Origin: Rhodopirellula islandica
GTDB lineage: Bacteria; Planctomycetota; Planctomycetia; Pirellulales; Pirellulaceae
Direction of reading: 5' to 3'
Assembly: GCF_001027925.1 (NCBI RefSeq)
Contig: NZ_LECT01000050.1
Location: forward strand, 1 to 64,000
Length of the DNA: 64,000 nucleotides
The translations under genes were made by a program, and so were the position numbers. A model generated the notes under the pieces. The model did no database searches, had not been told where the DNA came from, and was given only the letters and a program-made list of their open reading frames with translations. Positions 1-64,000 of the stretch are shown here, in pieces. Position 1 is the first letter of the stretch; each line of letters begins with the position of its first letter.

Positions 1-65
1 AGACGCGCAATTCGAAAAGCGAAAGAAACCACCGTCAAAACTGAAAGACTCGGATCTAAAGTAAG

Positions 66-345
66 TGCCATTCGGCTTCCGCCCCGAGCTAACCAAGTCG
101 GCCCCGTCCGGGGCGAGGAGAGCGAGGCCAGAGTAGAACAGTTGTCTCAACTGTTCCGTCAAGCAGCCCTCAAAGGCCAGGCCTCATCGCAACATAGCCC
201 ACTTCCAACCGTTCGCGTCATGTGACTCGACGACAGCAACGACGGCCCCATCCGGGGCGACCTTTTGTACTTGCGTCCAATGTCTCGGGGCTTCCGCCCC
301 GAGCTAACCAAGTCGGCCCCGTCCGGGGCGAGGAGAGCGAAGCCG
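66..345. repeat. Cluster of GC-rich palindromic intergenic repeats
   Basis: This stretch holds two repeat families seen elsewhere in the window. Family A has the hairpin AACAGTTG-tct-CAACTGTT followed by a conserved tail containing CAGCCCTCAAAGGCCAGGC (about 130-190). Family B is built on GGGGCTTCCGCCCCGAG and GTCGGCCCCGTCCGGGGCGA (about 73-125 and 285-345). Other copies lie at 9433-9975, 16930-17010 and 45524-46140. Short open frames here are made of repeat sequence and are not believable genes. Positions 1-424 contain no supported gene. Confidence 0.8.
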
Positions 346-404
346 ATGAATCTCGACCGCAACGCGGTGAGGGCGGATGCGCCGATTGCTTGAAACGACG
401 ATCG

Positions 405-417
405 GGGCAGGGCAGGG
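405..417 (+). other. Doubled KOPS-like octamer (GGGCAGGG x2)
   Basis: Two overlapping GGGCAGGG octamers form a 13-mer on the + strand, pointing towards the predicted dif at 31663-31690. It sits just beyond the stop codon of the CAP-domain gene. Confidence 0.6.
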
Positions 418-424
418 CGGAGAT

Positions 425-1159
425 TCACTCCGCCACTTCCCAACCTTCCTTGGTCAGAATCAGCTCCAGCGATTGATCCACTGTCTTCGCATCCAAGCCA
501 TCGATTCGGAACGTGGTTGGAAAGCAGCGTTTCATGCTCACGGTCGTCCGTGGCGGCATCTCGATTTCATCGACACTTTCATTGGTCTCGATCGACAGAG
601 TCTGGGCTTTGCCCGATTGATTCAGCACCGAGATCTTGATCTGGGCTGACTTGGGCCGACCAAACAGGTGAACCGCGTAGTAAGTCGTTTGATCGGTGGT
701 CGCAACGGCCACCCCCGTTTGCGTGACATGTTGCGCCACAATGTTCTCATGATGCGGCGGCGAACCGAGCCATCCCGGAACAAAGATGTCAACCAAACTC
801 TCCGCGGTGACTTCCCCCGTGTTCGTGCGATAGGCAATGTTCTCTCTCACGACGCAGTACTGATATCCCGCCGCCTCGGCACGCTCGGCCGGGGTCTTGC
901 CATCGGCCTGGTGACCGTACTTGCCCGATTCAGCCATGAACCCCGCAAACTTCTTCGCGGTTGCTTGCAGTTCCTCGTTCACTTCCAACCGCCCCAGCTT
1001 CTTTTTGTCACGGTAATCGTTGATTTGTTTGACGATCGCCTTTTCAACTTGAACGATCATCTGGCCGTCCTCTTCGGAATCAACAGCGACCGCCGTCGAC
1101 GCCTCCTGAGCCATCAGCGGACTGACAAACAAACATCCCAGGATCAACCATCCACGCAC
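425..1159 (-). CDS. Secreted CAP-domain (SCP/PR1-like) protein
   Basis: The product is about 244 aa. Its N-terminus looks like a signal peptide (WLILGCLFVSPLMAQ) with cleavage near MA/QEA. A CAP-like domain follows: IVKQINDYRDKKKLG, a conserved H in KYGHQADGKTP, ENIAYRTN, and a late HHENIV segment, all typical of the SCP/PR1 fold. A beta-rich C-terminal stretch of about 70 residues is unassigned. The open frame runs upstream to 2143, but that part is antisense to the next gene. The GTG at 1159 directly precedes the signal peptide, so I chose it. CAP proteins are extracytoplasmic and in bacteria their biochemical role is usually unknown. Confidence 0.75.
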   Translation of the reverse strand: MRGWLILGCLFVSPLMAQEASTAVAVDSEEDGQMIVQVEKAIVKQINDYRDKKKLGRLEVNEELQATAKKFAGFMAESGKYGHQADGKTPAERAEAAGYQYCVVRENIAYRTNTGEVTAESLVDIFVPGWLGSPPHHENIVAQHVTQTGVAVATTDQTTYYAVHLFGRPKSAQIKISVLNQSGKAQTLSIETNESVDEIEMPPRTTVSMKRCFPTTFRIDGLDAKTVDQSLELILTKEGWEVAE

Positions 1160-1396
1160 AGCACCACTCCTCGTCGAGAAACCAAACCGCCCGACAAGCG
1201 ACCTGCACCGGTTGGCCCACTCTCGCTCGTCGTCGAAAAAACCAATGCAATCGCCATGCCCATTCCAGAACGACGTCGCCTGAAACGTTCCACGATTCAC
1301 CACCATCGTCGCCAAACTGGTAAAACGTCTCGCCATCCTGGTCACCGGCGCCCCTTCGGTTTGCCCTCCACTGATTTGACACGGCACGAACTCAAC

Positions 1397-2137
1397 ATGC
1401 GAATCCAAGCCCCCACCCACGTTGATCTCGACACGCCCACCGGTCCGATGCGGACCCATCTGTTTCGCCCAGACGGCCCCGGTCGTTATCCCGGTGTGAT
1501 CCTCTACAGCGAGATCTACCAGATGACGGCGCCGATCGCTCGGACGGCCGCGGTGTTGGCGGGGCACGGCCTGCTGGTCGCCGTCCCCGATGTCTACCAC
1601 GAGTACACCGAACTGGGCGAAGCGTTCGCGTATGACAAAGAGGGCACCGACCGAGGCAACCAACTGAAAGTTGAAAAAGCAATCGCGGCCTACGACGCGG
1701 ATGCTCGATCGGTGATCGACTTCTTCGGCCAGGACGAAGGCTGCACCGGGCAAGTCGGCACGGTGGGCATTTGCCTGGGAGGCCACCTCGCCTTCCGAGC
1801 AGCAATGAACGAGGAGGTCAAAGCGGGCGTATGCTTTTACGCCACCGACATCCACAAACGCAGCCTTGGCAAAGGCATGCACGACGACAGCCTCGATCGC
1901 ATCCCGGAAATCCAAGCCGAGATGATGATGATCTGGGGACGTCAGGACCCACACATCCCCGCCGAAGGCCGCCGGTTGATCTACGATGCGCTGACGGCCG
2001 CCGGAGTCAGTTTTTCCTGGCACGAAGTCAATGGCGAACACGCCTTCATGCGAGACGAAGGCCATCGCTACGATCCAGAACTTGCCTTGCTGCTGAACAG
2101 CATGGCTTGCCAGCACCTCAATCGCCACTTGCGATAG
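1397..2137 (+). CDS. Dienelactone hydrolase family protein
   Basis: This is a 246-aa alpha/beta hydrolase of the DLH family. The nucleophile elbow GICLGG carries the family cysteine, WGRQDPHIP carries the acid and GEHAFMRDEG the histidine, so the Cys-Asp-His triad is complete. The N-terminal strand pattern (MRTHLFRPDGPGRYPGVIL) is also typical. The frame is open back to 668, but the upstream part is antisense to the CAP gene and has no family similarity, so the ATG at 1397 is the likely start. No signal peptide is seen, so it should be cytoplasmic. Its natural substrate cannot be read from the sequence. Confidence 0.85.
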   Translation: MRIQAPTHVDLDTPTGPMRTHLFRPDGPGRYPGVILYSEIYQMTAPIARTAAVLAGHGLLVAVPDVYHEYTELGEAFAYDKEGTDRGNQLKVEKAIAAYDADARSVIDFFGQDEGCTGQVGTVGICLGGHLAFRAAMNEEVKAGVCFYATDIHKRSLGKGMHDDSLDRIPEIQAEMMMIWGRQDPHIPAEGRRLIYDALTAAGVSFSWHEVNGEHAFMRDEGHRYDPELALLLNSMACQHLNRHLR

Positions 2138-2335
2138 CGGCAAAAAAGCAATTCCCCGGGCGAATGTCGATCACGACTTCCCAAACCAGGGGCCAGCCAG
2201 AAAATTGTCCCACTTACGAATGGGCCACGATCGCGTATCCTTTGTGGTTCGTTTTCGCGAATTTTGGAACCGTCGCTCAGCAACTGATCAGCGGCTCCGT
2301 TGCATCCATCCCCTCGAACCCTTTGATTTCGACCC

Positions 2336-4114
2336 GTGTTACGAACTCACACCTGCGGCGCGCTTCGCAAATCTGACGTTGGCTCCCCCGTGACCCTGTG
2401 CGGATGGGTGGACAGTAAACGAGACCACGGCGGAGCGGTTTTCATTGACTTGCGGGATCGATATGGGCTGACCCAGGTCGTCATCGGACCACCCGAAGCG
2501 GGCGAATCGCTGATCAAACAGGCCGGCCATGTGCCCAACGAGAGTGTGGTTCTGATCCGCGGTGTCGTCGCCGATCGCCTGGAAGGCAAAACCAACGCGA
2601 AACTGGAGACCGGCGAAATCGAAGTTCGCAGTGAACACTTCGAAATCCTTTCGGCCTCGGAAACACCTCCCTTCACCCCCGGCCAGGCCGACTTGCCGGG
2701 CGAAGACTTGCGTCTGAAGTACCGCTTCCTGGACCTTCGTCGCAAAGAAATGCAGCAGGCGCTGATCCGTCGCAGCGAAATCATCAAGTGCATGCGAGAC
2801 TACTTCGCCGAGCACGATTTCATCGACGTCGAAACACCGATCCTCGGCCGCAGCACGCCGGAGGGAGCTCGCGATTACCTGGTCCCCAGCCGCGTGCATC
2901 CGAGCAACTTCTACGCCTTGCCTCAATCGCCGCAGCTCTACAAACAAATCTTGATGGTCGCCGGTTTCGACCGCTACATCCAAGTCGCCAAGTGCTTCCG
3001 CGACGAAGACTTGCGAGCCGATCGCCAACCCGAGTTCACGCAACTCGACTTGGAAATGTCCTTCGTCGACTCGGAAGACATCATCGGCTTGATCGACGGC
3101 CTGGTCGCCAAAACGGCAAAACAGGTTCTGGGCAAAGACATTTCGCTGCCCCTGCCTCGCATGACCTACGCGGAAGCCATGCGTCGCTTCGGCTCGGACG
3201 CACCCGATTTGCGTTTTGGTTTGGAAATCGTCGATGTCACTTCGGTGGCTGCCAAGACCGACTTCCGAGTCTTCCGCGGGACCGCCGACGCGGGCAACTT
3301 CGTTCGGGGCATCAACGTCAAAGACGCCGCCCTCAAGTTCTCGCGACGCCAAATCGATGAGTTGACCACGTTTGTGCAACAGGACTTCGGTGCCAAGGGC
3401 TTGGCTTGGTTCCGCGTCGAAGATGACGGGACACTTTGGAGCCCAATTGCGAAGAACTTTGAGCCAGAACACTTGGCTGAAATCAAAGATCTGATGGGCG
3501 GCGAACCCGGTGACTTGCTGATGTTCCTGGCCGACACCTGGGAAGTCACCTGCAAAGGCCTGTCGGGTCTTCGCAAGCGATTGGCTGTGGAGCTGAAACT
3601 CTACGAAGATGGCATGCTCAACTGCAGCTGGGTGACCGAGTTCCCGATGTTCGAAAAGGATGAAGAGGCCGGTCGCTACGTCGCGATGCACCACCCCTTC
3701 ACCGCTCCTCTCGAAGAAGACCTGCCACTGCTGACAGAGTCGCCTGAGAAATGCCGTGCCCAAGCTTATGACTTGGTCATCAACGGATCGGAAGCAGGCG
3801 GCGGAACGATCCGGATTCACGACAGCAAGGTTCAATCGCAAGTGTTTGAATTGCTTGGCATGGACGAAGAAACCGCTCGCGATCGTTTCGGCTTCTTGCT
3901 CGACGCGCTGCGATTCGGTGCACCTCCACACGGCGGGATCGCTTTGGGCGTCGATCGTTGGGTGATGCTGTTCGCTGGTTTGGAAAACATCCGCGAAGTG
4001 ATCGCGTTCCCCAAAACGCAAAAGGCCGCCGACATGATGACCGGCGCTCCTGGCGAAGTGGACGCGGATCAACTCAACGAACTGCATCTGCGAACCGTTT
4101 CCGTTAAAACTTGA
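2336..4114 (+). CDS. aspS: Aspartyl-tRNA synthetase
   Basis: The 592-aa product charges tRNA with aspartate. It has the bacterial class IIb layout: an N-terminal OB anticodon-binding domain (LCGWVDSKRDHGGAVFIDLRD), the catalytic core with motif 2 (FRDEDLRADRQPEFTQLD), the bacterial GAD insertion roughly at residues 290-420, and motif 3 (GIALGVDRWVMLFAG, with its conserved Arg). The start is a GTG giving MLRTHTCGAL, which matches the usual family N-terminus, and no upstream in-frame start fits better. gatC occurs at 53768, so indirect Asn- or Gln-tRNA amidation is possible, but whether this enzyme is discriminating cannot be decided by eye. Confidence 0.95.
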   Translation: MLRTHTCGALRKSDVGSPVTLCGWVDSKRDHGGAVFIDLRDRYGLTQVVIGPPEAGESLIKQAGHVPNESVVLIRGVVADRLEGKTNAKLETGEIEVRSEHFEILSASETPPFTPGQADLPGEDLRLKYRFLDLRRKEMQQALIRRSEIIKCMRDYFAEHDFIDVETPILGRSTPEGARDYLVPSRVHPSNFYALPQSPQLYKQILMVAGFDRYIQVAKCFRDEDLRADRQPEFTQLDLEMSFVDSEDIIGLIDGLVAKTAKQVLGKDISLPLPRMTYAEAMRRFGSDAPDLRFGLEIVDVTSVAAKTDFRVFRGTADAGNFVRGINVKDAALKFSRRQIDELTTFVQQDFGAKGLAWFRVEDDGTLWSPIAKNFEPEHLAEIKDLMGGEPGDLLMFLADTWEVTCKGLSGLRKRLAVELKLYEDGMLNCSWVTEFPMFEKDEEAGRYVAMHHPFTAPLEEDLPLLTESPEKCRAQAYDLVINGSEAGGGTIRIHDSKVQSQVFELLGMDEETARDRFGFLLDALRFGAPPHGGIALGVDRWVMLFAGLENIREVIAFPKTQKAADMMTGAPGEVDADQLNELHLRTVSVKT

Positions 4115-4132
4115 TGGAAGCCACCGACTCAA

Positions 4133-4231
4133 GTAGCGAAACTCGTCAAGAGTTTCGTCTTGCACACGTAGCGAAACTCATCAAGAGTTTCGTTTTGCAA
4201 GTTGAGTCGCCGAAAGTCTTGACGACTTTCG
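4133..4231. repeat. Three consecutive 8-bp hairpins
   Basis: CGAAACTC-gtcaa-GAGTTTCG lies at 4137-4157 and CGAAACTC-atcaa-GAGTTTCG at 4172-4192, each preceded by GTAG. CGAAAGTC-ttgac-GACTTTCG follows at 4211-4231. The loop of the third is the reverse complement of the first. The array lies between the aspS stop and the permease start and could act as a terminator or be a repeat family; there is no clear T-tract. Confidence 0.75.
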
Positions 4232-4293
4232 CCACGAATTGATCTTCGTTTCCATCGCTGGAATGCATCATCGCTGCCACTCGTCATCTCGGT

Positions 4294-6483
4294 TTGTTCG
4301 GAGCCACCAGCGTCGGAGTCGGCGCGATCGTTGGCGGCGGGATCCTTGCGTTGGCCGGTGTCGCATTCGCCACCACGGGGCCGTCCGCGATTTTGGCGTT
4401 TGGACTCAACGGCGTCATCGCTGTCTTGACGGCACTCAGCTTCGCGGAGATGGCGTCGAAGTTCCCTGAGTCAGGCGGGACCTACACCTTCAGCCGCAAA
4501 GTTCTCTCGGTCGAATCCGCTTTCACGGTGGGCTGGGTCGTTTGGTTCGCTTCGATCGTCGCTGCGGTTCTCTACGCGATCGGCTTTGGCAGTTTTGCGA
4601 CGCTCTTGATGAGCGAACTTTACTCCACCCAGGGTTCCGTTCCCTCTTGGCTGGGAGAACCCTGGAGCGTCCCTGCTGTTTCCATCGCCACAACCGTTGG
4701 GATCGGCGCGATGATGACGTTTCGATCGTCCGGTGGTGGTGCCTGGATCAACGTCGCCAAAGTCGCGGTCTTTTCCGTTTTGATTGTCGGCGGCTTCTGG
4801 GCTTTGAGCGAACAATCGGTGCTCAAGACCACGCAGGAACTGCGTCCATTCCTAGCCTCCGGTTGGGGCGGGCTGATCCAGGCGATGGGATACAGTTTCA
4901 TCGCACTTCAAGGGTTTGACTTGATCGCGGCGGTCGGAGGCGAAGTTCGCGAACCGGCCAAGAACATCCCGCGAGCGATGCTGCTGTCGCTGGTGATCGC
5001 GTTGCTGATCTATTTGCCACTGCTGTTTGTGCTCACCACGGTGGGCACCGACAGTTCCCAAAACATTCGTGAACTGGCAGCGTCGGATCCCGAGGCCGTT
5101 GTCGCGCTTGCCGCAAAGCATTACCTCGGCACCTCAGGTTACTGGTTGGTGTTGATCGCGGCGGTTCTTTCGATGTTCTCGGCGCTGCAGGCCAACCTGT
5201 TTGCCGCCTCACGAATCGCGTTGGCGATGTCGCGTGACAACACGTTGCCAGCAGCCCTCAGCCGTCTCGCTTCAGGATCGAATTCGCCCTGGGTTTCGGT
5301 GCTGGTCACGATTGCACTGGTTTGTTTGTTGATCCAGATCCTGCCCAATCTCGCGGCCGCAGGTGCCGCCTCCAGCCTGATCTTTTTGGTGACGTTTGCG
5401 ATCGCCCATTGGCTGTCCATCCTGGTGCGACAACGCTGCGTCATTGCTCCGCCGCCGTTTCGAGTCCCTGGCTATCCCTTTGTGCCCGTGGTGGGCGGCG
5501 CGGCTTGTTTGGCACTGGCTGTGTTCCAAGGGATTGCGGTTCCCGAAGCCGGAATCATTGCGGTCATGTGGTTGGCTCTGGGCGGATTGTTGTTCCTGTC
5601 TCTGTTCGCTCGGCGAGCCCGATTGACGGATGTGTCCAACATCGCCAGTCATCCCGAACTCTCCCGACTGCGTGGCAACTCCCCTTTGGTGCTGGTTCCC
5701 ATCGCCAACCCCAACAACGCTCGCGCGATGATCGCGCTGGCCGACACCTTGGTCCCCGCCGCGCTCGGTCGCGTGCTGGTTCAAACCGTGGTGGTGGCTC
5801 CTCCGGACTGGGACCCGGTTGCCAACCATCGCCCTTCGGCACAGCTTCATTCGGTGATGAACGAGATCCTGCACGCCTCATCCAGCCTCGGTGTTCGCTG
5901 CGAAACGTTGACCACCGTTTCCCCCGAACCGATGCAAGAAATTGCCCGGGTGGCGGACCTGCACCAATGCCAATCCGTGCTGCTGGGACTGAGCGAAATC
6001 ACAGCGGAAGCTCGCGACACGCCGCTCGAAGGTTTGCTCGGACAACTCTCCAGTGACGTCGTTGTCTTGCGAGCGCCCAAGGATTGGCAACTCGATCAGA
6101 GCCAGCAGATCCTTGTGCCCGTCGGCGGACGAGGCGGCCACGATTACTTGCTCACACGATTGCTCAGCAGCCTCTCGCGCGAGCAACAACGGCAAGTCAA
6201 ATTTCTGCGAGTGATCCCCACCGACACGCTCCGCAGCGATCAAAAACGAATCCGCAAAGAACTGGACCGAACGACGCGAGCGAACGCGGGTCGAGTCTGC
6301 GAACGCGAAATTGTGATCAGCAACGATCCGATTCAAACCATTGTGGATCGGGCCGGCGAAGCGGGTCTGATCATCCTGGGTGCTCAACGACTGGGACCAC
6401 GGCGAAAACTGTTCGGCAACTTCACTCGAAAAGTCGCCCTGGAATCCAACTGCCCCGTGATCATCATCAGCCGCCGCGGCTAA
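4294..6483 (+). CDS. APC-family amino acid permease fused to two C-terminal USP domains
   Basis: The first ~450 residues are a hydrophobic APC transporter with about 12 membrane segments. It shows the family start GLFGATSVGVGAIVGGGI, then FAEMASKFPESGGTY, and GYSFIALQGFDLIAAVGGEV in the middle. The remaining ~270 residues are soluble and resemble two universal-stress-protein domains (LVLVPIANPNNARAM, then ILVPVGGRGG and a closing GAQRLGPRRKLFGNFTRKVALESNCPVIII). Such fusions are known among amino acid and cation transporters. The start is uncertain: homology-like sequence (AATRHLG) runs upstream to a stop at 4240, where the only in-frame candidate before the TTG at 4294 is the CTG at 4258. 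The substrate is not deducible. Confidence 0.85.
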   Translation: MFGATSVGVGAIVGGGILALAGVAFATTGPSAILAFGLNGVIAVLTALSFAEMASKFPESGGTYTFSRKVLSVESAFTVGWVVWFASIVAAVLYAIGFGSFATLLMSELYSTQGSVPSWLGEPWSVPAVSIATTVGIGAMMTFRSSGGGAWINVAKVAVFSVLIVGGFWALSEQSVLKTTQELRPFLASGWGGLIQAMGYSFIALQGFDLIAAVGGEVREPAKNIPRAMLLSLVIALLIYLPLLFVLTTVGTDSSQNIRELAASDPEAVVALAAKHYLGTSGYWLVLIAAVLSMFSALQANLFAASRIALAMSRDNTLPAALSRLASGSNSPWVSVLVTIALVCLLIQILPNLAAAGAASSLIFLVTFAIAHWLSILVRQRCVIAPPPFRVPGYPFVPVVGGAACLALAVFQGIAVPEAGIIAVMWLALGGLLFLSLFARRARLTDVSNIASHPELSRLRGNSPLVLVPIANPNNARAMIALADTLVPAALGRVLVQTVVVAPPDWDPVANHRPSAQLHSVMNEILHASSSLGVRCETLTTVSPEPMQEIARVADLHQCQSVLLGLSEITAEARDTPLEGLLGQLSSDVVVLRAPKDWQLDQSQQILVPVGGRGGHDYLLTRLLSSLSREQQRQVKFLRVIPTDTLRSDQKRIRKELDRTTRANAGRVCEREIVISNDPIQTIVDRAGEAGLIILGAQRLGPRRKLFGNFTRKVALESNCPVIIISRRG

Positions 6484-6670
6484 GGAACGAAAGAGCCTAC
6501 AAAGTCGCTGGCTCCTGACGTGCCATGCCCCCTTGGTTTTCCAAACAAACACTTGACTTATCCTCGCCCCCCCTAACTTTGAGCAGTAGAGATCTGTGGC
6601 GGTTATCTCACCAACCATTTGGTTGGACCAAACAAGTGTTTTCTTGAATTGTTTGTAAGGGGTGTCCGCT

Positions 6671-7771
6671 GTGCTTGTCAGATTGTTCCTGGGTGCATTC
6701 ATTCTCTGCTTGAATGCAGATCCTCTGGCGTTCAGCCAGGAGGTGAAGCGATTTGAACTCAGCTCCGCAAGGATCACAAACAGCCGTAAGATTCATATCG
6801 GCAGTGTCCCAGCATCGGACACAACGCAGATATCGGTTGATGTGGTGAATGACACCGAGACGGCGGAGCATTTCGAAGGGATCATTCTCAACTGCAATTG
6901 TGCCGAAGCGAAGTTTAAAGAGGGGCCTTTGCTGCCTGGTCAAACCAAACGCCTCACTCTTGCGTTGACGCCTCAAAAGCAACTCAGGCGAGGACAGGGA
7001 ACCGTCCATGTTTCGTTCAAGCGACCCGGTGCGGGCGTAAGCAATCTCAGGCTCACCCTGAACTACGCGGTTGCCGGTCACTTCTCTTTCGACAGTTCAT
7101 TTGCGACCTTGCAGTACGGCAGCAAACCAGGGTCCTATCAATTTGAGCTCCCCGTGTTCGTTGACCCTGCTCTGGATCATCGGCTGCTGGAATTGAACTG
7201 CAATGACAAACGAGTTGGCCTCTCATTCGGGGACTTGGATCAATCTGGAGCTGGCCACATTGATGTGGACCTACCACCTGATTCAGGTGAGTGCTTCGCG
7301 GTTGTATCCATGCGGCATCCGCCAACCAACACTCAAGTGGATTGCCAAGTGCTCATCCAGCCCAAGCAGCACCTGAAGCTTGCACCCGCACGGTTGCTAT
7401 TCAAGACCAACGAGGATGGATCGCTCCAATCCTCGCTGATAGTCATTCGGTCCTTGGATGACGATGACAAGGACAAGCCGAATGAGAAACAAAGGTCGCC
7501 TGGAAAGCCGATGATCGAATGGAGCTTTGAAGGACAAACAGGGTTCGGCAAGGTGCATGATGTTTCCGATTCTCTCTGCCGTGCTTCGGTGGAGATCTCG
7601 GTGGCAACTGCGCAGAAACTGAGCGACATCTTGTCTGAACCGGGCGGCCCAAAAGCAAAACAACCGAGCATCCGAGTTCTGGTTCGATGGGGTGAGCATT
7701 CCGTGACCGAAGATCTGTCCTATAAGATTTTCGAGAAATCAATCGCAGACGAAGCAGGCAGAAACGAATGA
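6671..7771 (+). CDS. Secreted DUF1573-like protein
   Basis: This is a 366-aa protein with an N-terminal signal peptide (LFLGAFILCLNADPLAFSQ). The next region, FELSSARITNSRKIHIGSV through VVNDTETAEHFEGIILNCNCAEAKF, resembles a DUF1573 / Ig-like domain. These proteins in planctomycetes carry a short Cys motif after a beta strand. Two GTG starts are possible, at 6662 and 6671. The AAGGGG at 6657-6662 is correctly spaced only for 6671. The last two thirds have no recognised domain. The stop overlaps a downstream ATG by ATGA at 7768-7771, but that second frame looks weak. Confidence 0.65.
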   Translation: MLVRLFLGAFILCLNADPLAFSQEVKRFELSSARITNSRKIHIGSVPASDTTQISVDVVNDTETAEHFEGIILNCNCAEAKFKEGPLLPGQTKRLTLALTPQKQLRRGQGTVHVSFKRPGAGVSNLRLTLNYAVAGHFSFDSSFATLQYGSKPGSYQFELPVFVDPALDHRLLELNCNDKRVGLSFGDLDQSGAGHIDVDLPPDSGECFAVVSMRHPPTNTQVDCQVLIQPKQHLKLAPARLLFKTNEDGSLQSSLIVIRSLDDDDKDKPNEKQRSPGKPMIEWSFEGQTGFGKVHDVSDSLCRASVEISVATAQKLSDILSEPGGPKAKQPSIRVLVRWGEHSVTEDLSYKIFEKSIADEAGRNE

Positions 7772-8392
7772 CTCAGTTTCATCCTGGAAGCGGTTTGAGC
7801 GTTGGCCTGGGCTGCAGAATCTTTGGGATTGTGTTTGCTATGCGTTTGCGCAAGTCTTCATCTGAAACGTCCTGGCTCCCCTCGCCCAGCTTCGAGGTCG
7901 TGCGGTTTTTAAGTGCTGTGTTGCCTAGCGTTTATCATCATCTTCCCCCTGGAACGTTCAAAGAACAAATGGTGGCTGGCGTCTGGGTTTCGCCCCGGAT
8001 GGGGCCGTCGTGGGAGTTGGGTGGAGTCCCTCGCTCACGCGTTCGGGTTGTGATGGATGGTCTTGACCGACTCTGACGGGCAAAAGTGCCCATCCTACAT
8101 GCGTTGAAACGTCGCTGAGGACTGAGTCGACAAGCCGTCATCATTGACGCTCTGATTGCGGATGCCAAATTCATTCCTGGATTGCACCTTGAGAGACGCG
8201 GCCCGCTTCGGGCCGGGGAGGGTTACGCGCTGGATCCGATGCTCGCTTCGTTCGACTAGGGAGCGTGAAATTAAACGGCACGACCGCCGTGGTGTGGAGG
8301 TTTTCAGTTCGAAGACCAAATGTTTGTTCACAGATGATTGAAGCACACACCGCTCCGTTGACTCTTGTTATCACGATTGAGAAAGCAAAAGA
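7772..8392. other. Intergenic stretch without a confident gene
   Basis: A frame of 102 codons begins at 7768, overlapping the previous stop by ATGA. Its second half is made from the dispersed repeat at 7953-8075, so I do not accept it as a gene. A GC-rich piece at about 8196-8260, containing CGGCCCGCTTCGGGCCGGGG, is a further palindromic repeat. No promoter or RNA gene was recognised. Confidence 0.5.
7953..8075 (+). repeat. Dispersed repeat family C, copy 1
   Basis: About 120 bp starting ACGTTCAAAGAACAAATGG and containing CTGGCGTCTGGGTTTCGCCC, then a palindromic CCCCGGATGGGG, and ending GGTCTTGACCGACTCTG. Copy 2 is at 20211-20331 in the same orientation, with small indels and substitutions. 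Confidence 0.85.
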
Positions 8393-9418
8393 ATGAATCG
8401 TCTTCCTTCCAAGCGACTTCGCTCCATCAAATCTTGCACATGGCGGATGCAATTTTTGGTGCTTGCAACTTTGCTCCTTACCAGAACAACTGCTGCGACG
8501 GCACAAGAGGCAGCACTCGGCTCCGGCGAGCACTATTTCCAGGCTCATTATGCGGCCATGGCGGAGATCCGGGACTACGACGTCTTGTACAGCGGATTCA
8601 CGGACAGTTCGCCGGAGACTGGCGCATCCTATTTCCTGGAGATGCAAGGACGGACGATGGCGAGTGAAGAAGACGACATGGTGGTTGTGCTAAAAAAATA
8701 CGAGCGTTCCAGTGGGCAGAGTTCTTCGGAGCGTCCTGTGAACGATTCGGTCCAGGGTGACAGCAGAATGGAAGTCTATTCGGGGCGTTTGATTGGCAAC
8801 GATCTCGTGGCCCAAAAATTCCCGGGCGGATCACGTCGAGCCAAGTTCCCAAAAGGGATCACCCCTTATTACTTCCATTATCTGGAAGGACTTCCTACGT
8901 TTCCGCTCTTTGGTACCGTGACCTTTCCGTTTTTCATGGACCCGGCAGGAAAAGCTTTTGAGAGGATAAAATCGGAACGAACTACCCCAACAGCGAACCA
9001 ACAGCTCATTCGCGAAACAGCGAATGAAGCGGTCGTTCGCATTGAGGTGGAGAAGCCCGTTGGACAAAAACGCAGGATATTTTTCTACTTCGACGCGGAG
9101 ACCCTGCTGATCGTTGGCGAACGGGTGTCTTTGCTTGAGAACAATTCGTGGAATCCCATTTTCAAAGGCGAGTACACGTACACAAAACACAATGGGTTGC
9201 ATGTCCCTGAATCGATGAGAGCGGTGTCCTTCAAGACGAGAAATGAAACAAAGATTGTGGAGCGACACACCGAAGTCATGTATGAGTGGAAGGACCTCGA
9301 TCGCGAGCGGGCGAAGCAGTGGCGCGTTGCAGATCTTTGGAGGATCGAAAATCTGGACCGATTGATTGAAGGCGAGGACATTGCCGAGATTGGCACCGAA
9401 GCACCAAACAAAAACTGA
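8393..9418 (+). CDS. Secreted protein of unknown function
   Basis: The 341-aa protein begins with a charged n-region and a hydrophobic core (MQFLVLATLLLTRTTAATAQ), which suggests export. The rest is a mix of beta-type segments (for example FYFDAETLLIVGERVSL and FKGEYTYTKHNGLHVPESM). These resemble the outer-membrane lipoprotein-sorting / DUF1571-type proteins common in planctomycetes, but I cannot assign it to a family. It is flanked by repeats on both sides and is probably monocistronic. The ATG at 8393 is the first Met, and AAAGAATG gives only weak Shine-Dalgarno support. Confidence 0.6.
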   Translation: MNRLPSKRLRSIKSCTWRMQFLVLATLLLTRTTAATAQEAALGSGEHYFQAHYAAMAEIRDYDVLYSGFTDSSPETGASYFLEMQGRTMASEEDDMVVVLKKYERSSGQSSSERPVNDSVQGDSRMEVYSGRLIGNDLVAQKFPGGSRRAKFPKGITPYYFHYLEGLPTFPLFGTVTFPFFMDPAGKAFERIKSERTTPTANQQLIRETANEAVVRIEVEKPVGQKRRIFFYFDAETLLIVGERVSLLENNSWNPIFKGEYTYTKHNGLHVPESMRAVSFKTRNETKIVERHTEVMYEWKDLDRERAKQWRVADLWRIENLDRLIEGEDIAEIGTEAPNKN

Positions 9419-9432
9419 CCTGGATCCAAGTC

Positions 9433-9975
9433 CATGTCTCGGGGCTTCCGGCCCAAGCGAATGAAGTCGGCCCCGTCCGGGGCGATGACCGCGAGGCCAG
9501 AGTAGAACAGTTGTCTCAACTGTTCCGCCGGGCAGCCCTCAAAGGCCAGGCATCGTCGCAACCAAGTCCACTTCCAACCGTTCGCGTCACGCGACTCGAC
9601 GACAGCGACGGCCCACGCAAACATTTGGGGACAAATGTTCTACTCTGTTTCCCACGACAGCCCCGTCCGGAGGCAGGATCGCGAAGCCAGAGTAGAACAG
9701 TTGTCTCAACTGTTCCGCCGGGCAGCCCTCAAAGGCCAGGCTTCGTCGCCACCCAACAAGGCCCGAAGGGGCGACAGATCCATTGCCGGGGCCGTCAGGC
9801 CCCGGAACCATGAACCGCTCAAACAGTTCAGGCCGACGGAGGCCCTCCGTCGGCGACAGGTAACTCAACATTTCCCACGACGGCCCCGTCCGGGGCGACC
9901 TTTTGAATTTGCGTCCATGTCTCGGGGCTTCCGCCCCGAGCTAATGAAGTCGGCCCCGTCCGGGGCGAAGAGAGC
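9433..9975. repeat. Second palindromic repeat cluster
   Basis: The gap 9419-10066 holds no supported gene. It contains family A hairpins at about 9498-9560 and 9690-9750, and family B units at about 9437-9485 and 9884-9970. A further unit of GGGGCGACAGATCC and CCGACGGAGGCCCTCCGTCGG type lies between them. The order A-B-A-B and the near identity of the units suggest local duplication. Confidence 0.8.
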
Positions 9976-10066
9976 GAAGCCAGAAACAGCCGAAACGACC
10001 AACACTATCCCGCACGAAAAAATAGCAAAATCCGATCAGAGCGAGATCATAAACGCTTTCGCGAAA

Positions 10067-10390
10067 TCACGACAACTCGTTTTTCAGCTTTGCGTCGGCA
10101 GCGTTCATCTCGTCCTGCGACTTGAATTCGACCACGATCGTCTTCAGCCGAGAGGTTTCGCCCGCGACGATCGCCACACGGCCCTTGCTGACGCGCAACC
10201 ATTTCGCAAGGGAAGCGATGACCGCTTTGTTGGCTTTGCCATCTTCCGGCACCGTGTGAACCGATACTTTCAACGCTCCATCGTGCAGCCCACCCACGGA
10301 TGCCTTCTTGGCTTTCGGAGTGACCCGCACGCGAAACTTCCACGTCAATCCTTCACACTGTCGATCCAGTGAGAGGTTTGATTCACTCAT
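10067..10390 (-). CDS. DUF167 / YggU-family protein
   Basis: This is a small 107-aa protein. Its core (FRVRVTPKAKKASVGG, LKVSVHTVPEDGKANKAVIASLAKWL, GETSRLKTIVV) is the hallmark of the DUF167 / YggU fold, whose function is unknown. The start MSES at 10390 is 8 bp from the putA stop (10398), and a GAAGGGGA at the very end of putA can serve as its ribosome site. The frame could extend to 10450 inside putA, but the shorter form matches the family length. It is likely co-transcribed with putA, though no functional link is known to me. Confidence 0.8.
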   Translation of the reverse strand: MSESNLSLDRQCEGLTWKFRVRVTPKAKKASVGGLHDGALKVSVHTVPEDGKANKAVIASLAKWLRVSKGRVAIVAGETSRLKTIVVEFKSQDEMNAADAKLKNELS

Positions 10391-10397
10391 CGGCGAC

Positions 10398-13300
10398 TCA
10401 TTCCCCTTCTGTCTTCGAGAAACTGGCTGAACGACGTCCGAGGTTGCCATAACGGTGATAGTCGTGCGAGATCGATTGCTCGTTCAAGTACCGCAGGCAT
10501 TCGATGCGTCCATGATCCACGACCGGTTCATCGATGACTGTGATGAATCGCCGGCCACAAGCTCGACGAATCGATTCCAGGGCGGGAGTCAGCGTTCGCA
10601 TCCGGCTGACACCGCCGGCATCGACTCGCTCGACCAACTGCTCCACTGACTCTTCAATGGGATCGATCAAACCAGGCAACCAATCCGCGGTCGTTTCCAG
10701 CATTTTGAGCTTCGATCGTTCCAGCTCCGATGACAGGGAAAGCGTGAACTGAGTCCCCACACACACCGCCGCAGAGATCGCCACGATTGCATTGACGATG
10801 TCGTCACCTGCCTCGATCCGAACGGTCATGCCGTTCACCGATCGATAGCGACGAATGTTATCCTGGCCGACCAACTGAAAGGTATCGTGTTCCAACGCGA
10901 AATCCGTCGCATTGGCAATTTCTTGCGACGTGATCGCGCGTTCGATTCGAAACTTCTGAGCATCGCCCAGCATTTCATCGGAGTAGCGACCACGCTCAAT
11001 CCAATCACGCATGCGGTCCAATTGATCGTGCGATGCATCCACTTCATCCGTGGACGGTTGCCAATCGCTAACGTGCGTGACACGCGAAAGAGCCAGCACG
11101 TAGTTGGGACCACCGGCTTTGATACCGGGTCCGTACGCGGAAAGACCGACCCCGCCAAACGGTTGCCGCAACACAATCGCCCCGGTGGTTGGTCGGTTGA
11201 TGTACAGGTTGCCGGCGGGGATCGATTCTCGCCAAAGCTTGATTTCGCGATCGTCCAAACTCTCCAGACCGCTGGTCAGTCCATAGCCGGTCGAACGCAC
11301 AATCTCGATGGCTTCTTCCAATCGACCGAATCGCATCACGCCCATCACCGGCCCAAACAACTCGGTCGTGTGAGTGAAGCTGCCGGGTTGCACGTCCCAT
11401 TTCACGCCGGGTCGGTACAGCGTTGGGTTGCCGTCGATGTGCTCAGACATCACCAACCAAGATTCGCCGCCCTCGAGTTCCTGCAAACCACGTCGCAGTT
11501 TGTCCGTCGGCGGATCAACCAGCGGCGTCACGCGGGTGTGCAAATCCCATGCGGAACCGACCGACAAACTTCGCACCGCATCCGCCAACGTTTCGCGGAA
11601 TCCGGGATCGTCGAAGACTTCATTCTCGAGCAACAACAGTGACGTGGCACTGCACTTTTGACCGCTGTGACCAAACGCCGAGTGCAGCACGTGCTTGATC
11701 GCCAAGTCTCGATCCGCCATCGCGGTCACGATCGTGACATTCTTGCCTCCTGTTTCAGCCAACAAGTGCAGATCCGGTCGCACATCCAACATGCGTTTCG
11801 CGGTCGATGTGCCACCGGTCAAGATGACGGTGTCGACGATCGGATTTTTGACCAACCATTCCTCCGCGACTTCGTCGTCACAAATCACAAACTGCAACGC
11901 GTCGCGAGGAACTCCCGCATCCCAGAATGCTTGGCACATCACCCAAGCTGGCAACAAGGTTTGCATCGATGGTTTCACGACCACCGGGTTGCCCGCCGCG
12001 ATCGCCGCTGCGATGCCCCCGCAGGCAATTGCCAAAGGGAAGTTCCAAGGGGTGATCACAGCAACCACGCCGCGTGGTTCACACTGGATCCCAGAGCACT
12101 CGTCCCAGGCCTTCATGGTCAGCGGATAGAACTCCAGGAAGTCAATTGCTTCGCTGACTTCCGGATCTGCTTCGGCGACCGTTTTGCCTGCTCCGGCGAC
12201 CATGCTGCCGATCCAATCCCCGCGTCTTTCGCGAGCCAGTTGGGCGACCGCACGCAGGATCGTGTGGCGTTCTTCGACCGAAAGATCTTTCGCCCAAGTC
12301 GACTCACTGGCCGCCTGAACGGCTAGCTCCACCGCGGGCGAAGTCGCCTTTTTGTAACGGCATGTCACGACGCCTGGTCGCGAAACATCGTCGGTGGTGA
12401 ACCATTCGGGTGAGACTCGATCGTCTCCCTCGAGCGCATCTGCAGCGGGCAAACCAACCAACACTGGCGTCACTCGAGTCGCTTGTTCGTCGCACAATGG
12501 CTTCCAACGATCCAAGGTCTCTTGTGCCCATTTCGAGTGGTGAGGCAGCGACCAATCCGTATCGGGTTCGTTGACAAACTGAGTCCAATGATCCGCCGCG
12601 GGAGGCTGCAGGGGAGTCCGGTGTCGATTCTGAGTTCGTCGAGGCTGGACCGAGACGGTCTCACAATCCAACAAGGCATCCTTGAATCGACCTGCCAACA
12701 GATCAAAGTCCGGTGTATCGGGCTGCAAACGATAGGCGTGACGCAAGAAGTTCTCGGCGCCCGTGTTTTCATCCAAGCGACGAATCAGATACGTGATTGC
12801 GTGCAAGAAGTCCGATTTGCGGCAGGCAGGTGCATACAGCAACATCGCCGCATCGCGTTCCGTCAACGCACGACGTTGATGGTTGGCCATGCCCTCCAGC
12901 ATTTCGAACTGGACGGAATCGGACGCCCCCAAACGCTGCGTCCAAATCTTGGCCAGCGCCACGTCAAACAGGTTGTGGGAGGCCACACCGACGCGAAGAT
13001 TGCCTGCCGCCGCCGCGGTGAGCAACTCCTTCAACATCCGTTTGAAGTTGGCATCGGTGTCGTGTTTGTTCGTGTACGGAGCCACCTGCCAACCACCGAC
13101 GGAGGCATGCACGCGTTCCATTTCGAGGTTTGCACCTTTGACCAACCGAATCGTCAGCGGCGCGCCGCCAGCCGCAACTCGTTTGGCCGACCACTCGATC
13201 AGGTCTCGCATCACCAAGCAGGAATCCGGCACGTAGGCTTGCAGTGCGATCCCGGCTTGGACCGATTCCAAATCGTCGCGTTCCAAGGTCTCACGCAACA

Positions 13301-14060
13301 CATCCGCGGTCAGATACAGGTCGCTGTACTCTTCCATGTCCAAGTACACGAACTTGTCTTTCGCCTTGGAGCCATCGTCCATGTGATTGGCGTTGCGGTA
13401 CAGACGCTCCAAGCGATCGGCGACCATCCGGATGGTGTGCTCGCGAGCCAAGGGTGACACTTGGCTATAGAGCGTGGTGAGCTTGACCGAGATGCATCGC
13501 ACCTCCGGCATCCGCAGCAACTCGTAAAACGACTGCATCCGCTTGCGCGTCTCGTCATCGCCCAACATCGCTTCGCCGAGCAAGTTCACATTCATCGCCA
13601 CGCCGTGACGCTGGCGCGAGGCCAGGTGCGGAGTCAATAGATCTGGTTCCGCAGGCAGAATCACATTCGCCGTCTCACGTCGCATCTTTTCCTTGACCAG
13701 CGGCACAGCCACACCGGGCAGGTATTCGCCAAAGGACTGAAACCCTTTCAGCATGGCTTGCTCGACCGGGCTGAAAAATCGGGGAATCCCCTGCAAATCC
13801 AACAGGTGAGTCATCTGGTCCGCCACGCGTGCCGGCGTGTGCGTGCGAAAGGCTTGATCGGTCATCTCAACCAGCGTGGCCTTGTCAGCGTCATGCCCAA
13901 TCATGCGATCCAGCTCGGATTGCTGGCGACGTTCCTGCGGCGTCTGGAGAGCTCGCGACTCCCGCAAAAGATCGGCGGCCAACTCAATCGCGGCGGCAGC
14001 ATCTTGAGTGGGGTCGAAACCCTGCAACGTTGACGAGGAAGCTGATTCAGGCTGATTCAA
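10398..14060 (-). CDS. putA: Bifunctional proline dehydrogenase / L-glutamate gamma-semialdehyde dehydrogenase
   Basis: The 1220-aa enzyme oxidises proline to glutamate in two steps. The proline dehydrogenase barrel spans roughly residues 90-460 and includes RLVKGANLEMER near 305. The aldehyde dehydrogenase spans about 540-1010 and has ITPWNFPLAIACGG near 669-682, the conserved Glu in LLAETGGKN (769), and the catalytic Cys in SGQKCSATS (803). QPFGGVGLSAYGPGIKAGG follows. A further ~200-residue C-terminal region is of the type found in long PutA proteins. No N-terminal ribbon-helix-helix repressor is present. The start is a TTG preceded by AAGGA with good spacing. The DUF167 gene follows at 8 bp. 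Confidence 0.95.
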   Translation of the reverse strand: MNQPESASSSTLQGFDPTQDAAAAIELAADLLRESRALQTPQERRQQSELDRMIGHDADKATLVEMTDQAFRTHTPARVADQMTHLLDLQGIPRFFSPVEQAMLKGFQSFGEYLPGVAVPLVKEKMRRETANVILPAEPDLLTPHLASRQRHGVAMNVNLLGEAMLGDDETRKRMQSFYELLRMPEVRCISVKLTTLYSQVSPLAREHTIRMVADRLERLYRNANHMDDGSKAKDKFVYLDMEEYSDLYLTADVLRETLERDDLESVQAGIALQAYVPDSCLVMRDLIEWSAKRVAAGGAPLTIRLVKGANLEMERVHASVGGWQVAPYTNKHDTDANFKRMLKELLTAAAAGNLRVGVASHNLFDVALAKIWTQRLGASDSVQFEMLEGMANHQRRALTERDAAMLLYAPACRKSDFLHAITYLIRRLDENTGAENFLRHAYRLQPDTPDFDLLAGRFKDALLDCETVSVQPRRTQNRHRTPLQPPAADHWTQFVNEPDTDWSLPHHSKWAQETLDRWKPLCDEQATRVTPVLVGLPAADALEGDDRVSPEWFTTDDVSRPGVVTCRYKKATSPAVELAVQAASESTWAKDLSVEERHTILRAVAQLARERRGDWIGSMVAGAGKTVAEADPEVSEAIDFLEFYPLTMKAWDECSGIQCEPRGVVAVITPWNFPLAIACGGIAAAIAAGNPVVVKPSMQTLLPAWVMCQAFWDAGVPRDALQFVICDDEVAEEWLVKNPIVDTVILTGGTSTAKRMLDVRPDLHLLAETGGKNVTIVTAMADRDLAIKHVLHSAFGHSGQKCSATSLLLLENEVFDDPGFRETLADAVRSLSVGSAWDLHTRVTPLVDPPTDKLRRGLQELEGGESWLVMSEHIDGNPTLYRPGVKWDVQPGSFTHTTELFGPVMGVMRFGRLEEAIEIVRSTGYGLTSGLESLDDREIKLWRESIPAGNLYINRPTTGAIVLRQPFGGVGLSAYGPGIKAGGPNYVLALSRVTHVSDWQPSTDEVDASHDQLDRMRDWIERGRYSDEMLGDAQKFRIERAITSQEIANATDFALEHDTFQLVGQDNIRRYRSVNGMTVRIEAGDDIVNAIVAISAAVCVGTQFTLSLSSELERSKLKMLETTADWLPGLIDPIEESVEQLVERVDAGGVSRMRTLTPALESIRRACGRRFITVIDEPVVDHGRIECLRYLNEQSISHDYHRYGNLGRRSASFSKTEGE

Positions 14061-14119
14061 GACACGATCCTTAACAAGAATTTTTCGCGGAAACGAAGAT
14101 CTAACAAACGAGGCACGCC

Positions 14120-14247
14120 TAGTGGTCTGTCACGGCTTATCTTTAGGGTAGTGGGCGAGGCCACGAGTCCTGAACTGGCGTCAAATCCAAGGACTCGTGG
14201 CCTCGTCCACTACGATTCCCCTAACTTTTAGCTGTGACAGACCACTA
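14120..14247. mobile_element. MITE-like element, copy 1 (128 bp, 14-bp perfect TIRs)
   Basis: Perfect terminal repeats TAGTGGTCTGTCAC (14120-14133) and GTGACAGACCACTA (14234-14247) enclose a long inner hairpin. GTAGTGGGCGAGGCCACGAG pairs with CTCGTGGCCTCGTCCACTAC around a loop containing CTGGCGTCAAATCC. TA lies at both outer ends, as for Tc1/mariner or IS630-type targets. It has no coding capacity. A diverged copy is at 33992-34115 and a 25-bp fragment at 29426-29450. Confidence 0.8.
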
Positions 14248-14308
14248 TCGCCCATTGACGGCTAAACTTTCGCAACTTGCAACCGCCTGTTTTCACAGCG
14301 AATTCTCA

Positions 14309-14734
14309 ATGGCATTCCGCCGCGACCCTAAGACGCCTGCAATGACGCCAGATTTGCCGCAACATGTGTTCCATTTACGTGTCCGCTACGACGAATGTGA
14401 CCCAATGGGATTGGTTCACCATTCAAATTACTTGCGATATTTCGAAATCGGCCGCACGGAATTCCTTCGCTCGGCGGGGGGGCGGTACCGCGAAGTCGAA
14501 GAAGCCGGGCTGTATGTCGTGGTCGTCCACATCGATTGTCGCTATCGTGCCTCCGCACGTTATGATGATGAAATTCAGATCGTGACCCGAATCGCGAAGA
14601 TCACGGCAGCTAAAATCATCCATGAGTATGAAATCCGCCGCGGGGACGAACTGCTCGTGCAAGCGACCGTGACATTGGCGGTGATTGATAAGAACGGTCA
14701 ATTGCAACGTGTTCCCGAAGCATTGTTGACTTGA
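14309..14734 (+). CDS. Hotdog-fold acyl-CoA thioesterase (YbgC/FadM type)
   Basis: The product is about 141 aa. The signature VRYDECDPMGLVHHSNYLRYFEIGR carries the catalytic Asp region and the HxxYxxYFE helix of the 4-hydroxybenzoyl-CoA thioesterase/YbgC group. The C-terminal strands (IVTRIAKITAAKIIHEYEI, LLVQATVTLAVID) complete one hotdog domain. It should hydrolyse acyl-CoA or acyl-ACP in the cytoplasm; chain preference is unknown. The frame opens at a GTG (14234) inside the MITE terminal repeat. I prefer the ATG at 14309, and the ATG at 14342 is also possible. Confidence 0.85.
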   Translation: MAFRRDPKTPAMTPDLPQHVFHLRVRYDECDPMGLVHHSNYLRYFEIGRTEFLRSAGGRYREVEEAGLYVVVVHIDCRYRASARYDDEIQIVTRIAKITAAKIIHEYEIRRGDELLVQATVTLAVIDKNGQLQRVPEALLT

Positions 14735-14771
14735 AAACCTCTTTGACTCCTTCCCTCTTGGTGCCCTCCCA

Positions 14772-15827
14772 ATGCGTCCTGACCAACCCGCCCGATCGAT
14801 CAGCAACCGCCGCCAGTTCCTGTGCCGTCTGGGAACGGCATCCGCGGTCGGATACGCCGCCTACTTGGCTCATCAAGTCAGCCCCTCCCCGCTGAGCACC
14901 GACGCCAACGGATTGCTGGGGCAGGGCAGGGCACTTTGGGCAGCCGAACCAAACGAGACGGGCTCTTCCACCAGCACCGGCTATCTGAAGCAATCGCTGA
15001 AAGCCGGCATGATCCGAGCTGAGAAGTCGGACGCCGCCAACCCTTGGATCGAACGATTCCGAATCGCCAAAGAAGCGGGATTCGAAGGCGTGGAACCCAA
15101 CACCTCACCCGGCATGGACGTCCAAGCCATGGTCGCCGCCTCCGCGGAAACAGGTTTGACGATCGACGGAACAGTTGGCGGATATCACTGGGGCACAACG
15201 CACACCAGCCCGGAAGCTGCGACTCGCAAGAAGGCTCAGCAGTTGCTCGAGGAATCGCTGCAACAAACCGCCGACTTGGGAGCGAACACCTTCTTGATCG
15301 TTCCTGGCCACGGCAAAGACGGCACGGCTGAAGAAGTTCGCCAGCGCGCCTTCGAAGCCCTCGATCGCGCCGTCCCGCTCGCTGAGAAACTGGGCGTCAA
15401 AATCCTGATCGAAAACGTCTGGAACCATTTCTTGTACGACCACGGGGGAGACGAAAACCAATCGGCTCAGCCTTTGGCGGAGTTCATCGACTCCTTCGAC
15501 ACACCCTGGATCGGTGTCCAATTCGACCTGGGGAATCACTGGAAGTACGGTGACGTGGCCGAGTGGGTGACGACGCTGGGACACCGGATCGGCAAACTGG
15601 ACATCAAAGGGTTCTCCCGTGAACAAGGTCGCTTCACCGACGTCACCGAGGGCGACATCGACTGGGCCAGCGTCCGCAAGGCACTCGCGGGAATCAATTT
15701 CCAAGGCTGGGTGGCCGCCGAAGTCGGTGGCGGTGACGCCGAACGGCTGAAGAAGATCCACGGCCAAATTGAATCGGCACTGCACTGCACCAAATCGCTG
15801 GCGCAAATCAAGGCAGAGACCGCGTGA
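14772..15827 (+). CDS. Tat-exported sugar phosphate isomerase/epimerase-like TIM-barrel protein
   Basis: The 351-aa protein starts with a twin-arginine signal (SNRRQFLCRLG followed by a weakly hydrophobic stretch), so it is probably exported folded. The mature part is an AP-endonuclease-2/xylose-isomerase-like barrel with KEAGFEGVEPN, LIVPGHGK, ILIENVWNHFL, VQFDLGNHWKYGD, and KLDIKGFS. The acidic and His residues are placed as metal ligands in that superfamily. Planctomycetes carry many such proteins in carbohydrate metabolism, and the substrate is unknown. A doubled KOPS-like motif (14919-14931) falls in the linker after the signal. The stop overlaps the rsmH start by GTGA. Confidence 0.85.
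   Translation: MRPDQPARSISNRRQFLCRLGTASAVGYAAYLAHQVSPSPLSTDANGLLGQGRALWAAEPNETGSSTSTGYLKQSLKAGMIRAEKSDAANPWIERFRIAKEAGFEGVEPNTSPGMDVQAMVAASAETGLTIDGTVGGYHWGTTHTSPEAATRKKAQQLLEESLQQTADLGANTFLIVPGHGKDGTAEEVRQRAFEALDRAVPLAEKLGVKILIENVWNHFLYDHGGDENQSAQPLAEFIDSFDTPWIGVQFDLGNHWKYGDVAEWVTTLGHRIGKLDIKGFSREQGRFTDVTEGDIDWASVRKALAGINFQGWVAAEVGGGDAERLKKIHGQIESALHCTKSLAQIKAETA
14919..14931 (+). other. Doubled KOPS-like octamer inside a CDS
   Basis: GGGCAGGG occurs twice, overlapping, on the + strand. In the host gene it encodes part of GQGRALW in the region just after the Tat signal, where sequence is likely unconstrained. Confidence 0.6.
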
Positions 15828-16798
15828 CAGCGTCGCAGCCAGAGGATCGAACCGACCAAGTTTCTGAAACGTCTTCCGCGGAGGCAGCCCCCGCGGAAAC
15901 AGAACACGTCAGCGTGATGCCCAACGAGATCGTGCAGTGGGTTCGAGAAATCAACCCCACGACGGTCATCGATGGCACCTACGGTGGCGGTGGGCACACA
16001 CGTTTGCTTGCCGAGGTGTTGGCGGATGCAGAAACCGCGTCCGGCACACCACGTGTGATTGCGATCGATCGCGATCCCGCGGTGGTTCGTCGTGATGAAC
16101 AGAAGGCTTGGATCCAAGACGATCCACGAATCGAATTGTTTCTTGGCAGCTACGAGAACTCGCCCAAAGCACTCGACGCCTTGGACCTCCCCCATGCAGA
16201 TGCTTTGGTGCTGGACCTGGGTTTGTCCAGTGATCAACTGGCCGACCGAAACCGAGGGTTCACCTTCACGATCGAGGACGCGGAACTGGACCTGCGGTTC
16301 GATCCTGAAAACGGAGTCCCGGCTTATCGTTGGCTTCAACAACACAGCGAAAAAGAAATCGCCGACGCGATCTATCAATTTGGCGAAGAACGATTCAGTC
16401 GCCGCATCGCCAAACAGATCGTCTTGCGAGCCCGCGAGCGGAACCCGGTCACCAAAGTGGGCGAGCTGGTGGAGATCTGCCGTCGCTGTGTGCCTCGTTC
16501 ACGCAACCACGATATCCATCCTGCCACGCGTACGTTTCAGGCTCTGCGGATCGCAGTCAATGACGAGCTTGGCGGTTTGACGCGAACCTTGCAGTCGGCA
16601 CCTGACTGGATCGCCCCCGGTGGACGAGCCGTCATCATCAGCTTTCATTCGCTGGAAGACCGAATCGTCAAGAACGCGTTCCGAGAGGACGACCGCTGGG
16701 AAATCCTGACGCGAAAACCGCTGCGTCCCACCGACGAAGAGGTCCAAGCCAACCCTCGCAGCCGCAGCGCCAAACTCCGCGTCGCCCAGCGGGTGTAG
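15824..16798 (+). CDS. rsmH: 16S rRNA (cytosine(1402)-N(4))-methyltransferase
   Basis: The 324-aa enzyme methylates N4 of C1402 in 16S rRNA. After a ~25-residue low-complexity head it shows the family start HVSVMPNEIVQWV, the SAM site DGTYGGGGHTRLLAE, then LVLDLGLSSDQLADRNRGF, FGEERFSRRIAKQIV, THPATRTFQALRI-type sequence (HPATRTFQALRIAVN), and IISFHSLEDRIVK. The start is a GTG overlapping the previous stop (GTGA), which implies translational coupling to the TIM-barrel gene. In many bacteria rsmH heads the division/cell-wall cluster. Here no mraZ, ftsL, ftsI or mur genes follow. Confidence 0.95.
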   Translation: MTASQPEDRTDQVSETSSAEAAPAETEHVSVMPNEIVQWVREINPTTVIDGTYGGGGHTRLLAEVLADAETASGTPRVIAIDRDPAVVRRDEQKAWIQDDPRIELFLGSYENSPKALDALDLPHADALVLDLGLSSDQLADRNRGFTFTIEDAELDLRFDPENGVPAYRWLQQHSEKEIADAIYQFGEERFSRRIAKQIVLRARERNPVTKVGELVEICRRCVPRSRNHDIHPATRTFQALRIAVNDELGGLTRTLQSAPDWIAPGGRAVIISFHSLEDRIVKNAFREDDRWEILTRKPLRPTDEEVQANPRSRSAKLRVAQRV

Positions 16799-16929
16799 CT
16801 TTCGCAGAATCACGGAGGTATCCAGGCGGCGTTTTTCGTTCGAGGTCTCGCCGCGAAAGGTTCGGTGTTGTGAAACGCATTCGTTCGCACAAGTTTTCAT
16901 CCCGGTAGGGATGCCAATCGCAAACATTT

Positions 16930-17010
16930 CGCAGCCCAGGCCCGGCCGTTGAGGGCTGCCCGACGGAACAGTTGAGGACAACTGCTCTACTCTGAGGCTC
17001 GGCCTCTGTT
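16930..17010 (-). repeat. Family A hairpin repeat, inverted copy
   Basis: AACAGTTGAGGACAACTG-type hairpin with the flanking GGGCTGCCCGACGG, in inverse orientation to the copies at 130-190 and 9498-9750. It is located between rsmH and the convergent lipoprotein gene. Confidence 0.75.
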
Positions 17011-17036
17011 CGCTTCGCTCATGCACCTGAGCCGCG

Positions 17037-18011
17037 TCACTCGCCGCGAGAAACGAGCCAGCCTTCTGGTGGCGGTGGCAGATCAAACGCGTTGTGATAA
17101 TCACGCTGACGCAGTTCGATCCAAACCAATGTCTCTTCCGCGAGCGATTTGTTCGCCGGTGAAAAAGCCGACCGACGGACCGCTTCGGAAATGCGCTCCT
17201 TGGCCGTCGTGAAGTCTTGCCGGGCTGCCGCTGCGATCGACGTGTTGATCAGTGCCGCTGGGTTTCGGGGATGAGATTCCAACACTTGGTTCCAAACCTG
17301 TTCCGCCATCGGCCAATTGCCCGATCGAGCCAGTTCATTGCCGCGCCGAATCGCTCGGCTACCAGGCAACATGCGTGGGGAGGCCAACGCGACCTGTTGA
17401 CGAACAACGCTGGCGGCCAACAATCGCTTGGTCTCTAGGATTGCTGCACGACGGGTCCGCTCCGCCACATCAGGAACATTCATCAGTTGCGGGTAGCGTT
17501 GTGAAATCAACGCTTCGTCCACCGTGATTGGCATCCCGGCGGATTTCGTGCCGGGCTGCAAACCGGTCAACCGCCAAGAAAGGCTGACTTTGTCTTCGCG
17601 TTCTTCGTGCCCGGTCGCTTGCAAAATCTCGCCATGCAACAAGTATTGCAGTCCCTGGCGTCGAGCGGCGGAACTGACCGCCATGTCACTCGGTTCTTCC
17701 TCGAACCCCGAGACCAGCCGAATGGTTGCCACCCCCTCCAATTGATCCGCTGCGATCAATTGCCAACGAGAAGGCGGATCCGACAACAGAGCCTCTTCAA
17801 TTGGTTCGGCCCATTCATCCGGTCCCGAGATGCCCATGAAAGCGACTTGTGTGGGCTCCACCGACAATTCCGGAGGACGCCAAACATGGACGGGAGCCAC
17901 GGTTTTGCAACCCACCAGTAAACACCAAGCAGCGCATACCCCCAGCCACGCACCTCGAGACACCCAAGGTGAGGGCCAACGTCGCTCGATGGGAATCGCC
18001 GAGCCTAGCAT
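17037..18011 (-). CDS. Putative lipoprotein with TPR-like C-terminus
   Basis: The 324-aa product has a lipoprotein-type signal with the lipobox LVGC near residue 35. The first half of the mature chain (AFMGISGPDEWAEPIEEALL, GLQYLLHGEIL) resembles the envelope-stress or curli-assembly-like lipoproteins that compute a multi-gene effect, but I cannot name the family. The second half (GNELARSGNWPMAEQVWNQVL, NPAALINTSIAAAARQDF) looks like tetratricopeptide helices. It faces rsmH tail to tail. It may bind other envelope proteins, but nothing in the context tells which. Confidence 0.7.
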   Translation of the reverse strand: MLGSAIPIERRWPSPWVSRGAWLGVCAAWCLLVGCKTVAPVHVWRPPELSVEPTQVAFMGISGPDEWAEPIEEALLSDPPSRWQLIAADQLEGVATIRLVSGFEEEPSDMAVSSAARRQGLQYLLHGEILQATGHEEREDKVSLSWRLTGLQPGTKSAGMPITVDEALISQRYPQLMNVPDVAERTRRAAILETKRLLAASVVRQQVALASPRMLPGSRAIRRGNELARSGNWPMAEQVWNQVLESHPRNPAALINTSIAAAARQDFTTAKERISEAVRRSAFSPANKSLAEETLVWIELRQRDYHNAFDLPPPPEGWLVSRGE

Positions 18012-18171
18012 GCGGAAAATGGGGTTCCTTCCAATTGGAGAGCCGGATCCAGGCAGAAAGGGATCCGATCTGGACGGTAGCCAAACAGAACGCTTCGCAG
18101 CAAGTTATCTTGTGTGAACTAGACTAAGAATCTGTCCGTGAAACTCGTTCTCGCCCCGCGTTGATTTTTGT

Positions 18172-20043
18172 ATGGCTTCGTTGTTCGTCATTCGAGGACG
18201 TGACCAGGGAAAACACTTCCAGCTCGCTTCAACCGTCACCCGACTGGGACGGGAATCCAGCAACAATGTGCAGTTGCTCGATAACGAGGCCTCACGCAGT
18301 CACGCCGAGATTCGCGGCGATGGAACCGGCCGTCGCTACGAACTGGTCGATTTGGGCAGCAGCAACGGAACGCTGGTCAACAATCGCAAAATCACTCGGC
18401 ACGTTTTGACCAGCGGCGATCGGATTGAGATCGGCTCCACGCTGCTGATCTTCACCGGAACCGGCAACGTGTCCGCCCTCGATGCGGCTCACGGCGTCGA
18501 CATCGTTCGCCAAGTCCGGGGGGGCGACGCCAGCAACATTGTTTCGTCGCTGTCTCGAGAAGGAGTCGTCTCGCCGTACTCACCGGAGGGAGCCTCCTCG
18601 GGCGCTGTCCCCACCCCCAAGCCAACGTCCGCGCCCACGACCCTTCCGCCGCCGATCCCGCCGCCAGTCGAAACGGGGGCGGATCCAGCTCGCAGTGCGG
18701 GAAAGAATCCCTCGGTCGTCACTCCCGAACGAACCGGGCAATTCCATGGGCCACCCGTCATCGGCCGACTCGATGCCGACCGATCGCTCGAAGTGATGTA
18801 CTTAACCGCCATCGCTGTGGGACGGACCGATGACCTGGACGAAGTTCTGGATCGAGTCTTGAAACTGGTCTTCGACTGGGTCGAGGCTGATCGTGGATGC
18901 ATCATGCTTCGCGACCCTGAAACCAAGCGACTGACTCCGGCTGCCAGGTGCGACCGAGACTCGGCGAGCGATGGCCCCCAACCCAAATCGACGTCCAAAT
19001 CCCACGACCGAATTCAGATCAGCCATACGATTTTGGATTACGTGCTGCAACACAAACAGGGCGTTCGCACCAACGACGCACTGGACGACGAACGATTTGA
19101 TTCCGCCGCATCGATTGTGCAAGGCGGCGTTCGCGAAGCCCTCTGCGTTCCTCTGCAAGGTCGCTACGAAATCGTTGGCATGTTGTACGTCGACACTTAC
19201 ACCACGCCGGGAGAACTGGTTCGCAAGGGCGGGGCAACTCGCTTCCATGATGAACACCTCCGGTTGATCACCGCGGTCGGACACCAAGCCGCACTCGCGA
19301 TCGAGGACACGTTCTACTACTCCGCACTCCTGCAAGGCGAACGTCTGGCCGCGATGGGCCAGACGATTGCGACGCTGTCACACCACATCAAGAACATCCT
19401 GCAAGGAGTTCGCGGTGGCAGCTACCTGATCGAATCGGGATTGCAGAAGGATGACACCGAAGCCATCCGTCGTGGTTGGTCCATCGTCGATCGCAACCAA
19501 GAACGGATCAGCAACCTCGTGCTCGACATGCTGACGTTCTCCAAAGAACGTGACCCGGTGCTGCGAGAGGGCAACCTCAACGAGGTCGTTCATGATGTGG
19601 TCGAACTCATGCAGAGCAGGGCAGGGCAGGGCGAAATCGAACTGGTTTCGGAGACGGAAGACACGCTGCCAATTGCAACCTTCGACGGCGAAGCCATCCA
19701 CCGGGCGGTTCTGAACTTGGTCACCAACGCGATTGACGCGGCCACCAAGAGAGTGCTGGTCAAAACGTTCTACGATGCCGCTGAAGGCTGGATCGTTGAC
19801 GTTGAAGACGACGGCGAAGGCGTCCCCAAAGAAGACCGCGAACAAATCTTCTCGTTGTTTGAATCCAAGAAAGGTGCTCGCGGAACTGGGTTGGGCTTGC
19901 CCGTCAGCGCCAAAATTCTTCGCGAACACGGGGGTTCGTTGACCGTTGACGATTCCCCCAGTGGCGGAGCCCGCTTCCGAATGATCTTGCCCGCCACCGG
20001 CACCGACATCAACGAACTTTCGCGAAGCGAAACCCAGGCGTAG
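18172..20043 (+). CDS. FHA-GAF sensor histidine kinase
   Basis: The 623-aa protein has an N-terminal FHA domain (residues ~1-95: TRLGRESSNNVQLLD, ASRSHAEI, LGSSNGTLVN), which binds phosphothreonine. A proline-rich linker follows (~130-190), then a GAF domain (~205-375) and a histidine-kinase module. The phosphoacceptor is in LSHHIKNILQGVRGG; the ATPase boxes are LVTNAIDAA, VEDDGEGVP and GLGLPVSAKI. There is no transmembrane segment, so it is cytoplasmic. No response regulator is adjacent. The FHA domain suggests input from one of the Ser/Thr kinases, which is inference. A doubled KOPS-like motif at 19619-19631 encodes AGQG between the kinase boxes. Confidence 0.9.
   Translation: MASLFVIRGRDQGKHFQLASTVTRLGRESSNNVQLLDNEASRSHAEIRGDGTGRRYELVDLGSSNGTLVNNRKITRHVLTSGDRIEIGSTLLIFTGTGNVSALDAAHGVDIVRQVRGGDASNIVSSLSREGVVSPYSPEGASSGAVPTPKPTSAPTTLPPPIPPPVETGADPARSAGKNPSVVTPERTGQFHGPPVIGRLDADRSLEVMYLTAIAVGRTDDLDEVLDRVLKLVFDWVEADRGCIMLRDPETKRLTPAARCDRDSASDGPQPKSTSKSHDRIQISHTILDYVLQHKQGVRTNDALDDERFDSAASIVQGGVREALCVPLQGRYEIVGMLYVDTYTTPGELVRKGGATRFHDEHLRLITAVGHQAALAIEDTFYYSALLQGERLAAMGQTIATLSHHIKNILQGVRGGSYLIESGLQKDDTEAIRRGWSIVDRNQERISNLVLDMLTFSKERDPVLREGNLNEVVHDVVELMQSRAGQGEIELVSETEDTLPIATFDGEAIHRAVLNLVTNAIDAATKRVLVKTFYDAAEGWIVDVEDDGEGVPKEDREQIFSLFESKKGARGTGLGLPVSAKILREHGGSLTVDDSPSGGARFRMILPATGTDINELSRSETQA
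19619..19631 (+). other. Doubled KOPS-like octamer inside a CDS
   Basis: Two overlapping GGGCAGGG octamers on the + strand encode RAGQGE in the histidine kinase, between the phosphoacceptor helix region and the N box. Confidence 0.6.
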
Positions 20044-20050
20044 GGACCGT

Positions 20051-20177
20051 TAAGCAGGTACGCAGGTGTCATCGGGTATGTGAGCCGCTGGCGTTAGCCA
20101 CGGTTTTCACGCACAACCGGGGCGAACGCCCAAACGGCTCACATGGTTGTGCTTGATCACTCCTGCCGACCTGCTTA
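20051..20177. mobile_element. MITE-like element of a second family (127 bp)
   Basis: Terminal inverted repeats TAAGCAGGTACGCAGG and CCTGCCGACCTGCTTA match at 14 of 16 positions, and both outer ends are TA. Inside, GTGAGCCG (20080-20087) pairs with CGGCTCAC (20135-20142), and GGCGTTAGCCACGG pairs imperfectly with CCGGGGCGAACGCC, giving a long hairpin. It lies immediately after the histidine kinase stop and has no coding capacity. Confidence 0.7.
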
Positions 20178-20210
20178 GAACGGCGTGAAGAGCATCGGCA
20201 GTCGCGGAGC

Positions 20211-20331
20211 ACGTTCGAAAAATGAATGGTGGCTGGCGTCTGGGTTTCGCCCCGGATGGGGCCGTCGTGGGAGTTGGGGGCGTCCCTCGCTCACGCGTCG
20301 GGTTGTGATGGGTGGTCTTGGCCGACTCTGG
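20211..20331 (+). repeat. Dispersed repeat family C, copy 2
   Basis: Second copy of the ~120-bp repeat at 7953-8075, in the same orientation. Together with the MITE-like element it fills the gap 20044-20383, where I see no gene. Confidence 0.85.
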
Positions 20332-20383
20332 TTCAGCAACAATTGATGAGCGAGACATTCCCGCCAGGTTGAGATGCCGTCAC

Positions 20384-21253
20384 TTAGAACTCCAACGAGT
20401 CAAAGAACTCCGATGGCTTGTCCAGTTCACTCTCGTTGGATCTTGGCTCGCGTTGGCCGCCGACGAGGTCTCGGATCTCGGAATAGGGCGAGTACATCAC
20501 CACGACCAAATTTCGATTGTGAACAAAGATTTCGCAGTCCGACCCTTCAATACCGCCCACGCCTGATTGCATGGTCCCCGCCATTCCGTCCACTCCGGAC
20601 CGGGCAACGGGACGAGAATTCGAGAGACGAATTCTCATGTCTCGCAACAATTCCGCAATCGGAATGCTTGGATCGATTGCCGCCGGCAAATCAGCCACGA
20701 CCAGCGAATACTGAGATCCAGTTTCCTTTCTTCTTCCGGTGAGCTCATGGACTGTTGTGCCGGGGAACTGCTGCGACTTGTCTCTTCGATCTTCGCCGGC
20801 CGGCATGTTGATCGTGTAGCCCTTGTAGCTCACCGATGTCCAACCGCTGTGCCGCGATCCCAAGTACCCGATCGCGAAAATCCCTCCGGCACACAGCACG
20901 ACGCTCAGCACCCCGAGCCCTACGATCGTGCTGATGATCTTCACGGCAGCGTTCGCCCCTCCACCCCGTTTCTTCGCAGGCTTGGGTGGCTGATATACGG
21001 TCACGGGTCCCGAGGGACGAAAGACCGAGCTCGGTGGTGCCGCAGCCGACCGGCCAGAACCCGAGGAGCTGGAACTGGGCAGGCTATCGAACAAGTTCTC
21101 GGGAGGAACGCTGATGGGCACAGCCGACGTCGCGGGAGCCCGAACGGTGAGCATCAACTCGCACTTCGGACACTTCACCTTCACCGCTCCCGTCGCGGCA
21201 GGAAGTTGCAAGGTCGTCTTGCAGCGAGGACAAACAATGCGATGTCCGGTCAT
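20384..21253 (-). CDS. Zinc-ribbon membrane protein of unknown function
   Basis: The 289-aa protein has an N-terminal zinc ribbon (CPRCKTTLQLP, CPKCELMLTV: two CxxC pairs). A Ser/Pro-rich linker and one transmembrane helix follow (AAVKIISTIVGLGVLSVVLCAGGIFAIG, roughly 110-138). The ~150-residue domain after it (YKGYTINMPAG, SQYSLVVADLP, MRIRLSNSRPV) would be outside the cytoplasm. This layout is frequent in planctomycetes and its role is unknown. The start at 21253 has GGGAG at the right distance; the frame is open to 21277. Confidence 0.7.
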   Translation of the reverse strand: MTGHRIVCPRCKTTLQLPAATGAVKVKCPKCELMLTVRAPATSAVPISVPPENLFDSLPSSSSSGSGRSAAAPPSSVFRPSGPVTVYQPPKPAKKRGGGANAAVKIISTIVGLGVLSVVLCAGGIFAIGYLGSRHSGWTSVSYKGYTINMPAGEDRRDKSQQFPGTTVHELTGRRKETGSQYSLVVADLPAAIDPSIPIAELLRDMRIRLSNSRPVARSGVDGMAGTMQSGVGGIEGSDCEIFVHNRNLVVVMYSPYSEIRDLVGGQREPRSNESELDKPSEFFDSLEF

Positions 21254-21318
21254 CGAAACTCCCACGCGATTCATCACGCGAAACGTGATGCGACAATCAG
21301 TATGGCCCCGACACCAGT

Positions 21319-22326
21319 CTACCCCAATGCGACCGAGAGAGCTTCTCGCATCACTGGCAGCACTCGCTCTTTGACCTCATCGAGGGTGCCTTCCAAGAAC
21401 GCACCCGCAGCGGCTTTGTGACCACCGCCTCCGAACTGACGAGCGACCTCGTTGCAATCCACGCTGCATCGACTACGGAAGCTCAGTTTGAAGCCACCTC
21501 GCACCTGGCCAACAAAGATGACGGCGGCTTGGGTGCCGCGAATGGCCAAGGTCAAGTTGATCGCGTCTTCGGTGTCGTTGGGTTGCGCGCCGCACAACTC
21601 AAAGTCTTCTTTATGGACGGAGGTATACACCAGCGTGCCATCCATCTCGGTGGTTGTTCGAGAAAGAATCAACCCGCGTAGTTTCAATCGCCCGAGCGTG
21701 TCACGTTCATAGAGATCGCCGTACACCTCACTGGGGACAACCCCTGCATCCATCAAACGGCCGATCGTTCGGTAGGTGTCCGATGTGACACTGGGGAACC
21801 GAAACCATCCGGTGTCCGTCGCGATTGCCGCGAACAACGGAGTCGCCATCGTTCGGGTCAGCGGCACGTTGAGCGCGTCCGCGGCCTGCACCACCAAATG
21901 ACCGGTCGCTTCGGACTGATAGTCTTTGTACATCCTCGCCCCCAGCTCATCCTCCCCCACGTGATGATCAAGCACCATCTTGTCCGCGCGAGACGCGCGG
22001 ATGACATCGCCCATGTCACCAAGTTGCGCCCACGCACTGGTGTCGAGGATCATGATGCAATCCGCTTTCACATCCTCGGCTTCGACGGAATCGCCCAGCA
22101 CTTCGATGTTGCCGGCAGGATCCAGGAACGACAAAGCAGGCGGAGTTCGGTGAGCATTGATGATGCGAACGTCTTTTCCAACCGTTCGCAACACTTCTGC
22201 CATCCCCAGCTCACTGCCAAGCGCATCGCAATCGGGTCGAATGTGGCTGACCAAAACAAACGACTGATAGTGTTTGATTTGGTCAACAAACGCTTTCCAG
22301 TTGACTCCCACGAGCGGATCTTTCAT
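21319..22326 (-). CDS. nrnA: DHH-family phosphoesterase, NrnA-like (oligoribonuclease / pAp phosphatase)
   Basis: The 335-aa enzyme has the DHH motifs SHIRPDCDALGSE, the Asp in MILDTSAW, and DHHVGEDELG. The C-terminal DHHA1 glycine-rich site is GGGHKAAAGAF. This matches bifunctional NrnA proteins, which degrade 2-5-nt RNA and dephosphorylate 3'-phosphoadenosine 5'-phosphate. It could also be a related DHH enzyme acting on cyclic-dinucleotide products, but it lacks the membrane/GGDEF parts of GdpP. Its ATG directly follows the ribF stop with no gap, so the two are certainly one transcription unit. Confidence 0.85.
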   Translation of the reverse strand: MKDPLVGVNWKAFVDQIKHYQSFVLVSHIRPDCDALGSELGMAEVLRTVGKDVRIINAHRTPPALSFLDPAGNIEVLGDSVEAEDVKADCIMILDTSAWAQLGDMGDVIRASRADKMVLDHHVGEDELGARMYKDYQSEATGHLVVQAADALNVPLTRTMATPLFAAIATDTGWFRFPSVTSDTYRTIGRLMDAGVVPSEVYGDLYERDTLGRLKLRGLILSRTTTEMDGTLVYTSVHKEDFELCGAQPNDTEDAINLTLAIRGTQAAVIFVGQVRGGFKLSFRSRCSVDCNEVARQFGGGGHKAAAGAFLEGTLDEVKERVLPVMREALSVALG

Positions 22327-23298
22327 TCAAGGTTGAGATGGCAGAGATGAAACCGTCTCTCGAACGGTTTGCAAATCAATTTGCAATTGTTGTTTTAAAG
22401 CAGAAGCGTCGGCAAACTTCTGCACGCCCCGCACTTGGCTCACCAAAGTCAGCGTTAGCATTTTGCCATAAAGGTCACCATCGTAGTCGAGCAGGTGAGC
22501 TTCGATTTTGGTTTCCTGGCGTTCGTCAAAGGTCGGATTGGGACCGATGTGAACCGCCGCAGGATGGCAGGTCCCGTCAACGGTTCCCTCCCATGATGCC
22601 AGAGCCGCGTACACGCCGTTTTCTGGAATCAATGTTTCGACGCCGCTCAGGTTCGCGGTGGGGAACCCCAGCGTTCGCCCTCGTTGCTCCCCTGTCGTCA
22701 CGGTTCCGGTCAAACAGTACCGGCTGCCGAGCATTTGATTGGCCAGCGGAAGATCGCCCGATGCGATGGCCTCACGCACCCGTGAGCTGCTGACCAGGCG
22801 TTCGTCGCGAACCGATGGCACCACGATTTCGACGTCGATTTGACGTTCATCCGCCAACTCTTTCAGACGAGTCGTGTTGCCAGCCCGATCGCGTCCGAAG
22901 AAGAAATTCGGCCCTTCGATGATCGCTTTGCCCGACAGTTGTTCCACGATCAATCGCTGAAAGAACTCTTCCGCGGTTTGGTTCAAAAATTCGCGAGTTG
23001 CCTCGCAGACCAGCAAATGATCGATCCCCAACTCGGACATCAGCTCCGCCCGGCGGGGCAGGGTGGTCAGCTTGGGCGGTGCCCCGTGAGGCCGCAGCAC
23101 CGACGCGGGGTGCGGGTCCATCACGATCGCGATCGCTTTGCCGCCAACCCGTTCGGCATGTTGTCGAACCCGGTCCAGCAACGCACGGTGCCCCAGGTGC
23201 ACCCCATCAAAGTTGCCAATGCTGATCGCGCCTCCTTGAAGCGATTGATGCAGGTCGGGGTCGCCCGCGAGGTCGCTCAAGTAAATCAGGGAGGTCAT
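22327..23298 (-). CDS. ribF: Bifunctional riboflavin kinase / FAD synthetase
   Basis: The 323-aa protein converts riboflavin to FMN and FAD. The N-terminal nucleotidyltransferase domain has IGNFDGVHLGHRALL and SSRVREAIASGD (the SSxxR motif). The C-terminal riboflavin kinase domain has GRTLGFPTANL and the NPTFDERQETKIEAHLLD segment with the catalytic Glu. The length is normal for the family. It is directly followed by nrnA. In many bacteria ribF sits next to rbfA/truB/nrnA-type genes, so this pair is a remnant of a common neighbourhood. Confidence 0.95.
   Translation of the reverse strand: MTSLIYLSDLAGDPDLHQSLQGGAISIGNFDGVHLGHRALLDRVRQHAERVGGKAIAIVMDPHPASVLRPHGAPPKLTTLPRRAELMSELGIDHLLVCEATREFLNQTAEEFFQRLIVEQLSGKAIIEGPNFFFGRDRAGNTTRLKELADERQIDVEIVVPSVRDERLVSSSRVREAIASGDLPLANQMLGSRYCLTGTVTTGEQRGRTLGFPTANLSGVETLIPENGVYAALASWEGTVDGTCHPAAVHIGPNPTFDERQETKIEAHLLDYDGDLYGKMLTLTLVSQVRGVQKFADASALKQQLQIDLQTVRETVSSLPSQP
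23056..23063 (+). other. KOPS-like octamer inside ribF
   Basis: A single GGGCAGGG on the + strand, in the nucleotidyltransferase part of ribF. Confidence 0.5.
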
Positions 23299-23305
23299 TC
23301 AATCG

Positions 23306-23318
23306 GGGCAGGGCAGGG
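23306..23318 (+). other. Doubled KOPS-like octamer between nnrD and ribF
   Basis: Two overlapping GGGCAGGG octamers on the + strand, 8 bp upstream of the ribF start. Confidence 0.6.
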
Positions 23319-23376
23319 GAGGAACCAAAAGGAATCAGGCAAGCGTGCTCAGTATGCCTGATTCACCTCGATTTCG

Positions 23377-24321
23377 TCAGATCCCATCGCGTTCACTCGC
23401 GTCCGTCGTCATTTCATCCGCGACGATTGCCAGTGAGTCCAAAACATGCACCGCGGTCATCCCAGCGAGACTGACCCGCGCCGCCGCCTCATCGCCGCTG
23501 CGGCCATGAATCCAAACCCCTAGCCTCGCCGCATCGGAACCGCTCAGCCCTTGCCCCAACAGAGATGTCACCACCCCGGTCAACACATCGCCGCACCCAG
23601 CGGTCGCCATTCCGGGATTGCCCGTCGTGTTTTGCCAGATGGAACCTGGCTGGCCATCCCTTTTCGAAACGACGTGCGATGGCCCGCCTTTGACGACGAT
23701 GGTCCATCCCAATCGCCCGGTCAATTTCTCCGCCGCCTTGAGCTGCGCATCGACGTCGTTCGCGGACGCCCCCGTCAACCGTTGCAGTTCACCCGGATGC
23801 GGCGTCAAGACGCAAGCTGCATCGTTGCTGCTTCGCTGAAACCGGTCGTCACGCAACCAATCCTGCTCGGCAATGATGTTCAGCGCATCGGCGTCCAAAA
23901 CCACTGGCAAATCTTTTTTCGCCAGCAAACCTGCGACGATCGTGGCACTCCCAGGTCCCCTTGAGATCCCAGGACCACATCCGACGGCGGCCTGAGCGGG
24001 CAAGCGTTCCCGCAAGGATTCCCACGCCGAATCAGCAAACTTCTGACCGTCGTCCGACATCCCATGGGTCATGATCGCGGGATGGAACCCTGCCACGCAG
24101 TCCAAAATGCAATCGGGAACCGCTGCGGCGACCAGCCCCGATCCTGTGTGTAGCGCCGCGATGGACGACAACGAGACCGATCCCGCCATGCCGCGCGAAC
24201 CACCGACCAACAACACCCGACCAAAATTGCCTTTGTGGGCGGACACATCCCGACGTGGAATCCGCAGCGGAGGCGGGTTGGTAGACTGAGTCAAAATGGT
24301 TGGCGTCACAACAGATGACAT
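23377..24321 (-). CDS. nnrD: ADP/ATP-dependent (S)-NAD(P)H-hydrate dehydratase
   Basis: The ~314-aa ribokinase-fold enzyme repairs hydrated NAD(P)H. Diagnostic segments are [61 protein letters not shown], and [19 protein letters not shown] (nucleotide-binding site with the catalytic Asp). The epimerase domain (NnrE/YjeF_N) that is often fused at the N-terminus is absent, and no separate nnrE is in the window. The frame is open to 24405, but MSSVV at 24321 gives a normal family N-terminus. It lies 78 bp upstream of ribF on the same strand. Confidence 0.9.
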
Positions 24322-24489
24322 TTCAAGCTCGGGGATTGTCGATCGTGGCAGGCAGATGAAGATCAAGGTATCAATCAGAGAGTCAACAATGCAAACGACG
24401 TGCAATGACCGAGCGGTTCAAGGGATCCAAGTTCACGCTGCCGTTTGGGCTGACGTCGCCGTCACCACCGCCAGTTCACTGGACTCGTG

Positions 24490-25581
24490 ATGCCCGCTCG
24501 ATCGCCACCTCTGTTTGCCATGCCGCCCACCCCGCTTCGCCGAATCCTGCTTGGCCTGGCCGTGTTTCTGACGATCTGCGCCGTCGCGATCATTGCCTAC
24601 GTGCAAATGGGCTGGACGCTCAGCGACGCGATTTACATGGTCGTGATCACGATCTTTGGTGTCGGCTACAGTGAAGTCAAACCAGTCGACACCCCCGCCT
24701 TGAGAACCCTGACCATCGCGATCATCGTTCTGGGATACGGCGCGGCCATCTACACCGTCGGCGGATTCATTCAGTTTTTGGTCGATGGCGAACTCCAAAG
24801 TCTCCTTAGGAATCGAAAAATGAGCCAAGGCATTGCCAGTCTTCGAGGGCACACGATCGTGTGCGGCTTCGGACGAATGGGCGTTCGTGTTGCCGAAGAA
24901 CTTCAACAACTTCACCAGCCGTTTGTGGTGGTCGATGAAAGCACATCGCGAGTCGAACAAGCCCAACAGGCTGGGATGCTGGCCATGGTCGGCAACGCCA
25001 CGGACGAGGACACGCTGCTGGCCGCCGGCATTCGTCACGCGCGAGGTTTGGCCACGTTGCTGCCCGACGATGCCGCCAACGCGTTCATTTGTGTGACAGC
25101 GAGAGATCTCGCCGACACGGTCGAGATCGTTTCGCGAGCCGAAAACCATTCGGCTCAAAAGAAACTGATCCGCTGTGGAGCCAACCATGTTGTGATGGCG
25201 GCGACAATCGGTGCCATGCGAGCCACTCAGTTGCTCGTTCGTCCGACAGCCTCCGCCGTGCTCGAATCGTATGGGCTCTCGCACGGGATCAGCGAAGAGC
25301 TTTCCGCGATCGGATTGAGCCTGGAAGAACTGGAACTGACCGCCCACTCACCCTTGGTTGGCAAACCGCTGGGTGACATCCAAGTTCGCGGCAACCGAGG
25401 TTTTTTGATCGTCGGTGTCAAACGGGACGAAGCTCCGATTCAGATGAATCCCAGCGGCAGCTTGATCTTGAAAGCCAAAGACATCGTGATCGTGGTCGGC
25501 CATCAAAACGACATTGCGGAACTGTGCTTGGCTCACAAGGTGCAACGGCACGAGATCCTTTATCGCGGGGTCAAAGCCTGA
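24490..25581 (+). CDS. Potassium channel with RCK (TrkA-N/TrkA-C) domains
   Basis: The ~363-aa protein has two membrane helices around a pore loop. The selectivity filter is TIFGVGYSE, close to the canonical TVGYGD type. A cytoplasmic RCK module follows: the Rossmann start HTIVCGFGRMGVRVAEEL, then VVVDES, GNATDEDTL, and a TrkA-C domain (LVGKPLGDIQVRGNRGFLIVGVKR). It resembles MthK/Kch channels that are gated by ligands bound to the RCK ring. The start can be the GTG at 24487 or the adjacent ATG at 24490. It is divergent from nnrD, with a ~170-bp shared upstream region. Confidence 0.9.
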   Translation: MPARSPPLFAMPPTPLRRILLGLAVFLTICAVAIIAYVQMGWTLSDAIYMVVITIFGVGYSEVKPVDTPALRTLTIAIIVLGYGAAIYTVGGFIQFLVDGELQSLLRNRKMSQGIASLRGHTIVCGFGRMGVRVAEELQQLHQPFVVVDESTSRVEQAQQAGMLAMVGNATDEDTLLAAGIRHARGLATLLPDDAANAFICVTARDLADTVEIVSRAENHSAQKKLIRCGANHVVMAATIGAMRATQLLVRPTASAVLESYGLSHGISEELSAIGLSLEELELTAHSPLVGKPLGDIQVRGNRGFLIVGVKRDEAPIQMNPSGSLILKAKDIVIVVGHQNDIAELCLAHKVQRHEILYRGVKA

Positions 25582-25611
25582 CCGGCGCCAACGATCAGGA
25601 CGCCTGCTTCG

Positions 25612-26472
25612 TCACTTTGCTTCGGAAGATTCGTCCGCGGGCGAAGTTTCCGCTTTGGCATTCGCGATTCCACTGGCGATCAAACCGGCCAAGTAGCCGC
25701 CTTTGAAGCCCGCGTCGATGTTGACCACCGCCACATTCGCGGCACACGACGTCAGCATTCCCATCAACGGGGTCAGCCCGGCGAAATTGGCTCCGTACCC
25801 CGTGCTGGCGGGCACGGCGATGACCGGTGTTGCCACGTGACCTGCCAGTGCGGCGGGCAGGGCACCTTCCATCCCCGCGACCACCACAATGGCAGCTGCG
25901 GATCGCAATCGAGGGACCGCGGCCAGCAATCGCTGCGGCCCCGCGACACCGATGTCATCAATCCGTTCGCAGGCAATTCCCATCCAAGCCAAGGTCTCGG
26001 CGGCCTCTTCGGCCACGCCTGCATCCGTGCTGCCAGCGGTGACGACAGCGACGTGAGTCGAGTGACCTTCGATGCCAATCGGCTCCAAACTCTCGTCCCC
26101 ACAGCCGATTCGCAGCGTGTGAGCGGCGGGGTTGTACCGCGTGTTTTCAAACACTCGCCGCAACTGAGCCGCCGCGGTCGCATCAATTCGTGTGATCAAG
26201 CACCCTTGGCCGACTGCGATCTGAATTTGCACGATCTGAGTCATCAGATCGGTTGATTTGCCTTCTCCATAAATCACTTCACCAAAACCACAGCGAGCTT
26301 GGCGGCCCAAATCCACGGTCGCGCCGGGCAAGGTTTGCATCTCGGCGGAGGCCCCCAGTGAACACGCCTGGATCGATTCCACGGCGGATTCCACGTTGGT
26401 TTGCCCCGCTGCGAGGTCCTGCAAAATCTGAAGCAGGGCAGGGGAGGGCGGCTGATTGGAGGGTGGGTTCAT
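25612..26472 (-). CDS. larB: Nickel pincer cofactor biosynthesis protein LarB
   Basis: The 286-aa protein has the LarB layout. A ~100-residue N-terminal domain (VDLGRQARCGFGEVIYGEGKS) is followed by a PurE-like Rossmann domain (VAVVTAGSTDAGVAEEAAETL, IVVVAGMEGALPAALAGHV, VPASTGYGANFAGLTPLMGMLTSCAANV). LarB carboxylates and hydrolyses nicotinic acid adenine dinucleotide in the first step of the cofactor of lactate racemase. larA, larC and larE are not in this window, so the pathway partners must be elsewhere. A KOPS-like pair at 26436-26448 falls in the N-terminal linker (PALLQ). Confidence 0.9.
   Translation of the reverse strand: MNPPSNQPPSPALLQILQDLAAGQTNVESAVESIQACSLGASAEMQTLPGATVDLGRQARCGFGEVIYGEGKSTDLMTQIVQIQIAVGQGCLITRIDATAAAQLRRVFENTRYNPAAHTLRIGCGDESLEPIGIEGHSTHVAVVTAGSTDAGVAEEAAETLAWMGIACERIDDIGVAGPQRLLAAVPRLRSAAAIVVVAGMEGALPAALAGHVATPVIAVPASTGYGANFAGLTPLMGMLTSCAANVAVVNIDAGFKGGYLAGLIASGIANAKAETSPADESSEAK
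25855..25862 (+). other. KOPS-like octamer inside larB
   Basis: A single GGGCAGGG on the + strand. Confidence 0.5.
26436..26448 (+). other. KOPS-like pair GGGCAGGG + GGGGAGGG
   Basis: Two overlapping octamers that both fit GGGNAGGG on the + strand, in the N-terminal linker of larB. Confidence 0.55.
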
Positions 26473-26595
26473 AGCGTTCTGCTTGACTTTCCGGCCAGGA
26501 TCCTTCTGACCGTCCTTGCGTGTTTCGCACCGGACAACTTAAATGCGAGACCTTCAAACATAGCCGATTCCCCCGCATTTGGATGCAGATCTGAG

Positions 26596-27810
26596 ATGAA
26601 AAGTTGTGTGCTAGCCTATTCCGGTGGTCTCGATACGTCCGTCATTCTGGGCTGGCTCCAGGACCAAGGCTACGAAGTCCACTGCGTCTACGTGGATCTT
26701 GGACAGCCCTGTGAAGACCGCGACGCCATCATGGAGAAGGCTCGCACCTGCGGGGCCAAGTCGTCTCGTTTGGTCGACGTCCGGGAAGAACTGTGCCGTG
26801 ATTTTGCGTTCCCCGTGTTGGCATGGCAAGCCAAGTACGAGCAAATCTATCTGCTGGGCACCTCGATCGCTCGCCCCCTGATCAGCAAGGTTTGCCTGGA
26901 AGTCGCTCGCGAAGTCGGTGCGACCGCCTACGCTCACGGAGCAACCGGCAAGGGCAACGACCAATGCCGTTTCCAACTGGCAGCCGAAGCGCTCGACCCA
27001 AACATCGAGATGATCGCCCCTTGGCGAATCAAATCGTTCCGCGACGCCTTCCCAGGCCGCACCGAACTGATCGAGTACTGCGACGTCAAACGAATTCCCG
27101 TCAAAGCCTCGACCGCGAAACCGTACAGCAGTGACGAAAACGTCCTGCACATTTCCTATGAAGCCGGCCAACTGGAAGAACTCGACGTCAACGGCGTTGA
27201 GCTGGTTGAATTCGGCATGGGCGTTTCGCCACAAGCTGCTCCTGACAAACCAGAAGAAGTCACAATCGGCTTCGAATCCGGTGTGCCAAAGACGCTGAAT
27301 GGAAACGCCGTCAACGCCTTGGAAATGGTTGAGCAACTCAACGACATTGCGGGCCGCAATGGCGTTGGCCGGATCGACATGGTGGAAAACCGATTCGTCG
27401 GCATGAAGAGCCGTGGCGTCTATGAGTCGCCCGGCATGACTGTGTTGTACGATGCGTTGATGTACATCGAACAACTCACCATGGACCGCGACCTGATGCA
27501 CCTTCGCGACCGCATGGCACCCGAAGTCGCCGAATTGGTTTACTACGGTTTTTGGTACACACCCAAGATGGACGCGTTGCTGTCGTTCATCGAAACGGCG
27601 CAGCGTCCCGTGACCGGCGAAGTCACGCTGCAACTCTACAAAGGCAACATCATGGTGTCTTCGCGAACCAGCCCGAACAGCTTGTACGACGAAGAAATCG
27701 CGACCATGGAAGGCGGCGGCACGTACAACCAAGACGACGCCGAAGGGTTCTTGCGAATCCAAGGGTTGCCTTCGCGAGTCCAGGGCCGCGTTTCACCACG
27801 CAAGTTCTGA
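26596..27810 (+). CDS. argG: Argininosuccinate synthase
   Basis: The 404-aa enzyme joins citrulline and aspartate with ATP in arginine synthesis. It has the N-type ATP-pyrophosphatase loop AYSGGLDTSVILGWL, the family motifs GTSIARPLI and AHGATGKGNDQCRF, and NRFVGMKSRGVYESPG near the C-terminus. The open frame extends upstream to 26401, but the ATG at 26596 gives MKSCVLAYSGG, the normal N-terminus, and GAG lies just upstream. It is a single gene, divergent from larB and followed by a clear rho-independent terminator at 27864-27891. Confidence 0.97.
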   Translation: MKSCVLAYSGGLDTSVILGWLQDQGYEVHCVYVDLGQPCEDRDAIMEKARTCGAKSSRLVDVREELCRDFAFPVLAWQAKYEQIYLLGTSIARPLISKVCLEVAREVGATAYAHGATGKGNDQCRFQLAAEALDPNIEMIAPWRIKSFRDAFPGRTELIEYCDVKRIPVKASTAKPYSSDENVLHISYEAGQLEELDVNGVELVEFGMGVSPQAAPDKPEEVTIGFESGVPKTLNGNAVNALEMVEQLNDIAGRNGVGRIDMVENRFVGMKSRGVYESPGMTVLYDALMYIEQLTMDRDLMHLRDRMAPEVAELVYYGFWYTPKMDALLSFIETAQRPVTGEVTLQLYKGNIMVSSRTSPNSLYDEEIATMEGGGTYNQDDAEGFLRIQGLPSRVQGRVSPRKF

Positions 27811-27863
27811 TTCACTGACCAACCGACTCAAGCGGCCGCGAAAGCCGCTGCCAATCAACGCCG

Positions 27864-27891
27864 ACGGCGAGGTTCATCCCTCGCCGTTTTT
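27864..27891 (+). terminator. Rho-independent terminator of argG
   Basis: ACGGCGAGG (27864-27872) pairs perfectly with CCTCGCCGT (27879-27887) around a 6-nt loop, and TTTTT runs to 27891. It lies 54 bp after the argG stop. Confidence 0.9.
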
Positions 27892-27957
27892 CGTTGACCA
27901 TCGACTCCTGCTGGCGGCGTGTTCGCGTTCCATGACGCCGACAGGCAGGTCAAGCGA

Positions 27958-28881
27958 TCAACGTTCCGCCGATGCCCATTCGTCCAGCACGTCATCTGGC
28001 AACGGTTCGCCTCCCGCAGGCGAAATCAACGCTTGAACCGTCAGCGGTGGAGTCGTTTCGGGCAAGAAGTACCCATTGCCTTCCACGGTCACGACGCAAA
28101 CACCGCCTTCCGTGGCCCCGCCCAGGCCTTTTCCTGAAGGCGGGTTGATCGCGCCGCCAATCGAAGCCACATCCAGATCGTAGGGTTCCATCCACGACTG
28201 GGTCATTGATTGCATCTGGCCCTCGACCAGCAAGATTGTCTTGGTGGCTCCATCCGTCGCTTGTCTTGGCCCGAGTGGTCCGGTGCTCGGGAACAGCGTT
28301 CCCGAACCGGTCACCAAATGATAGACGGTGCCGGTGCCCCAACCGCTGCTCTCAGGATGCCGGTAGACGGTCGGCGTTTGACTGTAAATCATCGCTTGGT
28401 TTTCCCCTTCATTCCAAGCCACCTCTTTGTCGATCTGATTGAACAGAGCGTCTTCATCCAAGTAGGGCAGGATCGTCACTCGCCACGAGTGCAACTTCCG
28501 CCCGGCCCCGTCCGTTGTGTACGGGGCAGGGTAGACCCCATGGTCAGTGGCGTACGCATTCAGAGCGGAAGCGATCTTTTCCATGTTCTTGATGCTGCTC
28601 AGCCGTTGACGGCCCGTGCGAATTTTCGTGGCCGTCCGACTGCCAACCTGAATCGCAGCGATCAGCCCGGCCCCGATGAGCAACAACGCCAATCCGGCGG
28701 CAACAAACCAGATGGCCGACTTTTTTCGCTTCCCAGGCCGATTCGCTTGCGATCGCACTCCAGCGAAATCAGGCATCGTGATTTCACGCCCGCAAACGAC
28801 GCAGTCGCCCGTGCGTCCGCTGAACTCATCTTCCACCTCAGTTTGCGACTGGCAGTGTGGGCAAGTGAACAGAAACGTCAT
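27958..28881 (-). CDS. DUF1559-like protein with N-terminal zinc ribbon
   Basis: The 307-aa protein begins with a zinc ribbon ([25 protein letters not shown]). It then has a basic linker, one transmembrane helix ([24 protein letters not shown]) and an extracytoplasmic part. That part shows the DUF1559 pattern: [23 protein letters not shown], then [21 protein letters not shown] and YRHPESSG. Ordinary DUF1559 proteins of planctomycetes begin with a type IV pilin-like signal; here a zinc ribbon plus helix replaces it. The start has GGAAAGGA at correct spacing. The function is unknown. Confidence 0.8.
28524..28531 (+). other. KOPS-like octamer inside the DUF1559-like gene
   Basis: A single GGGCAGGG on the + strand. 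Confidence 0.5.
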
Positions 28882-28973
28882 ACGATCCTTTCCAGCAATT
28901 CAATGATGCACCGCGTGTGCGTCCAGCCACCAATTTAGACCATCTCGCCACGACCTGGATCACGAACCACCCC

Positions 28974-29411
28974 ATGAAAATTGTTTTGCAGCGGAGTCAA
29001 CAAGCCAGCGTTTCAGTGGATGGCGAAATTGTCGGACAAATCGAGCGTGGATTGGTGGCCTTGATCGGGATCGGCCACGACGACACCGAGGCCACCGCGT
29101 CCGCCTTGGCGGACAAGACCGCTGGCCTGCGAATCTTCTCCGACGAAAGCGGAAAGATGAATCGCAATGTGCTCGACGCCGGTGGCGACGTGCTCGCGAT
29201 CAGCCAATTCACCTTGCTGGCTGATTGCCGCAAGGGACGCCGCCCCGCATTCACGGACGCCGCGCCTCCCGGCCAAGCCAAAGCTCTCTACGAGCACTAC
29301 GTCCAAGAACTTCGGAAGACTGGAATGTCTGTCCCCTGTGGAATCTTCGCCGCCGACATGGCCGTTTCACTCACTAACGACGGCCCTGTCACAATCATCC
29401 TGGAACTCTGA
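28974..29411 (+). CDS. dtd: D-aminoacyl-tRNA deacylase
   Basis: The 145-aa enzyme removes D-amino acids (and glycine mischarged on tRNA-Ala) from tRNA. The family motifs are present: [46 protein letters not shown] (SQFTL site) and [14 protein letters not shown] (NxGPVT site). The frame opens at 28917, but MKIVLQR at 28974 is the conserved N-terminus. It is divergent from the zinc-ribbon DUF1559-like gene. A MITE fragment begins 15 bp after its stop. Confidence 0.95.
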
Positions 29412-29425
29412 GGAAGATAACCGGC

Positions 29426-29450
29426 AGGACTCGTGGCCTCGTCCACTACG
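29426..29450. repeat. Fragment of the MITE-like element at 14120
   Basis: 25 bp identical to the right arm of the inner hairpin of the 14120-14247 element (GGACTCGTGGCCTCG followed by TCCACTACGA). The terminal repeats are missing, so it is a relic. Confidence 0.6.
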
Positions 29451-29458
29451 AAAGCCTC

Positions 29459-30373
29459 TCAACGTCGGGGCAGGGCAGTGGGCCAATGGGGGCGAGCCAC
29501 CTGCTGTCCCATTCCTGGCTGAGTCACGTCCGGCTCAATCGCCCCCGGCTGAGCCTGAGACGGCCATCCAAAGTTCGACGGTGATTCCTGTGGCGAAGTG
29601 ATGCGGGGCTGCCACTGCGGCGGCTCGCGAGACTCCCAGGGCGCAAACAACGACGGACTGGTGTAGTCCGGATTGATCTCGTCCTGACTGGGAACGGCGT
29701 AGCGATCATTGTCCATTCGGACGCGTTGCCGCAACCGATCCAGAATCTCATGGTCCCCCCAGGCCAAGTACATGAACAACCCGAGTTGGCCCCAAACAAA
29801 AATGTTGGCGAGCGGGCTGCTTCCGAAAAACTTGAGCGCCGTGCCGAATGACTTCTTCACCCGCATGGATCCCCGGCTGAAATCCAACGCCCAGATTTCG
29901 TCCAAAATCAAATGGGTCATGAACCCAACAATCACGGCACTTGACTTGTAGACTCGAATCGCTTCGCTGGGACAAGGCATCAGCATGTACGCGATCAGCC
30001 CCGCGACCAGAGCCGCCGGAATGCTGTGCCACATCCCACGGTGAACGGTGAATTTCCGGAACCCTTCCACCGCGACGAACCGAATCGCGACATACACAAT
30101 CATGGCCGCCAGCGCCATCGCTTCGTGGGTCAGCCCCATGTCACGCCATCGATCGATCATCAGCATCGGCACGACCGCGGACAGAAACATGGTCGTTTCA
30201 CGAAGCGGCACGCCTGAGTCGCTGTCCAAATCCGGCAACATCCCCGACACACTGCACAGCCCGCCGGCCAACAGCGCACTCTCCATCGACATCCCTTGAT
30301 CGACCACGCCCCAATATCCATAGGCGCACCCGACAACGGTGCTCGTCGAGATGTGGGTTTTGAAACCAGCCAA
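29459..30373 (-). CDS. YdjM/DUF457-type membrane-bound metal-dependent hydrolase
   Basis: The ~304-aa protein starts AGFKTHISTSTVVGCAYG, the typical entry of the YdjM/DUF457 family with its early His. GMLPDLDSDSG follows, then HRGMWHSIPAALVAGLIAY and GFMTHLILDEIWALDF, giving the His/Asp metal-ligand set. Several transmembrane segments lie between residues ~10 and 220, and a proline-rich tail of ~70 residues ends the chain. The frame runs to 30673, but the extra 100 residues look non-coding, so I take the TTG at 30373 that gives MAGFKTH. Annotation as a hydrolase is by family, not proven. KOPS-like sites lie at both ends of the gene. Confidence 0.75.
   Translation of the reverse strand: MAGFKTHISTSTVVGCAYGYWGVVDQGMSMESALLAGGLCSVSGMLPDLDSDSGVPLRETTMFLSAVVPMLMIDRWRDMGLTHEAMALAAMIVYVAIRFVAVEGFRKFTVHRGMWHSIPAALVAGLIAYMLMPCPSEAIRVYKSSAVIVGFMTHLILDEIWALDFSRGSMRVKKSFGTALKFFGSSPLANIFVWGQLGLFMYLAWGDHEILDRLRQRVRMDNDRYAVPSQDEINPDYTSPSLFAPWESREPPQWQPRITSPQESPSNFGWPSQAQPGAIEPDVTQPGMGQQVARPHWPTALPRR
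29468..29475 (+). other. KOPS-like octamer at the 3' end of the DUF457 gene
   Basis: A single GGGCAGGG on the + strand. Confidence 0.5.
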
Positions 30374-30400
30374 TGAAACGCGAACAGATTGAGAGACAAC

Positions 30401-30413
30401 GGGCAGGGAAGGG
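30401..30413 (+). other. KOPS-like pair GGGCAGGG + GGGAAGGG, last + strand site before dif
   Basis: Two overlapping octamers fitting GGGNAGGG on the + strand, about 1.25 kb left of the predicted dif. Confidence 0.55.
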
Positions 30414-30602
30414 CGGTCCGAACAAATTTCGAGCACGACCGCCCACCACGCCGCGAGGGCGGAGCAGGGCGGTGGCGCACCGAGAACCATTGCCGTTACC
30501 AAATCCGAGCTCCCGCCCGCCACCGGAAAAATTCGCCACGCCAACCGAGCCTCCGATCTCGGCGATCGCTCCGAAAACCACCGCCAAAAAAATTGCTGTT
30601 CG

Positions 30603-30610
30603 CCCTGCCC
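30603..30610 (-). other. KOPS-like octamer in the opposite orientation
   Basis: CCCTGCCC on the + strand, that is GGGCAGGG on the - strand. It is the only site left of the predicted dif that points away from it. Confidence 0.5.
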
Positions 30611-30671
30611 CTTCGCTTTTGCTACAAGCGTCAAAACGGTTCGGATCCGTTGCAGCGATGAAAGTGCGCTC

Positions 30672-31484
30672 ATGCAGACTTACGACATTCTGATGACAAT
30701 CATCTTGGTCGGCGCAACCCTCTTGGGCGCGATCCGTGGATTTGCATGGCAACTCGCCTCAATCGCTTCCATCGTTGTCAGCTACGCCGTCGCGTATCAC
30801 TATCGCGAACCGTTCAGCCAGAACATTCATGCAGCGGCGCCGTGGAATCAATTCCTGGCAATGTTCATCCTGTTCGTCGGAACCTCTTTCGTGATCTGGG
30901 TCGCACTGCGGATGGTCAGCGGAATGATCGACCGAATGCGTCTGAAAGAATTTGACCGTCAAGTCGGAGCCCTGTTTGGACTCGCCAAAGGAGCCCTGCT
31001 GTGCACGATCATCACGCTCTTCGCGGTCACGCTGTTTGGTGAACGAATTCAACACGCAATTGTCGCCAGCGAGAGCGGCCGACTGATCGCCCGCGTGCTC
31101 GCCGAGTCCAACTCGATCATGCCGCCGGAACTGCGGAGCGTCGTCCAACCGTACCTGGAACAATTTGGGGAGGAGCAACTCGGCGACCAACCGGATTCAG
31201 CCGAACCTTGGCTCTCGCAATCCCAGACGCCAGCGAACATCAATCCGAATGTCGACCCAAATTGGCTCCAGCCGAACGCTCAACCAGCGAACCACTTCCG
31301 ACCACAAAACGGCTTCCAACAAGCCCAGCAAAATGCGACTCCCAATGGCCTGAGATCGCAGTCATCATTTGGCGGTTTCGGTGGCACAACCACACCGGCC
31401 ATCGACTCGGCCGCGGGCCCGCAACAGCAGGCTCCGACATGGCGGCAATCCGCAACGCCGCAGTGGCAAACGCCGCGTCGTTGA
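30672..31484 (+). CDS. cvpA: CvpA-family membrane protein
   Basis: The 270-aa protein has about four N-terminal membrane helices in the CvpA (colicin V production) pattern: YDILMTIILVGATLLGAIRGF, the AWQLASIASIVVSYAVAY helix, FLAMFILFVGTSFVIWVAL, and FDRQVGALFGLAKGALLCTIITLFAV with its Gly-rich turn. The last ~100 residues are rich in Gln, Asn and Pro and are probably disordered. CvpA proteins are inner-membrane proteins of poorly defined role. The ATG at 30672 is the first start. This is the last gene before the dif-like site and is transcribed towards it. Confidence 0.85.
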   Translation: MQTYDILMTIILVGATLLGAIRGFAWQLASIASIVVSYAVAYHYREPFSQNIHAAAPWNQFLAMFILFVGTSFVIWVALRMVSGMIDRMRLKEFDRQVGALFGLAKGALLCTIITLFAVTLFGERIQHAIVASESGRLIARVLAESNSIMPPELRSVVQPYLEQFGEEQLGDQPDSAEPWLSQSQTPANINPNVDPNWLQPNAQPANHFRPQNGFQQAQQNATPNGLRSQSSFGGFGGTTTPAIDSAAGPQQQAPTWRQSATPQWQTPRR

Positions 31485-31662
31485 TCGCCCGAAGTGACGA
31501 CCGACCGGCCAGCGAAAGCGATCGCGATCAAGCAACCGCGACGATCGCGAATGCTCGGGGCGGGGCATGCCCGAGATCGCCGGGGCCCCAGCCATCTCCA
31601 ACGTCACGAAACCAAACCCCAGATGCAGAAAACGCCTGAAACACGGGTTTTACACACCTCGA

Positions 31663-31690
31663 ATACAACATAAGGGGCATTATCGGACGT
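31663..31690. other. Predicted dif (XerC/XerD recombination) site
   Basis: The 28-bp site has the 11-6-11 layout ATACAACATAA / GGGGCA / TTATCGGACGT. Read on the - strand it gives ATAATG in the XerC half and TTATGTT in the XerD half, both at the same positions as in the bacterial dif consensus RNTKCGCATAATG... Altogether 19 of 28 positions fit that consensus. The rest of the 328-bp gap 31485-31812 contains no gene. The site lies between convergent cvpA and accA, near the point where KOPS-like octamers reverse strand. Binding by XerC/D is inferred. Confidence 0.75.
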
Positions 31691-31812
31691 TGCGGGGCGG
31701 TCGAAATCCACCCTGATTCCCCGTGCCGATCACATCTGCGTCCGCCCGTCCCAGCCAACATCCCGTCACCGAGACGTTCGCTCGGCGACCGAAACTTCCG
31801 CTCGCGTCGGCC

Positions 31813-32772
31813 TCAGTTCTCTTCCAAGAAGACGCCGAGCCGACGGAACTTTTCGTAGCGTTGCTGGAGCATCTGATCGACCGGCATCGCTTCCAATTCA
31901 GACAACTGACGCGACAGATAAGTCTTCATCCGAGTCGCCATTTGATGGTGGTCACGATGAGCGCCACCGAGCGGTTCTTCGAGCACATCATCGACGACGC
32001 CCAAACGCAACAAATGGTCGCTCGTGAACCGCAGCGCCGCGGCCGCTTTGGGTGCGTGTTCGTGACTCTTCCACAGAATCCCGGCACAGCCTTCCGGGCT
32101 GATGACGCTGTAGTAAGCGTGCTGCAAAACCGCGACTCGATCGCCGACGCCGATTCCGAGAGCACCACCGGATCCACCTTCGCCGATCACGACGCAGATC
32201 ACCGGGGTCTTCAGGTCGCTCATCATGAACATGCTCTCTGCGATCACTTGAGCCTGGCCGCGTTCCTCGGCACCGATCCCTGGATAGGCTCCGGGCGTGT
32301 CAATAAAACAAATGACCGGCAAGCGATATTTCTCGGCCATTTTCATTTTCACCATGGCCTTGCGATAACCTTCCGGATGAGCGCAACCAAAGTGACAAGC
32401 CGCACGTTCCTTGTAAGTCCTTCCTTTTTGGTGACCGATCACCATCACCTTGAATCGATCCAACTTCGCGAAACCGGACAGCATCGCGCGGTCGTCGCCA
32501 AAGTGTTTGTCACCGTGCAATTCGACAAATTCGTCAAACGCTAAGTTGAGGTAATCACGCGTGTAAGGCCGGTTCTTATGACGAGCCACTTGGACCGTTT
32601 GCCACGGATCCAGCGATGAGTACGTCTCTTTCAATTTGGCAACACGAGCCAAACGCAACGATCGAATCGCTGAGTCAATTTCTTCACTGCGATCGGTGTT
32701 CCGTTCTAGCGAAGCGATTTGCTCCTCCAGATCCGCGATCTCGTTTTCAAATTCCAATCCGGGTCCGGCCAT
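31813..32772 (-). CDS. accA: Acetyl-CoA carboxylase carboxyltransferase subunit alpha
   Basis: The 319-aa subunit pairs with AccD to transfer carboxyl from biotin to acetyl-CoA, the committed step of fatty acid synthesis. It shows the N-terminal coiled helix (LEEQIASLERNTD), RPYTRDYLNLAFDEFVELHGD, ICFIDTPGAYPGIGAEERGQ, EGGSGGALGIGVGDRVAVLQHAYYSVISPEGCAGILW. The length is normal. It lies 3 bp behind the kinase gene on the same strand, so the two form a transcription unit. accD is not in the window. Confidence 0.97.
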   Translation of the reverse strand: MAGPGLEFENEIADLEEQIASLERNTDRSEEIDSAIRSLRLARVAKLKETYSSLDPWQTVQVARHKNRPYTRDYLNLAFDEFVELHGDKHFGDDRAMLSGFAKLDRFKVMVIGHQKGRTYKERAACHFGCAHPEGYRKAMVKMKMAEKYRLPVICFIDTPGAYPGIGAEERGQAQVIAESMFMMSDLKTPVICVVIGEGGSGGALGIGVGDRVAVLQHAYYSVISPEGCAGILWKSHEHAPKAAAALRFTSDHLLRLGVVDDVLEEPLGGAHRDHHQMATRMKTYLSRQLSELEAMPVDQMLQQRYEKFRRLGVFLEEN

Positions 32773-32775
32773 CGC

Positions 32776-33720
32776 TCAGTTTTCCTCTTCTTCGTCGCTG
32801 GTAGGTTCGGGGCGTTTGATCATGTCCTCAGCGGATTTCATGGAACCGTCTTCGTCGAAGACGGTCACCTCCGGCCGACGAGGACGCTTCCGCCAAACTT
32901 CGATGTTGCGGAAGACTTTCAAGAACTCCCACACCGATTCCGGCCGGGCGTCGGGCGACTTCGCCATCATGCTTTTGACCAAGTCCGCAAAGTCCTTGGT
33001 CACGTTGTCGTTGTAGACAATCGGGCTGGGGATCGAAGCGGACAGGTGCTTCGACAACAAATCGTTGGGAGTCTGCCCGGTGTAAGGCGGCTTGCCTGTG
33101 CAGGCTTCGAAGAGCACACATCCAAACGAATAGATGTCGCTGCGTTCGTCACACAACTTCCCGCGAATTTGTTCGGGAGGCATGTAACTGCGTGTGCCTT
33201 GGATGTTCTTGGCCTTGTAGAACATCTTGCTCAAACCGGTTCGCTTCCGTTCGGTGATCGTGAAGTCAATCAGCTTGGTCTCACCGGTATGCGAAACCAG
33301 ATAATTGTCTGGTTTGATATCGCGGTGAATCCAGTTCTTCGTGTGCATGTAGTAGAGGCCTTCGGCGGCTTGCTCGATGACTTTGTCGAGCATGTAGGCC
33401 AGGGAGTCAGGCCCCTTGCGAAGCGCCTGCTTCATGTTCATTTCACTGAACAATTCCAGCACCAAGAATGGCCGCCCGTTCTCGACGCGGTGATCGATCA
33501 TTTTGATGATCCGCGGGCTGTTGAGCGTTTTGCCGACGTTGTATTCGTGCTTGAGCGACGCCAGCTCGGCTTTGTCGTTCGACATCGACTGCCGCAAAAT
33601 CTTGAGCGCGTATCGCTTCTGGTCCCCTTCATCAATCGCTTCCCAAACTTCAGCGGTCGATCCGATGCGGATCAAACGAGCGAGTCGATAAGGGCCTAGA
33701 AAGTCGCGTGATTTGGACAT
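32776..33720 (-). CDS. Ser/Thr protein kinase with degenerate motifs
   Basis: The ~314-aa soluble kinase has a full catalytic domain: YALKILRQS (Lys), the HEYNVGKTL helix, WIHRDIKPDNYLV (HRD and KxxN), GTRSYMPPEQIRG (activation end), and SDIYSFGCVLFEACTGKPPY. Two key motifs are off-consensus: the Gly loop reads IGSTAEVW instead of GxGxxG, and the DFG is DFT (LIDFTITE). The catalytic Asp and the metal Asp are kept, so activity is still possible. There is no transmembrane or sensor domain; the tail is acidic. The start MSKSRDF at 33720 is chosen over the open frame to 33840. It precedes accA by 3 bp. Confidence 0.85.
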   Translation of the reverse strand: MSKSRDFLGPYRLARLIRIGSTAEVWEAIDEGDQKRYALKILRQSMSNDKAELASLKHEYNVGKTLNSPRIIKMIDHRVENGRPFLVLELFSEMNMKQALRKGPDSLAYMLDKVIEQAAEGLYYMHTKNWIHRDIKPDNYLVSHTGETKLIDFTITERKRTGLSKMFYKAKNIQGTRSYMPPEQIRGKLCDERSDIYSFGCVLFEACTGKPPYTGQTPNDLLSKHLSASIPSPIVYNDNVTKDFADLVKSMMAKSPDARPESVWEFLKVFRNIEVWRKRPRRPEVTVFDEDGSMKSAEDMIKRPEPTSDEEEEN

Positions 33721-33991
33721 CGAGCGGCTGGGGCATTGTCGGAAACGGGACCATCGAGTTGAACGATCAAAACGATTTTGTGGCTTGGCATGATAGTCCA
33801 ACGGGCCCCACAGCCGAAAGACGTGTGCCGGACACCCCAAGCCCCCCGGGTGGCAGTCGAGATCCCGCCCGGAGCGAAGCCGTCAGCGCATGCGAGGCCA
33901 AGAAAATCTGCACCGCCCTGCCCTTCCCCGCCTTTTCACTTCGAATTCAGCGGGCGGCAACCCCCAACAGAAGGCCGATCACTGGGCGGCA
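33721..33991. other. Gap between the kinase and the MITE copy
   Basis: No gene is supported here. The frame upstream of the kinase start continues into it but is low quality. It contains - strand KOPS-like octamers at 33917-33929 and is otherwise featureless. The promoter for the kinase-accA unit should lie near its left end. Confidence 0.4.
33917..33929 (-). other. KOPS-like pair, first site right of dif
   Basis: CCCTGCCC and CCCTTCCC overlap on the + strand, so two GGGNAGGG octamers lie on the - strand and point back towards dif. Confidence 0.55.
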
Positions 33992-34115
33992 AGTGGTCTG
34001 CCACGACTTATTCTGAGGGTAGTGGACGAGGCGACGAATCCTGAACTGGCGTCAAATCCAAGGACTCGTCGCCTCGTCCACTACGATCAACCCTCACTTT
34101 TAGCTGTGACAGACC
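33992..34115. mobile_element. MITE-like element, copy 2
   Basis: Diverged copy of the 14120-14247 element with AGTGGTCTGCCAC at the left and GTGACAGACC at the right end. The inner stem is kept: GACGAGGCGACGAA pairs with CTCGTCGCCTCGTC, where a C-G pair of copy 1 is replaced by G-C. Its right end (34100-34115) is the 3' end of the glycosyltransferase gene, including the stop codon. Confidence 0.75.
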
Positions 34116-35380
34116 GTTCGCAATTCCGAATACAGCTCGCGAATTCGGCGGGTCATCGTTTCGTGCCGGAAGACATCGGTGAATCGAGCCTGGCCCTCCC
34201 GCCCCATCCGCTGACGAAGTTCGGCGTCGCCAACCAAGCGGATCATCCGATCCGCCAAGTCATCGACCTGCCCTGCCCCAACCAGATATCCCGTTTGGTC
34301 GTCGATCACGACTTCACGAGCCCCGTCGATGTCGTAGCTGATTGCCGGACGCCCGGCGATCAGGGCCTGCGGAAGAGCTCGTGCCAAACCTTCTCGGTAA
34401 GAAGCGTGAACCAAGATGTCCATCGCACCGATCATGGCGGGCACCTCCGAAGGAGGCACCAAACCGGTGAAAATGAAGTGCTCTTTCAATCCCAGTGACT
34501 CAATCTGCTGTTCGAGTTCAGCACGCAGGATGCCGTCTCCGACCAGCAGAAACCGCACGTTGGGATAGCGGTCCGCGACGCGTTTGGCGGCGGAAATCAG
34601 ATCGACGTGGCCTTTCAGATGAAACAGGCGAGCGATCTTGCCCACCACCACATGTTCCGCTCCCAAACCATACTTCTGTCGCACCGTTTCTCGATGATCC
34701 ACCGCGTGAACGAACGGGTCGACATTCATGCCACTGTGAATCGTCACAAATTTCTGGCGTGGAGCGACACCCGCATCCACCATCAAGTCCGTCATCGCAT
34801 CGGCGACCGAGATCAGTTTGTGACAACGTGATGCGGCCCAGCGTTCACAACCCACGAAGAAATCATGAGCCGGCCTGGACTGGTAATCATGAAAGGGCGC
34901 GCCATGGACCGTGTGAACGACCACCGGGCGTTTGCCAGTGGACCTTCGCTTCAGGCCCCATCCCACATGCCTGCCAAGCAAGCCGCCTTTGGCACTGTGT
35001 GTGTGAACGACATCGGGATCAAACGCCAACAACGTTCGCCGCAAATCACGAGCGGCACGCCAATCGTTGACAGGATGAATCGCACGCCGCAAGGAATCGA
35101 GCAGCTCGATTGGCAGCCCGTCCAGTTCAAACCGCCCTGCCCTGCCCTCTGCATCAACCCCAGGCCGGTCAACCCCAGGCCGGTCAACACCAGACCGGTC
35201 AACGGCGACCGCACCAGAGCGAACGCGAGCGGCCAACAAGTCACCTTCAGGACCAACGGCGGGCCCCGTCACGAGCAAGACCTCGTCCCCATGAAGGTGA
35301 ACGAGGTCCTGGCAGTTGTGCAGCGTGTTCTCTTGCGCACCGCCAATGATCATTCGGGTGATCACATGAGCGATACGCAT
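34100..35380 (-). CDS. GT4-family glycosyltransferase
   Basis: The 426-aa protein has the GT-B fold of family 4. The N-terminal acceptor domain starts MRIAHVITRMIIGGAQENT and includes DVVHTHSAKGGLLGR. The C-terminal donor domain has VGKIARLFHLKGHVDLI, FLLVGDGILRAELEQQI, FTGLVPPSEVPAMI and YREGLARALPQALIAGRP. It should transfer a sugar from a nucleotide donor in envelope glycan synthesis. Odd points: a 15-bp tandem repeat (35156-35200) encodes VDRPG units after residue 60, and the last codons with the TAA come from a MITE end. It ends up 8 bp downstream of fliA on the same strand. Confidence 0.9.
   Translation of the reverse strand: MRIAHVITRMIIGGAQENTLHNCQDLVHLHGDEVLLVTGPAVGPEGDLLAARVRSGAVAVDRSGVDRPGVDRPGVDAEGRAGRFELDGLPIELLDSLRRAIHPVNDWRAARDLRRTLLAFDPDVVHTHSAKGGLLGRHVGWGLKRRSTGKRPVVVHTVHGAPFHDYQSRPAHDFFVGCERWAASRCHKLISVADAMTDLMVDAGVAPRQKFVTIHSGMNVDPFVHAVDHRETVRQKYGLGAEHVVVGKIARLFHLKGHVDLISAAKRVADRYPNVRFLLVGDGILRAELEQQIESLGLKEHFIFTGLVPPSEVPAMIGAMDILVHASYREGLARALPQALIAGRPAISYDIDGAREVVIDDQTGYLVGAGQVDDLADRMIRLVGDAELRQRMGREGQARFTDVFRHETMTRRIRELYSELRTVCHS
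34271..34278 (-). other. KOPS-like octamer inside the GT4 gene
   Basis: CCCTGCCC on the + strand, pointing left towards dif. Confidence 0.5.
35135..35147 (-). other. Doubled KOPS-like octamer inside the GT4 gene
   Basis: Two overlapping octamers on the - strand encode GRAGR directly after the 15-bp tandem repeat. Confidence 0.6.
35156..35200 (-). repeat. 15-bp in-frame tandem repeat (3 units)
   Basis: The unit is AACCCCAGGCCGGTC on the + strand; two units are identical and the third has two changes. It encodes VDRxGVDRPGVDRPG-type sequence in a loop of the glycosyltransferase. Unit-number changes would keep the frame. Confidence 0.85.
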
Positions 35381-35388
35381 GAAAGGTT

Positions 35389-36186
35389 TTAAGCCCCGAA
35401 CTCAAGGCGACGAACGCCGAGTTGCTGTTGCAAACGATTGACGATGGCAGTGTGCATTTGGCTGACGCGAGATTCCGACAGGTCCAAGGTGGCCCCGATC
35501 TCTTTCATCGTCAGTTCTTCGTAGTAGTACAGGATGATGATCAGACGTTCGTTGCGATTCAACCCTTTGGTGACCAAACGCATCAGATCGTTTTTCTGAA
35601 CGCGGCGGGTGGGATCTTCGCCCTTCTTGTCTTCCAAGATGTCAATTTCACGGACGTCTTTGTAGCTGTCCGTTTCGTACCACTTCTTGTTCAGCGAGAC
35701 GACGCCGACGGCGTTGGCTTCGCTTTGCATCTTTTCCACTTCCTTGATGTCGATCTCCATGTGAGCCGACAACTCTTGGACGGTCGGTGCACGACCGAAA
35801 CGAGCTTCCAAGGTCTTGGTGGCGGTGGCCAACTTGCTCGCTTTGCTGCGAACCAAGCGTGGCACCCAGTCCATTTTGCGAAGTTCGTCGAGCATCGCTC
35901 CACGAATCCGCGGCACGCAGAACGTCTCGAACTTCACACCGCGTTCGGTGTCGTAAGCATCGATGGCGTCCATCAAGCCGAACATGCCGGCGCTGATCAA
36001 GTCATCCAGCTCCACACCATCAGGCAATCGCTGCCAGATGCGTTCGCCGTTGTAGCGAACCAGTTGCATGTAGCGTTCGACCAACTGGTTCCGCAGCGGC
36101 TCATAGTCCGGCGAATCTTTGGTGGTGGATTTGAAAGAAGTCCATACCTTCAAGATCGGGTCGTCTGCAGTTGCGGTAGCCGGCAT
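35389..36186 (-). CDS. fliA: FliA/WhiG-family RNA polymerase sigma factor
   Basis: The ~265-aa sigma-28-type factor has region 2 (RYNGERIWQRLPDGVELDDLISAGMFGLMDAIDAYD, ERGVKFETFCVPRIRGAMLDELR), region 3 (FGRAPTVQELSAHMEI) and region 4 (LNRNERLIIILYYYEELTMKEIGATLDLSESRVSQMHT). FliA/WhiG factors normally read flagellar or developmental genes. The neighbours flhF and flhA make a flagellar role likely. The start at 36186 has GGAGGA at 36191-36196; the frame is open to 36207. No anti-sigma factor (FlgM) is adjacent. Confidence 0.93.
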   Translation of the reverse strand: MPATATADDPILKVWTSFKSTTKDSPDYEPLRNQLVERYMQLVRYNGERIWQRLPDGVELDDLISAGMFGLMDAIDAYDTERGVKFETFCVPRIRGAMLDELRKMDWVPRLVRSKASKLATATKTLEARFGRAPTVQELSAHMEIDIKEVEKMQSEANAVGVVSLNKKWYETDSYKDVREIDILEDKKGEDPTRRVQKNDLMRLVTKGLNRNERLIIILYYYEELTMKEIGATLDLSESRVSQMHTAIVNRLQQQLGVRRLEFGA

Positions 36187-36228
36187 CGAATCCTCCGTGA
36201 TGATCACTGATTGCTAACTTCGTCTGCC

Positions 36229-36244
36229 CAGCGAAAATTCGCTG
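36229..36244. promoter_or_regulatory. Inverted repeat upstream of fliA
   Basis: CAGCGAA and TTCGCTG, separated by AA, lie 43 bp upstream of the fliA start. It could be an operator or a leader hairpin; nothing else identifies it. Confidence 0.35.
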
Positions 36245-36328
36245 CGTGTCGGTCACTAGCAATGAAATAAGTCTTGGTGTGTTTGAACGTGCGAGTCAAT
36301 CAGCATCCGTGCCGTCAACGGTTCGCAG

Positions 36329-36628
36329 TCAATTGTCTTGGTCGTCGGCCTCTTCCAATGCTGATTTCTCAACACCTTCCTGAAACCACTTCACTCGCTT
36401 GCGATATAAGTCTTCCACTCCATCTCGAATCAACTGATCCGCGATGGCACCTGCCAAACCTCCGATGCCCATGAAAACGATCAAAGTTCCGATCGCTTCC
36501 GTTGCAACGTCTTCCGCCATCTCTCCCTGCCAAATCCCGCGAAGGACAACCAGTCCCATTGCGAATGAACCAAGCGAAAGAGCCAATGATCGGATCACGT
36601 CAGGGTCCAAACCATGGAGGCAGGCCAC
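36329..36628 (-). CDS. Small membrane protein of unknown function between flhF and fliA
   Basis: The 99-aa product has two hydrophobic segments (IRSLALSLGSFAMGLVVLRGIW, and IGTLIVFMGIGGLAGAIADQLI) followed by a charged C-terminal helix (GVEDLYRKRVKWFQEGVEKSALEEADDQD). I do not recognise a family. It lies in the flagellar gene run at the place where many bacteria have the MinD-like flhG. It is far too short for FlhG and has no P-loop. A TTG at 36610 (MDPDVIRS) is an alternative start. About 140 bp on each side separate it from its neighbours. Confidence 0.6.
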   Translation of the reverse strand: MACLHGLDPDVIRSLALSLGSFAMGLVVLRGIWQGEMAEDVATEAIGTLIVFMGIGGLAGAIADQLIRDGVEDLYRKRVKWFQEGVEKSALEEADDQDN

Positions 36629-36776
36629 AAAATAAAAACAGGTCGATTTCTTCTATCCCAAACTCGTTAAACGGACACTTCAAAAAAAGTCTCAAGTGAC
36701 TTTCGTCGATCGCGTGCCGTCACAGTTCAGAGTATCGGCCAACTTCTCATTCTTACTTCAGTCAAAATTCTTAAAA

Positions 36777-38114
36777 TCAGGCCGCCTCGCCATAGGGCAA
36801 GGATTCGTACCCGTCCATTGTCTCAAAACCCATCTCCCCCAATCCAGCGGTAGGCATCTGTGGCAATAACTGTGCCACCAAGCCAGAGGCATCTGCCACG
36901 GCGATGTCATCCGGAACCTGCTGACCGTTGGTCAAATAGCTCAGTGGCGGCGCGACGCCACGATCACGCCCCGTCAATGCAGCTAACACAGCGGCAGTGC
37001 AAGGTGTCTCGTCCAGTTTCGTCAGCGTGACCGCGTTGGCTCGCACCGGGGCGAAACCTTCCAAACTCGTTCGGATGCTTTCACCCGAACTGGTCGCACT
37101 GAGAACCAAGTGTGTTTCGTCAGGGTGCGCCGCTCGCAAGAACTCGGAGAGCTGTTCGATCCGGGCGTCACTGCGGGGACTGCGTCCAGCCGTGTCGATC
37201 AAGACCAGGTCCACATCCCCCAACGCACTGAGCGCCGTTTCCATCTGTTCGGGTTTTTCAACGACCTGCATCGGCAGGTCCATGATCTCGGCGTAAGCCT
37301 TGAGTTGCTGGACCGCCGCGATTCGGTACGTGTCGATGGTCAGCAATCCCACGCGTCGGCGAGCTTCAATCCGAAACCCGGCCGCCAACTTGGCAACCGT
37401 CGTCGTCTTGCCAACGCCCGTCGGGCCGACCAACGCGACAATGTGCCGGTCACCGGGCTGAGTTCGAATCGGACCGCAAAGGTTCAACTCCCTCGCGACA
37501 GCGCGTTGCAAATGCTCCATCCAACGCTGGTCGTTCTGAACCGCGGACTCCGAATCGGCGATTCCGGCGGCGAAGCTGGACGCCGAAGCCATCCAACGGC
37601 GAGCCGTGGACTCCTCCACCCCAGCCTGCAACAACCGCAACGACAAGGAATCGGCCGGAGTCAGCTCCGAGGAGGAATACCCCGAACCATAAAAACCGCC
37701 CTGCCCTGCCTCGGATCCAGTCACGGAACCCGAGCGAAGTTGATGGGCTGCGTCAAATTTTTGATAGGTCGCTTCCGCTGGATTTCGACCGCCAGAGCCC
37801 CCTGGGATGCCAGTGGGTGAGGCACCGTAACCGGACGACGCTGCCACTGAATTCACAGAGCGAACATCCGCAGGCTGCAACGGCTCCTCCGCATAATTCG
37901 CGAGAACAGGATTGCCTGCGTTGTCGTTCATGGCCCCTTCAACAGGACCACCATGCAACCCCGCGGTGACTTCCACGTGAGTCCGGCCAAGCCAGCCCAT
38001 CCAGCCATTGCGGACCTGCCGCGTATGAAGCACGGAAGCCTCCGGGCCCATTTGATTTCGGATGTCGGCAAGAGCCGCTTGCAGATTCGCTGCTCGAAAA
38101 GTTCTGATATGCAT
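36777..38114 (-). CDS. flhF: Flagellar biosynthesis SRP-like GTPase FlhF
   Basis: The ~445-aa protein has the FlhF N-terminus MHIRTFRAANLQAALADIRNQMG, a low-complexity B region, an N-domain (SLRLLQAGVEESTARRWM) and an SRP54-type GTPase domain. Its G motifs are VALVGPTGVGKTTTVAKLA, LLTIDTYRIAAVQQL, VLIDTAGRSPRSD and TKLDETPC. FlhF places and numbers polar flagella. The ATG at 38114 overlaps the flhA stop by one base (TGATG), which implies coupled translation. A KOPS-like octamer at 37699-37706 encodes AGQGG in the B linker. Confidence 0.95.
   Translation of the reverse strand: MHIRTFRAANLQAALADIRNQMGPEASVLHTRQVRNGWMGWLGRTHVEVTAGLHGGPVEGAMNDNAGNPVLANYAEEPLQPADVRSVNSVAASSGYGASPTGIPGGSGGRNPAEATYQKFDAAHQLRSGSVTGSEAGQGGFYGSGYSSSELTPADSLSLRLLQAGVEESTARRWMASASSFAAGIADSESAVQNDQRWMEHLQRAVARELNLCGPIRTQPGDRHIVALVGPTGVGKTTTVAKLAAGFRIEARRRVGLLTIDTYRIAAVQQLKAYAEIMDLPMQVVEKPEQMETALSALGDVDLVLIDTAGRSPRSDARIEQLSEFLRAAHPDETHLVLSATSSGESIRTSLEGFAPVRANAVTLTKLDETPCTAAVLAALTGRDRGVAPPLSYLTNGQQVPDDIAVADASGLVAQLLPQMPTAGLGEMGFETMDGYESLPYGEAA
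37699..37706 (-). other. KOPS-like octamer inside flhF
   Basis: CCCTGCCC on the + strand, immediately followed by a near second unit (CCCTGCCT). Confidence 0.5.
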
Positions 38115-40177
38115 CAATCACTCACCACGCCGTGTGACTGGATTTTTGTGTCCTGTGTGATTTCGTTGTACGACAGCACACGAACGCGGGGCATGGAACC
38201 AGCAATGATCTGGCGAAGTCCGGGACGAATCCGCGGGCTGACCAAAATCACCGGGGTATGGCCCAGCGTGATTAGTTTCTTAACTGCTTGGGAGATTTTG
38301 TCGCAAGTCGAGTCCACCGCTTGTGGGCTCATCCGGACAAAAAGTCCTCGCTCGGTATGTTCGATTCCCGCCGCAATGCGATCTTCCATGGCCGGATCCA
38401 GGGCCACCACGTGCAGCTGGCCCATGTCATCCCGGTAGCGTGTGCTGATCGTGCGCGCCAAACGATGACGGACGTATTCGCTCAGCCAAATCGGATCCTT
38501 CGTTCGCCCTGCGTGATCGCCCAGCGTTTCCAAGATGATCGCCAATTGTCGAATCGGCACATCTTCGCGAAGCAGTGTTTGCAGGACCTGCTGAACGTCA
38601 CTGATCTTCAACATCCCTGGGATCAGTTCGTCGACCACGGCCGGTGCAGCTGTCTTCAGTTCGTCGATCAAATGCTTCGTTGCGTCTCGATTCAACAATT
38701 CGTCCGCATGACGGCGCGCCAGCTCTTGCAAGTGAGTGGCCAAAACCGCCCCCGGTTCCACGGTCGTGTAGCCATAGATCGCGGCTTGTTCGCGACGGAT
38801 CGGATCGATCCAAACGGCCGGTTCACCGAAGGTTGGATCCTTGGTCGGTTCACCATCGATGACGCCCGTGGTGTGGCCGCTGTCGATGGCCAACAAACGA
38901 TCCGGCAACACGCGTTGTTTGGTCAGTGGGTTCCCAGCAATCCGAATCTCGTATTCGTAGTCATGCAAATTCATGTCGTCACGAATCCGGACCTTGGGAA
39001 GCACGACGCCAATGTCGCCTGCGATCGAGTGACGAACCCCCGTGATTCGCTGCATTAAATCGCCGCCACGGTTGGGATCCGCCAACGACAACAACCCCAA
39101 GCCAATCGCCAACTCCATCGGGTCGACGTTCAAGTAGTCTTCGACTCGTTTCTCAGCCGGTGCAGAAGCAGCGGCTTGCTCCGCCTCTTCAGCATCCAAC
39201 TCGTCTCGTTCGTTTTGTTTGTTCTGGCGATTCATCACGACGGCCAACCCGATGCAACTTGCTCCCAAGGTTGCCATCGGAATCGCGGGCAAGTTGGTCA
39301 GGATCAACATCGATAGAAAGCCACCGGCGACCGCCAGTGCCTTTGGATTGCTGAACAACTGCTGCAAAAACTGCTCAGGCAAACTGGCTTTGCGAGCACT
39401 CCGCGTGACCAACAAACCAGCGGCCAGCGAGATCAGCAGCGCCGGCACCTGGCTGACCAGACCATCACCGATCGTCAGCTTGGTGAACAACTCCGCGGCC
39501 TCGGACACGGTCATGCCATATCGCATCACACCGATGTAGAGACCACCCGCCACGTTGACCAGCGTGATCACGATGCCAGCGATGGCATCCCCGCGGACAA
39601 ACTTACTGGCACCATCCATCGCCCCATAAAAGTCAGCTTGGTTGGCGATTTCTTCGCGGCGACGTTGAGCTTCTTTTTCGTCGATCAAACCCGCGTTCAT
39701 GTCCGCATCGATCGCCATCTGGCGACCTGGCATCCCATCCAACGCGAATCGGGCGGCGACTTCACTGATTCGAGTCGCACCCTTGGTGATCACGATGAAC
39801 TGAATCAACACGATGATCACAAAGATAATGATCCCGATTTCAATCCGGTCCCCAGCGACAAACTCGCCAAAGCCCTGGATCACCCCGCCGGCGGCACCCC
39901 CGCTGCCGGATTCGGTGCTGGTCAAAATCAACCGCGTCGTGGCGACGTTGAGCACCAATCGAGCGAGCGTTGTGGCCAGCAGCAACGAGGGGAAAATGCT
40001 GAAATCAAGCGGCGTGGTGACGTAAACCGTGGTCAGCAACACAATCACACCAACGGTGATGTTGGTTGCCAGCAACAAGTCCATCAAGAACGGCGGCAAT
40101 GGCACGAGGATCACCACCAAACACATGATGATGCCAATCGGCAAAACCAAATCTCGGTAGCGCATCAAGAACTGCAT
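38114..40177 (-). CDS. flhA: Flagellar export apparatus protein FlhA
   Basis: The ~687-aa protein is the large export-gate subunit of the flagellar type III secretion system. Eight N-terminal membrane helices start with DLVLPIGIIMCLVVILVPLPPFLMDLLLATNITV. The FHIPEP loop RFALDGMPGRQMAIDADMNAG is intact, with NQADFYGAMDGASKFVRGDAIAG. A ~340-residue cytoplasmic domain follows (VRIRDDMNLHDYEYEI, HLQELARRHADELLNRD). Starts at 40210 and 40177 are possible; GAGGA is spaced for 40177. flhB and other export genes are not in the window. Confidence 0.95.
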   Translation of the reverse strand: MQFLMRYRDLVLPIGIIMCLVVILVPLPPFLMDLLLATNITVGVIVLLTTVYVTTPLDFSIFPSLLLATTLARLVLNVATTRLILTSTESGSGGAAGGVIQGFGEFVAGDRIEIGIIIFVIIVLIQFIVITKGATRISEVAARFALDGMPGRQMAIDADMNAGLIDEKEAQRRREEIANQADFYGAMDGASKFVRGDAIAGIVITLVNVAGGLYIGVMRYGMTVSEAAELFTKLTIGDGLVSQVPALLISLAAGLLVTRSARKASLPEQFLQQLFSNPKALAVAGGFLSMLILTNLPAIPMATLGASCIGLAVVMNRQNKQNERDELDAEEAEQAAASAPAEKRVEDYLNVDPMELAIGLGLLSLADPNRGGDLMQRITGVRHSIAGDIGVVLPKVRIRDDMNLHDYEYEIRIAGNPLTKQRVLPDRLLAIDSGHTTGVIDGEPTKDPTFGEPAVWIDPIRREQAAIYGYTTVEPGAVLATHLQELARRHADELLNRDATKHLIDELKTAAPAVVDELIPGMLKISDVQQVLQTLLREDVPIRQLAIILETLGDHAGRTKDPIWLSEYVRHRLARTISTRYRDDMGQLHVVALDPAMEDRIAAGIEHTERGLFVRMSPQAVDSTCDKISQAVKKLITLGHTPVILVSPRIRPGLRQIIAGSMPRVRVLSYNEITQDTKIQSHGVVSD

Positions 40178-40326
40178 CGACGGTCGTTCCTCGGGCCTGA
40201 GCGAACTCATTTCATGGCGGCACCATCCCGGTGCCACCCCAGCCCGACGGTATCAGAACTTTTTTTTCGTCGAAAGTGAAGAATTCGGTTCAAGTCAGCC
40301 AGTTCCTCAGCCGACAGCGACCGTTC

Positions 40327-41229
40327 CTAAGCCTTGACCTGCAACCCAGCGAAGGCCTTTTGCAGCCCCAGTTTGCGAATCTCGGCCTGAATCGCTTCCG
40401 CGTCGGCGGCTTCCAAGGTCAGCGAGACCTCATCCGCCAACAACTGAGCGAACAGCGACCGCGCGACCGGCAATTGACGCTTCACTTCGGCGGCGGAAAC
40501 ACTTCGCTCGGCCAGTTCGGCAGTTCGCCCGGCAATGACCTCCGACGATTCGCCCGAGTGATCCGTCACCATCCGCAAGACATCATGGACCAAATCATGG
40601 GGGGGAACATTGGCTTCCGCGTTCGCAGAGGGGGCGTCCAAGGCAGCGTCCTCGGTCCGGTAGACTCGTGTCCGCTCGCGATGCTGCTCGCGTTCCAGTG
40701 CTCGCCAAGTCCGTTGCAGCAATCCGTCTCGCCAGTAGCTCAGCCATTGGCGTGATTCCGTTTTGGCGGATTCCAAATCCAACTCTCGCGGCGATTCGGG
40801 AGTCGCTCCTTCGCTGGACTTCTTCGCCTTGGATTCGATTTCCGACGCTCGGGCTTTGGCCGCCGAGCGAAGACCAAGGATCAGAAAATCTCTCAGGCGG
40901 CCTTTCGCATGCCCGGAGTATCCGGATTTGACCAAATGCGAAATCAAAATTGCCAGCGCCCGATCCGCATCGGACTCGCTGCCCAGCACATCGGTCAACA
41001 ACCGCCGCATCGGTGGAAGGTAACGAAGCACAAACCCCGCCGCACTGCCCGCCCCCGTCCATGTTTGCCGAGATCGACTGAGCCGAACTTCTGACGAGGC
41101 ACTCAACGCCGACGAACCGATCGAAGACGACGCCATATCGCCCGAATTGGCGGGGTTGGATTGCCCTTCACGTGACGACAATTCAGCGTCGGGCGAAGAA
41201 CTGGGGTTGGAAACGGCCGGAGGATTCAT
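40327..41229 (-). CDS. Degenerate ECF-sigma-like protein
   Basis: The 300-aa protein starts with a ~60-residue Ser-rich head. The region LPPMRRLLTDVLGSESDADRALAILISHLVKSGYSGHAKGRLRDFLILGLRSAAKA resembles the region-2-like part of the planctomycete ECF-sigma-type proteins that sit next to Ser/Thr kinases, where GRFRxFLL is common. No clear promoter-reading helix-turn-helix is visible at the C-terminus (AAEVKRQLPVARSLFAQLL). The kinase gene ends 99 bp upstream on the same strand, in line with such pairs. The assignment is tentative. Confidence 0.6.
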   Translation of the reverse strand: MNPPAVSNPSSSPDAELSSREGQSNPANSGDMASSSIGSSALSASSEVRLSRSRQTWTGAGSAAGFVLRYLPPMRRLLTDVLGSESDADRALAILISHLVKSGYSGHAKGRLRDFLILGLRSAAKARASEIESKAKKSSEGATPESPRELDLESAKTESRQWLSYWRDGLLQRTWRALEREQHRERTRVYRTEDAALDAPSANAEANVPPHDLVHDVLRMVTDHSGESSEVIAGRTAELAERSVSAAEVKRQLPVARSLFAQLLADEVSLTLEAADAEAIQAEIRKLGLQKAFAGLQVKA

Positions 41230-41328
41230 CCCCGTATTCTAACTCAGTCGTGTCATCAAGTTGAAACGAACCTGCTCAAAACACCCCTCGTTCTCGCCCA
41301 ATTCGGTTTCCTTCGGCAACCGCCGGCC

Positions 41329-43554
41329 TCAGAAACCAGGCTCGCTTGCCTCTGTTTTCCAGCGAACCGCCAATCCGGGTGCCAGTTCGGGCGATCGGTC
41401 TCGGGAATGAAAACGCGTGGGATCGTCCAACCAGCCTTCCTGCGACAACACCAAGGTCACGACTCCCGGCGACGAACGCAGAAAATCATCCAACGCCTTG
41501 GAAATGAAACGAATGCCGTCCGGTTGGTCCTTCAATCCTTCCCCCGAATTATTGAATTCCAGTTCCCCCAGCGGCACCAAACCCTCCATGCCCTCGCCCA
41601 CTGGGCTGGTCTCAAACGTCAGGTGGCCTTCGCCGGATTCTTTCCAATCCAACGCTCCCGTCCCGTCTGGCGTCGGCAAATCCGACGGCCAACCGTGAAC
41701 GGTGATTCGCCCCGCACCGGGGTGTGAATCGGGAGCCATGCTCAACAACAACGCCGAACGATCGATCCGCTCCAGCACGGAATTCACGGAATCGGATTCC
41801 ATTCCTGAAGGCGGATCCAATTGCGAAAGGTCAAACCTCAGGAACGAGATCGCCCACACGTTGCCTTGTTCTTCGCCGGCACGATGCACGACCAGAGCGG
41901 GTTGTTTGCCAAAGTCCTCGGTGCTGCCGCGACTCACAAACGTGTCCGCTCCCTTTCCTGCTCGTGTGCGAATCGTGCCGAAACCCAACAGGTCTCCTGA
42001 TCGCAAGTTCTCGATGACTTCGAATTGGGATGCGATCGAATTGACACTGGCACCCGCAGGCGATTGCAATTCAAAGATCACGTCAAATCGTTCCTGCGCC
42101 ATGTTGGTGGTCAAAAACTGAATCTCGATCGACTGCGTCTCGCCAGGTGCCGGCAACTGCCTTGGCGAGAACGATCGCGGGAACGCGGGAGCTTTGCGTT
42201 TGAGCTGGCCTTCCTGTTGCAGATAGGTCGTGATGCGTGCGACCTGGCCGGCTTGCGAATACCGGACTCGCGGATCGGTCTCGGGCGACGCTGCCTGGTT
42301 GGTCAATTGAAGCCGGAACCGAGCCATCTGCCCCACCGGAACTTCGGGGTCGGAAATCACCTTGCCGGTCAGCTTCAATGCTCCCAATCCAGCGGCCAGC
42401 ACAGCAGGAGCCTTCTCCGCAACCGACGCCACAGCCGTTTGTTTCTCCGGCGCGGCATCGCGAAGCGCCCACCACACACCACCGCCGATCAACGCGACGG
42501 CAGCCAGACCGCCAACCATGAGCAGCGACTTCGAGTTGCCGCCAACGGACTTGACCGCGGCATTCGAATTCGAATCGCCGGAGTCAGACACTCCACTGGA
42601 TGCCCCGGCACCAGGGTCGATTTGAATTGCCAATTCGGCCCGTTGAGCGTTTTGCATCTCGTCGGAAACGGACCGCAATGCTTTGCGAAAATGTCCCGCG
42701 GTCTCGTATCGCTGCCCGGGTTCCTTGGACAACAACCTCATGATCAGCCGCTCAAGCGGTTCGGGCACTTCGACCGGAACACCGTCACGCTGTCGCTGCG
42801 ATAGCGGCAACGGTTCGCGGCACAGAATATTGACGAGCTGGGTCGGGGTGTTGGGCGCCAACAACGGCACTTTGCCAGCAAACATTTCATACATCACCAC
42901 GCCGAGTGAGTAGAGGTCGGTGCGTTCGTCGACCGTTTCATTGCGTGCCTGTTCAGGCGACAAGTACCCCGGCGTCCCAACAACGCTGTCGCCTTTGGCC
43001 AACCCTTGCACCGCCGATCCGCCGACCGCCAATCCGAAATCCAGAATTTTGACCCGTTCGCTGGGTGACTGAATCCACAAATTCGCGGGTTTGATATCCC
43101 GGTGAATGATCCCTCGGTCATGAGCCGCTTCCAGCCCCAAGGCGACTTGATCGGCGATCGAGATGATCTCTTCCGATGTGAATCGACGACCGGATTGCAG
43201 CAGCTGTTCCAGCGTTGCTCCCTGCAGCAATTCCATTGCCAAGAACGGCGTGCCATTGCGTTGACCGACTTCGAACAGCGTCGCCACATTGTCGTGGTGA
43301 ACGGCGGCCATCGAGCGGGCTTCTTCGACGATCCGCTTGCGACTGTTCGGCGATTTCGCGAACCGCTGGTTCATCACCTTGAGCGCCACGGTGCGTTGCA
43401 ACCGCGTGTCCTGGGCGCGATAGACGTGCCCCATGCCGCCGCTGCCCAACAACTCAATCACCCGGTAAGGGCCCAGTCGGCCCAATTCGTCCCCGGATTC
43501 TGGCGGATCCAGAAACTCGGGCAGGGAATCGGGTTCGGACGAGGAATCAGTCAT
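41329..43554 (-). CDS. Transmembrane Ser/Thr protein kinase with DNRLRE-like outer domain
   Basis: The ~741-aa protein has a canonical kinase domain at about residues 30-290: LLGSGGMGHVYRAQD, VALKVM, IIHRDIKPANLWI, ILDFGLAVGG and GTPGYLSPEQARNE. A single membrane helix (SLLMVGGLAAVALIGGGVWWAL, ~345-366) follows. The ~375-residue outer part has a segment (AGKGADTFVSRGSTEDFGKQPALVV, then ISFLRFDLSQL) similar to DNRLRE domains; this is my reading of the pattern. The start MTDSSSEPD at 43554 is chosen over the frame to 43689. It reads all usual catalytic residues and should be active. Confidence 0.88.
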   Translation of the reverse strand: MTDSSSEPDSLPEFLDPPESGDELGRLGPYRVIELLGSGGMGHVYRAQDTRLQRTVALKVMNQRFAKSPNSRKRIVEEARSMAAVHHDNVATLFEVGQRNGTPFLAMELLQGATLEQLLQSGRRFTSEEIISIADQVALGLEAAHDRGIIHRDIKPANLWIQSPSERVKILDFGLAVGGSAVQGLAKGDSVVGTPGYLSPEQARNETVDERTDLYSLGVVMYEMFAGKVPLLAPNTPTQLVNILCREPLPLSQRQRDGVPVEVPEPLERLIMRLLSKEPGQRYETAGHFRKALRSVSDEMQNAQRAELAIQIDPGAGASSGVSDSGDSNSNAAVKSVGGNSKSLLMVGGLAAVALIGGGVWWALRDAAPEKQTAVASVAEKAPAVLAAGLGALKLTGKVISDPEVPVGQMARFRLQLTNQAASPETDPRVRYSQAGQVARITTYLQQEGQLKRKAPAFPRSFSPRQLPAPGETQSIEIQFLTTNMAQERFDVIFELQSPAGASVNSIASQFEVIENLRSGDLLGFGTIRTRAGKGADTFVSRGSTEDFGKQPALVVHRAGEEQGNVWAISFLRFDLSQLDPPSGMESDSVNSVLERIDRSALLLSMAPDSHPGAGRITVHGWPSDLPTPDGTGALDWKESGEGHLTFETSPVGEGMEGLVPLGELEFNNSGEGLKDQPDGIRFISKALDDFLRSSPGVVTLVLSQEGWLDDPTRFHSRDRSPELAPGLAVRWKTEASEPGF
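43519..43526 (+). other. KOPS-like octamer, the single + strand site right of dif
   Basis: GGGCAGGG on the + strand in the kinase gene; the only octamer found right of dif that points away from it. Confidence 0.5.
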
Positions 43555-43758
43555 GACATGCCGAGTTGCGGTGGAAATCCGATGAATCCCACTCGCCCCG
43601 GAGCGTTTTGCCGACCCAAATGTCGACTCGCCCACCCCGCCGAGCAGAATCCGACCTTGCAGGGTAAACACTGGCACATCGTGCAACAACTCTCCCCGCA
43701 GAAATCTGTCCCCATGGAATCCATGCCGGGTCTTGATACGATTGGCCGCTGAATACCG

Positions 43759-43766
43759 CCCTGCCC
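43759..43766 (-). other. KOPS-like octamer between the kinase and yhaM-like genes
   Basis: CCCTGCCC on the + strand, followed by a near unit CCCTGCTC. The gap 43555-43806 has no supported gene. Confidence 0.5.
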
Positions 43767-43806
43767 TGCTCCGAACATCTATTCGCCTTCTACCCGCGAC
43801 GAGCCC

Positions 43807-44772
43807 GTGTCACGAACCGCTATCCAAGATTTGACCGACGGAATGACGTTGGCCCAGCCGTTCCAAGCCGCCGACAAACAACTGCGAGTCAATCGCCAGG
43901 GCGGCAAATACATCTTGCTGAAATTGTCGGATCGATCCGGCACGATCGTCGGGATGATGTGGAACGCTGACGAAACCACCTTTGATACGTTCGATCGTGG
44001 CGACTACATCCATTGCAGCGGCCGAACACAGGTCCACAACGGTTCCCTGCAAGTGATCCTCGCCGAGATCCAACGCATGGACCCAGCGGAAGTCGACCAG
44101 AGTGACTTTGACCGCTTCGACGCCAACCAAGCGGACAGCAATTTCGATCGCCTGCGAGAATTGCTGGCGACGATCTCGCAACCCGCTCTGCACGCCTTGG
44201 CTCAGTCCTACCTGAACGACGATTCGTTTGTTCAATCGTTTCGCCAGGCCGCGGCGGCGGTTTCCAACCATCACGCTTATCCTGGCGGACTGCTCGAACA
44301 CACCGTCAACATGATGGAACTCGTCCGCCTGATTTCCCCGCGTTACGCCAAGGTCGACACCGACCTGTTGCTGATGGGCGCCTTCCTGCACGACCTAGGG
44401 AAGATCGATGAACTGCGTGCCAGCGGCGAGATCAGCTACACCGACCGTGGCCAATTGGTTGGGCACATCGTCATCGGCGTTCAGCGTCTGGGCGAAAAAA
44501 TTGCCGAAACCGAAACCGCCACCGGCCAGAAGTTTTCCACCGGTCTGCGACACCAGTTGGAACACTTGGTCGTTAGCCACCACGGCGTGCTGGAATACGG
44601 CAGCCCCAAAATCCCAGTCACACTGGAAGCCGTCGCCCTGCACCACATCGACAACCTCGATGCCAAGCTGGCCTCGTATTCCTCAATCATCGATTCTGAC
44701 ATCGCCGCTGACGGGAACTGGACGAACTACACCCCCTCGATCGGACGCAAACTTTGGAAGGGCGACTCATGA
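43807..44772 (+). CDS. yhaM: YhaM-like 3'-5' exoribonuclease (OB + HD domains)
   Basis: The 321-aa protein has an N-terminal OB-fold ([27 protein letters not shown]) and an HD domain: [61 protein letters not shown]. This combination is typical of YhaM, a metal-dependent 3'-5' exoribonuclease. The start is a GTG. Its stop overlaps the queC ATG by ATGA, so the two are coupled. The pairing with queC is not one I recognise as functional. Confidence 0.88.
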
Positions 44773-45506
44773 ACTCAATCTCGCAACCCAAAGACGAATC
44801 CGCCCAAGCGAATGCGGGACGTGCCGTGGTGCTGCTGTCCGGTGGACTGGATAGCGCCACCTGCGTCGCCATTGCTCGCGACCAAGGATTCGAAGTCCAC
44901 GCGATCAGTTTCCGGTACGGCCAACGTCATGATGGCGAACTGGACCGCGCCGCCAAGCAAGCCAGTTTGATGAGCGTCGCGTCTCACCGCGTGATCGACA
45001 TCGACTTGGCTCAACTTGGTGGATCCGCCCTGGTGGACTCGTCCATTGCCGTCCCCAAATCGGATCATGTCGACAAAATCGCGGGAGACATTCCAGTGAC
45101 CTATGTCCCGGCCCGCAACACGATCTTTTTGTCCTACGCATTGGCGGTGGCCGAGACATTGGGTTCGCGAGACATCTTCATTGGTGTCAACGCCCTCGAC
45201 TACAGCGGCTACCCGGATTGCCGTCCGGAGTTCATCGACGCGTTTCAAACGATGGCACGCCTGGCCACCAAAGCAGGTGTGGAAGACGAGCATTCGCTGA
45301 CGATTCACACGCCACTGCTGCACTGGACCAAGGCTGAAATCATCCAGCGTGGAATTGAACTCGGCGTGGACTACTCGCAAACGCTGTCCTGTTACGACCC
45401 GCAAGGCAGCGGTGACGAAGCTCGCCCCTGCGGTCAGTGCGACGCGTGTTTGTTGAGAGCCAAAGGTTTCTCAGAAAACGAAATCGCTGATCCCGCAATC
45501 GGCTGA
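44769..45506 (+). CDS. queC: 7-cyano-7-deazaguanine synthase
   Basis: The ~245-aa enzyme turns 7-carboxy-7-deazaguanine into preQ0 for queuosine in tRNA. It has the PP-loop [52 protein letters not shown] and the zinc ligands at the end ([23 protein letters not shown]). The ATG at 44769 overlaps the yhaM stop and follows GGAAGGG at good spacing. queD, queE and queF are not in the window. Confidence 0.95.
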
Positions 45507-45523
45507 GACAACGATCCGGTTGC

Positions 45524-45711
45524 CCCGCCTCACATCGCAATCACGCCACATCGCCCCGGATGGGGCCGTCGTCCTTAGCTCGGGGCGGAAGCCCCGAGAA
45601 CGAGTCGAAAAGAACAACAGGTCGCCCCGGACGGGGCCGTCGTGATCATTCCGGCATCGCCCAACAGCGTGACGCCAGCGGTTGATGTGAACTTGGATGC
45701 GACGAGGCTTG
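45524..45711 (+). repeat. 188-bp direct repeat, copy 1
   Basis: Same sequence as 45903-46090 with only a few substitutions. It contains family B units (GTCGTCCTTAGCTCGGGGCGG, TCGCCCCGGACGGGGCCGTC). A family A hairpin in inverse orientation follows at about 45711-45750. Confidence 0.9.
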
Positions 45712-45902
45712 CCCGACGGAACAGTTGAGGACAACGGTTCTACTCTGGAGCGGTGCATTTCAACGCGGTCGCGATTCGTCGACCTCGCCCCGACTGAGGA
45801 TGCAGCGAGTGAATTGCAAAGTGTTTCCGGCTCGGCAAGTCACGCGATTTCACCAATCAGCCATTGCCAATTTGCAATGTCCAGTTTGCAATTCGCAATC
45901 GT

Positions 45903-46090
45903 CCCGCCTCACATCGCAATCACGCCACATCGCCCCGGACGGGGCCGTCGTCCTTAGCTCGGGGCGGAAGCCCCGAGACCGAGTCGAAATGAACGACAGG
46001 TCGCCCCGGACGGGGCCGTCGTGGTCATTCCGGCATCGCCCAACAGCGTGACGCCAGCGGTTGATGTGAACTTGGATGCGACGAGGCTTG
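45903..46090 (+). repeat. 188-bp direct repeat, copy 2
   Basis: Second copy, 379 bp from the first, in the same orientation. It is also followed by an inverse family A hairpin (about 46103-46140). The gap 45507-46152 holds no supported gene; between the copies is a stretch with degenerate CCAATTTGCAATGTCCAGT and TTTGCAATTCGCAATC tandem pieces. Confidence 0.9.
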
Positions 46091-46152
46091 GCCGTGGAGG
46101 GCTTGCCCGACGGAACCGTTGAGGACAACGGTTGTACTCTCGCAGGTTTCGC

Positions 46153-48114
46153 TTACTTCAACAGGAATCCGTTGAGGTTCCAACCGTCTTTTGTGGTTTC
46201 GACGAAACCGAACGCGTTGCGGAAGTACTTCTCGACCTCACTGAACGCGGGCCATTTGCTCACGTTGAGACGCTCGATGGGCTCTTCCACTTCGGGCTCA
46301 TCGCCTTCAAACATGCGACGAACCAACGAAGCCATGACCGAATCGCTGTTCTTCAGTTCGCCTTGGCGTTGCAATTCGTACTTCGCTCGCAGCGATTGAC
46401 GCAGACGAACCACGCGTTGGAAGGCCACTTCATCGGCTCCCATTTCTCGGGTCAGTTTCAACAGGTCTTTGACTTCATCCAAGTCGGCTAACTTCTCGCC
46501 TTCCCCTGTTTGCATTCGCTTCGCCACATCGACCAACCATTCCACATGGCTGCTGAAGACCAGGTGTGCCTTCTTGGATCCCTTGCCGGCAGGCACCATC
46601 GCGATGGCCCAGGTGTTCAAGAGTGGGGTCTGTTGTTCATCGATCTCTTCCTCGAAGCCGAGGTCATCGAAGAACTCGTCATCCAGTTCGTCGTCGCCAC
46701 TGCCGTGTTTGACTTGCCAAATTTCAACGCCGGGGACCGTGTCGACTTTGAAAACATCGGGCTCGACTTCCATCGCTTTGCGAACCGCGGTTCCAATTGC
46801 ATTCGCATCGCGAACTTCAATGGCGACCAAGACGCGTTCCGAATCCACCGTCGCGGGCAGTGTGTTGTCGGTCAACAGCAACAGGTGTTCCGAGAGATTT
46901 GGCAACACGTTCTTTTCGATGTCGATCTGCGGTCCTTCTTCGTCGTCTCGGATGCCTTCGATGCTGGGCCGAAAGATCTCATTGTCAAAGGCTTCGTCGA
47001 CCAAGGTCTCGAGCGCCCAAAACGCTTCTTCGATCTTCCAGTTCACCCGTGTGAGGCTGGCCGTGTTGGCGGGAACCCAAGCGGGGATTTCTTCCAGTGG
47101 CGTGTTGGGAAACTGCAAGATCCGAGCAGCCAAACGGTAGCGACTGGATTCTTCGGTGACGGGAGGAGCGTGCACATAACCTCGGTGCAGCAAGTCAAAC
47201 TTGCCCTGCCCCACGACGGCAATTCCGCCAGCAGCTTGCACGGCGTCAAAACCTTGGTTCTCGAGCAAATTCAAAATACGAACTTTGTTGCCGCGGTCGA
47301 CCTTGGCCACGTCGCGAATGATCCGGCCCATCGTCAGCGGTTTGACGAACCATTCGACTTGTGAACCTTCGGTTTCGATTTCGCTGCGAGAGAGAGCCTG
47401 TTTCCAAACGGTTCGCAACAACGGTGCTTTGTCCAAGGAATCTTCCCGGCCATCGTTTGAAATCGCGTCCAAGACTTCAAACACCACCGAATCGCGATCC
47501 GACGCGATCACACGATCCTGAGTCAGCGAAACCACCACCTGTTCGATCTTGAGCTGCCCGGGGCGAGTCTTGGGACTGTACACGCGAACGGTTTCGCCCG
47601 CGTGAGTGACATCGGCTCGAGTCGCGCCATCAGCCTTCAGATCTTGGTCCACTCGCTCCAAGACGGCTTCCGCTCCTGCGTGCTTCCCTCGAATGTCAGC
47701 CACGACACAAACCGAGGAGGGACGGCGGTTGTCATTTTCAAAGGGCAACCACACCGCGATCACTTCTCCGGTCGCAATTTCGTACAACTCTTTGGGACGC
47801 ACACCAACCTTGTCGCCCAATTTTTCCCACACAGCGCCTTGGCTGCCAAAATTGGCATCGATCAGCGGCTTCATCGCAGGATCATCCGTGATGCCCGACA
47901 ACGTTGTTTGCTGCCACGAATTGCACAGCACGGTCAGATCGGGAATCCGAACCACGCCCGCGGCCGTGTCGGGCAACAATTTCAATGCTGTCATCAAGAC
48001 CGGCTTCGCGGCCCCCTGCCCTGCCCCGGCTGCTTTTGCAGGCACGGCGTCTTGAGCGAACGCATGCGATCCAAACAAACTCAACGCCAGAACGGCTGTC
48101 AATGCATGGAGCAT
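46153..48114 (-). CDS. Large secreted protein of unknown function
   Basis: The ~653-aa product has a signal peptide (LHALTAVLALSLFGSHAFAQ). The mature chain begins with an AGAGQG linker, made in part by a doubled KOPS-like motif, and then a domain starting LKLLPDTAAGVVRIPDLTVLC. Its repeated alpha-beta pattern (VVADIRGKHAGAEAVLERVDQDL, VVSLTQDRVIASDRDSVVFEVLDAI) resembles DUF3352-type secreted proteins, but I cannot confirm the family. There is one cysteine-poor acidic stretch (DDELDDEFFDDLGFEEEIDE). The frame is open to 48216; the added residues look like upstream non-coding DNA, so I use 48114. Confidence 0.7.
   Translation of the reverse strand: MLHALTAVLALSLFGSHAFAQDAVPAKAAGAGQGAAKPVLMTALKLLPDTAAGVVRIPDLTVLCNSWQQTTLSGITDDPAMKPLIDANFGSQGAVWEKLGDKVGVRPKELYEIATGEVIAVWLPFENDNRRPSSVCVVADIRGKHAGAEAVLERVDQDLKADGATRADVTHAGETVRVYSPKTRPGQLKIEQVVVSLTQDRVIASDRDSVVFEVLDAISNDGREDSLDKAPLLRTVWKQALSRSEIETEGSQVEWFVKPLTMGRIIRDVAKVDRGNKVRILNLLENQGFDAVQAAGGIAVVGQGKFDLLHRGYVHAPPVTEESSRYRLAARILQFPNTPLEEIPAWVPANTASLTRVNWKIEEAFWALETLVDEAFDNEIFRPSIEGIRDDEEGPQIDIEKNVLPNLSEHLLLLTDNTLPATVDSERVLVAIEVRDANAIGTAVRKAMEVEPDVFKVDTVPGVEIWQVKHGSGDDELDDEFFDDLGFEEEIDEQQTPLLNTWAIAMVPAGKGSKKAHLVFSSHVEWLVDVAKRMQTGEGEKLADLDEVKDLLKLTREMGADEVAFQRVVRLRQSLRAKYELQRQGELKNSDSVMASLVRRMFEGDEPEVEEPIERLNVSKWPAFSEVEKYFRNAFGFVETTKDGWNLNGFLLK
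47204..47211 (-). other. KOPS-like octamer in the secreted protein gene
   Basis: CCCTGCCC on the + strand. Confidence 0.5.
48014..48026 (-). other. Doubled KOPS-like octamer in the secreted protein gene
   Basis: Two overlapping octamers on the - strand encode AGAGQGAA directly after the signal peptide cleavage region. Confidence 0.6.
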
Positions 48115-48366
48115 CGCGACGCGGCGACCCCGTGGTCGACCGTCGAAGTTGCAAAAATATGTTCGTGTGAGATTGATCACTCGTTTGTCCGCCACTTGCA
48201 CCCGTTGAAAATTCATTCAAGATCCGTCTGAAATCGTCGGAACCCATCCGAGCCCGCGTCTCTGCGAGACTGGCTCAGCCGGCCGATATCGTAAACCCTT
48301 CCATTTCGGGCCGAAATGCCGATGTGACCATCCATCGCCTGATTTGTGCCCCCGCAAGAGACCAAA

Positions 48367-49803
48367 ATGACCGAAACGCAGGAAACACCGTACCAAAACC
48401 CCCTGATCGAGCGTTACGCGTCACGTGAAATGGCATTTCACTGGGGACCTCAACGCCGATTTGCTTCCTGGCGAAAAGTCTGGATCGCGCTGGCGGAGGC
48501 CGAACAGGAACTCGGAATCCCGATCACCGACGCCCAAATCGAACAGCTGAAAGCGTTCGAAACAAAATTGAATCTGGACGAAGCAGCCAAATACGAGCGA
48601 AAACTGCGCCACGATGTGATGGCTCACGTCCACGCCTATGGCGACCAGTGCCCGGATGCCCGCGGGATCATTCACCTCGGTGCGACCAGCTGTTTCGTGA
48701 CCGACAATGCGGACCTGCTGCTGATTCGCGAAGCCCTGCAACTGACAGCCAAACGCTTGGCAGCCACGATCGACCAAATGGCCCAATTCGCCGCCCAGCA
48801 CCGCGACCTGCCCTGCCTCGCCTTCACCCACTTTCAACCTGCCCAACCGACCACCGTCGGCAAACGAGCTTGTCTGTGGATCTACGACTTGGTGCTGGAC
48901 CTCGAAGCGGTTGAACATCGACTCGAAACATTGCGAGCGCGCTCGGCCAAAGGCACGACGGGAACTCAAGCGAGCTTCTTGGAGCTGTTCTCCGGCGACC
49001 ACGATAAAGTCCGGGCTCTCGAGAAAAGAATCGCTGAAAAACTCTCGTTCGATTCCGTCTACGCCGTCACCGGGCAAACCTACCCCCGCAAAGTCGACGC
49101 TCAATTGCTCGACGCCCTGTCCGGCATCGGGCAAAGCGTTCACAAAATTGCCACCGACATCCGCTTGCTCGCCGGCCGCAAAGAAGTGGAAGAGCCATTT
49201 GAGAAGAATCAAATCGGCAGCTCGGCGATGGCCTACAAACGCAACCCGATGCGGAGCGAGCGAATCTGTGCACTCGGTCGGTTCGTCATGAGCCTGCAAA
49301 GCAGTCCCGCGATGACCGCCGCGACGCAGTGGATGGAACGCACCCTGGACGACAGCGCCAACCGCCGCTTGGTCATCCCGCAAGCCTTCCTGGCCATCGA
49401 TGCAGCACTCGTGCTGATGCAAAACGTTGCCGACGGGATGGTCGTCTACCCGGCCACGATCGCGAAAAACTTGGGGGCCGAACTCCCGTTCATGGCGACC
49501 GAGAACATCTTGATGCAAGCGGTCGCTGCGGGCGGTGACCGTCAAGATTTGCACGAACAAATTCGCGTGCACAGTCAAGCGGCGGCACTGGAAGTCAAAC
49601 AGAACGCTGGCGACAACGATCTGCTGGAACGCCTCAAAGGCGACGAAAACTTCGCCGGAATCGACCTGGAAGCCGCGATCGATCCACACGCTTACGTGGG
49701 GCGAGCTCCCCAACAAGTCGACGAGTTCATGGAAACGATCATCGCCCCCATTCGCCAGAGATATTCTGGTGGGAGCGATTTGAGTGTCGAAGTCACCGTG
49801 TGA
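48367..49803 (+). CDS. purB: Adenylosuccinate lyase, eukaryote-like subgroup
   Basis: The 478-aa enzyme acts twice in purine synthesis: it makes AICAR from SAICAR and AMP from adenylosuccinate. It has [56 protein letters not shown] and the fumarase-superfamily loop [16 protein letters not shown]. These follow the animal/human ADSL sequence pattern over nearly the whole length, rather than the shorter B. subtilis or the E. coli forms. The ATG at 48367 has AAGAG upstream. It is a single gene, facing the porin gene tail to tail. Confidence 0.95.
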
Positions 49804-49830
49804 TTTCGACGGTCCGTTTGACTGGGCAAT

Positions 49831-49864
49831 GATCTCGCCGGCCCGCCATGTTGCTGGCGAGATC
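49831..49864. terminator. Likely bidirectional terminator between purB and the porin
   Basis: GATCTCGCC (49831-49839) pairs perfectly with GGCGAGATC (49856-49864). It lies in the 86-bp gap between two convergent stops. A T-tract is lacking, so factor-independent action is uncertain. Confidence 0.55.
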
Positions 49865-49889
49865 CAAGGCCCTCTTTGATCGACTGTTC

Positions 49890-51233
49890 TTAGAACAAGA
49901 AGATCGTGTCGATGCCGAAGGTGGTCTGGTCATCTTGGTCGTTTTCCAAGATGCCAGTCACATCGTCTCCGTCAACCCAATCCCAGCGAATTTCGGGGCG
50001 GATCAAGACGTTGGCGTGCGGTTTGACGTTGGCACCCAAGGTCATGGCGTAAACATCGACATTGCCGTTGTAGACACCTGCGTCCGCGTCGTACCACTCG
50101 AAACGACTGCCCAAGGCCAAGCAATCGCTGACCGTGTAGATCAGGTAGTTGTTCAGACCGTAGGTTTCTTTGAAGTTGCCACCGTTGCCGTCTTCGGCGT
50201 CCAAGTAATCCGACTGCAAAACGTATTGCAATTGATCGGTCAGCGCGACGTCGGTGACGATCGAGTGCATGTAGCCTTGCGATGTGGTCCCACCGGGCTG
50301 GTCACCAAAACGCCCCACAACGGTTGCGTAGGTGACGGTGACATCGTCACTCATGGCCAGCGAAGCACCGCCCAAGAACGAGTCGCCATTGTCTTCAAAG
50401 CCGCTGTCCCAGCCCATGGTGTATCCACCATACAGGGTCAGATCATCGCCAGCGTTGTAAGTCGCCAAAGCACCGGTGTGGGTGAAGGGCTCGCTGTTGT
50501 ACATCGTGTAAGCGTGGCTGTAGAAGAAGTTGTCAGGAGCGGCAACGACTTCGTAACCAATGATCGTGAAGAAGTGGCCGAATTTCACCGACAGGTCGCC
50601 GTAGCCCACTTCACCGTAGACCTGTGGCAGTGCACTGCCGTACTGCCCGTGATCCCAACCGGTGTCCCAGTGGCCGTTGTCGATGCCAAACGCCTGGGTG
50701 TCTTGAGCATCGATGCCGTAGACGTAATCGATGCGTCCACCGAAGTCGAAACCATTCGACGTGTCGATGGCCTTCTCGGCGTAGAACCAGGCTTGGTGCA
50801 GGTTGTATTCGTCGGGGCGATTATTGAACAAAGGCAATGCTTTGTCGTGGTACCCCATTTGAACCCAACCACCGACGGAGTAGCCACAGGCTTCGCCGAA
50901 GAGTGTGAACGGATCGCCGAGGTCGCACTCAAACAACCCGCATCCGCCATCATCAAACAGGCCGCCTCCCATGTCGCCACAGCTCATGTCGCCGCAACCA
51001 CCGTCGCAGGCCAACTCACCGCAGCCACATTCCATTTCAGGAAACGTGTCACACGATTCATCACAGCTGGCGTCAAAGTGCCCCACCGGGAGGACTTCCG
51101 CCTGACTGGTAGGCATTCCGCCTTGGTAACTTGCGTCCGCCACAAATCGGTCGGCGGCAGAAACGCCATTGAGGCTTCCCAATCCAACCAAGCCACCGAG
51201 GGCCAACCACAAAGCAGCTCGTTTCGATTTCAT
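49890..51233 (-). CDS. BBP2-type outer membrane porin with Cys-rich N-terminus, paralog 1
   Basis: The 447-aa protein has a signal peptide (ALWLALGGLVGLGSLNGVSA). A ~75-residue region with repeated Cys pairs follows (CDESCDTF, CGCGELACDGGC, SCGDMGGG). The rest is a beta-barrel of the BBP2/OmpL-like porin family: GGWVQMGYHDKALPLFNNRPD, LSVKFGHFFTIIGYEVV, then many amphipathic strands ending in IDTIFLF, with the terminal Phe usual for outer membrane proteins. The neighbour at 51588 is a close paralog, and a ~106-bp tract is nearly identical between them. It should sit in the outer membrane; what passes through is unknown. Confidence 0.9.
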   Translation of the reverse strand: MKSKRAALWLALGGLVGLGSLNGVSAADRFVADASYQGGMPTSQAEVLPVGHFDASCDESCDTFPEMECGCGELACDGGCGDMSCGDMGGGLFDDGGCGLFECDLGDPFTLFGEACGYSVGGWVQMGYHDKALPLFNNRPDEYNLHQAWFYAEKAIDTSNGFDFGGRIDYVYGIDAQDTQAFGIDNGHWDTGWDHGQYGSALPQVYGEVGYGDLSVKFGHFFTIIGYEVVAAPDNFFYSHAYTMYNSEPFTHTGALATYNAGDDLTLYGGYTMGWDSGFEDNGDSFLGGASLAMSDDVTVTYATVVGRFGDQPGGTTSQGYMHSIVTDVALTDQLQYVLQSDYLDAEDGNGGNFKETYGLNNYLIYTVSDCLALGSRFEWYDADAGVYNGNVDVYAMTLGANVKPHANVLIRPEIRWDWVDGDDVTGILENDQDDQTTFGIDTIFLF

Positions 51234-51587
51234 CTTGCTCGTCCCTGATCGATTTCAAATGGATTCGCCGCGTCCACAGTGACTGCCGCCTTCCATGGCA
51301 GCAAACCAGTCAACCGTGTCGACCGCCAAGTAGAGGCGATTCCTTGCTGGGAAGTATCGTCGCCGCGGCGCGATGCAATTGAGACCAACGCCATAGAAAC
51401 CCCAGCCCGAAACACCGGAAAATCCAGACCAGCGTTAAACTTTGCGGGTTAGGAGGTTCGTCCGGTGAGTTTCAAGCGTTCGACCAAGACCGCTGAAATC
51501 TTGAGCGCAAACGAAAAAAAGCCGGCTCATCGCATTTCTGCGGTGAACCGGCCTCTTGGGTCTCACGAAATCGTCGTTCGGGGCAGC
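51234..51587. promoter_or_regulatory. Intergenic region between the two porin genes
   Basis: The 354-bp gap holds the terminator of the upstream paralog at 51514-51552. Its remaining ~280 bp must hold the promoter and leader of porin paralog 1. No gene or clear promoter boxes are seen. Confidence 0.4.
51514..51552 (-). terminator. Rho-independent terminator of porin paralog 2
   Basis: On the - strand GCCGGTTCA pairs with TGAGCCGGC (51544-51552 with 51521-51529, one G-T type mismatch) and is followed by seven T (51520-51514). It lies about 36 bp beyond the stop of paralog 2. Confidence 0.9.
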
Positions 51588-52928
51588 TTAGAACATGAAG
51601 ATCGTATCGAAACCGAAGGTGGTTTGATCGTCGTCATTGTTTTCCAAGATCCCGGTGTAGTCGCCATCGACCCAGTCCCAACGAACTTCGGGACGAATCA
51701 AGACGTTCGAGTGAGGACGGTAGTTGATACCGGTCGTCAAAGCGTAGACATCGCTGTCGTCGTTGTTTCCATCGTCGAACACACCTTCGCTTTGGTACCA
51801 CTCGAAGCGGCCACCCAAGGACAAGCAGTCATTGATGTTGTAGATCAAGTACTGGTTGATGCCGAACGTGTCACGAACGGTTCCACCAGCAGCATCTTCG
51901 CTGTCCAGCAAGTCCGACTGGAAGATGTACTGCAATTTGTCGCTGACAGCGTAGTCAGCAACGATCGAGTGCATGTAGCCCTTCTCGACTCCACCAGCGT
52001 TGTCTTCGCCGAAGCGACCGATGGTGGTTGCGTAGGTCAGGGTCAGGTCGTCAGTCAGGCCAGCCGAGAAACCACCGAGGTAGGTGTCGCCGTTGTCTTC
52101 GAAACCGCTATCCCAGCCCAAGGTGTATCCACCGAAGACGCTCAGATCGTCCGAAACGTTGTACGTTGCCAATGCACCGGTGTGGGTGAAAGGCTCGCTG
52201 TTGTACATCGTGTAAGCGTGGCTGTAGAAGAAGTTGTCAGGAGCGGCAACGACTTCGTAACCAATGATCGTGAAGAAGTGACCGACTTTGACCGACAGGT
52301 CGCCGTAGCCCATTTCCGTGTACAGCTGAGGAATGGCGTGACCGTAGTCCCCACCGTTGTCCCACTGATTGTCCCAGTGACCGTTGTCGATTCCGAACGC
52401 TTGCGTGTCGGGACCGTCGGTACCGTAGATGTAATCGATCCGTCCACCGATGTCGAAGCCGCACGAAGTGTCGATGGCTTTTTCAGCGTACAACCATGCT
52501 TGGTGCAGCTGAACGTTGTCGGGACGGCTGTTGAACAAAGGCAACGCCTTTGAGTGGTAGCCGATCGACGCCCATCCGCCCACTTCGATGCCGCAGACAT
52601 CGCCGAACAGCGTGTAAGGGTCGTCCAAGCAGCAGTCGCCCAATCCGGGCAAGCAGCTACCGAGGCCACCGCCGCAGAGCGAATCGCAGCCGCTGTCGCA
52701 ACCTGTGTTGCAGCCGCAGTCACCCAAGCAACCGACGGTTTCGCAACCGCAAGTCACTTCGTTGCTGCATCCGCCAACAGGCTCGCAACCACACACGGGC
52801 TCACCACAATCGCAAAGCGACGAGGTGCAAGAGACCAATCCAATATCATTTGCTGAAGCGCTGGTCAGATTTGTGGCGTTAACGCCGCATGCAACCGCTG
52901 CGATCAGAGCTAGTTTACTAAGCTTCAT
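51588..52928 (-). CDS. BBP2-type outer membrane porin with Cys-rich N-terminus, paralog 2
   Basis: The 446-aa protein starts with a signal peptide (MKLSKLALIAAVACGVNAT...SASA). The next ~75 residues carry about 17 Cys in CxC and CxxxC spacing (CDCGEPVCGCEPVGGC, CGCETVGCLGDCGC). The barrel part matches paralog 1 strand by strand and ends FDTIFMF. The start at 52928 has GGAGAAAG upstream; the frame is open to 53063. It has its own terminator, so each paralog may be regulated separately. The Cys-rich head is the most diverged part between the two. Confidence 0.9.
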   Translation of the reverse strand: MKLSKLALIAAVACGVNATNLTSASANDIGLVSCTSSLCDCGEPVCGCEPVGGCSNEVTCGCETVGCLGDCGCNTGCDSGCDSLCGGGLGSCLPGLGDCCLDDPYTLFGDVCGIEVGGWASIGYHSKALPLFNSRPDNVQLHQAWLYAEKAIDTSCGFDIGGRIDYIYGTDGPDTQAFGIDNGHWDNQWDNGGDYGHAIPQLYTEMGYGDLSVKVGHFFTIIGYEVVAAPDNFFYSHAYTMYNSEPFTHTGALATYNVSDDLSVFGGYTLGWDSGFEDNGDTYLGGFSAGLTDDLTLTYATTIGRFGEDNAGGVEKGYMHSIVADYAVSDKLQYIFQSDLLDSEDAAGGTVRDTFGINQYLIYNINDCLSLGGRFEWYQSEGVFDDGNNDDSDVYALTTGINYRPHSNVLIRPEVRWDWVDGDYTGILENNDDDQTTFGFDTIFMF

Positions 52929-53495
52929 TGCTTTCTCCGTTGAAGTCCCAATCCAATTGGGCCGTTTCGTGTCACCAAGATTCAAAATGGATGCCGTCAG
53001 AACCAGAAGCTGTGCCCCCACAGTTGGGGAGGGCCGATCTCTCGCTCTTGAACGATGAAACAAACGCAGTCCATCGCTTTTTCAACGCACACGCTGCCTG
53101 CCGCCGAAGGCACATCGAATTTTCCGAGCAATCGTTTCGAAATTCGAATCAATCACCTCGAAGATTTCGAGTGAGTTGAAAGCAATCCATCATGTCGTCG
53201 GAGGAATTCATCGGTGCATTTGCCGAGTCCGTCCCCAACCCGTCCTCAAATCCACTCAGAAACCGTCCACGGGGTGCGCAACGCACCTGTTACTCCTCAT
53301 CTGCCGGTCGTTCCCCTGATGCCGTTTAGGTAAAATGTGATGATTCAGGACCGAAGACGCTCGGTAGAAGTGAAAATCCTGCTTTCAATAAAACGTTCCA
53401 CCCGCTATCCTGCGGGGCTTCTCCCTGGAACCAGGGATTTTGAGCGTTTAAAACCACACACATGACAATCACCGCAAGCGGTGGCGGAGAATCAG
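52929..53495. other. Divergent intergenic region between porin 2 and rpmB
   Basis: 567 bp without a supported gene. It holds the promoters for the porin (-) and for rpmB-gatC (+). The part at 53330-53460 is less GC-rich and contains the two leader hairpins listed separately. Confidence 0.45.
53401..53441 (+). promoter_or_regulatory. Two-hairpin leader upstream of rpmB
   Basis: CCCGC-tatcct-GCGGG (53401-53416) is followed by TCCCTGG-aa-CCAGGGA and TTTT (53422-53441), 54 bp before the rpmB start. This could be an attenuator or a structured r-protein leader. The second stem with its T run resembles a short terminator. Confidence 0.5.
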
Positions 53496-53768
53496 ATGGC
53501 ACGACAATGCGAAGCGTGCGGCAAGAAAGTCCAAATGGGCAACCGTATTGAAACCCGGGGTAAAGCGAAGTACCTGGGCGGAGTCGGTACCAAAATCACT
53601 GGTTGCACACGCCGTAAATTTGTCCCCAACTTGCAAAAAGTTCACGTGACCTTGCCCAACGGCACCAACAAATCAATGCGGATTTGCACTCAGTGCATTC
53701 GCAGCGGTGTCGTACGCAAAACCGTGAAAACAAAACCGTTTGACGTCAGCGGCGGTAAAAAGTCCTGA
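53496..53768 (+). CDS. rpmB: 50S ribosomal protein L28
   Basis: The 90-aa protein begins MARQCEACGKKVQMGNRIE and has RRKFVPNLQKVHVTLPNGT in the middle. It has CxxC pairs at residues ~5-8 and ~70-73 (CEAC, CTQC), as in the zinc-binding form of L28. The ATG at 53496 has GGAG upstream; an in-frame GTG at 53481 is less likely. The stop overlaps gatC by one base (TGATG), so the two are translated in coupled fashion. Confidence 0.95.
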   Translation: MARQCEACGKKVQMGNRIETRGKAKYLGGVGTKITGCTRRKFVPNLQKVHVTLPNGTNKSMRICTQCIRSGVVRKTVKTKPFDVSGGKKS

Positions 53769-54085
53769 TGTCCGGTCCTGGCAACGGTGCGTCCGTCGAC
53801 ATCCAAAAATTGGCTCGACTGGCTCGCCTTCAGCTAACGGAACAAGAGCAAACCGATTTCGGCCCGCAAATCGCGGACATCCTCGGTTTCGTGGAACAAT
53901 TGTCCGAACTCGACACCTCCGGTGTCGAGCCGATGACCAGTGCGCTGGATGTCGAAAACCGATTCCGGGACGACACCCCAGACCAAAGCCTGTCTGCCGA
54001 GGTTGCGACGCGAACCGCGCCCGCCTCCCAAGATGGCACGTTTTTGGTGCCTCCCGTACTGGGAAACACTTCTTCCAAGAAATGA
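53768..54085 (+). CDS. gatC: Asp-tRNA(Asn)/Glu-tRNA(Gln) amidotransferase subunit C
   Basis: The 105-aa protein is the belt subunit that stabilises GatA-GatB. It shows VDIQKLARLARLQLTEQE, the IADILGFVEQLSELDTSGVEPM helix and turn, and RFRDDTPDQSL near the end. The ATG overlaps the rpmB stop by one base. gatA and gatB do not follow: a convergent gene ends at 54269, after ~180 bp, so the complex is encoded at separate loci. Confidence 0.93.
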   Translation: MSGPGNGASVDIQKLARLARLQLTEQEQTDFGPQIADILGFVEQLSELDTSGVEPMTSALDVENRFRDDTPDQSLSAEVATRTAPASQDGTFLVPPVLGNTSSKK

Positions 54086-54268
54086 ATCCGGCCCAAGCAG
54101 TTCGCGAAGATTCCCTCGGAATGAATTCGCGAACCGTTTTTGCTGCGCAGTCCAAACCTACCTGCCGCGATGCCCGATCGATCAACCCGGCATCAATCAA
54201 CCTGGCATCGCTTGACCTCGCCCAGCCAAGTCAGGCCCACAGGACCTGACCGCACCCAGGCCTCCTTC

Positions 54269-55363
54269 TCACGAAGCCTCTTCCTCGGGCCGATCGACAA
54301 CCACCAGATTGCTGGCCAAATCTTCGACCACGCGTGATTCCAACCCATCGTCGGACACTCGCTGGCGATCCACGGTCTTGGGTTTGACCCCCGCTGGCAA
54401 ACGCCCCAGGTGAAAAACAGGCTCGCCAGGCGAAACGGCTGGCAACGTTGTCATTCCAATGACGACGCTGTCAAACGGCGAAATCAAGACACTGCGTTCG
54501 AACCCCAACAAGGTTGTGTTGGTCGCCAGCGGCTGACCCTTTTCAACAAAATCGCCGGGCCCAACGTGAAATTGAAGGAAACCGCCTTTCTCCGCCCGGA
54601 CCCACTTGGCCGTTTCAACATGAAACCGAGCCTCGGGTACCTCCGCCTCGCCATCGATCATTTCTAACTTCGCGAGCACGTTTCGGACGCCACGAACAGC
54701 GATCTCGACAATCCGAGGCTCAGCCTTCCAGACTTCGCCGCCTTCCATCACGATCGTGGGACACCCCGCCAAACACGCCTCGCGACGAAGCGCCCCCGCG
54801 GGCCCCTGACCATTCATGATCACGTCGGTGCCGAAGGATTCCGCCAACATACTGACCTTGGGATCACTCAGATCACCACGGACGTTGGGGTAATTCGTCC
54901 GGCGAACCGAGGCGGTGTGCAAATCGATCCCGTAATCGGAACGCCCAACAATCTCATCAAAGATCGTTCTCGCCACGCGACCAGCCAGTGATCCCGAGAA
55001 GGAACCAGGAAAGCAGCGATTCAAATCGCGACGATCGGGCAAATACCGAGAGTGCCGCTCAAACGCGAGCAAATTCAACACTGGAACCAGAATCAGCGCC
55101 CCGGCTTTCAGGTCCAGATTCTCATCCTGGATCAGCTGACGCACTGCGCCCGTCCCATTCAGCTCGTCCCCGTGCAGCGCCGCGGTCACAAACACGACCG
55201 GGCCCGGGTTCAACGCCCGCTGAACAAAGATTGGAATCCGCAATGAGATTCCGGAGTACGACTCACTGACGGCAAGGTGAATGCTCCGCTGCTCCCCCGC
55301 AGGAACTTCCTTCCCTGACCAATTGCCAACGTGCTTGGGGCTATCCATGATCCCTGATTTCAC
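54269..55363 (-). CDS. Succinylglutamate desuccinylase / aspartoacylase family protein
   Basis: The 364-aa protein belongs to the M14-like AstE/AspA zinc family. Zinc ligands sit in FVTAALHGDELNGTG (His, Glu) and GIDLHTAS (His). VLNLLAFERHSRYLPDRRDLNRCFPG is the substrate region, and a C-terminal beta-domain (GGFLQFHVGPGDFVEKGQPLA) resembles a biotinyl-like barrel, as in this subgroup. It probably removes an acyl or amino-acid group, but the substrate is unknown. The GTG at 55363 is 4 bp from the PP2C gene; MDSPKH at 55348 is the other possible start. Confidence 0.88.
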   Translation of the reverse strand: MKSGIMDSPKHVGNWSGKEVPAGEQRSIHLAVSESYSGISLRIPIFVQRALNPGPVVFVTAALHGDELNGTGAVRQLIQDENLDLKAGALILVPVLNLLAFERHSRYLPDRRDLNRCFPGSFSGSLAGRVARTIFDEIVGRSDYGIDLHTASVRRTNYPNVRGDLSDPKVSMLAESFGTDVIMNGQGPAGALRREACLAGCPTIVMEGGEVWKAEPRIVEIAVRGVRNVLAKLEMIDGEAEVPEARFHVETAKWVRAEKGGFLQFHVGPGDFVEKGQPLATNTTLLGFERSVLISPFDSVVIGMTTLPAVSPGEPVFHLGRLPAGVKPKTVDRQRVSDDGLESRVVEDLASNLVVVDRPEEEAS

Positions 55364-55367
55364 TCAC

Positions 55368-56825
55368 TTAAAGATCGACGACCGTATCGCTCGCCGAATC
55401 ATCTTGGTGTTTTCGCAACTGCTCCATCGCTGCCAAAGTCGCATCGCAATACGACGACACGGCGGTCCCCCAAGCCTCTTCCTTCGTGGCCTGGCGAGCT
55501 TGTTGCAACAACTGGTCAACATTTTGCCAGTCCAACATCCAGTTTCGCTCTTCTGACGTTTGCCGCAACTGGGTGATCACATCATCCATGCGAAGAAGGA
55601 AGGCTTCGTGCGAATCCGCCCTGTATCTGCGGTAGGGCCCGGTCCCCAGCGCGGTCTCACCGCTGCCGATATCCAGCGGTGCTCCGGAACTCCAGTTTGT
55701 GTCGATCGAACCCTGACCTGAACCACCCTGCCCTGCTGCCTGATTGCCAGGCACGCTCGCGACCGGCGCCGAGTCGCCCCCGGCCTCCTGGCCCCGCACC
55801 CGCCGCGTTTTCAACGGACGCCGGCGTTCGTTGGGCCTGAAAACACCACTGCCCCATACCGCTGCGGAGATGGCTCCCAGAATGAATGCGACAATCGCTG
55901 AGCCCACAAACCGCGGACTCACCAAAGCAGAAGCCAACCCAAACCCGACCGCACCCGTCCAACAAAACGCAGTGGTTCCGATCAAAGCACGCGAAGAAAC
56001 CTCGTCTGCACCGATCGGGCGACGTTTTTTCTGCGACCCGTCATTCTGGGTCAGATGCTCCTCATCGACCTCGACCACGATCACCGTGATGTTGTCGGGA
56101 CCTCCCCGCAGGTTGGCCAAGTCGATCATCACCTGAGCGGCTTTGTCGACATCCAACGAATCAAGCAAAACCGCGAGTTCGTCGTCTTCAATTTGCCCGG
56201 TCAGCCCATCACTGCAGACGAGAAAACGATCCCCCACTTCGAGATCAAACGGGCCTTCCAGGTCCACCAAGACCTCTGGGGAGGGGCCCAACGATCGAGT
56301 GATCACGTTCTTGGGAATGGATTTACTGAAAACACTGTCACTGTGAACTTTGCCGCTGGCTTGCATCTCCCAAACCAACGAGTGATCAAACGTCAACTGC
56401 TCCAACACCCCGCGCCGCAACCGATAAACACGCGAATCGCCAACATGAGCCACGTAGGCCTCACCATTGACCAAAACCAGTGAACTGGCGGTCGTCCCCA
56501 TGTTGAGGAACTCGGGGTTGCTTTGCCCACGCTCGTAAATGGCGGCATTGGCCAAATGCACCGCCTCAGAAATGGCGTGCTCGGGCGCCTCTTCCCGCGA
56601 TTGGTAGTAGTGCATCGAAATGCGATCGCTGGCAATCTTCGACGCCAACTCACCCGCCGCGTGGGCGCCCATCCCGTCCGCGACGACAAACAAGTGCCCC
56701 CGCTTGTTCAGACGTTCCGCGGACTCGGCGATTAAAATCGCCAATGAATCTTGATTGTTCGCACGCCGCATCCCCACATGGGTTTGCTCAGCGAACTTCA
56801 CTCCGGGGTGCCATGAACCTGACAA
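55368..56825 (-). CDS. PP2C-family Ser/Thr phosphatase with membrane segment
   Basis: The 485-aa protein has a complete PPM phosphatase domain in its first ~260 residues: HVGMRRANNQDSL, LFVVADGMGAHAAGELAS (metal Asp), YVAHVGDSRVYRLRRG, FLVCSDGLTGQIEDDEL, and GGPDNITVIVVEVDE. Two hydrophobic segments at ~285-330 (FCWTGAVGFGLASAL, AIVAFILGAISAAVWGSGVF) may anchor it, and a C-terminal coiled region follows. It probably opposes Ser/Thr kinases like those at 32776 and 41329; this is inference. The start is a TTG. It is the first gene of a pair with the aspartoacylase-like gene. Confidence 0.9.
   Translation of the reverse strand: MSGSWHPGVKFAEQTHVGMRRANNQDSLAILIAESAERLNKRGHLFVVADGMGAHAAGELASKIASDRISMHYYQSREEAPEHAISEAVHLANAAIYERGQSNPEFLNMGTTASSLVLVNGEAYVAHVGDSRVYRLRRGVLEQLTFDHSLVWEMQASGKVHSDSVFSKSIPKNVITRSLGPSPEVLVDLEGPFDLEVGDRFLVCSDGLTGQIEDDELAVLLDSLDVDKAAQVMIDLANLRGGPDNITVIVVEVDEEHLTQNDGSQKKRRPIGADEVSSRALIGTTAFCWTGAVGFGLASALVSPRFVGSAIVAFILGAISAAVWGSGVFRPNERRRPLKTRRVRGQEAGGDSAPVASVPGNQAAGQGGSGQGSIDTNWSSGAPLDIGSGETALGTGPYRRYRADSHEAFLLRMDDVITQLRQTSEERNWMLDWQNVDQLLQQARQATKEEAWGTAVSSYCDATLAAMEQLRKHQDDSASDTVVDL
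55726..55733 (-). other. KOPS-like octamer in the PP2C gene
   Basis: CCCTGCCC on the + strand, encoding AGQGG in the linker behind the membrane segments. Confidence 0.5.
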
Positions 56826-57052
56826 ACGATTTGTGACCGAGAACTGGTGACCGAGAACACATTCAACCGACGAACTTACACGGCCTCACCGAGACTGCTT
56901 GGCAAATTGTAAGTCCCCGTGCGCCGTGAACCTAGTGTATTGAACGCTCTTGAGACACGATTTTAGCGACCTTCGTCACCGCAGACCGCCAGGCATGGAT
57001 GACACCCCACCCGCGAGACCTCTCAACGGACTGCTCAAACGTAGAAATCGGC

Positions 57053-58282
57053 TCAAACAGGAGCGATCAGTTCCGCCGCCAATCGGCAGGCGTCCAAGAA
57101 CTCGTCGACCATCAGGTACTCATCGACAGTGTGAATGGATGCTTGACCGCACCCGAGCGTGACAGCCTCAATCCCATGCAGCATCAGCCAATTTGCATCC
57201 AGCCCGCCGTTGGCCACCTCGCACTGTGGTGAACGCCCCAATTGCGAGATCAACTGAGTCGCCGCCAACACCGAAGGATGATCTTCCGCCAATCGAAACG
57301 CCTCGTAGTCCACGCGACTGCTGAATTCCAAACTCCCCACCCGGCCCTGAACATCCGTCACTGACTGAACTGCGTTTTCAAACGCTGCTTTCATCTGCGC
57401 CACAATTTCAGCCCGGAACTCCGCGTCATGACTCCGCGCCTCGGCTCGCAACTGGACTTCCGGTGTGATCACGTTGGTGGCGTCCCCGCCTTGAAAAACG
57501 CCCACGTTGGCGGTCCCTCGCCGTCCATCTTTCTCGACCAACCCCAGCCATCCATTGCGATGCAGAGTGCTGATCGCTTCGGAGGCAATCACGATTGCAC
57601 TCACACCCTTCTCAGGTGCCACGCCAGCATGAGCCGCATGACCTCGAACCGTCATCTGCACACGCTCGCCACCGATCGCCCCATGACGAATCTTGTCGAG
57701 CCCACCCCCATCGAAATTGAACGCCCGATCCACTCGCCCCACCTTGGACACTTCCAGGTGACGAGCGCCTTCCAACCCAACTTCTTCCTGGATCAGGAAC
57801 AGAATCACGGCCGGAGCCAACCGCAGATCCGGCTGCTTGGCCTGGCGAGCCAAGCGTTCGAAGATGGCACTGAGAATCACCGCGCAACCGCTCCGGTCAT
57901 CAGCCCCCAGACCCGTCGGACCATCCGAGACCACGATCCGGCCCAGTTCTTCGTCATCGCGAACCACGGGATTGGATCCGACGCAGATCGGAACGGTGTC
58001 CATGTGAGCGGACAGTAAAGTCCGGGGCAACGATTCATCGCCCGGCAACGACACGATGAGATTCCCCGTGTTGCCACTCAAACGCGTCTTGGTGCCGGCA
58101 TCGTCGGATTGAATCCAGGCCGGATCCACTCCCGCCTCCACCAACATTGCCTGGATCGAACTGGAAACCGCAGCTTCATCACCGCTCTTGCCACGGATTC
58201 GCGTCAGCTGAAGATAGCGATCCAGGGCAGCCGATTCGTCCAGGGCCGCCCACTGAGAGGCATCGGTTCGGTTCATATTCAT
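57053..58282 (-). CDS. M20/M42-type metallopeptidase, PepT-like
   Basis: The 409-aa protein has the di-zinc peptidase layout: LLSAHMDTVPICVG, GLGADDRSGCAVIL, LIQEEVGLEGARHL (Glu catalytic base and ligand), FNFDGGG, a dimerisation domain with VRGHAAHAGVAPEKGVSAI, and the last His in CGQASIHTVDEYL. It fits the PepT-like branch of tripeptide aminopeptidases. The cytoplasmic location follows from the absence of a signal. The ATG at 58282 is the first of two (MNMNRT). It is separated from the PP2C gene by 227 bp with nothing recognised. Confidence 0.9.
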   Translation of the reverse strand: MNMNRTDASQWAALDESAALDRYLQLTRIRGKSGDEAAVSSSIQAMLVEAGVDPAWIQSDDAGTKTRLSGNTGNLIVSLPGDESLPRTLLSAHMDTVPICVGSNPVVRDDEELGRIVVSDGPTGLGADDRSGCAVILSAIFERLARQAKQPDLRLAPAVILFLIQEEVGLEGARHLEVSKVGRVDRAFNFDGGGLDKIRHGAIGGERVQMTVRGHAAHAGVAPEKGVSAIVIASEAISTLHRNGWLGLVEKDGRRGTANVGVFQGGDATNVITPEVQLRAEARSHDAEFRAEIVAQMKAAFENAVQSVTDVQGRVGSLEFSSRVDYEAFRLAEDHPSVLAATQLISQLGRSPQCEVANGGLDANWLMLHGIEAVTLGCGQASIHTVDEYLMVDEFLDACRLAAELIAPV

Positions 58283-58362
58283 TGCGAGAGCCCGCGTTCC
58301 TTGCGTGAGATTGGTTCATTGCCAGAGCGTTGGGCGACCTCGCCCCCCGCGAGACAAGCAGA

Positions 58363-58635
58363 TCATCGCGTGCGACGGACGCGGCGAGCCGCTTCATCGT
58401 CCACGCGAATTGGCTGGGCAGCGGCGTTCGATTGCGACTGATTCAGTCGGCTGACGGCAAACCACCCGACCGCCAACAGCAGACCACTGGCAGCGAAGGA
58501 AGCCAACATCGGAACGACATGCGCCGGTTCGGTGGCGTAGTGAGCCACACCTTCCGTGCTGCCATGACCGGGATGCGCCGAAACGGGAACGGCAAAAACC
58601 AAGGCGGCAATCGAGCCAAACAGTGAACGCGACAA
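58363..58635 (-). CDS. Small membrane or exported protein with HPGHG motif
   Basis: The ~90-aa product starts with a signal-like stretch (LFGSIAALVFAVPVSA) directly followed by HPGHGSTEG. A membrane helix (VVPMLASFAASGLLLAVGWFAVSRL) and a basic tail come next. The HPGHG after the signal recalls metal-binding N-termini of HupE/UreJ-like proteins. The start is uncertain: the TTG at 58635 or an ATG at 58713. Longer forms up to 58854 would overlap trhO. It lies 80 bp beyond the peptidase start and on the same strand. Confidence 0.5.
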   Translation of the reverse strand: MSRSLFGSIAALVFAVPVSAHPGHGSTEGVAHYATEPAHVVPMLASFAASGLLLAVGWFAVSRLNQSQSNAAAQPIRVDDEAARRVRRTR

Positions 58636-58769
58636 AATGAACTCACAAGATGCAAGAGAAAAGAGAAGAGCCAATCCACAGGCGGCAACCGCCATCGAAC
58701 CAGCCCCATCCATCGACCGACCAGCAAAACAAACCACGCCTGGGGCGCGAAGCCGAATCAACCGGCTGA

Positions 58770-59729
58770 TTATACGCCCTGGTCGAGCTGTTGTTGTCGC
58801 ATCCGCCGACGTTTTCGCTGGTCTTCGGTCACCTCCGCCGCACAACGAGAACAAGCGACCCCACGCTCATAGTCGGGATGCTGCTGCATTTCGGCGGTCA
58901 AGGGCCAACCACAGCCATGACACAATTCGTACGCCCCGGCCCGCAATTGGTGATCGACCGCCACGCGATTGTCGAACACAAAACATTCGCCCTGCCAACG
59001 AGATTCTTCCTCGGGCATCTTCTCTAAATAATTCAAAATCCCGCCACGCAGGTGATAAACCTCTTCAAACCCGCGTTCCTTCAAATAAGCGGTCGACTTT
59101 TCGCACCGGATCCCCCCCGTGCAAAACATCGCCACCTTGGGGTGCTTTTCCGGATCCAAGTTCTCCTCCACAAACTGAGGAAACTCTCGAAAGGAATCCG
59201 TGCCAGGATTGACGGCTCCTTGAAATGTCCCAATTTCGATCTCGTAGTCGTTTCGTGTGTCGATCAACGTGACCTCGGGATCGTCCACCAACGCATTCCA
59301 GTCCTGCGGCTCAACGTAGGTGCCGACCGATCGCAGTGGATTGATGTCCTCCACCCCCATCGTCACGATTTCGCGTTTCAACCGGACCTTGGTTTTTCGA
59401 AATGGAACCTGCTCGCAGTACGACCATTTGACGTCCATCCCACGCAATGGCGTCGCCTGATCGTCCAGTTCCATCGACCGAAGCCAATCGATGAACTGTT
59501 CCATTAACTCTCGCGGGCCTGCAATCGTTCCATTGATGCCTTCACCGGCCAACAACAACGAACCACGGATGCCATCACCAGACATTCGTTGGCGCAGCGG
59601 TTCTCGCAGCGATTCAAACTGCGGCAATGGCGTGAAGCAGTACAAAGCCGCAACGGCCACCGGCAAATCGGCCGCAGCAGCTTGGTCAGCACAATCAGAG
59701 AGAGCAGAGGAAACGTTTGATTCGGTCAT
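58770..59729 (-). CDS. trhO: tRNA uridine(34) hydroxylase (rhodanese-related)
   Basis: The ~319-aa protein, formerly YceA, hydroxylates U34 of tRNA with oxygen. It has the N-terminal domain ([44 protein letters not shown]), then a rhodanese domain with [16 protein letters not shown] and the active loop [18 protein letters not shown]-terminal Cys-rich tail follows ([16 protein letters not shown]), as in the longer family members. The frame starts at 59747, but MTESN at 59729 fits better. It follows the cytochrome gene by 18 bp. Confidence 0.92.
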
Positions 59730-59747
59730 GGCCGAAAACTTACCCAT

Positions 59748-61790
59748 TCATTGAACCCATTGCAGCCAAGCGTCCACGTAAGCAATCGGTGTCGTGTTCA
59801 TGCCCGTCTGAAACGCTTGCGAAAACGGCTGGCCCGATTGCAGATTTCGCAACACGGCATCCAACCCTCTCCGATTTTGCCGCGACAACAAGGACTCGGC
59901 AATCGCAACTGCCATTCGGTCCGCTCGCTCAGGCGGCAACTTGCCGTTCAAAAAGTCTTTCCCCGACTTCAAACTGCCCACCGCGGTGACCAACTCCGCC
60001 TGCCTCCGCAGATTCTCATTCCGATCCCGTTTGGTCTCGCCGCCGGAAATCGCGGTCCCCAAACCTTCGGCAAACCATCGCGGCACCGCCTCCCCGCGAC
60101 TGACCACCGCGAGACTGGCGACCGTTGCCTTCACGCGTTGGGCGATTTCCTCTTCGGTCGCACGCTCCGATGCCACGACCGCGACGTAGGCGCGGATTCC
60201 ATCGTATTTCCAGTGTGACTGCCAATCGGCGGGGACGCTTCGGCCCTCGACCATCTTGGCGAACTCGCTGTAGTCGTATCGCTTGGTCAGCACATAAACC
60301 GAAGCCTTGCCGTGGAAAAAGTCCTCGGGCGTCCCATCGGCTGGGGGCAAAAACTTCTGAGCTTGCACGAGCGCGGCCTCAGCCGACTCCGCCACCGCCT
60401 CCAGCGTTGCTGGCGAAACATCGCCCCAAACGGCAAAGTGGTCGGTGACCTGCTTTTGCAACCTGCTCATGTCAGCACCCGCCAACCGGAAATCGGACTC
60501 CGCGATCTCGGCCCGCCGCTCACTGACCTCGGGAGACGCCGCCGCGGACAACCAAGCCTGAGCCGTGACCACCTTCATCGGCGTTTGCACCAAAGCCTCA
60601 TCCACCTTGGCGCCTTCGCTGATCCAAGTCGAAATCAACTCGATGTCGCTGTCCGAAAGTGGCGGGCGACCGCCGGCGGGCATGCGATCACCAGCGCTGC
60701 CGCGGAGCTTCTGAACCAACAAACTGGCCTCCCCGTCGCCGGGCTGCATCACCGAACCACTGTCGCCACCGCGAAGCATCTGAGCCAACGTGTCCATTCG
60801 CAAACCACCACGGGTCTGCATCGCATCCAAGTGGCATCCGTTGCAATTCTCAACCAACAGTGGCGCCACATCCTTTGAAAACGAGACCGTTTCGTTTCCG
60901 GTTGGCTTGCCAACCATCGTTGGCTGATCGGGTTCCGGCGCGGCAGGCGTGTCAGCAGCTGCCCCCCCCCCCTTCAAACTGGTGAGCATCGCGGCCGGAT
61001 CGGGACCATCAAACCTGGCACCCTGAATCACCCATTGCTTCAGCGTGTCCAACTGTTCCTTGCTGACTTTCCCGCCACCACGAGGCATGTCGCCTGTTTC
61101 AATCGTTTCGATCAAGCGACTGCCGATCACATCGCCGGGGAAAACCACGACCCCTTCGGAGGGACCTTCCATCAACTTGGCAAAGCTCTGCAAAGTGAAC
61201 CCGCCCTTGTTGCCACGGATGTGACACCCGCCGCACTTGTCGACCAAGATCGGGGCGACTTCCGACACGAAACTGACGCCATCCGTTGCTGGCTCACTCG
61301 AGGCATCCGCTTCAGACATCGGATCCGCCGTCGCCTCCGGACGAGCAGGAAGCCGAAACGGTGGCAGCGTCACGCCTTCCAGTTCCAGCATCGCGCGAGC
61401 GTTGATGATTCGACGCATCGTCGGTAGCAACGCATCGTGCAGCCCGGGCGACGCCGCGTTTCCAGCCACATCAATTTGCCCGATCGCCTTTCGCAGAGCC
61501 TCCCCCGAGGTCTCGTAGTCGCCTTTGGAATACGCGGCCCCGGCACGCTTCACCTGCAACTCGACCGACTGAACAATGGTTCGTGATCTTGCATCGAGCG
61601 GTTTGGCGGCCCCTCGCGAATTGGTTTCTTGAGCGTCCGCCGTCGAAACCTGCCACGAACACGTCGCCAGCAGCGTCCCGGCGACCAACGTCACCGCGGC
61701 GAAAACGCGAAGCGCCGTCCGGCCAACGTTCCCATTCGAAACGATCTGAATCTCTTTCGAAACGACCTGAATCATCGTCACCAACATCAT
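59748..61790 (-). CDS. Secreted protein with two cytochrome c-type (CxxCH) domains
   Basis: The ~680-aa protein has a signal peptide (LRVFAAVTLVAGTLLATCSW...ADA). Two planctomycete-type cytochrome domains follow: FVSEVAPILVDKCGGCHIRGNKGGF (~170) and FSKDVAPLLVENCNGCHLDAMQTRG (~300). Each ends with a MPxGG-type loop (GDMPRGGGKVS, DRMPAGGRPPLS). The C-terminal ~280 residues (SVYVLTKRYDYSEFAKMVE, ERATEEEIAQRV, VVSRGEAVPRWFAEGLGTAISGG) look like a gluzincin-type peptidase fold, but a clear HExxH is missing. TTG at 61808 and ATGs at 61790 and 61775 are possible starts. It probably shares a transcript with trhO. Confidence 0.8.
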   Translation of the reverse strand: MMLVTMIQVVSKEIQIVSNGNVGRTALRVFAAVTLVAGTLLATCSWQVSTADAQETNSRGAAKPLDARSRTIVQSVELQVKRAGAAYSKGDYETSGEALRKAIGQIDVAGNAASPGLHDALLPTMRRIINARAMLELEGVTLPPFRLPARPEATADPMSEADASSEPATDGVSFVSEVAPILVDKCGGCHIRGNKGGFTLQSFAKLMEGPSEGVVVFPGDVIGSRLIETIETGDMPRGGGKVSKEQLDTLKQWVIQGARFDGPDPAAMLTSLKGGGAAADTPAAPEPDQPTMVGKPTGNETVSFSKDVAPLLVENCNGCHLDAMQTRGGLRMDTLAQMLRGGDSGSVMQPGDGEASLLVQKLRGSAGDRMPAGGRPPLSDSDIELISTWISEGAKVDEALVQTPMKVVTAQAWLSAAASPEVSERRAEIAESDFRLAGADMSRLQKQVTDHFAVWGDVSPATLEAVAESAEAALVQAQKFLPPADGTPEDFFHGKASVYVLTKRYDYSEFAKMVEGRSVPADWQSHWKYDGIRAYVAVVASERATEEEIAQRVKATVASLAVVSRGEAVPRWFAEGLGTAISGGETKRDRNENLRRQAELVTAVGSLKSGKDFLNGKLPPERADRMAVAIAESLLSRQNRRGLDAVLRNLQSGQPFSQAFQTGMNTTPIAYVDAWLQWVQ

Positions 61791-61930
61791 TGTTCGAGTA
61801 TTTGCCAATCACTCCATCATAGACCACAAACGCAGTTCTTCCCGAAAAAGACTCACTCATCCCATGGCGTCTCATTCGCCTTCCCAGTCGGTCCGCCGGC
61901 ACACAGTTCTCCCCTGGTGGGCCTCACCCG

Positions 61931-61943
61931 CCCTGCCCTGCCC
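61931..61943 (-). other. Doubled KOPS-like octamer upstream of guaA
   Basis: Two overlapping octamers on the - strand in the 245-bp region between the cytochrome gene and guaA; CCCTTCCC at 61982-61989 has the same orientation. Confidence 0.6.
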
Positions 61944-62053
61944 CAATCTTCGTGTTCGAACACGCCGCCTGCCTCGCTTGGCCCTTCCCCGTTTCCCCCT
62001 TGCTCTTTTACACTGCCGCATTGGCCTTTCCCGCAATTTCCGGCAAGAACACG

Positions 62054-63646
62054 ATGACCTCTTCTGCGAACACCACCTCGCCCGCCATCGCTGAAACGAC
62101 TTGGCTCACCGAGCAACGCATCCTGGTACTCGATTTTGGATCGCAATACGCGCAACTGATCGCCCGCCGCGTTCGCGAACAAAACGTCTATTGCCAGATT
62201 GTTCGCCACGACATCTCCGCCGAACGAATCGCGGAACTGGCTCCCAAAGGCATCATCCTCTCGGGCGGCCCGAACAGTGTTTACGAAGAGGGCGCCCCGA
62301 AGTGCGACGAAGGGCTGTTCGACCTGGGCATCCCCGTCCTCGGCATTTGCTACGGAATGCAACTCGCCTGCCAAGCCCTCGGCGGCAAAGTCGACAACAC
62401 ACCCAGCCGCGAATACGGCCGAGCGATGTGCGACTTCGTCGATCGCGATTCGATCTTCCGGGGCATGCAAGAATCCGAACAAGTCTGGATGAGCCACGGT
62501 GACCAGGTGTCACAGATCGCCGATCAGTTCACCGCGATGGCCAAGACATCGACCTGCCCCTACGCCGCGATTCGCCACAACGAGCGTCCGGTGTTCGGAA
62601 TGCAGTTCCACCCCGAAGTCACACACACGCCACACGGCGGCCAAATCCTTCGTAACTTTGTCATCGATGTCTGCGGCTGCGATGGCAGCTGGAAACTGGG
62701 TGACTTCGCCGACGCCGCGATTGAATCGATTCGCAAACAGGTGGGCGACAAACGCGTCATCTGCGGGCTGTCCGGTGGAGTGGATTCCTCTGTTGTCGCC
62801 GCGTTGCTCTACAAAGCCATCGGGCCTCAGCTCTCCTGCATCCTGGTCGACAACGGACTGCTTCGGAAGAACGAACAACAGATCGTGCTGGAAGAGTTCA
62901 GCAACCACTTCAAGACCGACCTGCACATCGTCGAAGCCGAAGACCGATTCCTGACCGATTTGGCTGGCATTGACGAACCACAAGAGAAACGCCGCCGCAT
63001 CGGGCACGCCTTCATCGAGTGCTTCAAAGACGAAGCCGCTAAAATCGACGGCGCCCACTTCTTGGCACAAGGCACGCTGTACCCCGATGTGATTGAAAGC
63101 GGAGCCGACAAGGACGGCCCTGCCGCCACCATCAAGCTGCACCACAATGTCGGCGGACTTCCTGAAGAATTGGGGTTTGAATTGATCGAACCTCTGCGAG
63201 ACTTGTTCAAAGACGAAGTGCGTCGACTCGGTTTGGAACTGGGCCTGCCCGAACAACTCGTCTGGCGTCACCCCTTCCCCGGCCCCGGATTGGCCGTGCG
63301 TTGCTTGGGTGAGATCACCCGAGACAAACTGGTCGTGCTGCGAGAAGCCGACGCGATCGTGGTCGAAGAAATCGAAAACGCAGGACTGTACCGAGAAACC
63401 AGCCAAGCGTTCGCCGTTTTGCTGCCAGTCCAAAGCGTCGGTGTGATGGGCGATGCCCGCACCTACGACAACGCCGTCGCAGTTCGCTGCGTCAACACAG
63501 ACGACTTCATGACCGCGGACTGGAGTCACCTGCCGTACGAACTGCTGGCTCGCATCAGCACCCGAATCATCAACGAAGTCAAAGGCGTCAACCGAGTGTG
63601 TTACGACATCAGCAGCAAACCGCCCGCGACGATCGAATGGGAGTGA
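62054..63646 (+). CDS. guaA: GMP synthase (glutamine-hydrolysing)
   Basis: The 530-aa enzyme makes GMP from XMP. The class I glutamine amidotransferase domain has [20 protein letters not shown], the nucleophile Cys in [13 protein letters not shown], and [15 protein letters not shown]. The ATP-pyrophosphatase domain has [19 protein letters not shown], and the dimer domain ends [21 protein letters not shown], the normal family C-terminus. The frame runs upstream to 61952, but MTSSANTT at 62054 precedes the conserved part by ~20 residues. Confidence 0.97.
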
Positions 63647-63744
63647 TGCCCGCCACGGCATCCCACCACTAATTCTGTCACTTTGCAATTGAAACAACTG
63701 CAACCGTATTCTCCGCCTCCACCTTCAGCCCTCCAAGCGAAAAC

Positions 63745-64000
63745 ATGGCCGGTCAATTCATTTACCAAATCACCGACCTGACCAAAAAACACGGTCAACG
63801 GAAGATCCTCGAAAACGTCAACCTCGCCTTTTATCCGGGCGCCAAAATCGGTGTGCTCGGCCCCAACGGTGCCGGTAAATCCACCCTGCTGAAAATCATG
63901 GCAGGCATGGACACCGAATTCGAAGGCACCGCACGGTTGGGCAAAGGGTTCACGGTCGGTTACCTCGAACAAGAGCCACCCCTGGACCCAACCAAGACCG
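63745..64000 (+). CDS. ettA: ABC-F protein EttA, 5' part
   Basis: The first ~85 codons are present; the gene runs off the window. [56 protein letters not shown], with the Walker A motif, and [21 protein letters not shown] match the ABC-F translation factor EttA (energy-dependent translational throttle), which binds the ribosomal E site. The start has no strong ribosome site. It follows guaA by ~98 bp on the same strand. Confidence 0.9.

Follow-up and report, generated by a model that had tools for sequence, protein, structure and literature searches.

The 64,000-nt window (the whole stretch of DNA analyzed here) holds a dif site, ACGTCCGATAATGCCCCTTATGTTGTAT, on the minus strand at positions 31663 to 31690. 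It lies between an adjoining cvpA-like gene (Colicin_V, PF02674; 30672 to 31484, plus strand) and accA (ACCA, PF03255; 31813 to 32772, minus strand), a frequent dif neighbor, and both genes serve as landmarks. The assignment follows from sequence match and conservation, and the site is the sole match in the window at ≤3 mismatches (0.02 expected). A 6-bp center (31674 to 31679) is flanked by two 11-bp arms, all on the minus strand, which by the Escherichia coli layout would be of the XerD type (31663 to 31673) and the XerC type (31680 to 31690); the latter is adjoined by a ACCGCCCCGCA box (31691 to 31701, minus strand), which is unchanged in 12 of 16 genomes and differs at one base in the other 4. 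No tRNA genes were found in the 64-kb window.

The octamer GGGCAGGG has 28 exact matches on both strands of the window, against 2.07 expected (standard deviation, 1.35; maximum of 7 in 100 shuffles), and 26 of them point towards dif. On the left, all on the plus strand, overlapping pairs occupy 405 to 417, 14919 to 14931, 19619 to 19631, and 23306 to 23318, and single octamers occupy 23056 to 23063, 25855 to 25862, 26436 to 26443, 28524 to 28531, 29468 to 29475, and, closest to dif, 30401 to 30408. On the right, all on the minus strand, the closest octamer (33916 to 33923) is joined by single ones at 34271 to 34278, 37699 to 37706, 43759 to 43766, 47204 to 47211, and 55726 to 55733 and by overlapping pairs at 35135 to 35147, 48014 to 48026, and 61931 to 61943. 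Two octamers face the wrong way, at 30603 to 30610 (minus strand, 1.05 kb left of dif) and 43519 to 43526 (plus strand, 11.9 kb right of dif); a wrong-way site ~1.05 kb from dif recurs in 6 of 16 genomes.

This polarity (two-sided binomial P = 3e-6) persisted when overlapping sites were merged (19 of 21 towards dif; P = 2e-4), and with the window split at dif, GGGCAGGG had the largest excess of any 8-mer. Its density was 0.80/kb within 5 kb of dif, 0.60/kb at 5 to 10 kb, 0.45/kb at 10 to 20 kb, and 0.05 to 0.23/kb farther out. An earlier note on this DNA had listed the octamers with all positions and strands correct save one (33917, now 33916), and its statements that 26 of 28 point to the interval from 30.4 to 33.9 kb, with the same two exceptions and the highest density there, were confirmed; dif, found by its own sequence, lies inside that interval. 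The octamers alone would give 30409 to 30602 as the exact turning point, which was rejected because dif lies at 31663 and the site at 30603 is the odd one. As the note also held, GGGCAGGG fits exactly within the E. coli consensus GGGNAGGG; the wider consensus was rejected as the motif, being less polar (44:6, versus 32:2, in G000). Genome-wide (7.43 Mb), GGGCAGGG has 355 sites versus 264 for the reversed octamer, and its excess is therefore concentrated round the dif point.

The dif core was searched for in genomes without use of the octamer, and one mismatch-free copy per genome was present in 13 of 13 same-genus genomes; such a core was also present in 3 of 24 other family members. G001 carries an extra dif-like site with 2 mismatches besides its mismatch-free core. 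Among 294 genomes across the phylum, 183 showed the dif pattern (≤2 mismatches) and the other 111 did not; the reversed control matched in 20. Loci fetched by accA, a set with at least six contigs already in the first set, contained dif in 66 of 75 cases, with no dif found in 9, and their octamers pointed towards dif at 228 of 242 sites (228:14). Ten genomes were chosen for an octamer flip on one contig: a dif-like site lay inside the flip in 8 (one of them, in G177, weak with 5 mismatches) and 0.9 kb outside it in one, and none was found in one, while single octamers faced the wrong way in several (G192, G235, and G059). G226 had no dif at ≤5 mismatches in the 30 kb searched. Weak 2-mismatch dif-like matches occur in G015, G014, and G041 (loci L102 to L104); these loci, together with L105, L106, and L132 to L135 (G008), are outside the analyzed set.

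In the stretches round dif of five genomes, GGGCAGGG points towards dif at 253 of 261 sites (253:8) and in every one of them it exceeds all other 8-mers in strand bias; among 56 anagrams including itself, it is the commonest, with 261 sites, the median of the rest being 43. As a check, the earlier note had proposed looking for a single sign change of the octamer's polarity here and one at the origin. With dif and the opposite point as the two places of change, the doubled octamer passes this check in eight complete single-contig chromosomes, where 142 of 143 copies are oriented as expected if polarity switches at dif and at its antipode (138 of 139 with overlapping copies merged). Agreement was 28/28 in G002, 17/17 in G004, 16/16 in G018, 8/8 in G023, 43/43 in G031, 16/17 in G042, 11/11 in G059, and 3/3 in G052, with G031, G042, and G059 less independent in this count because dif was sought near the flip itself. 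The count leaves out G041 (a ninth single-contig genome, with 2 doubled copies but without a certain dif) and the multi-contig genomes G025, G030, G035, G188, G262, G331, and G341. On the dif contigs of multi-contig genomes, 18/18 doubled copies agree in G025, 6/6 in G331, and 3/4 in G030; the dif contig of G008 gives 11/12, and one contig of G262 bears a diverging pair. At long distances from dif, octamers are few, being nonpolar (3:3) in 260 kb sampled >0.5 Mb out in G002 and 17:1 in 400 kb >0.3 Mb out in G004.

The FtsK of the source genome has 4TM, alpha, motor, and gamma domains (gamma, PF09397, at C14:115950-116132), and both XerC (352 bits) and XerD (373.7 bits) score above the curated cutoff. 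Of 60 relatives, 4 gave no match to the gamma domain, and FtsZ gave no match in 10 of 10 genomes searched. Published work describes ftsK as undeletable in the budding planctomycete Planctopirus limnophila, in which ftsI, ftsW, and mreB are deletable (PMC6952346), and as essential in a genome-wide screen (PMC10632474).

The octamers are very probably KOPS that guide FtsK to XerCD-bound dif for dimer resolution, a reading that makes no claim about where forks meet; the earlier note's view of them as KOPS pointing at dif is strongly supported. The sites, their polarity, dif and its conservation, and the ftsK, xerC, and xerD genes are visible in the DNA itself, from which FtsK binding, DNA pumping, and Xer recombination are predicted. 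The FtsK gamma domain would load on GGGCAGGG in a single orientation and, because it would load one way, the motor would pump DNA towards the meeting point of the orientations. It would arrive at the 28-bp dif (31663 to 31690) bound by XerC and XerD and there switch on XerD, and chromosome dimers would be resolved before the bud separates.

It is exceedingly improbable that the octamer is instead a by-product of strand composition, with a G-rich leading strand producing an apparent pointing only. Several one-mismatch variants and G-rich anagrams do lean towards dif too (GGGGAGGG, 51:23; CAGGGGGG, 20:1), but GGCGGGGA, the most frequent anagram once GGGCAGGG and its shifted forms are set aside, is split 51:55, and 5th-order Markov models predict 9.0 copies of GGGCAGGG (mean of 5) versus 34 observed in C50. 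GC skew, moreover, is negative in every 20-kb bin over 400 kb round dif (G002 and G018) and shows no sign change at dif; since it keeps one sign on both sides whereas the octamer changes orientation, skew does not explain the flip, and strand composition was rejected as its cause. There is likewise little chance that the octamer serves as a Chi-like recombination signal or as some other polar motif with no tie to FtsK. Chi-type motifs are also strand biased, and the link to FtsK is a sequence-based prediction, but the exact fit to GGGNAGGG, the flip at an Xer site, the density peak <10 kb from dif, and the presence of FtsK gamma all argue against this.

Of the earlier note's overall reading, KOPS converging on dif at the replication terminus, the first part is strongly supported and the second was not established, GC skew having no sign change at dif. 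Whether forks meet in this interval, making it the replication terminus proper, is evenly balanced, and this would be compatible with KOPS leading to dif. In favor, G002 and G004 each have a dnaA-like gene near the dif antipode (7 kb and 25 kb away, respectively), and the doubled octamer flips back within an interval containing the antipode in G031 and within one 0.2 to 0.7 Mb away from the antipode in G042. Against this, the skew changes sign ~0.5 to 1.2 Mb from dif in G002 and G004 (20-kb samples), in part the displaced skew extreme that the note had said would refute it; no dnaA-like gene was found <1 Mb from the antipode in G018 and G023, and all dnaA-like matches fall under the curated cutoff. 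An antipodal dnaA-like gene was rejected as general evidence of symmetry, occurring in 2 of 4 complete genomes (G002 and G004, not G018 and G023). The dif site does not lie near the GC-skew shift point, which in PMC3025954 is a correlate rather than a definition, and dif, as the end point of segregation, need not coincide with the place where forks meet (PMC13342612). We suggest, tentatively and as a rather doubtful proposal, that the segregation axis (dif and KOPS) is displaced by ~0.5 to 1.2 Mb from the axis of strand asymmetry in these FtsZ-less bacteria, with the guide signal concentrated round dif, partly in overlapping (GGGCA)n arrays; if so, KOPS would be kept by the need for FtsK in moving DNA into the bud, independent of where replication ends.

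The octamer, its flip at dif, the 11-6-11 dif layout, FtsK gamma, XerC, and XerD are common to this locus and the E. coli FtsK/KOPS/XerCD-dif system, and the same script applied to E. coli MG1655 gave 13:0 for GGGCAGGG and 20:0 for GGGNAGGG <100 kb from dif. Unlike in E. coli KOPS, the fourth base is mostly C here (C, 253:8; A, 25:14; G, 51:23; T, 17:5), and overlapping (GGGCA)n arrays make up 7/27 runs in C50, 13/32 in G002, 12/43 in G018, 4/30 in G023, and 10/31 in G004, versus 0/13 in E. coli. Octamer density <10 kb from dif is 0.3 to 1.2/kb (5-kb bins, five genomes) versus 0.1/kb in E. coli, the FtsK gamma motif is GYGRAAR instead of GYNRAAR, GC skew shows no reversal at dif, and FtsZ was not found in the genomes searched. 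The guiding sequence of Bacillus differs as well. Bacillus SRS/SpoIIIE-SftA and Lactococcus KOPS/XerS-difSL likewise have an oriented motif leading an FtsK-family motor to an Xer site, Lactococcus differing in its A-rich heptamers and one recombinase (PMC5357621). Among the matches listed, mainly nonsubscription papers, titles and abstract starts contained no recognized description of KOPS or dif in planctomycetes.

Judged by its predicted parts, the system is FtsK/KOPS-XerCD/dif in Planctomycetota, a kind already known; it stands out for how far it reaches, for its overlapping KOPS arrays, and for the displacement of the skew. The 2011 survey by Kono et al. likewise sought a 28-bp single-copy Xer site by sequence and predicted dif in 0 of 1 planctomycete (PMC3025954), a gap now filled by a site in each of 13 same-genus genomes and by pattern matches in 183 of 294 across the phylum. 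In draft genomes where GC skew would mislead, the position of dif beside accA offers a landmark. With the KOPS/dif map, a defined path and destination can be assigned to the essential FtsK, whose role therefore becomes directly testable. The signposts point from both sides at a site that probably serves to separate joined chromosomes; this suggests that bacteria without the usual division protein FtsZ still rely on the widespread FtsK-Xer machinery for chromosome sorting.

Twenty-eight copies of the octamer GGGCAGGG were found in the window, against 2.07 from shuffles, with 14 on the + strand up to 30401, 12 on the − strand from 33916, and two in the exceptional orientation (30603, −; 43519, +). 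The count, strands, and two exceptions in the earlier note were thus confirmed, as were its coordinates save one that was off by a base (33917, which is 33916). Density was greatest at the flip, where reading of the interval gave a 28-bp sequence with the layout of dif, the XerCD site (ACGTCCGATAA / TGCCCC / TTATGTTGTAT; 31663-31690, −). Once overlapping copies were merged, 19 of 21 octamer events were oriented towards it. A CvpA-like gene (30672-31484) and accA (31813-32772), both assigned by family match, flank this intergenic site, which is the sole match in the window at ≤3 mismatches (0.02 expected). Among named entries of the collection, AccA was closest to that of Rhodopirellula europaea 6C (99%; the window's own record was possibly left out).

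The dif core was mismatch-free in all 13 same-genus genomes and, among 24 other family members, in G018, G023, and G025. When these 16 genomes were aligned, 27 of the 28 columns were invariant (exception, C/T in the centre); because these genomes were picked by the dif core, the new information is confined to the outer five dif bases and the flanks. Adjoining the XerC-type arm, 12 of the 16 shared an exact ACCGCCCCGCA box (31691-31701, −) and the remaining 4 differed by a single base, the gap around it aligning poorly elsewhere; the box was not conserved in the flanks of the more distant genomes chosen by octamer flip. Octamers like the mis-oriented one at 30603-30610 (−) occurred on the cvpA flank of dif, at a distance of ∼1.0 to 1.2 kb, in 6 of the 16 (R. 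islandica itself, G000, and G002, G004, G005, G007, and G011).

Split at dif, GGGCAGGG gave ratios (towards dif:away) of 32:2 in the window's contig (126 kb), 75:1 in G002 and 72:3 in G018 (400 kb each), and 34:0 in G023 and 40:2 in G004 (200 kb each), for a total of 253:8, and ranked first of all 8-mers in each of the five genomes; Escherichia coli MG1655, treated likewise over 200 kb, gave 13:0. At long range from dif, octamers thinned out, with ratios of 3:3 over 260 kb sampled in G002 and 17:1 over 400 kb in G004. For genome-wide listing we used the 12-mer GGCAGGGCAGGG, which is rare enough for the purpose. R. islandica held 25 copies, versus 2 of the reversed control, and each contig with more than one copy had a single orientation, save the window's contig, which flips. 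Across eight single-contig relatives, 142 of 143 copies (138 of 139 with overlapping copies merged) fitted a split at dif and its antipode, the opposite point of the chromosome (G002, 28/28; G004, 17/17; G018, 16/16; G023, 8/8; G031, 43/43; G042, 16/17; G059, 11/11; G052, 3/3); for three of these (G031, G042, and G059) the search for dif was made around the flip, so that flip and site are less independent there. A ninth, G041, with two copies and no sure dif, was left out.

Ten genomes were chosen, among the matches listed, for an octamer flip on one contig, from the same order (G031, G042, G059, and G331) and elsewhere in the phylum (G192, G235, G103, G207, G177, and G226). A dif-like site fell within the flip interval in eight and 0.9 kb outside it in G059; none was found at the flip of G226. 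Shuffled contigs (ten versions each of three flip contigs) had best dif scores of 5 or more mismatches, so G177, which matched at 5 mismatches only, proves nothing alone. In the opposite test, accA alone was used to retrieve 75 loci from named genomes, those of Rhodopirellula, Rubripirellula, Stieleria, and Roseiconus among them; the set is not wholly independent, since at least six contigs, judged by their length (those of G003, G006, G007, G009, G010, and G012), had already been used. A dif-like site at ≤3 mismatches lay less than ∼2 kb from accA in 66 of the 75 (L180-L254) and was not found at that threshold in 9; 63 of the 66 had no mismatch in the fixed positions, and octamers beside dif were oriented 228:14. 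Among 294 phylum genomes, ACGTCCGATAANNNNNNTTATGTT was present at up to 2 mismatches in 183 and its reversed control in 20. Dif-like sites numbered 22 in G343 and 5 in G317, both of family f52, rather than a single one; they may represent dif modules or mobile elements that exploit Xer.

The earlier note had set KOPS-like octamers (KOPS being, in E. coli, the octamer that orients FtsK) at the replication terminus; their placement round dif stands, but GC skew does not change at dif, and that replication forks meet in this interval we consider an even chance. Of the window's 63 overlapping 2-kb bins, 60 had negative skew. Read in the window's orientation, every 20-kb bin was negative across 400 kb of G002 and of G018, and skew was likewise negative over ∼200 kb of G023 and of G004; on the window's own contig one bin was positive, 60 to 80 kb right of dif. 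Sampled in 20-kb pieces, G004 had negative skew between −2.4 and +0.9 Mb relative to dif and positive skew between +1.2 and +2.7 Mb, with more sign changes towards the antipode; G002 was roughly its mirror image, changing between −1.0 and −0.5 Mb. In these two chromosomes (L143-L175), the sign of the skew changes at a distance of ∼0.5 to 1.2 Mb from dif and once more in the direction of the antipode; their skew and KOPS axes are displaced. A dnaA-like gene lay near the antipode in G002 (7 kb) and G004 (25 kb), and not so in G018 and G023; G023 had three dnaA-like matches and G000, G002, G004, and G018 two each, none of which reached the DnaA cut-off.

FtsK, encoded on contig C14, had all of its 4TM, alpha, motor, and gamma domains, and XerC (C31) and XerD (C15) each scored above their own curated cut-offs. 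The gamma domain, detected in 56 of 60 relatives, matched solved FtsK gamma chains (e.g., 2ve8 and 2j5o), and its motif was GYGRAAR in the 14 planctomycete sequences listed (13 genomes), versus GYNRAAR in E. coli. One GGGCAGGG lay within ftsK itself (C14, 115797-115804), ∼150 bases before the gamma-domain codons. An FtsZ search had no match in ten of ten genomes, and a control search found FtsZ in 13 of 14. Unlike in E. coli, the fourth base of the octamer was mostly C in the five genomes compared above, overlapping (GGGCA)n arrays accounted for 7 of the 27 runs on the window's contig (versus 0 of 13), and density near dif was several times higher. These departures are only of degree, and the system is therefore counted within the already known kind.

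By analogy with E. coli, from which we infer loading, direction, and recombination (covered in a review, PMC5357621), FtsK at the bud neck would most likely load on KOPS via its gamma domain, pump each chromosome arm towards dif, and there activate XerD, so that dimers are resolved. Speculatively, FtsK might load at a higher rate near dif, where its sites crowd and overlap. The adjacency of dif and accA is a stable neighbourhood and serves as a landmark.
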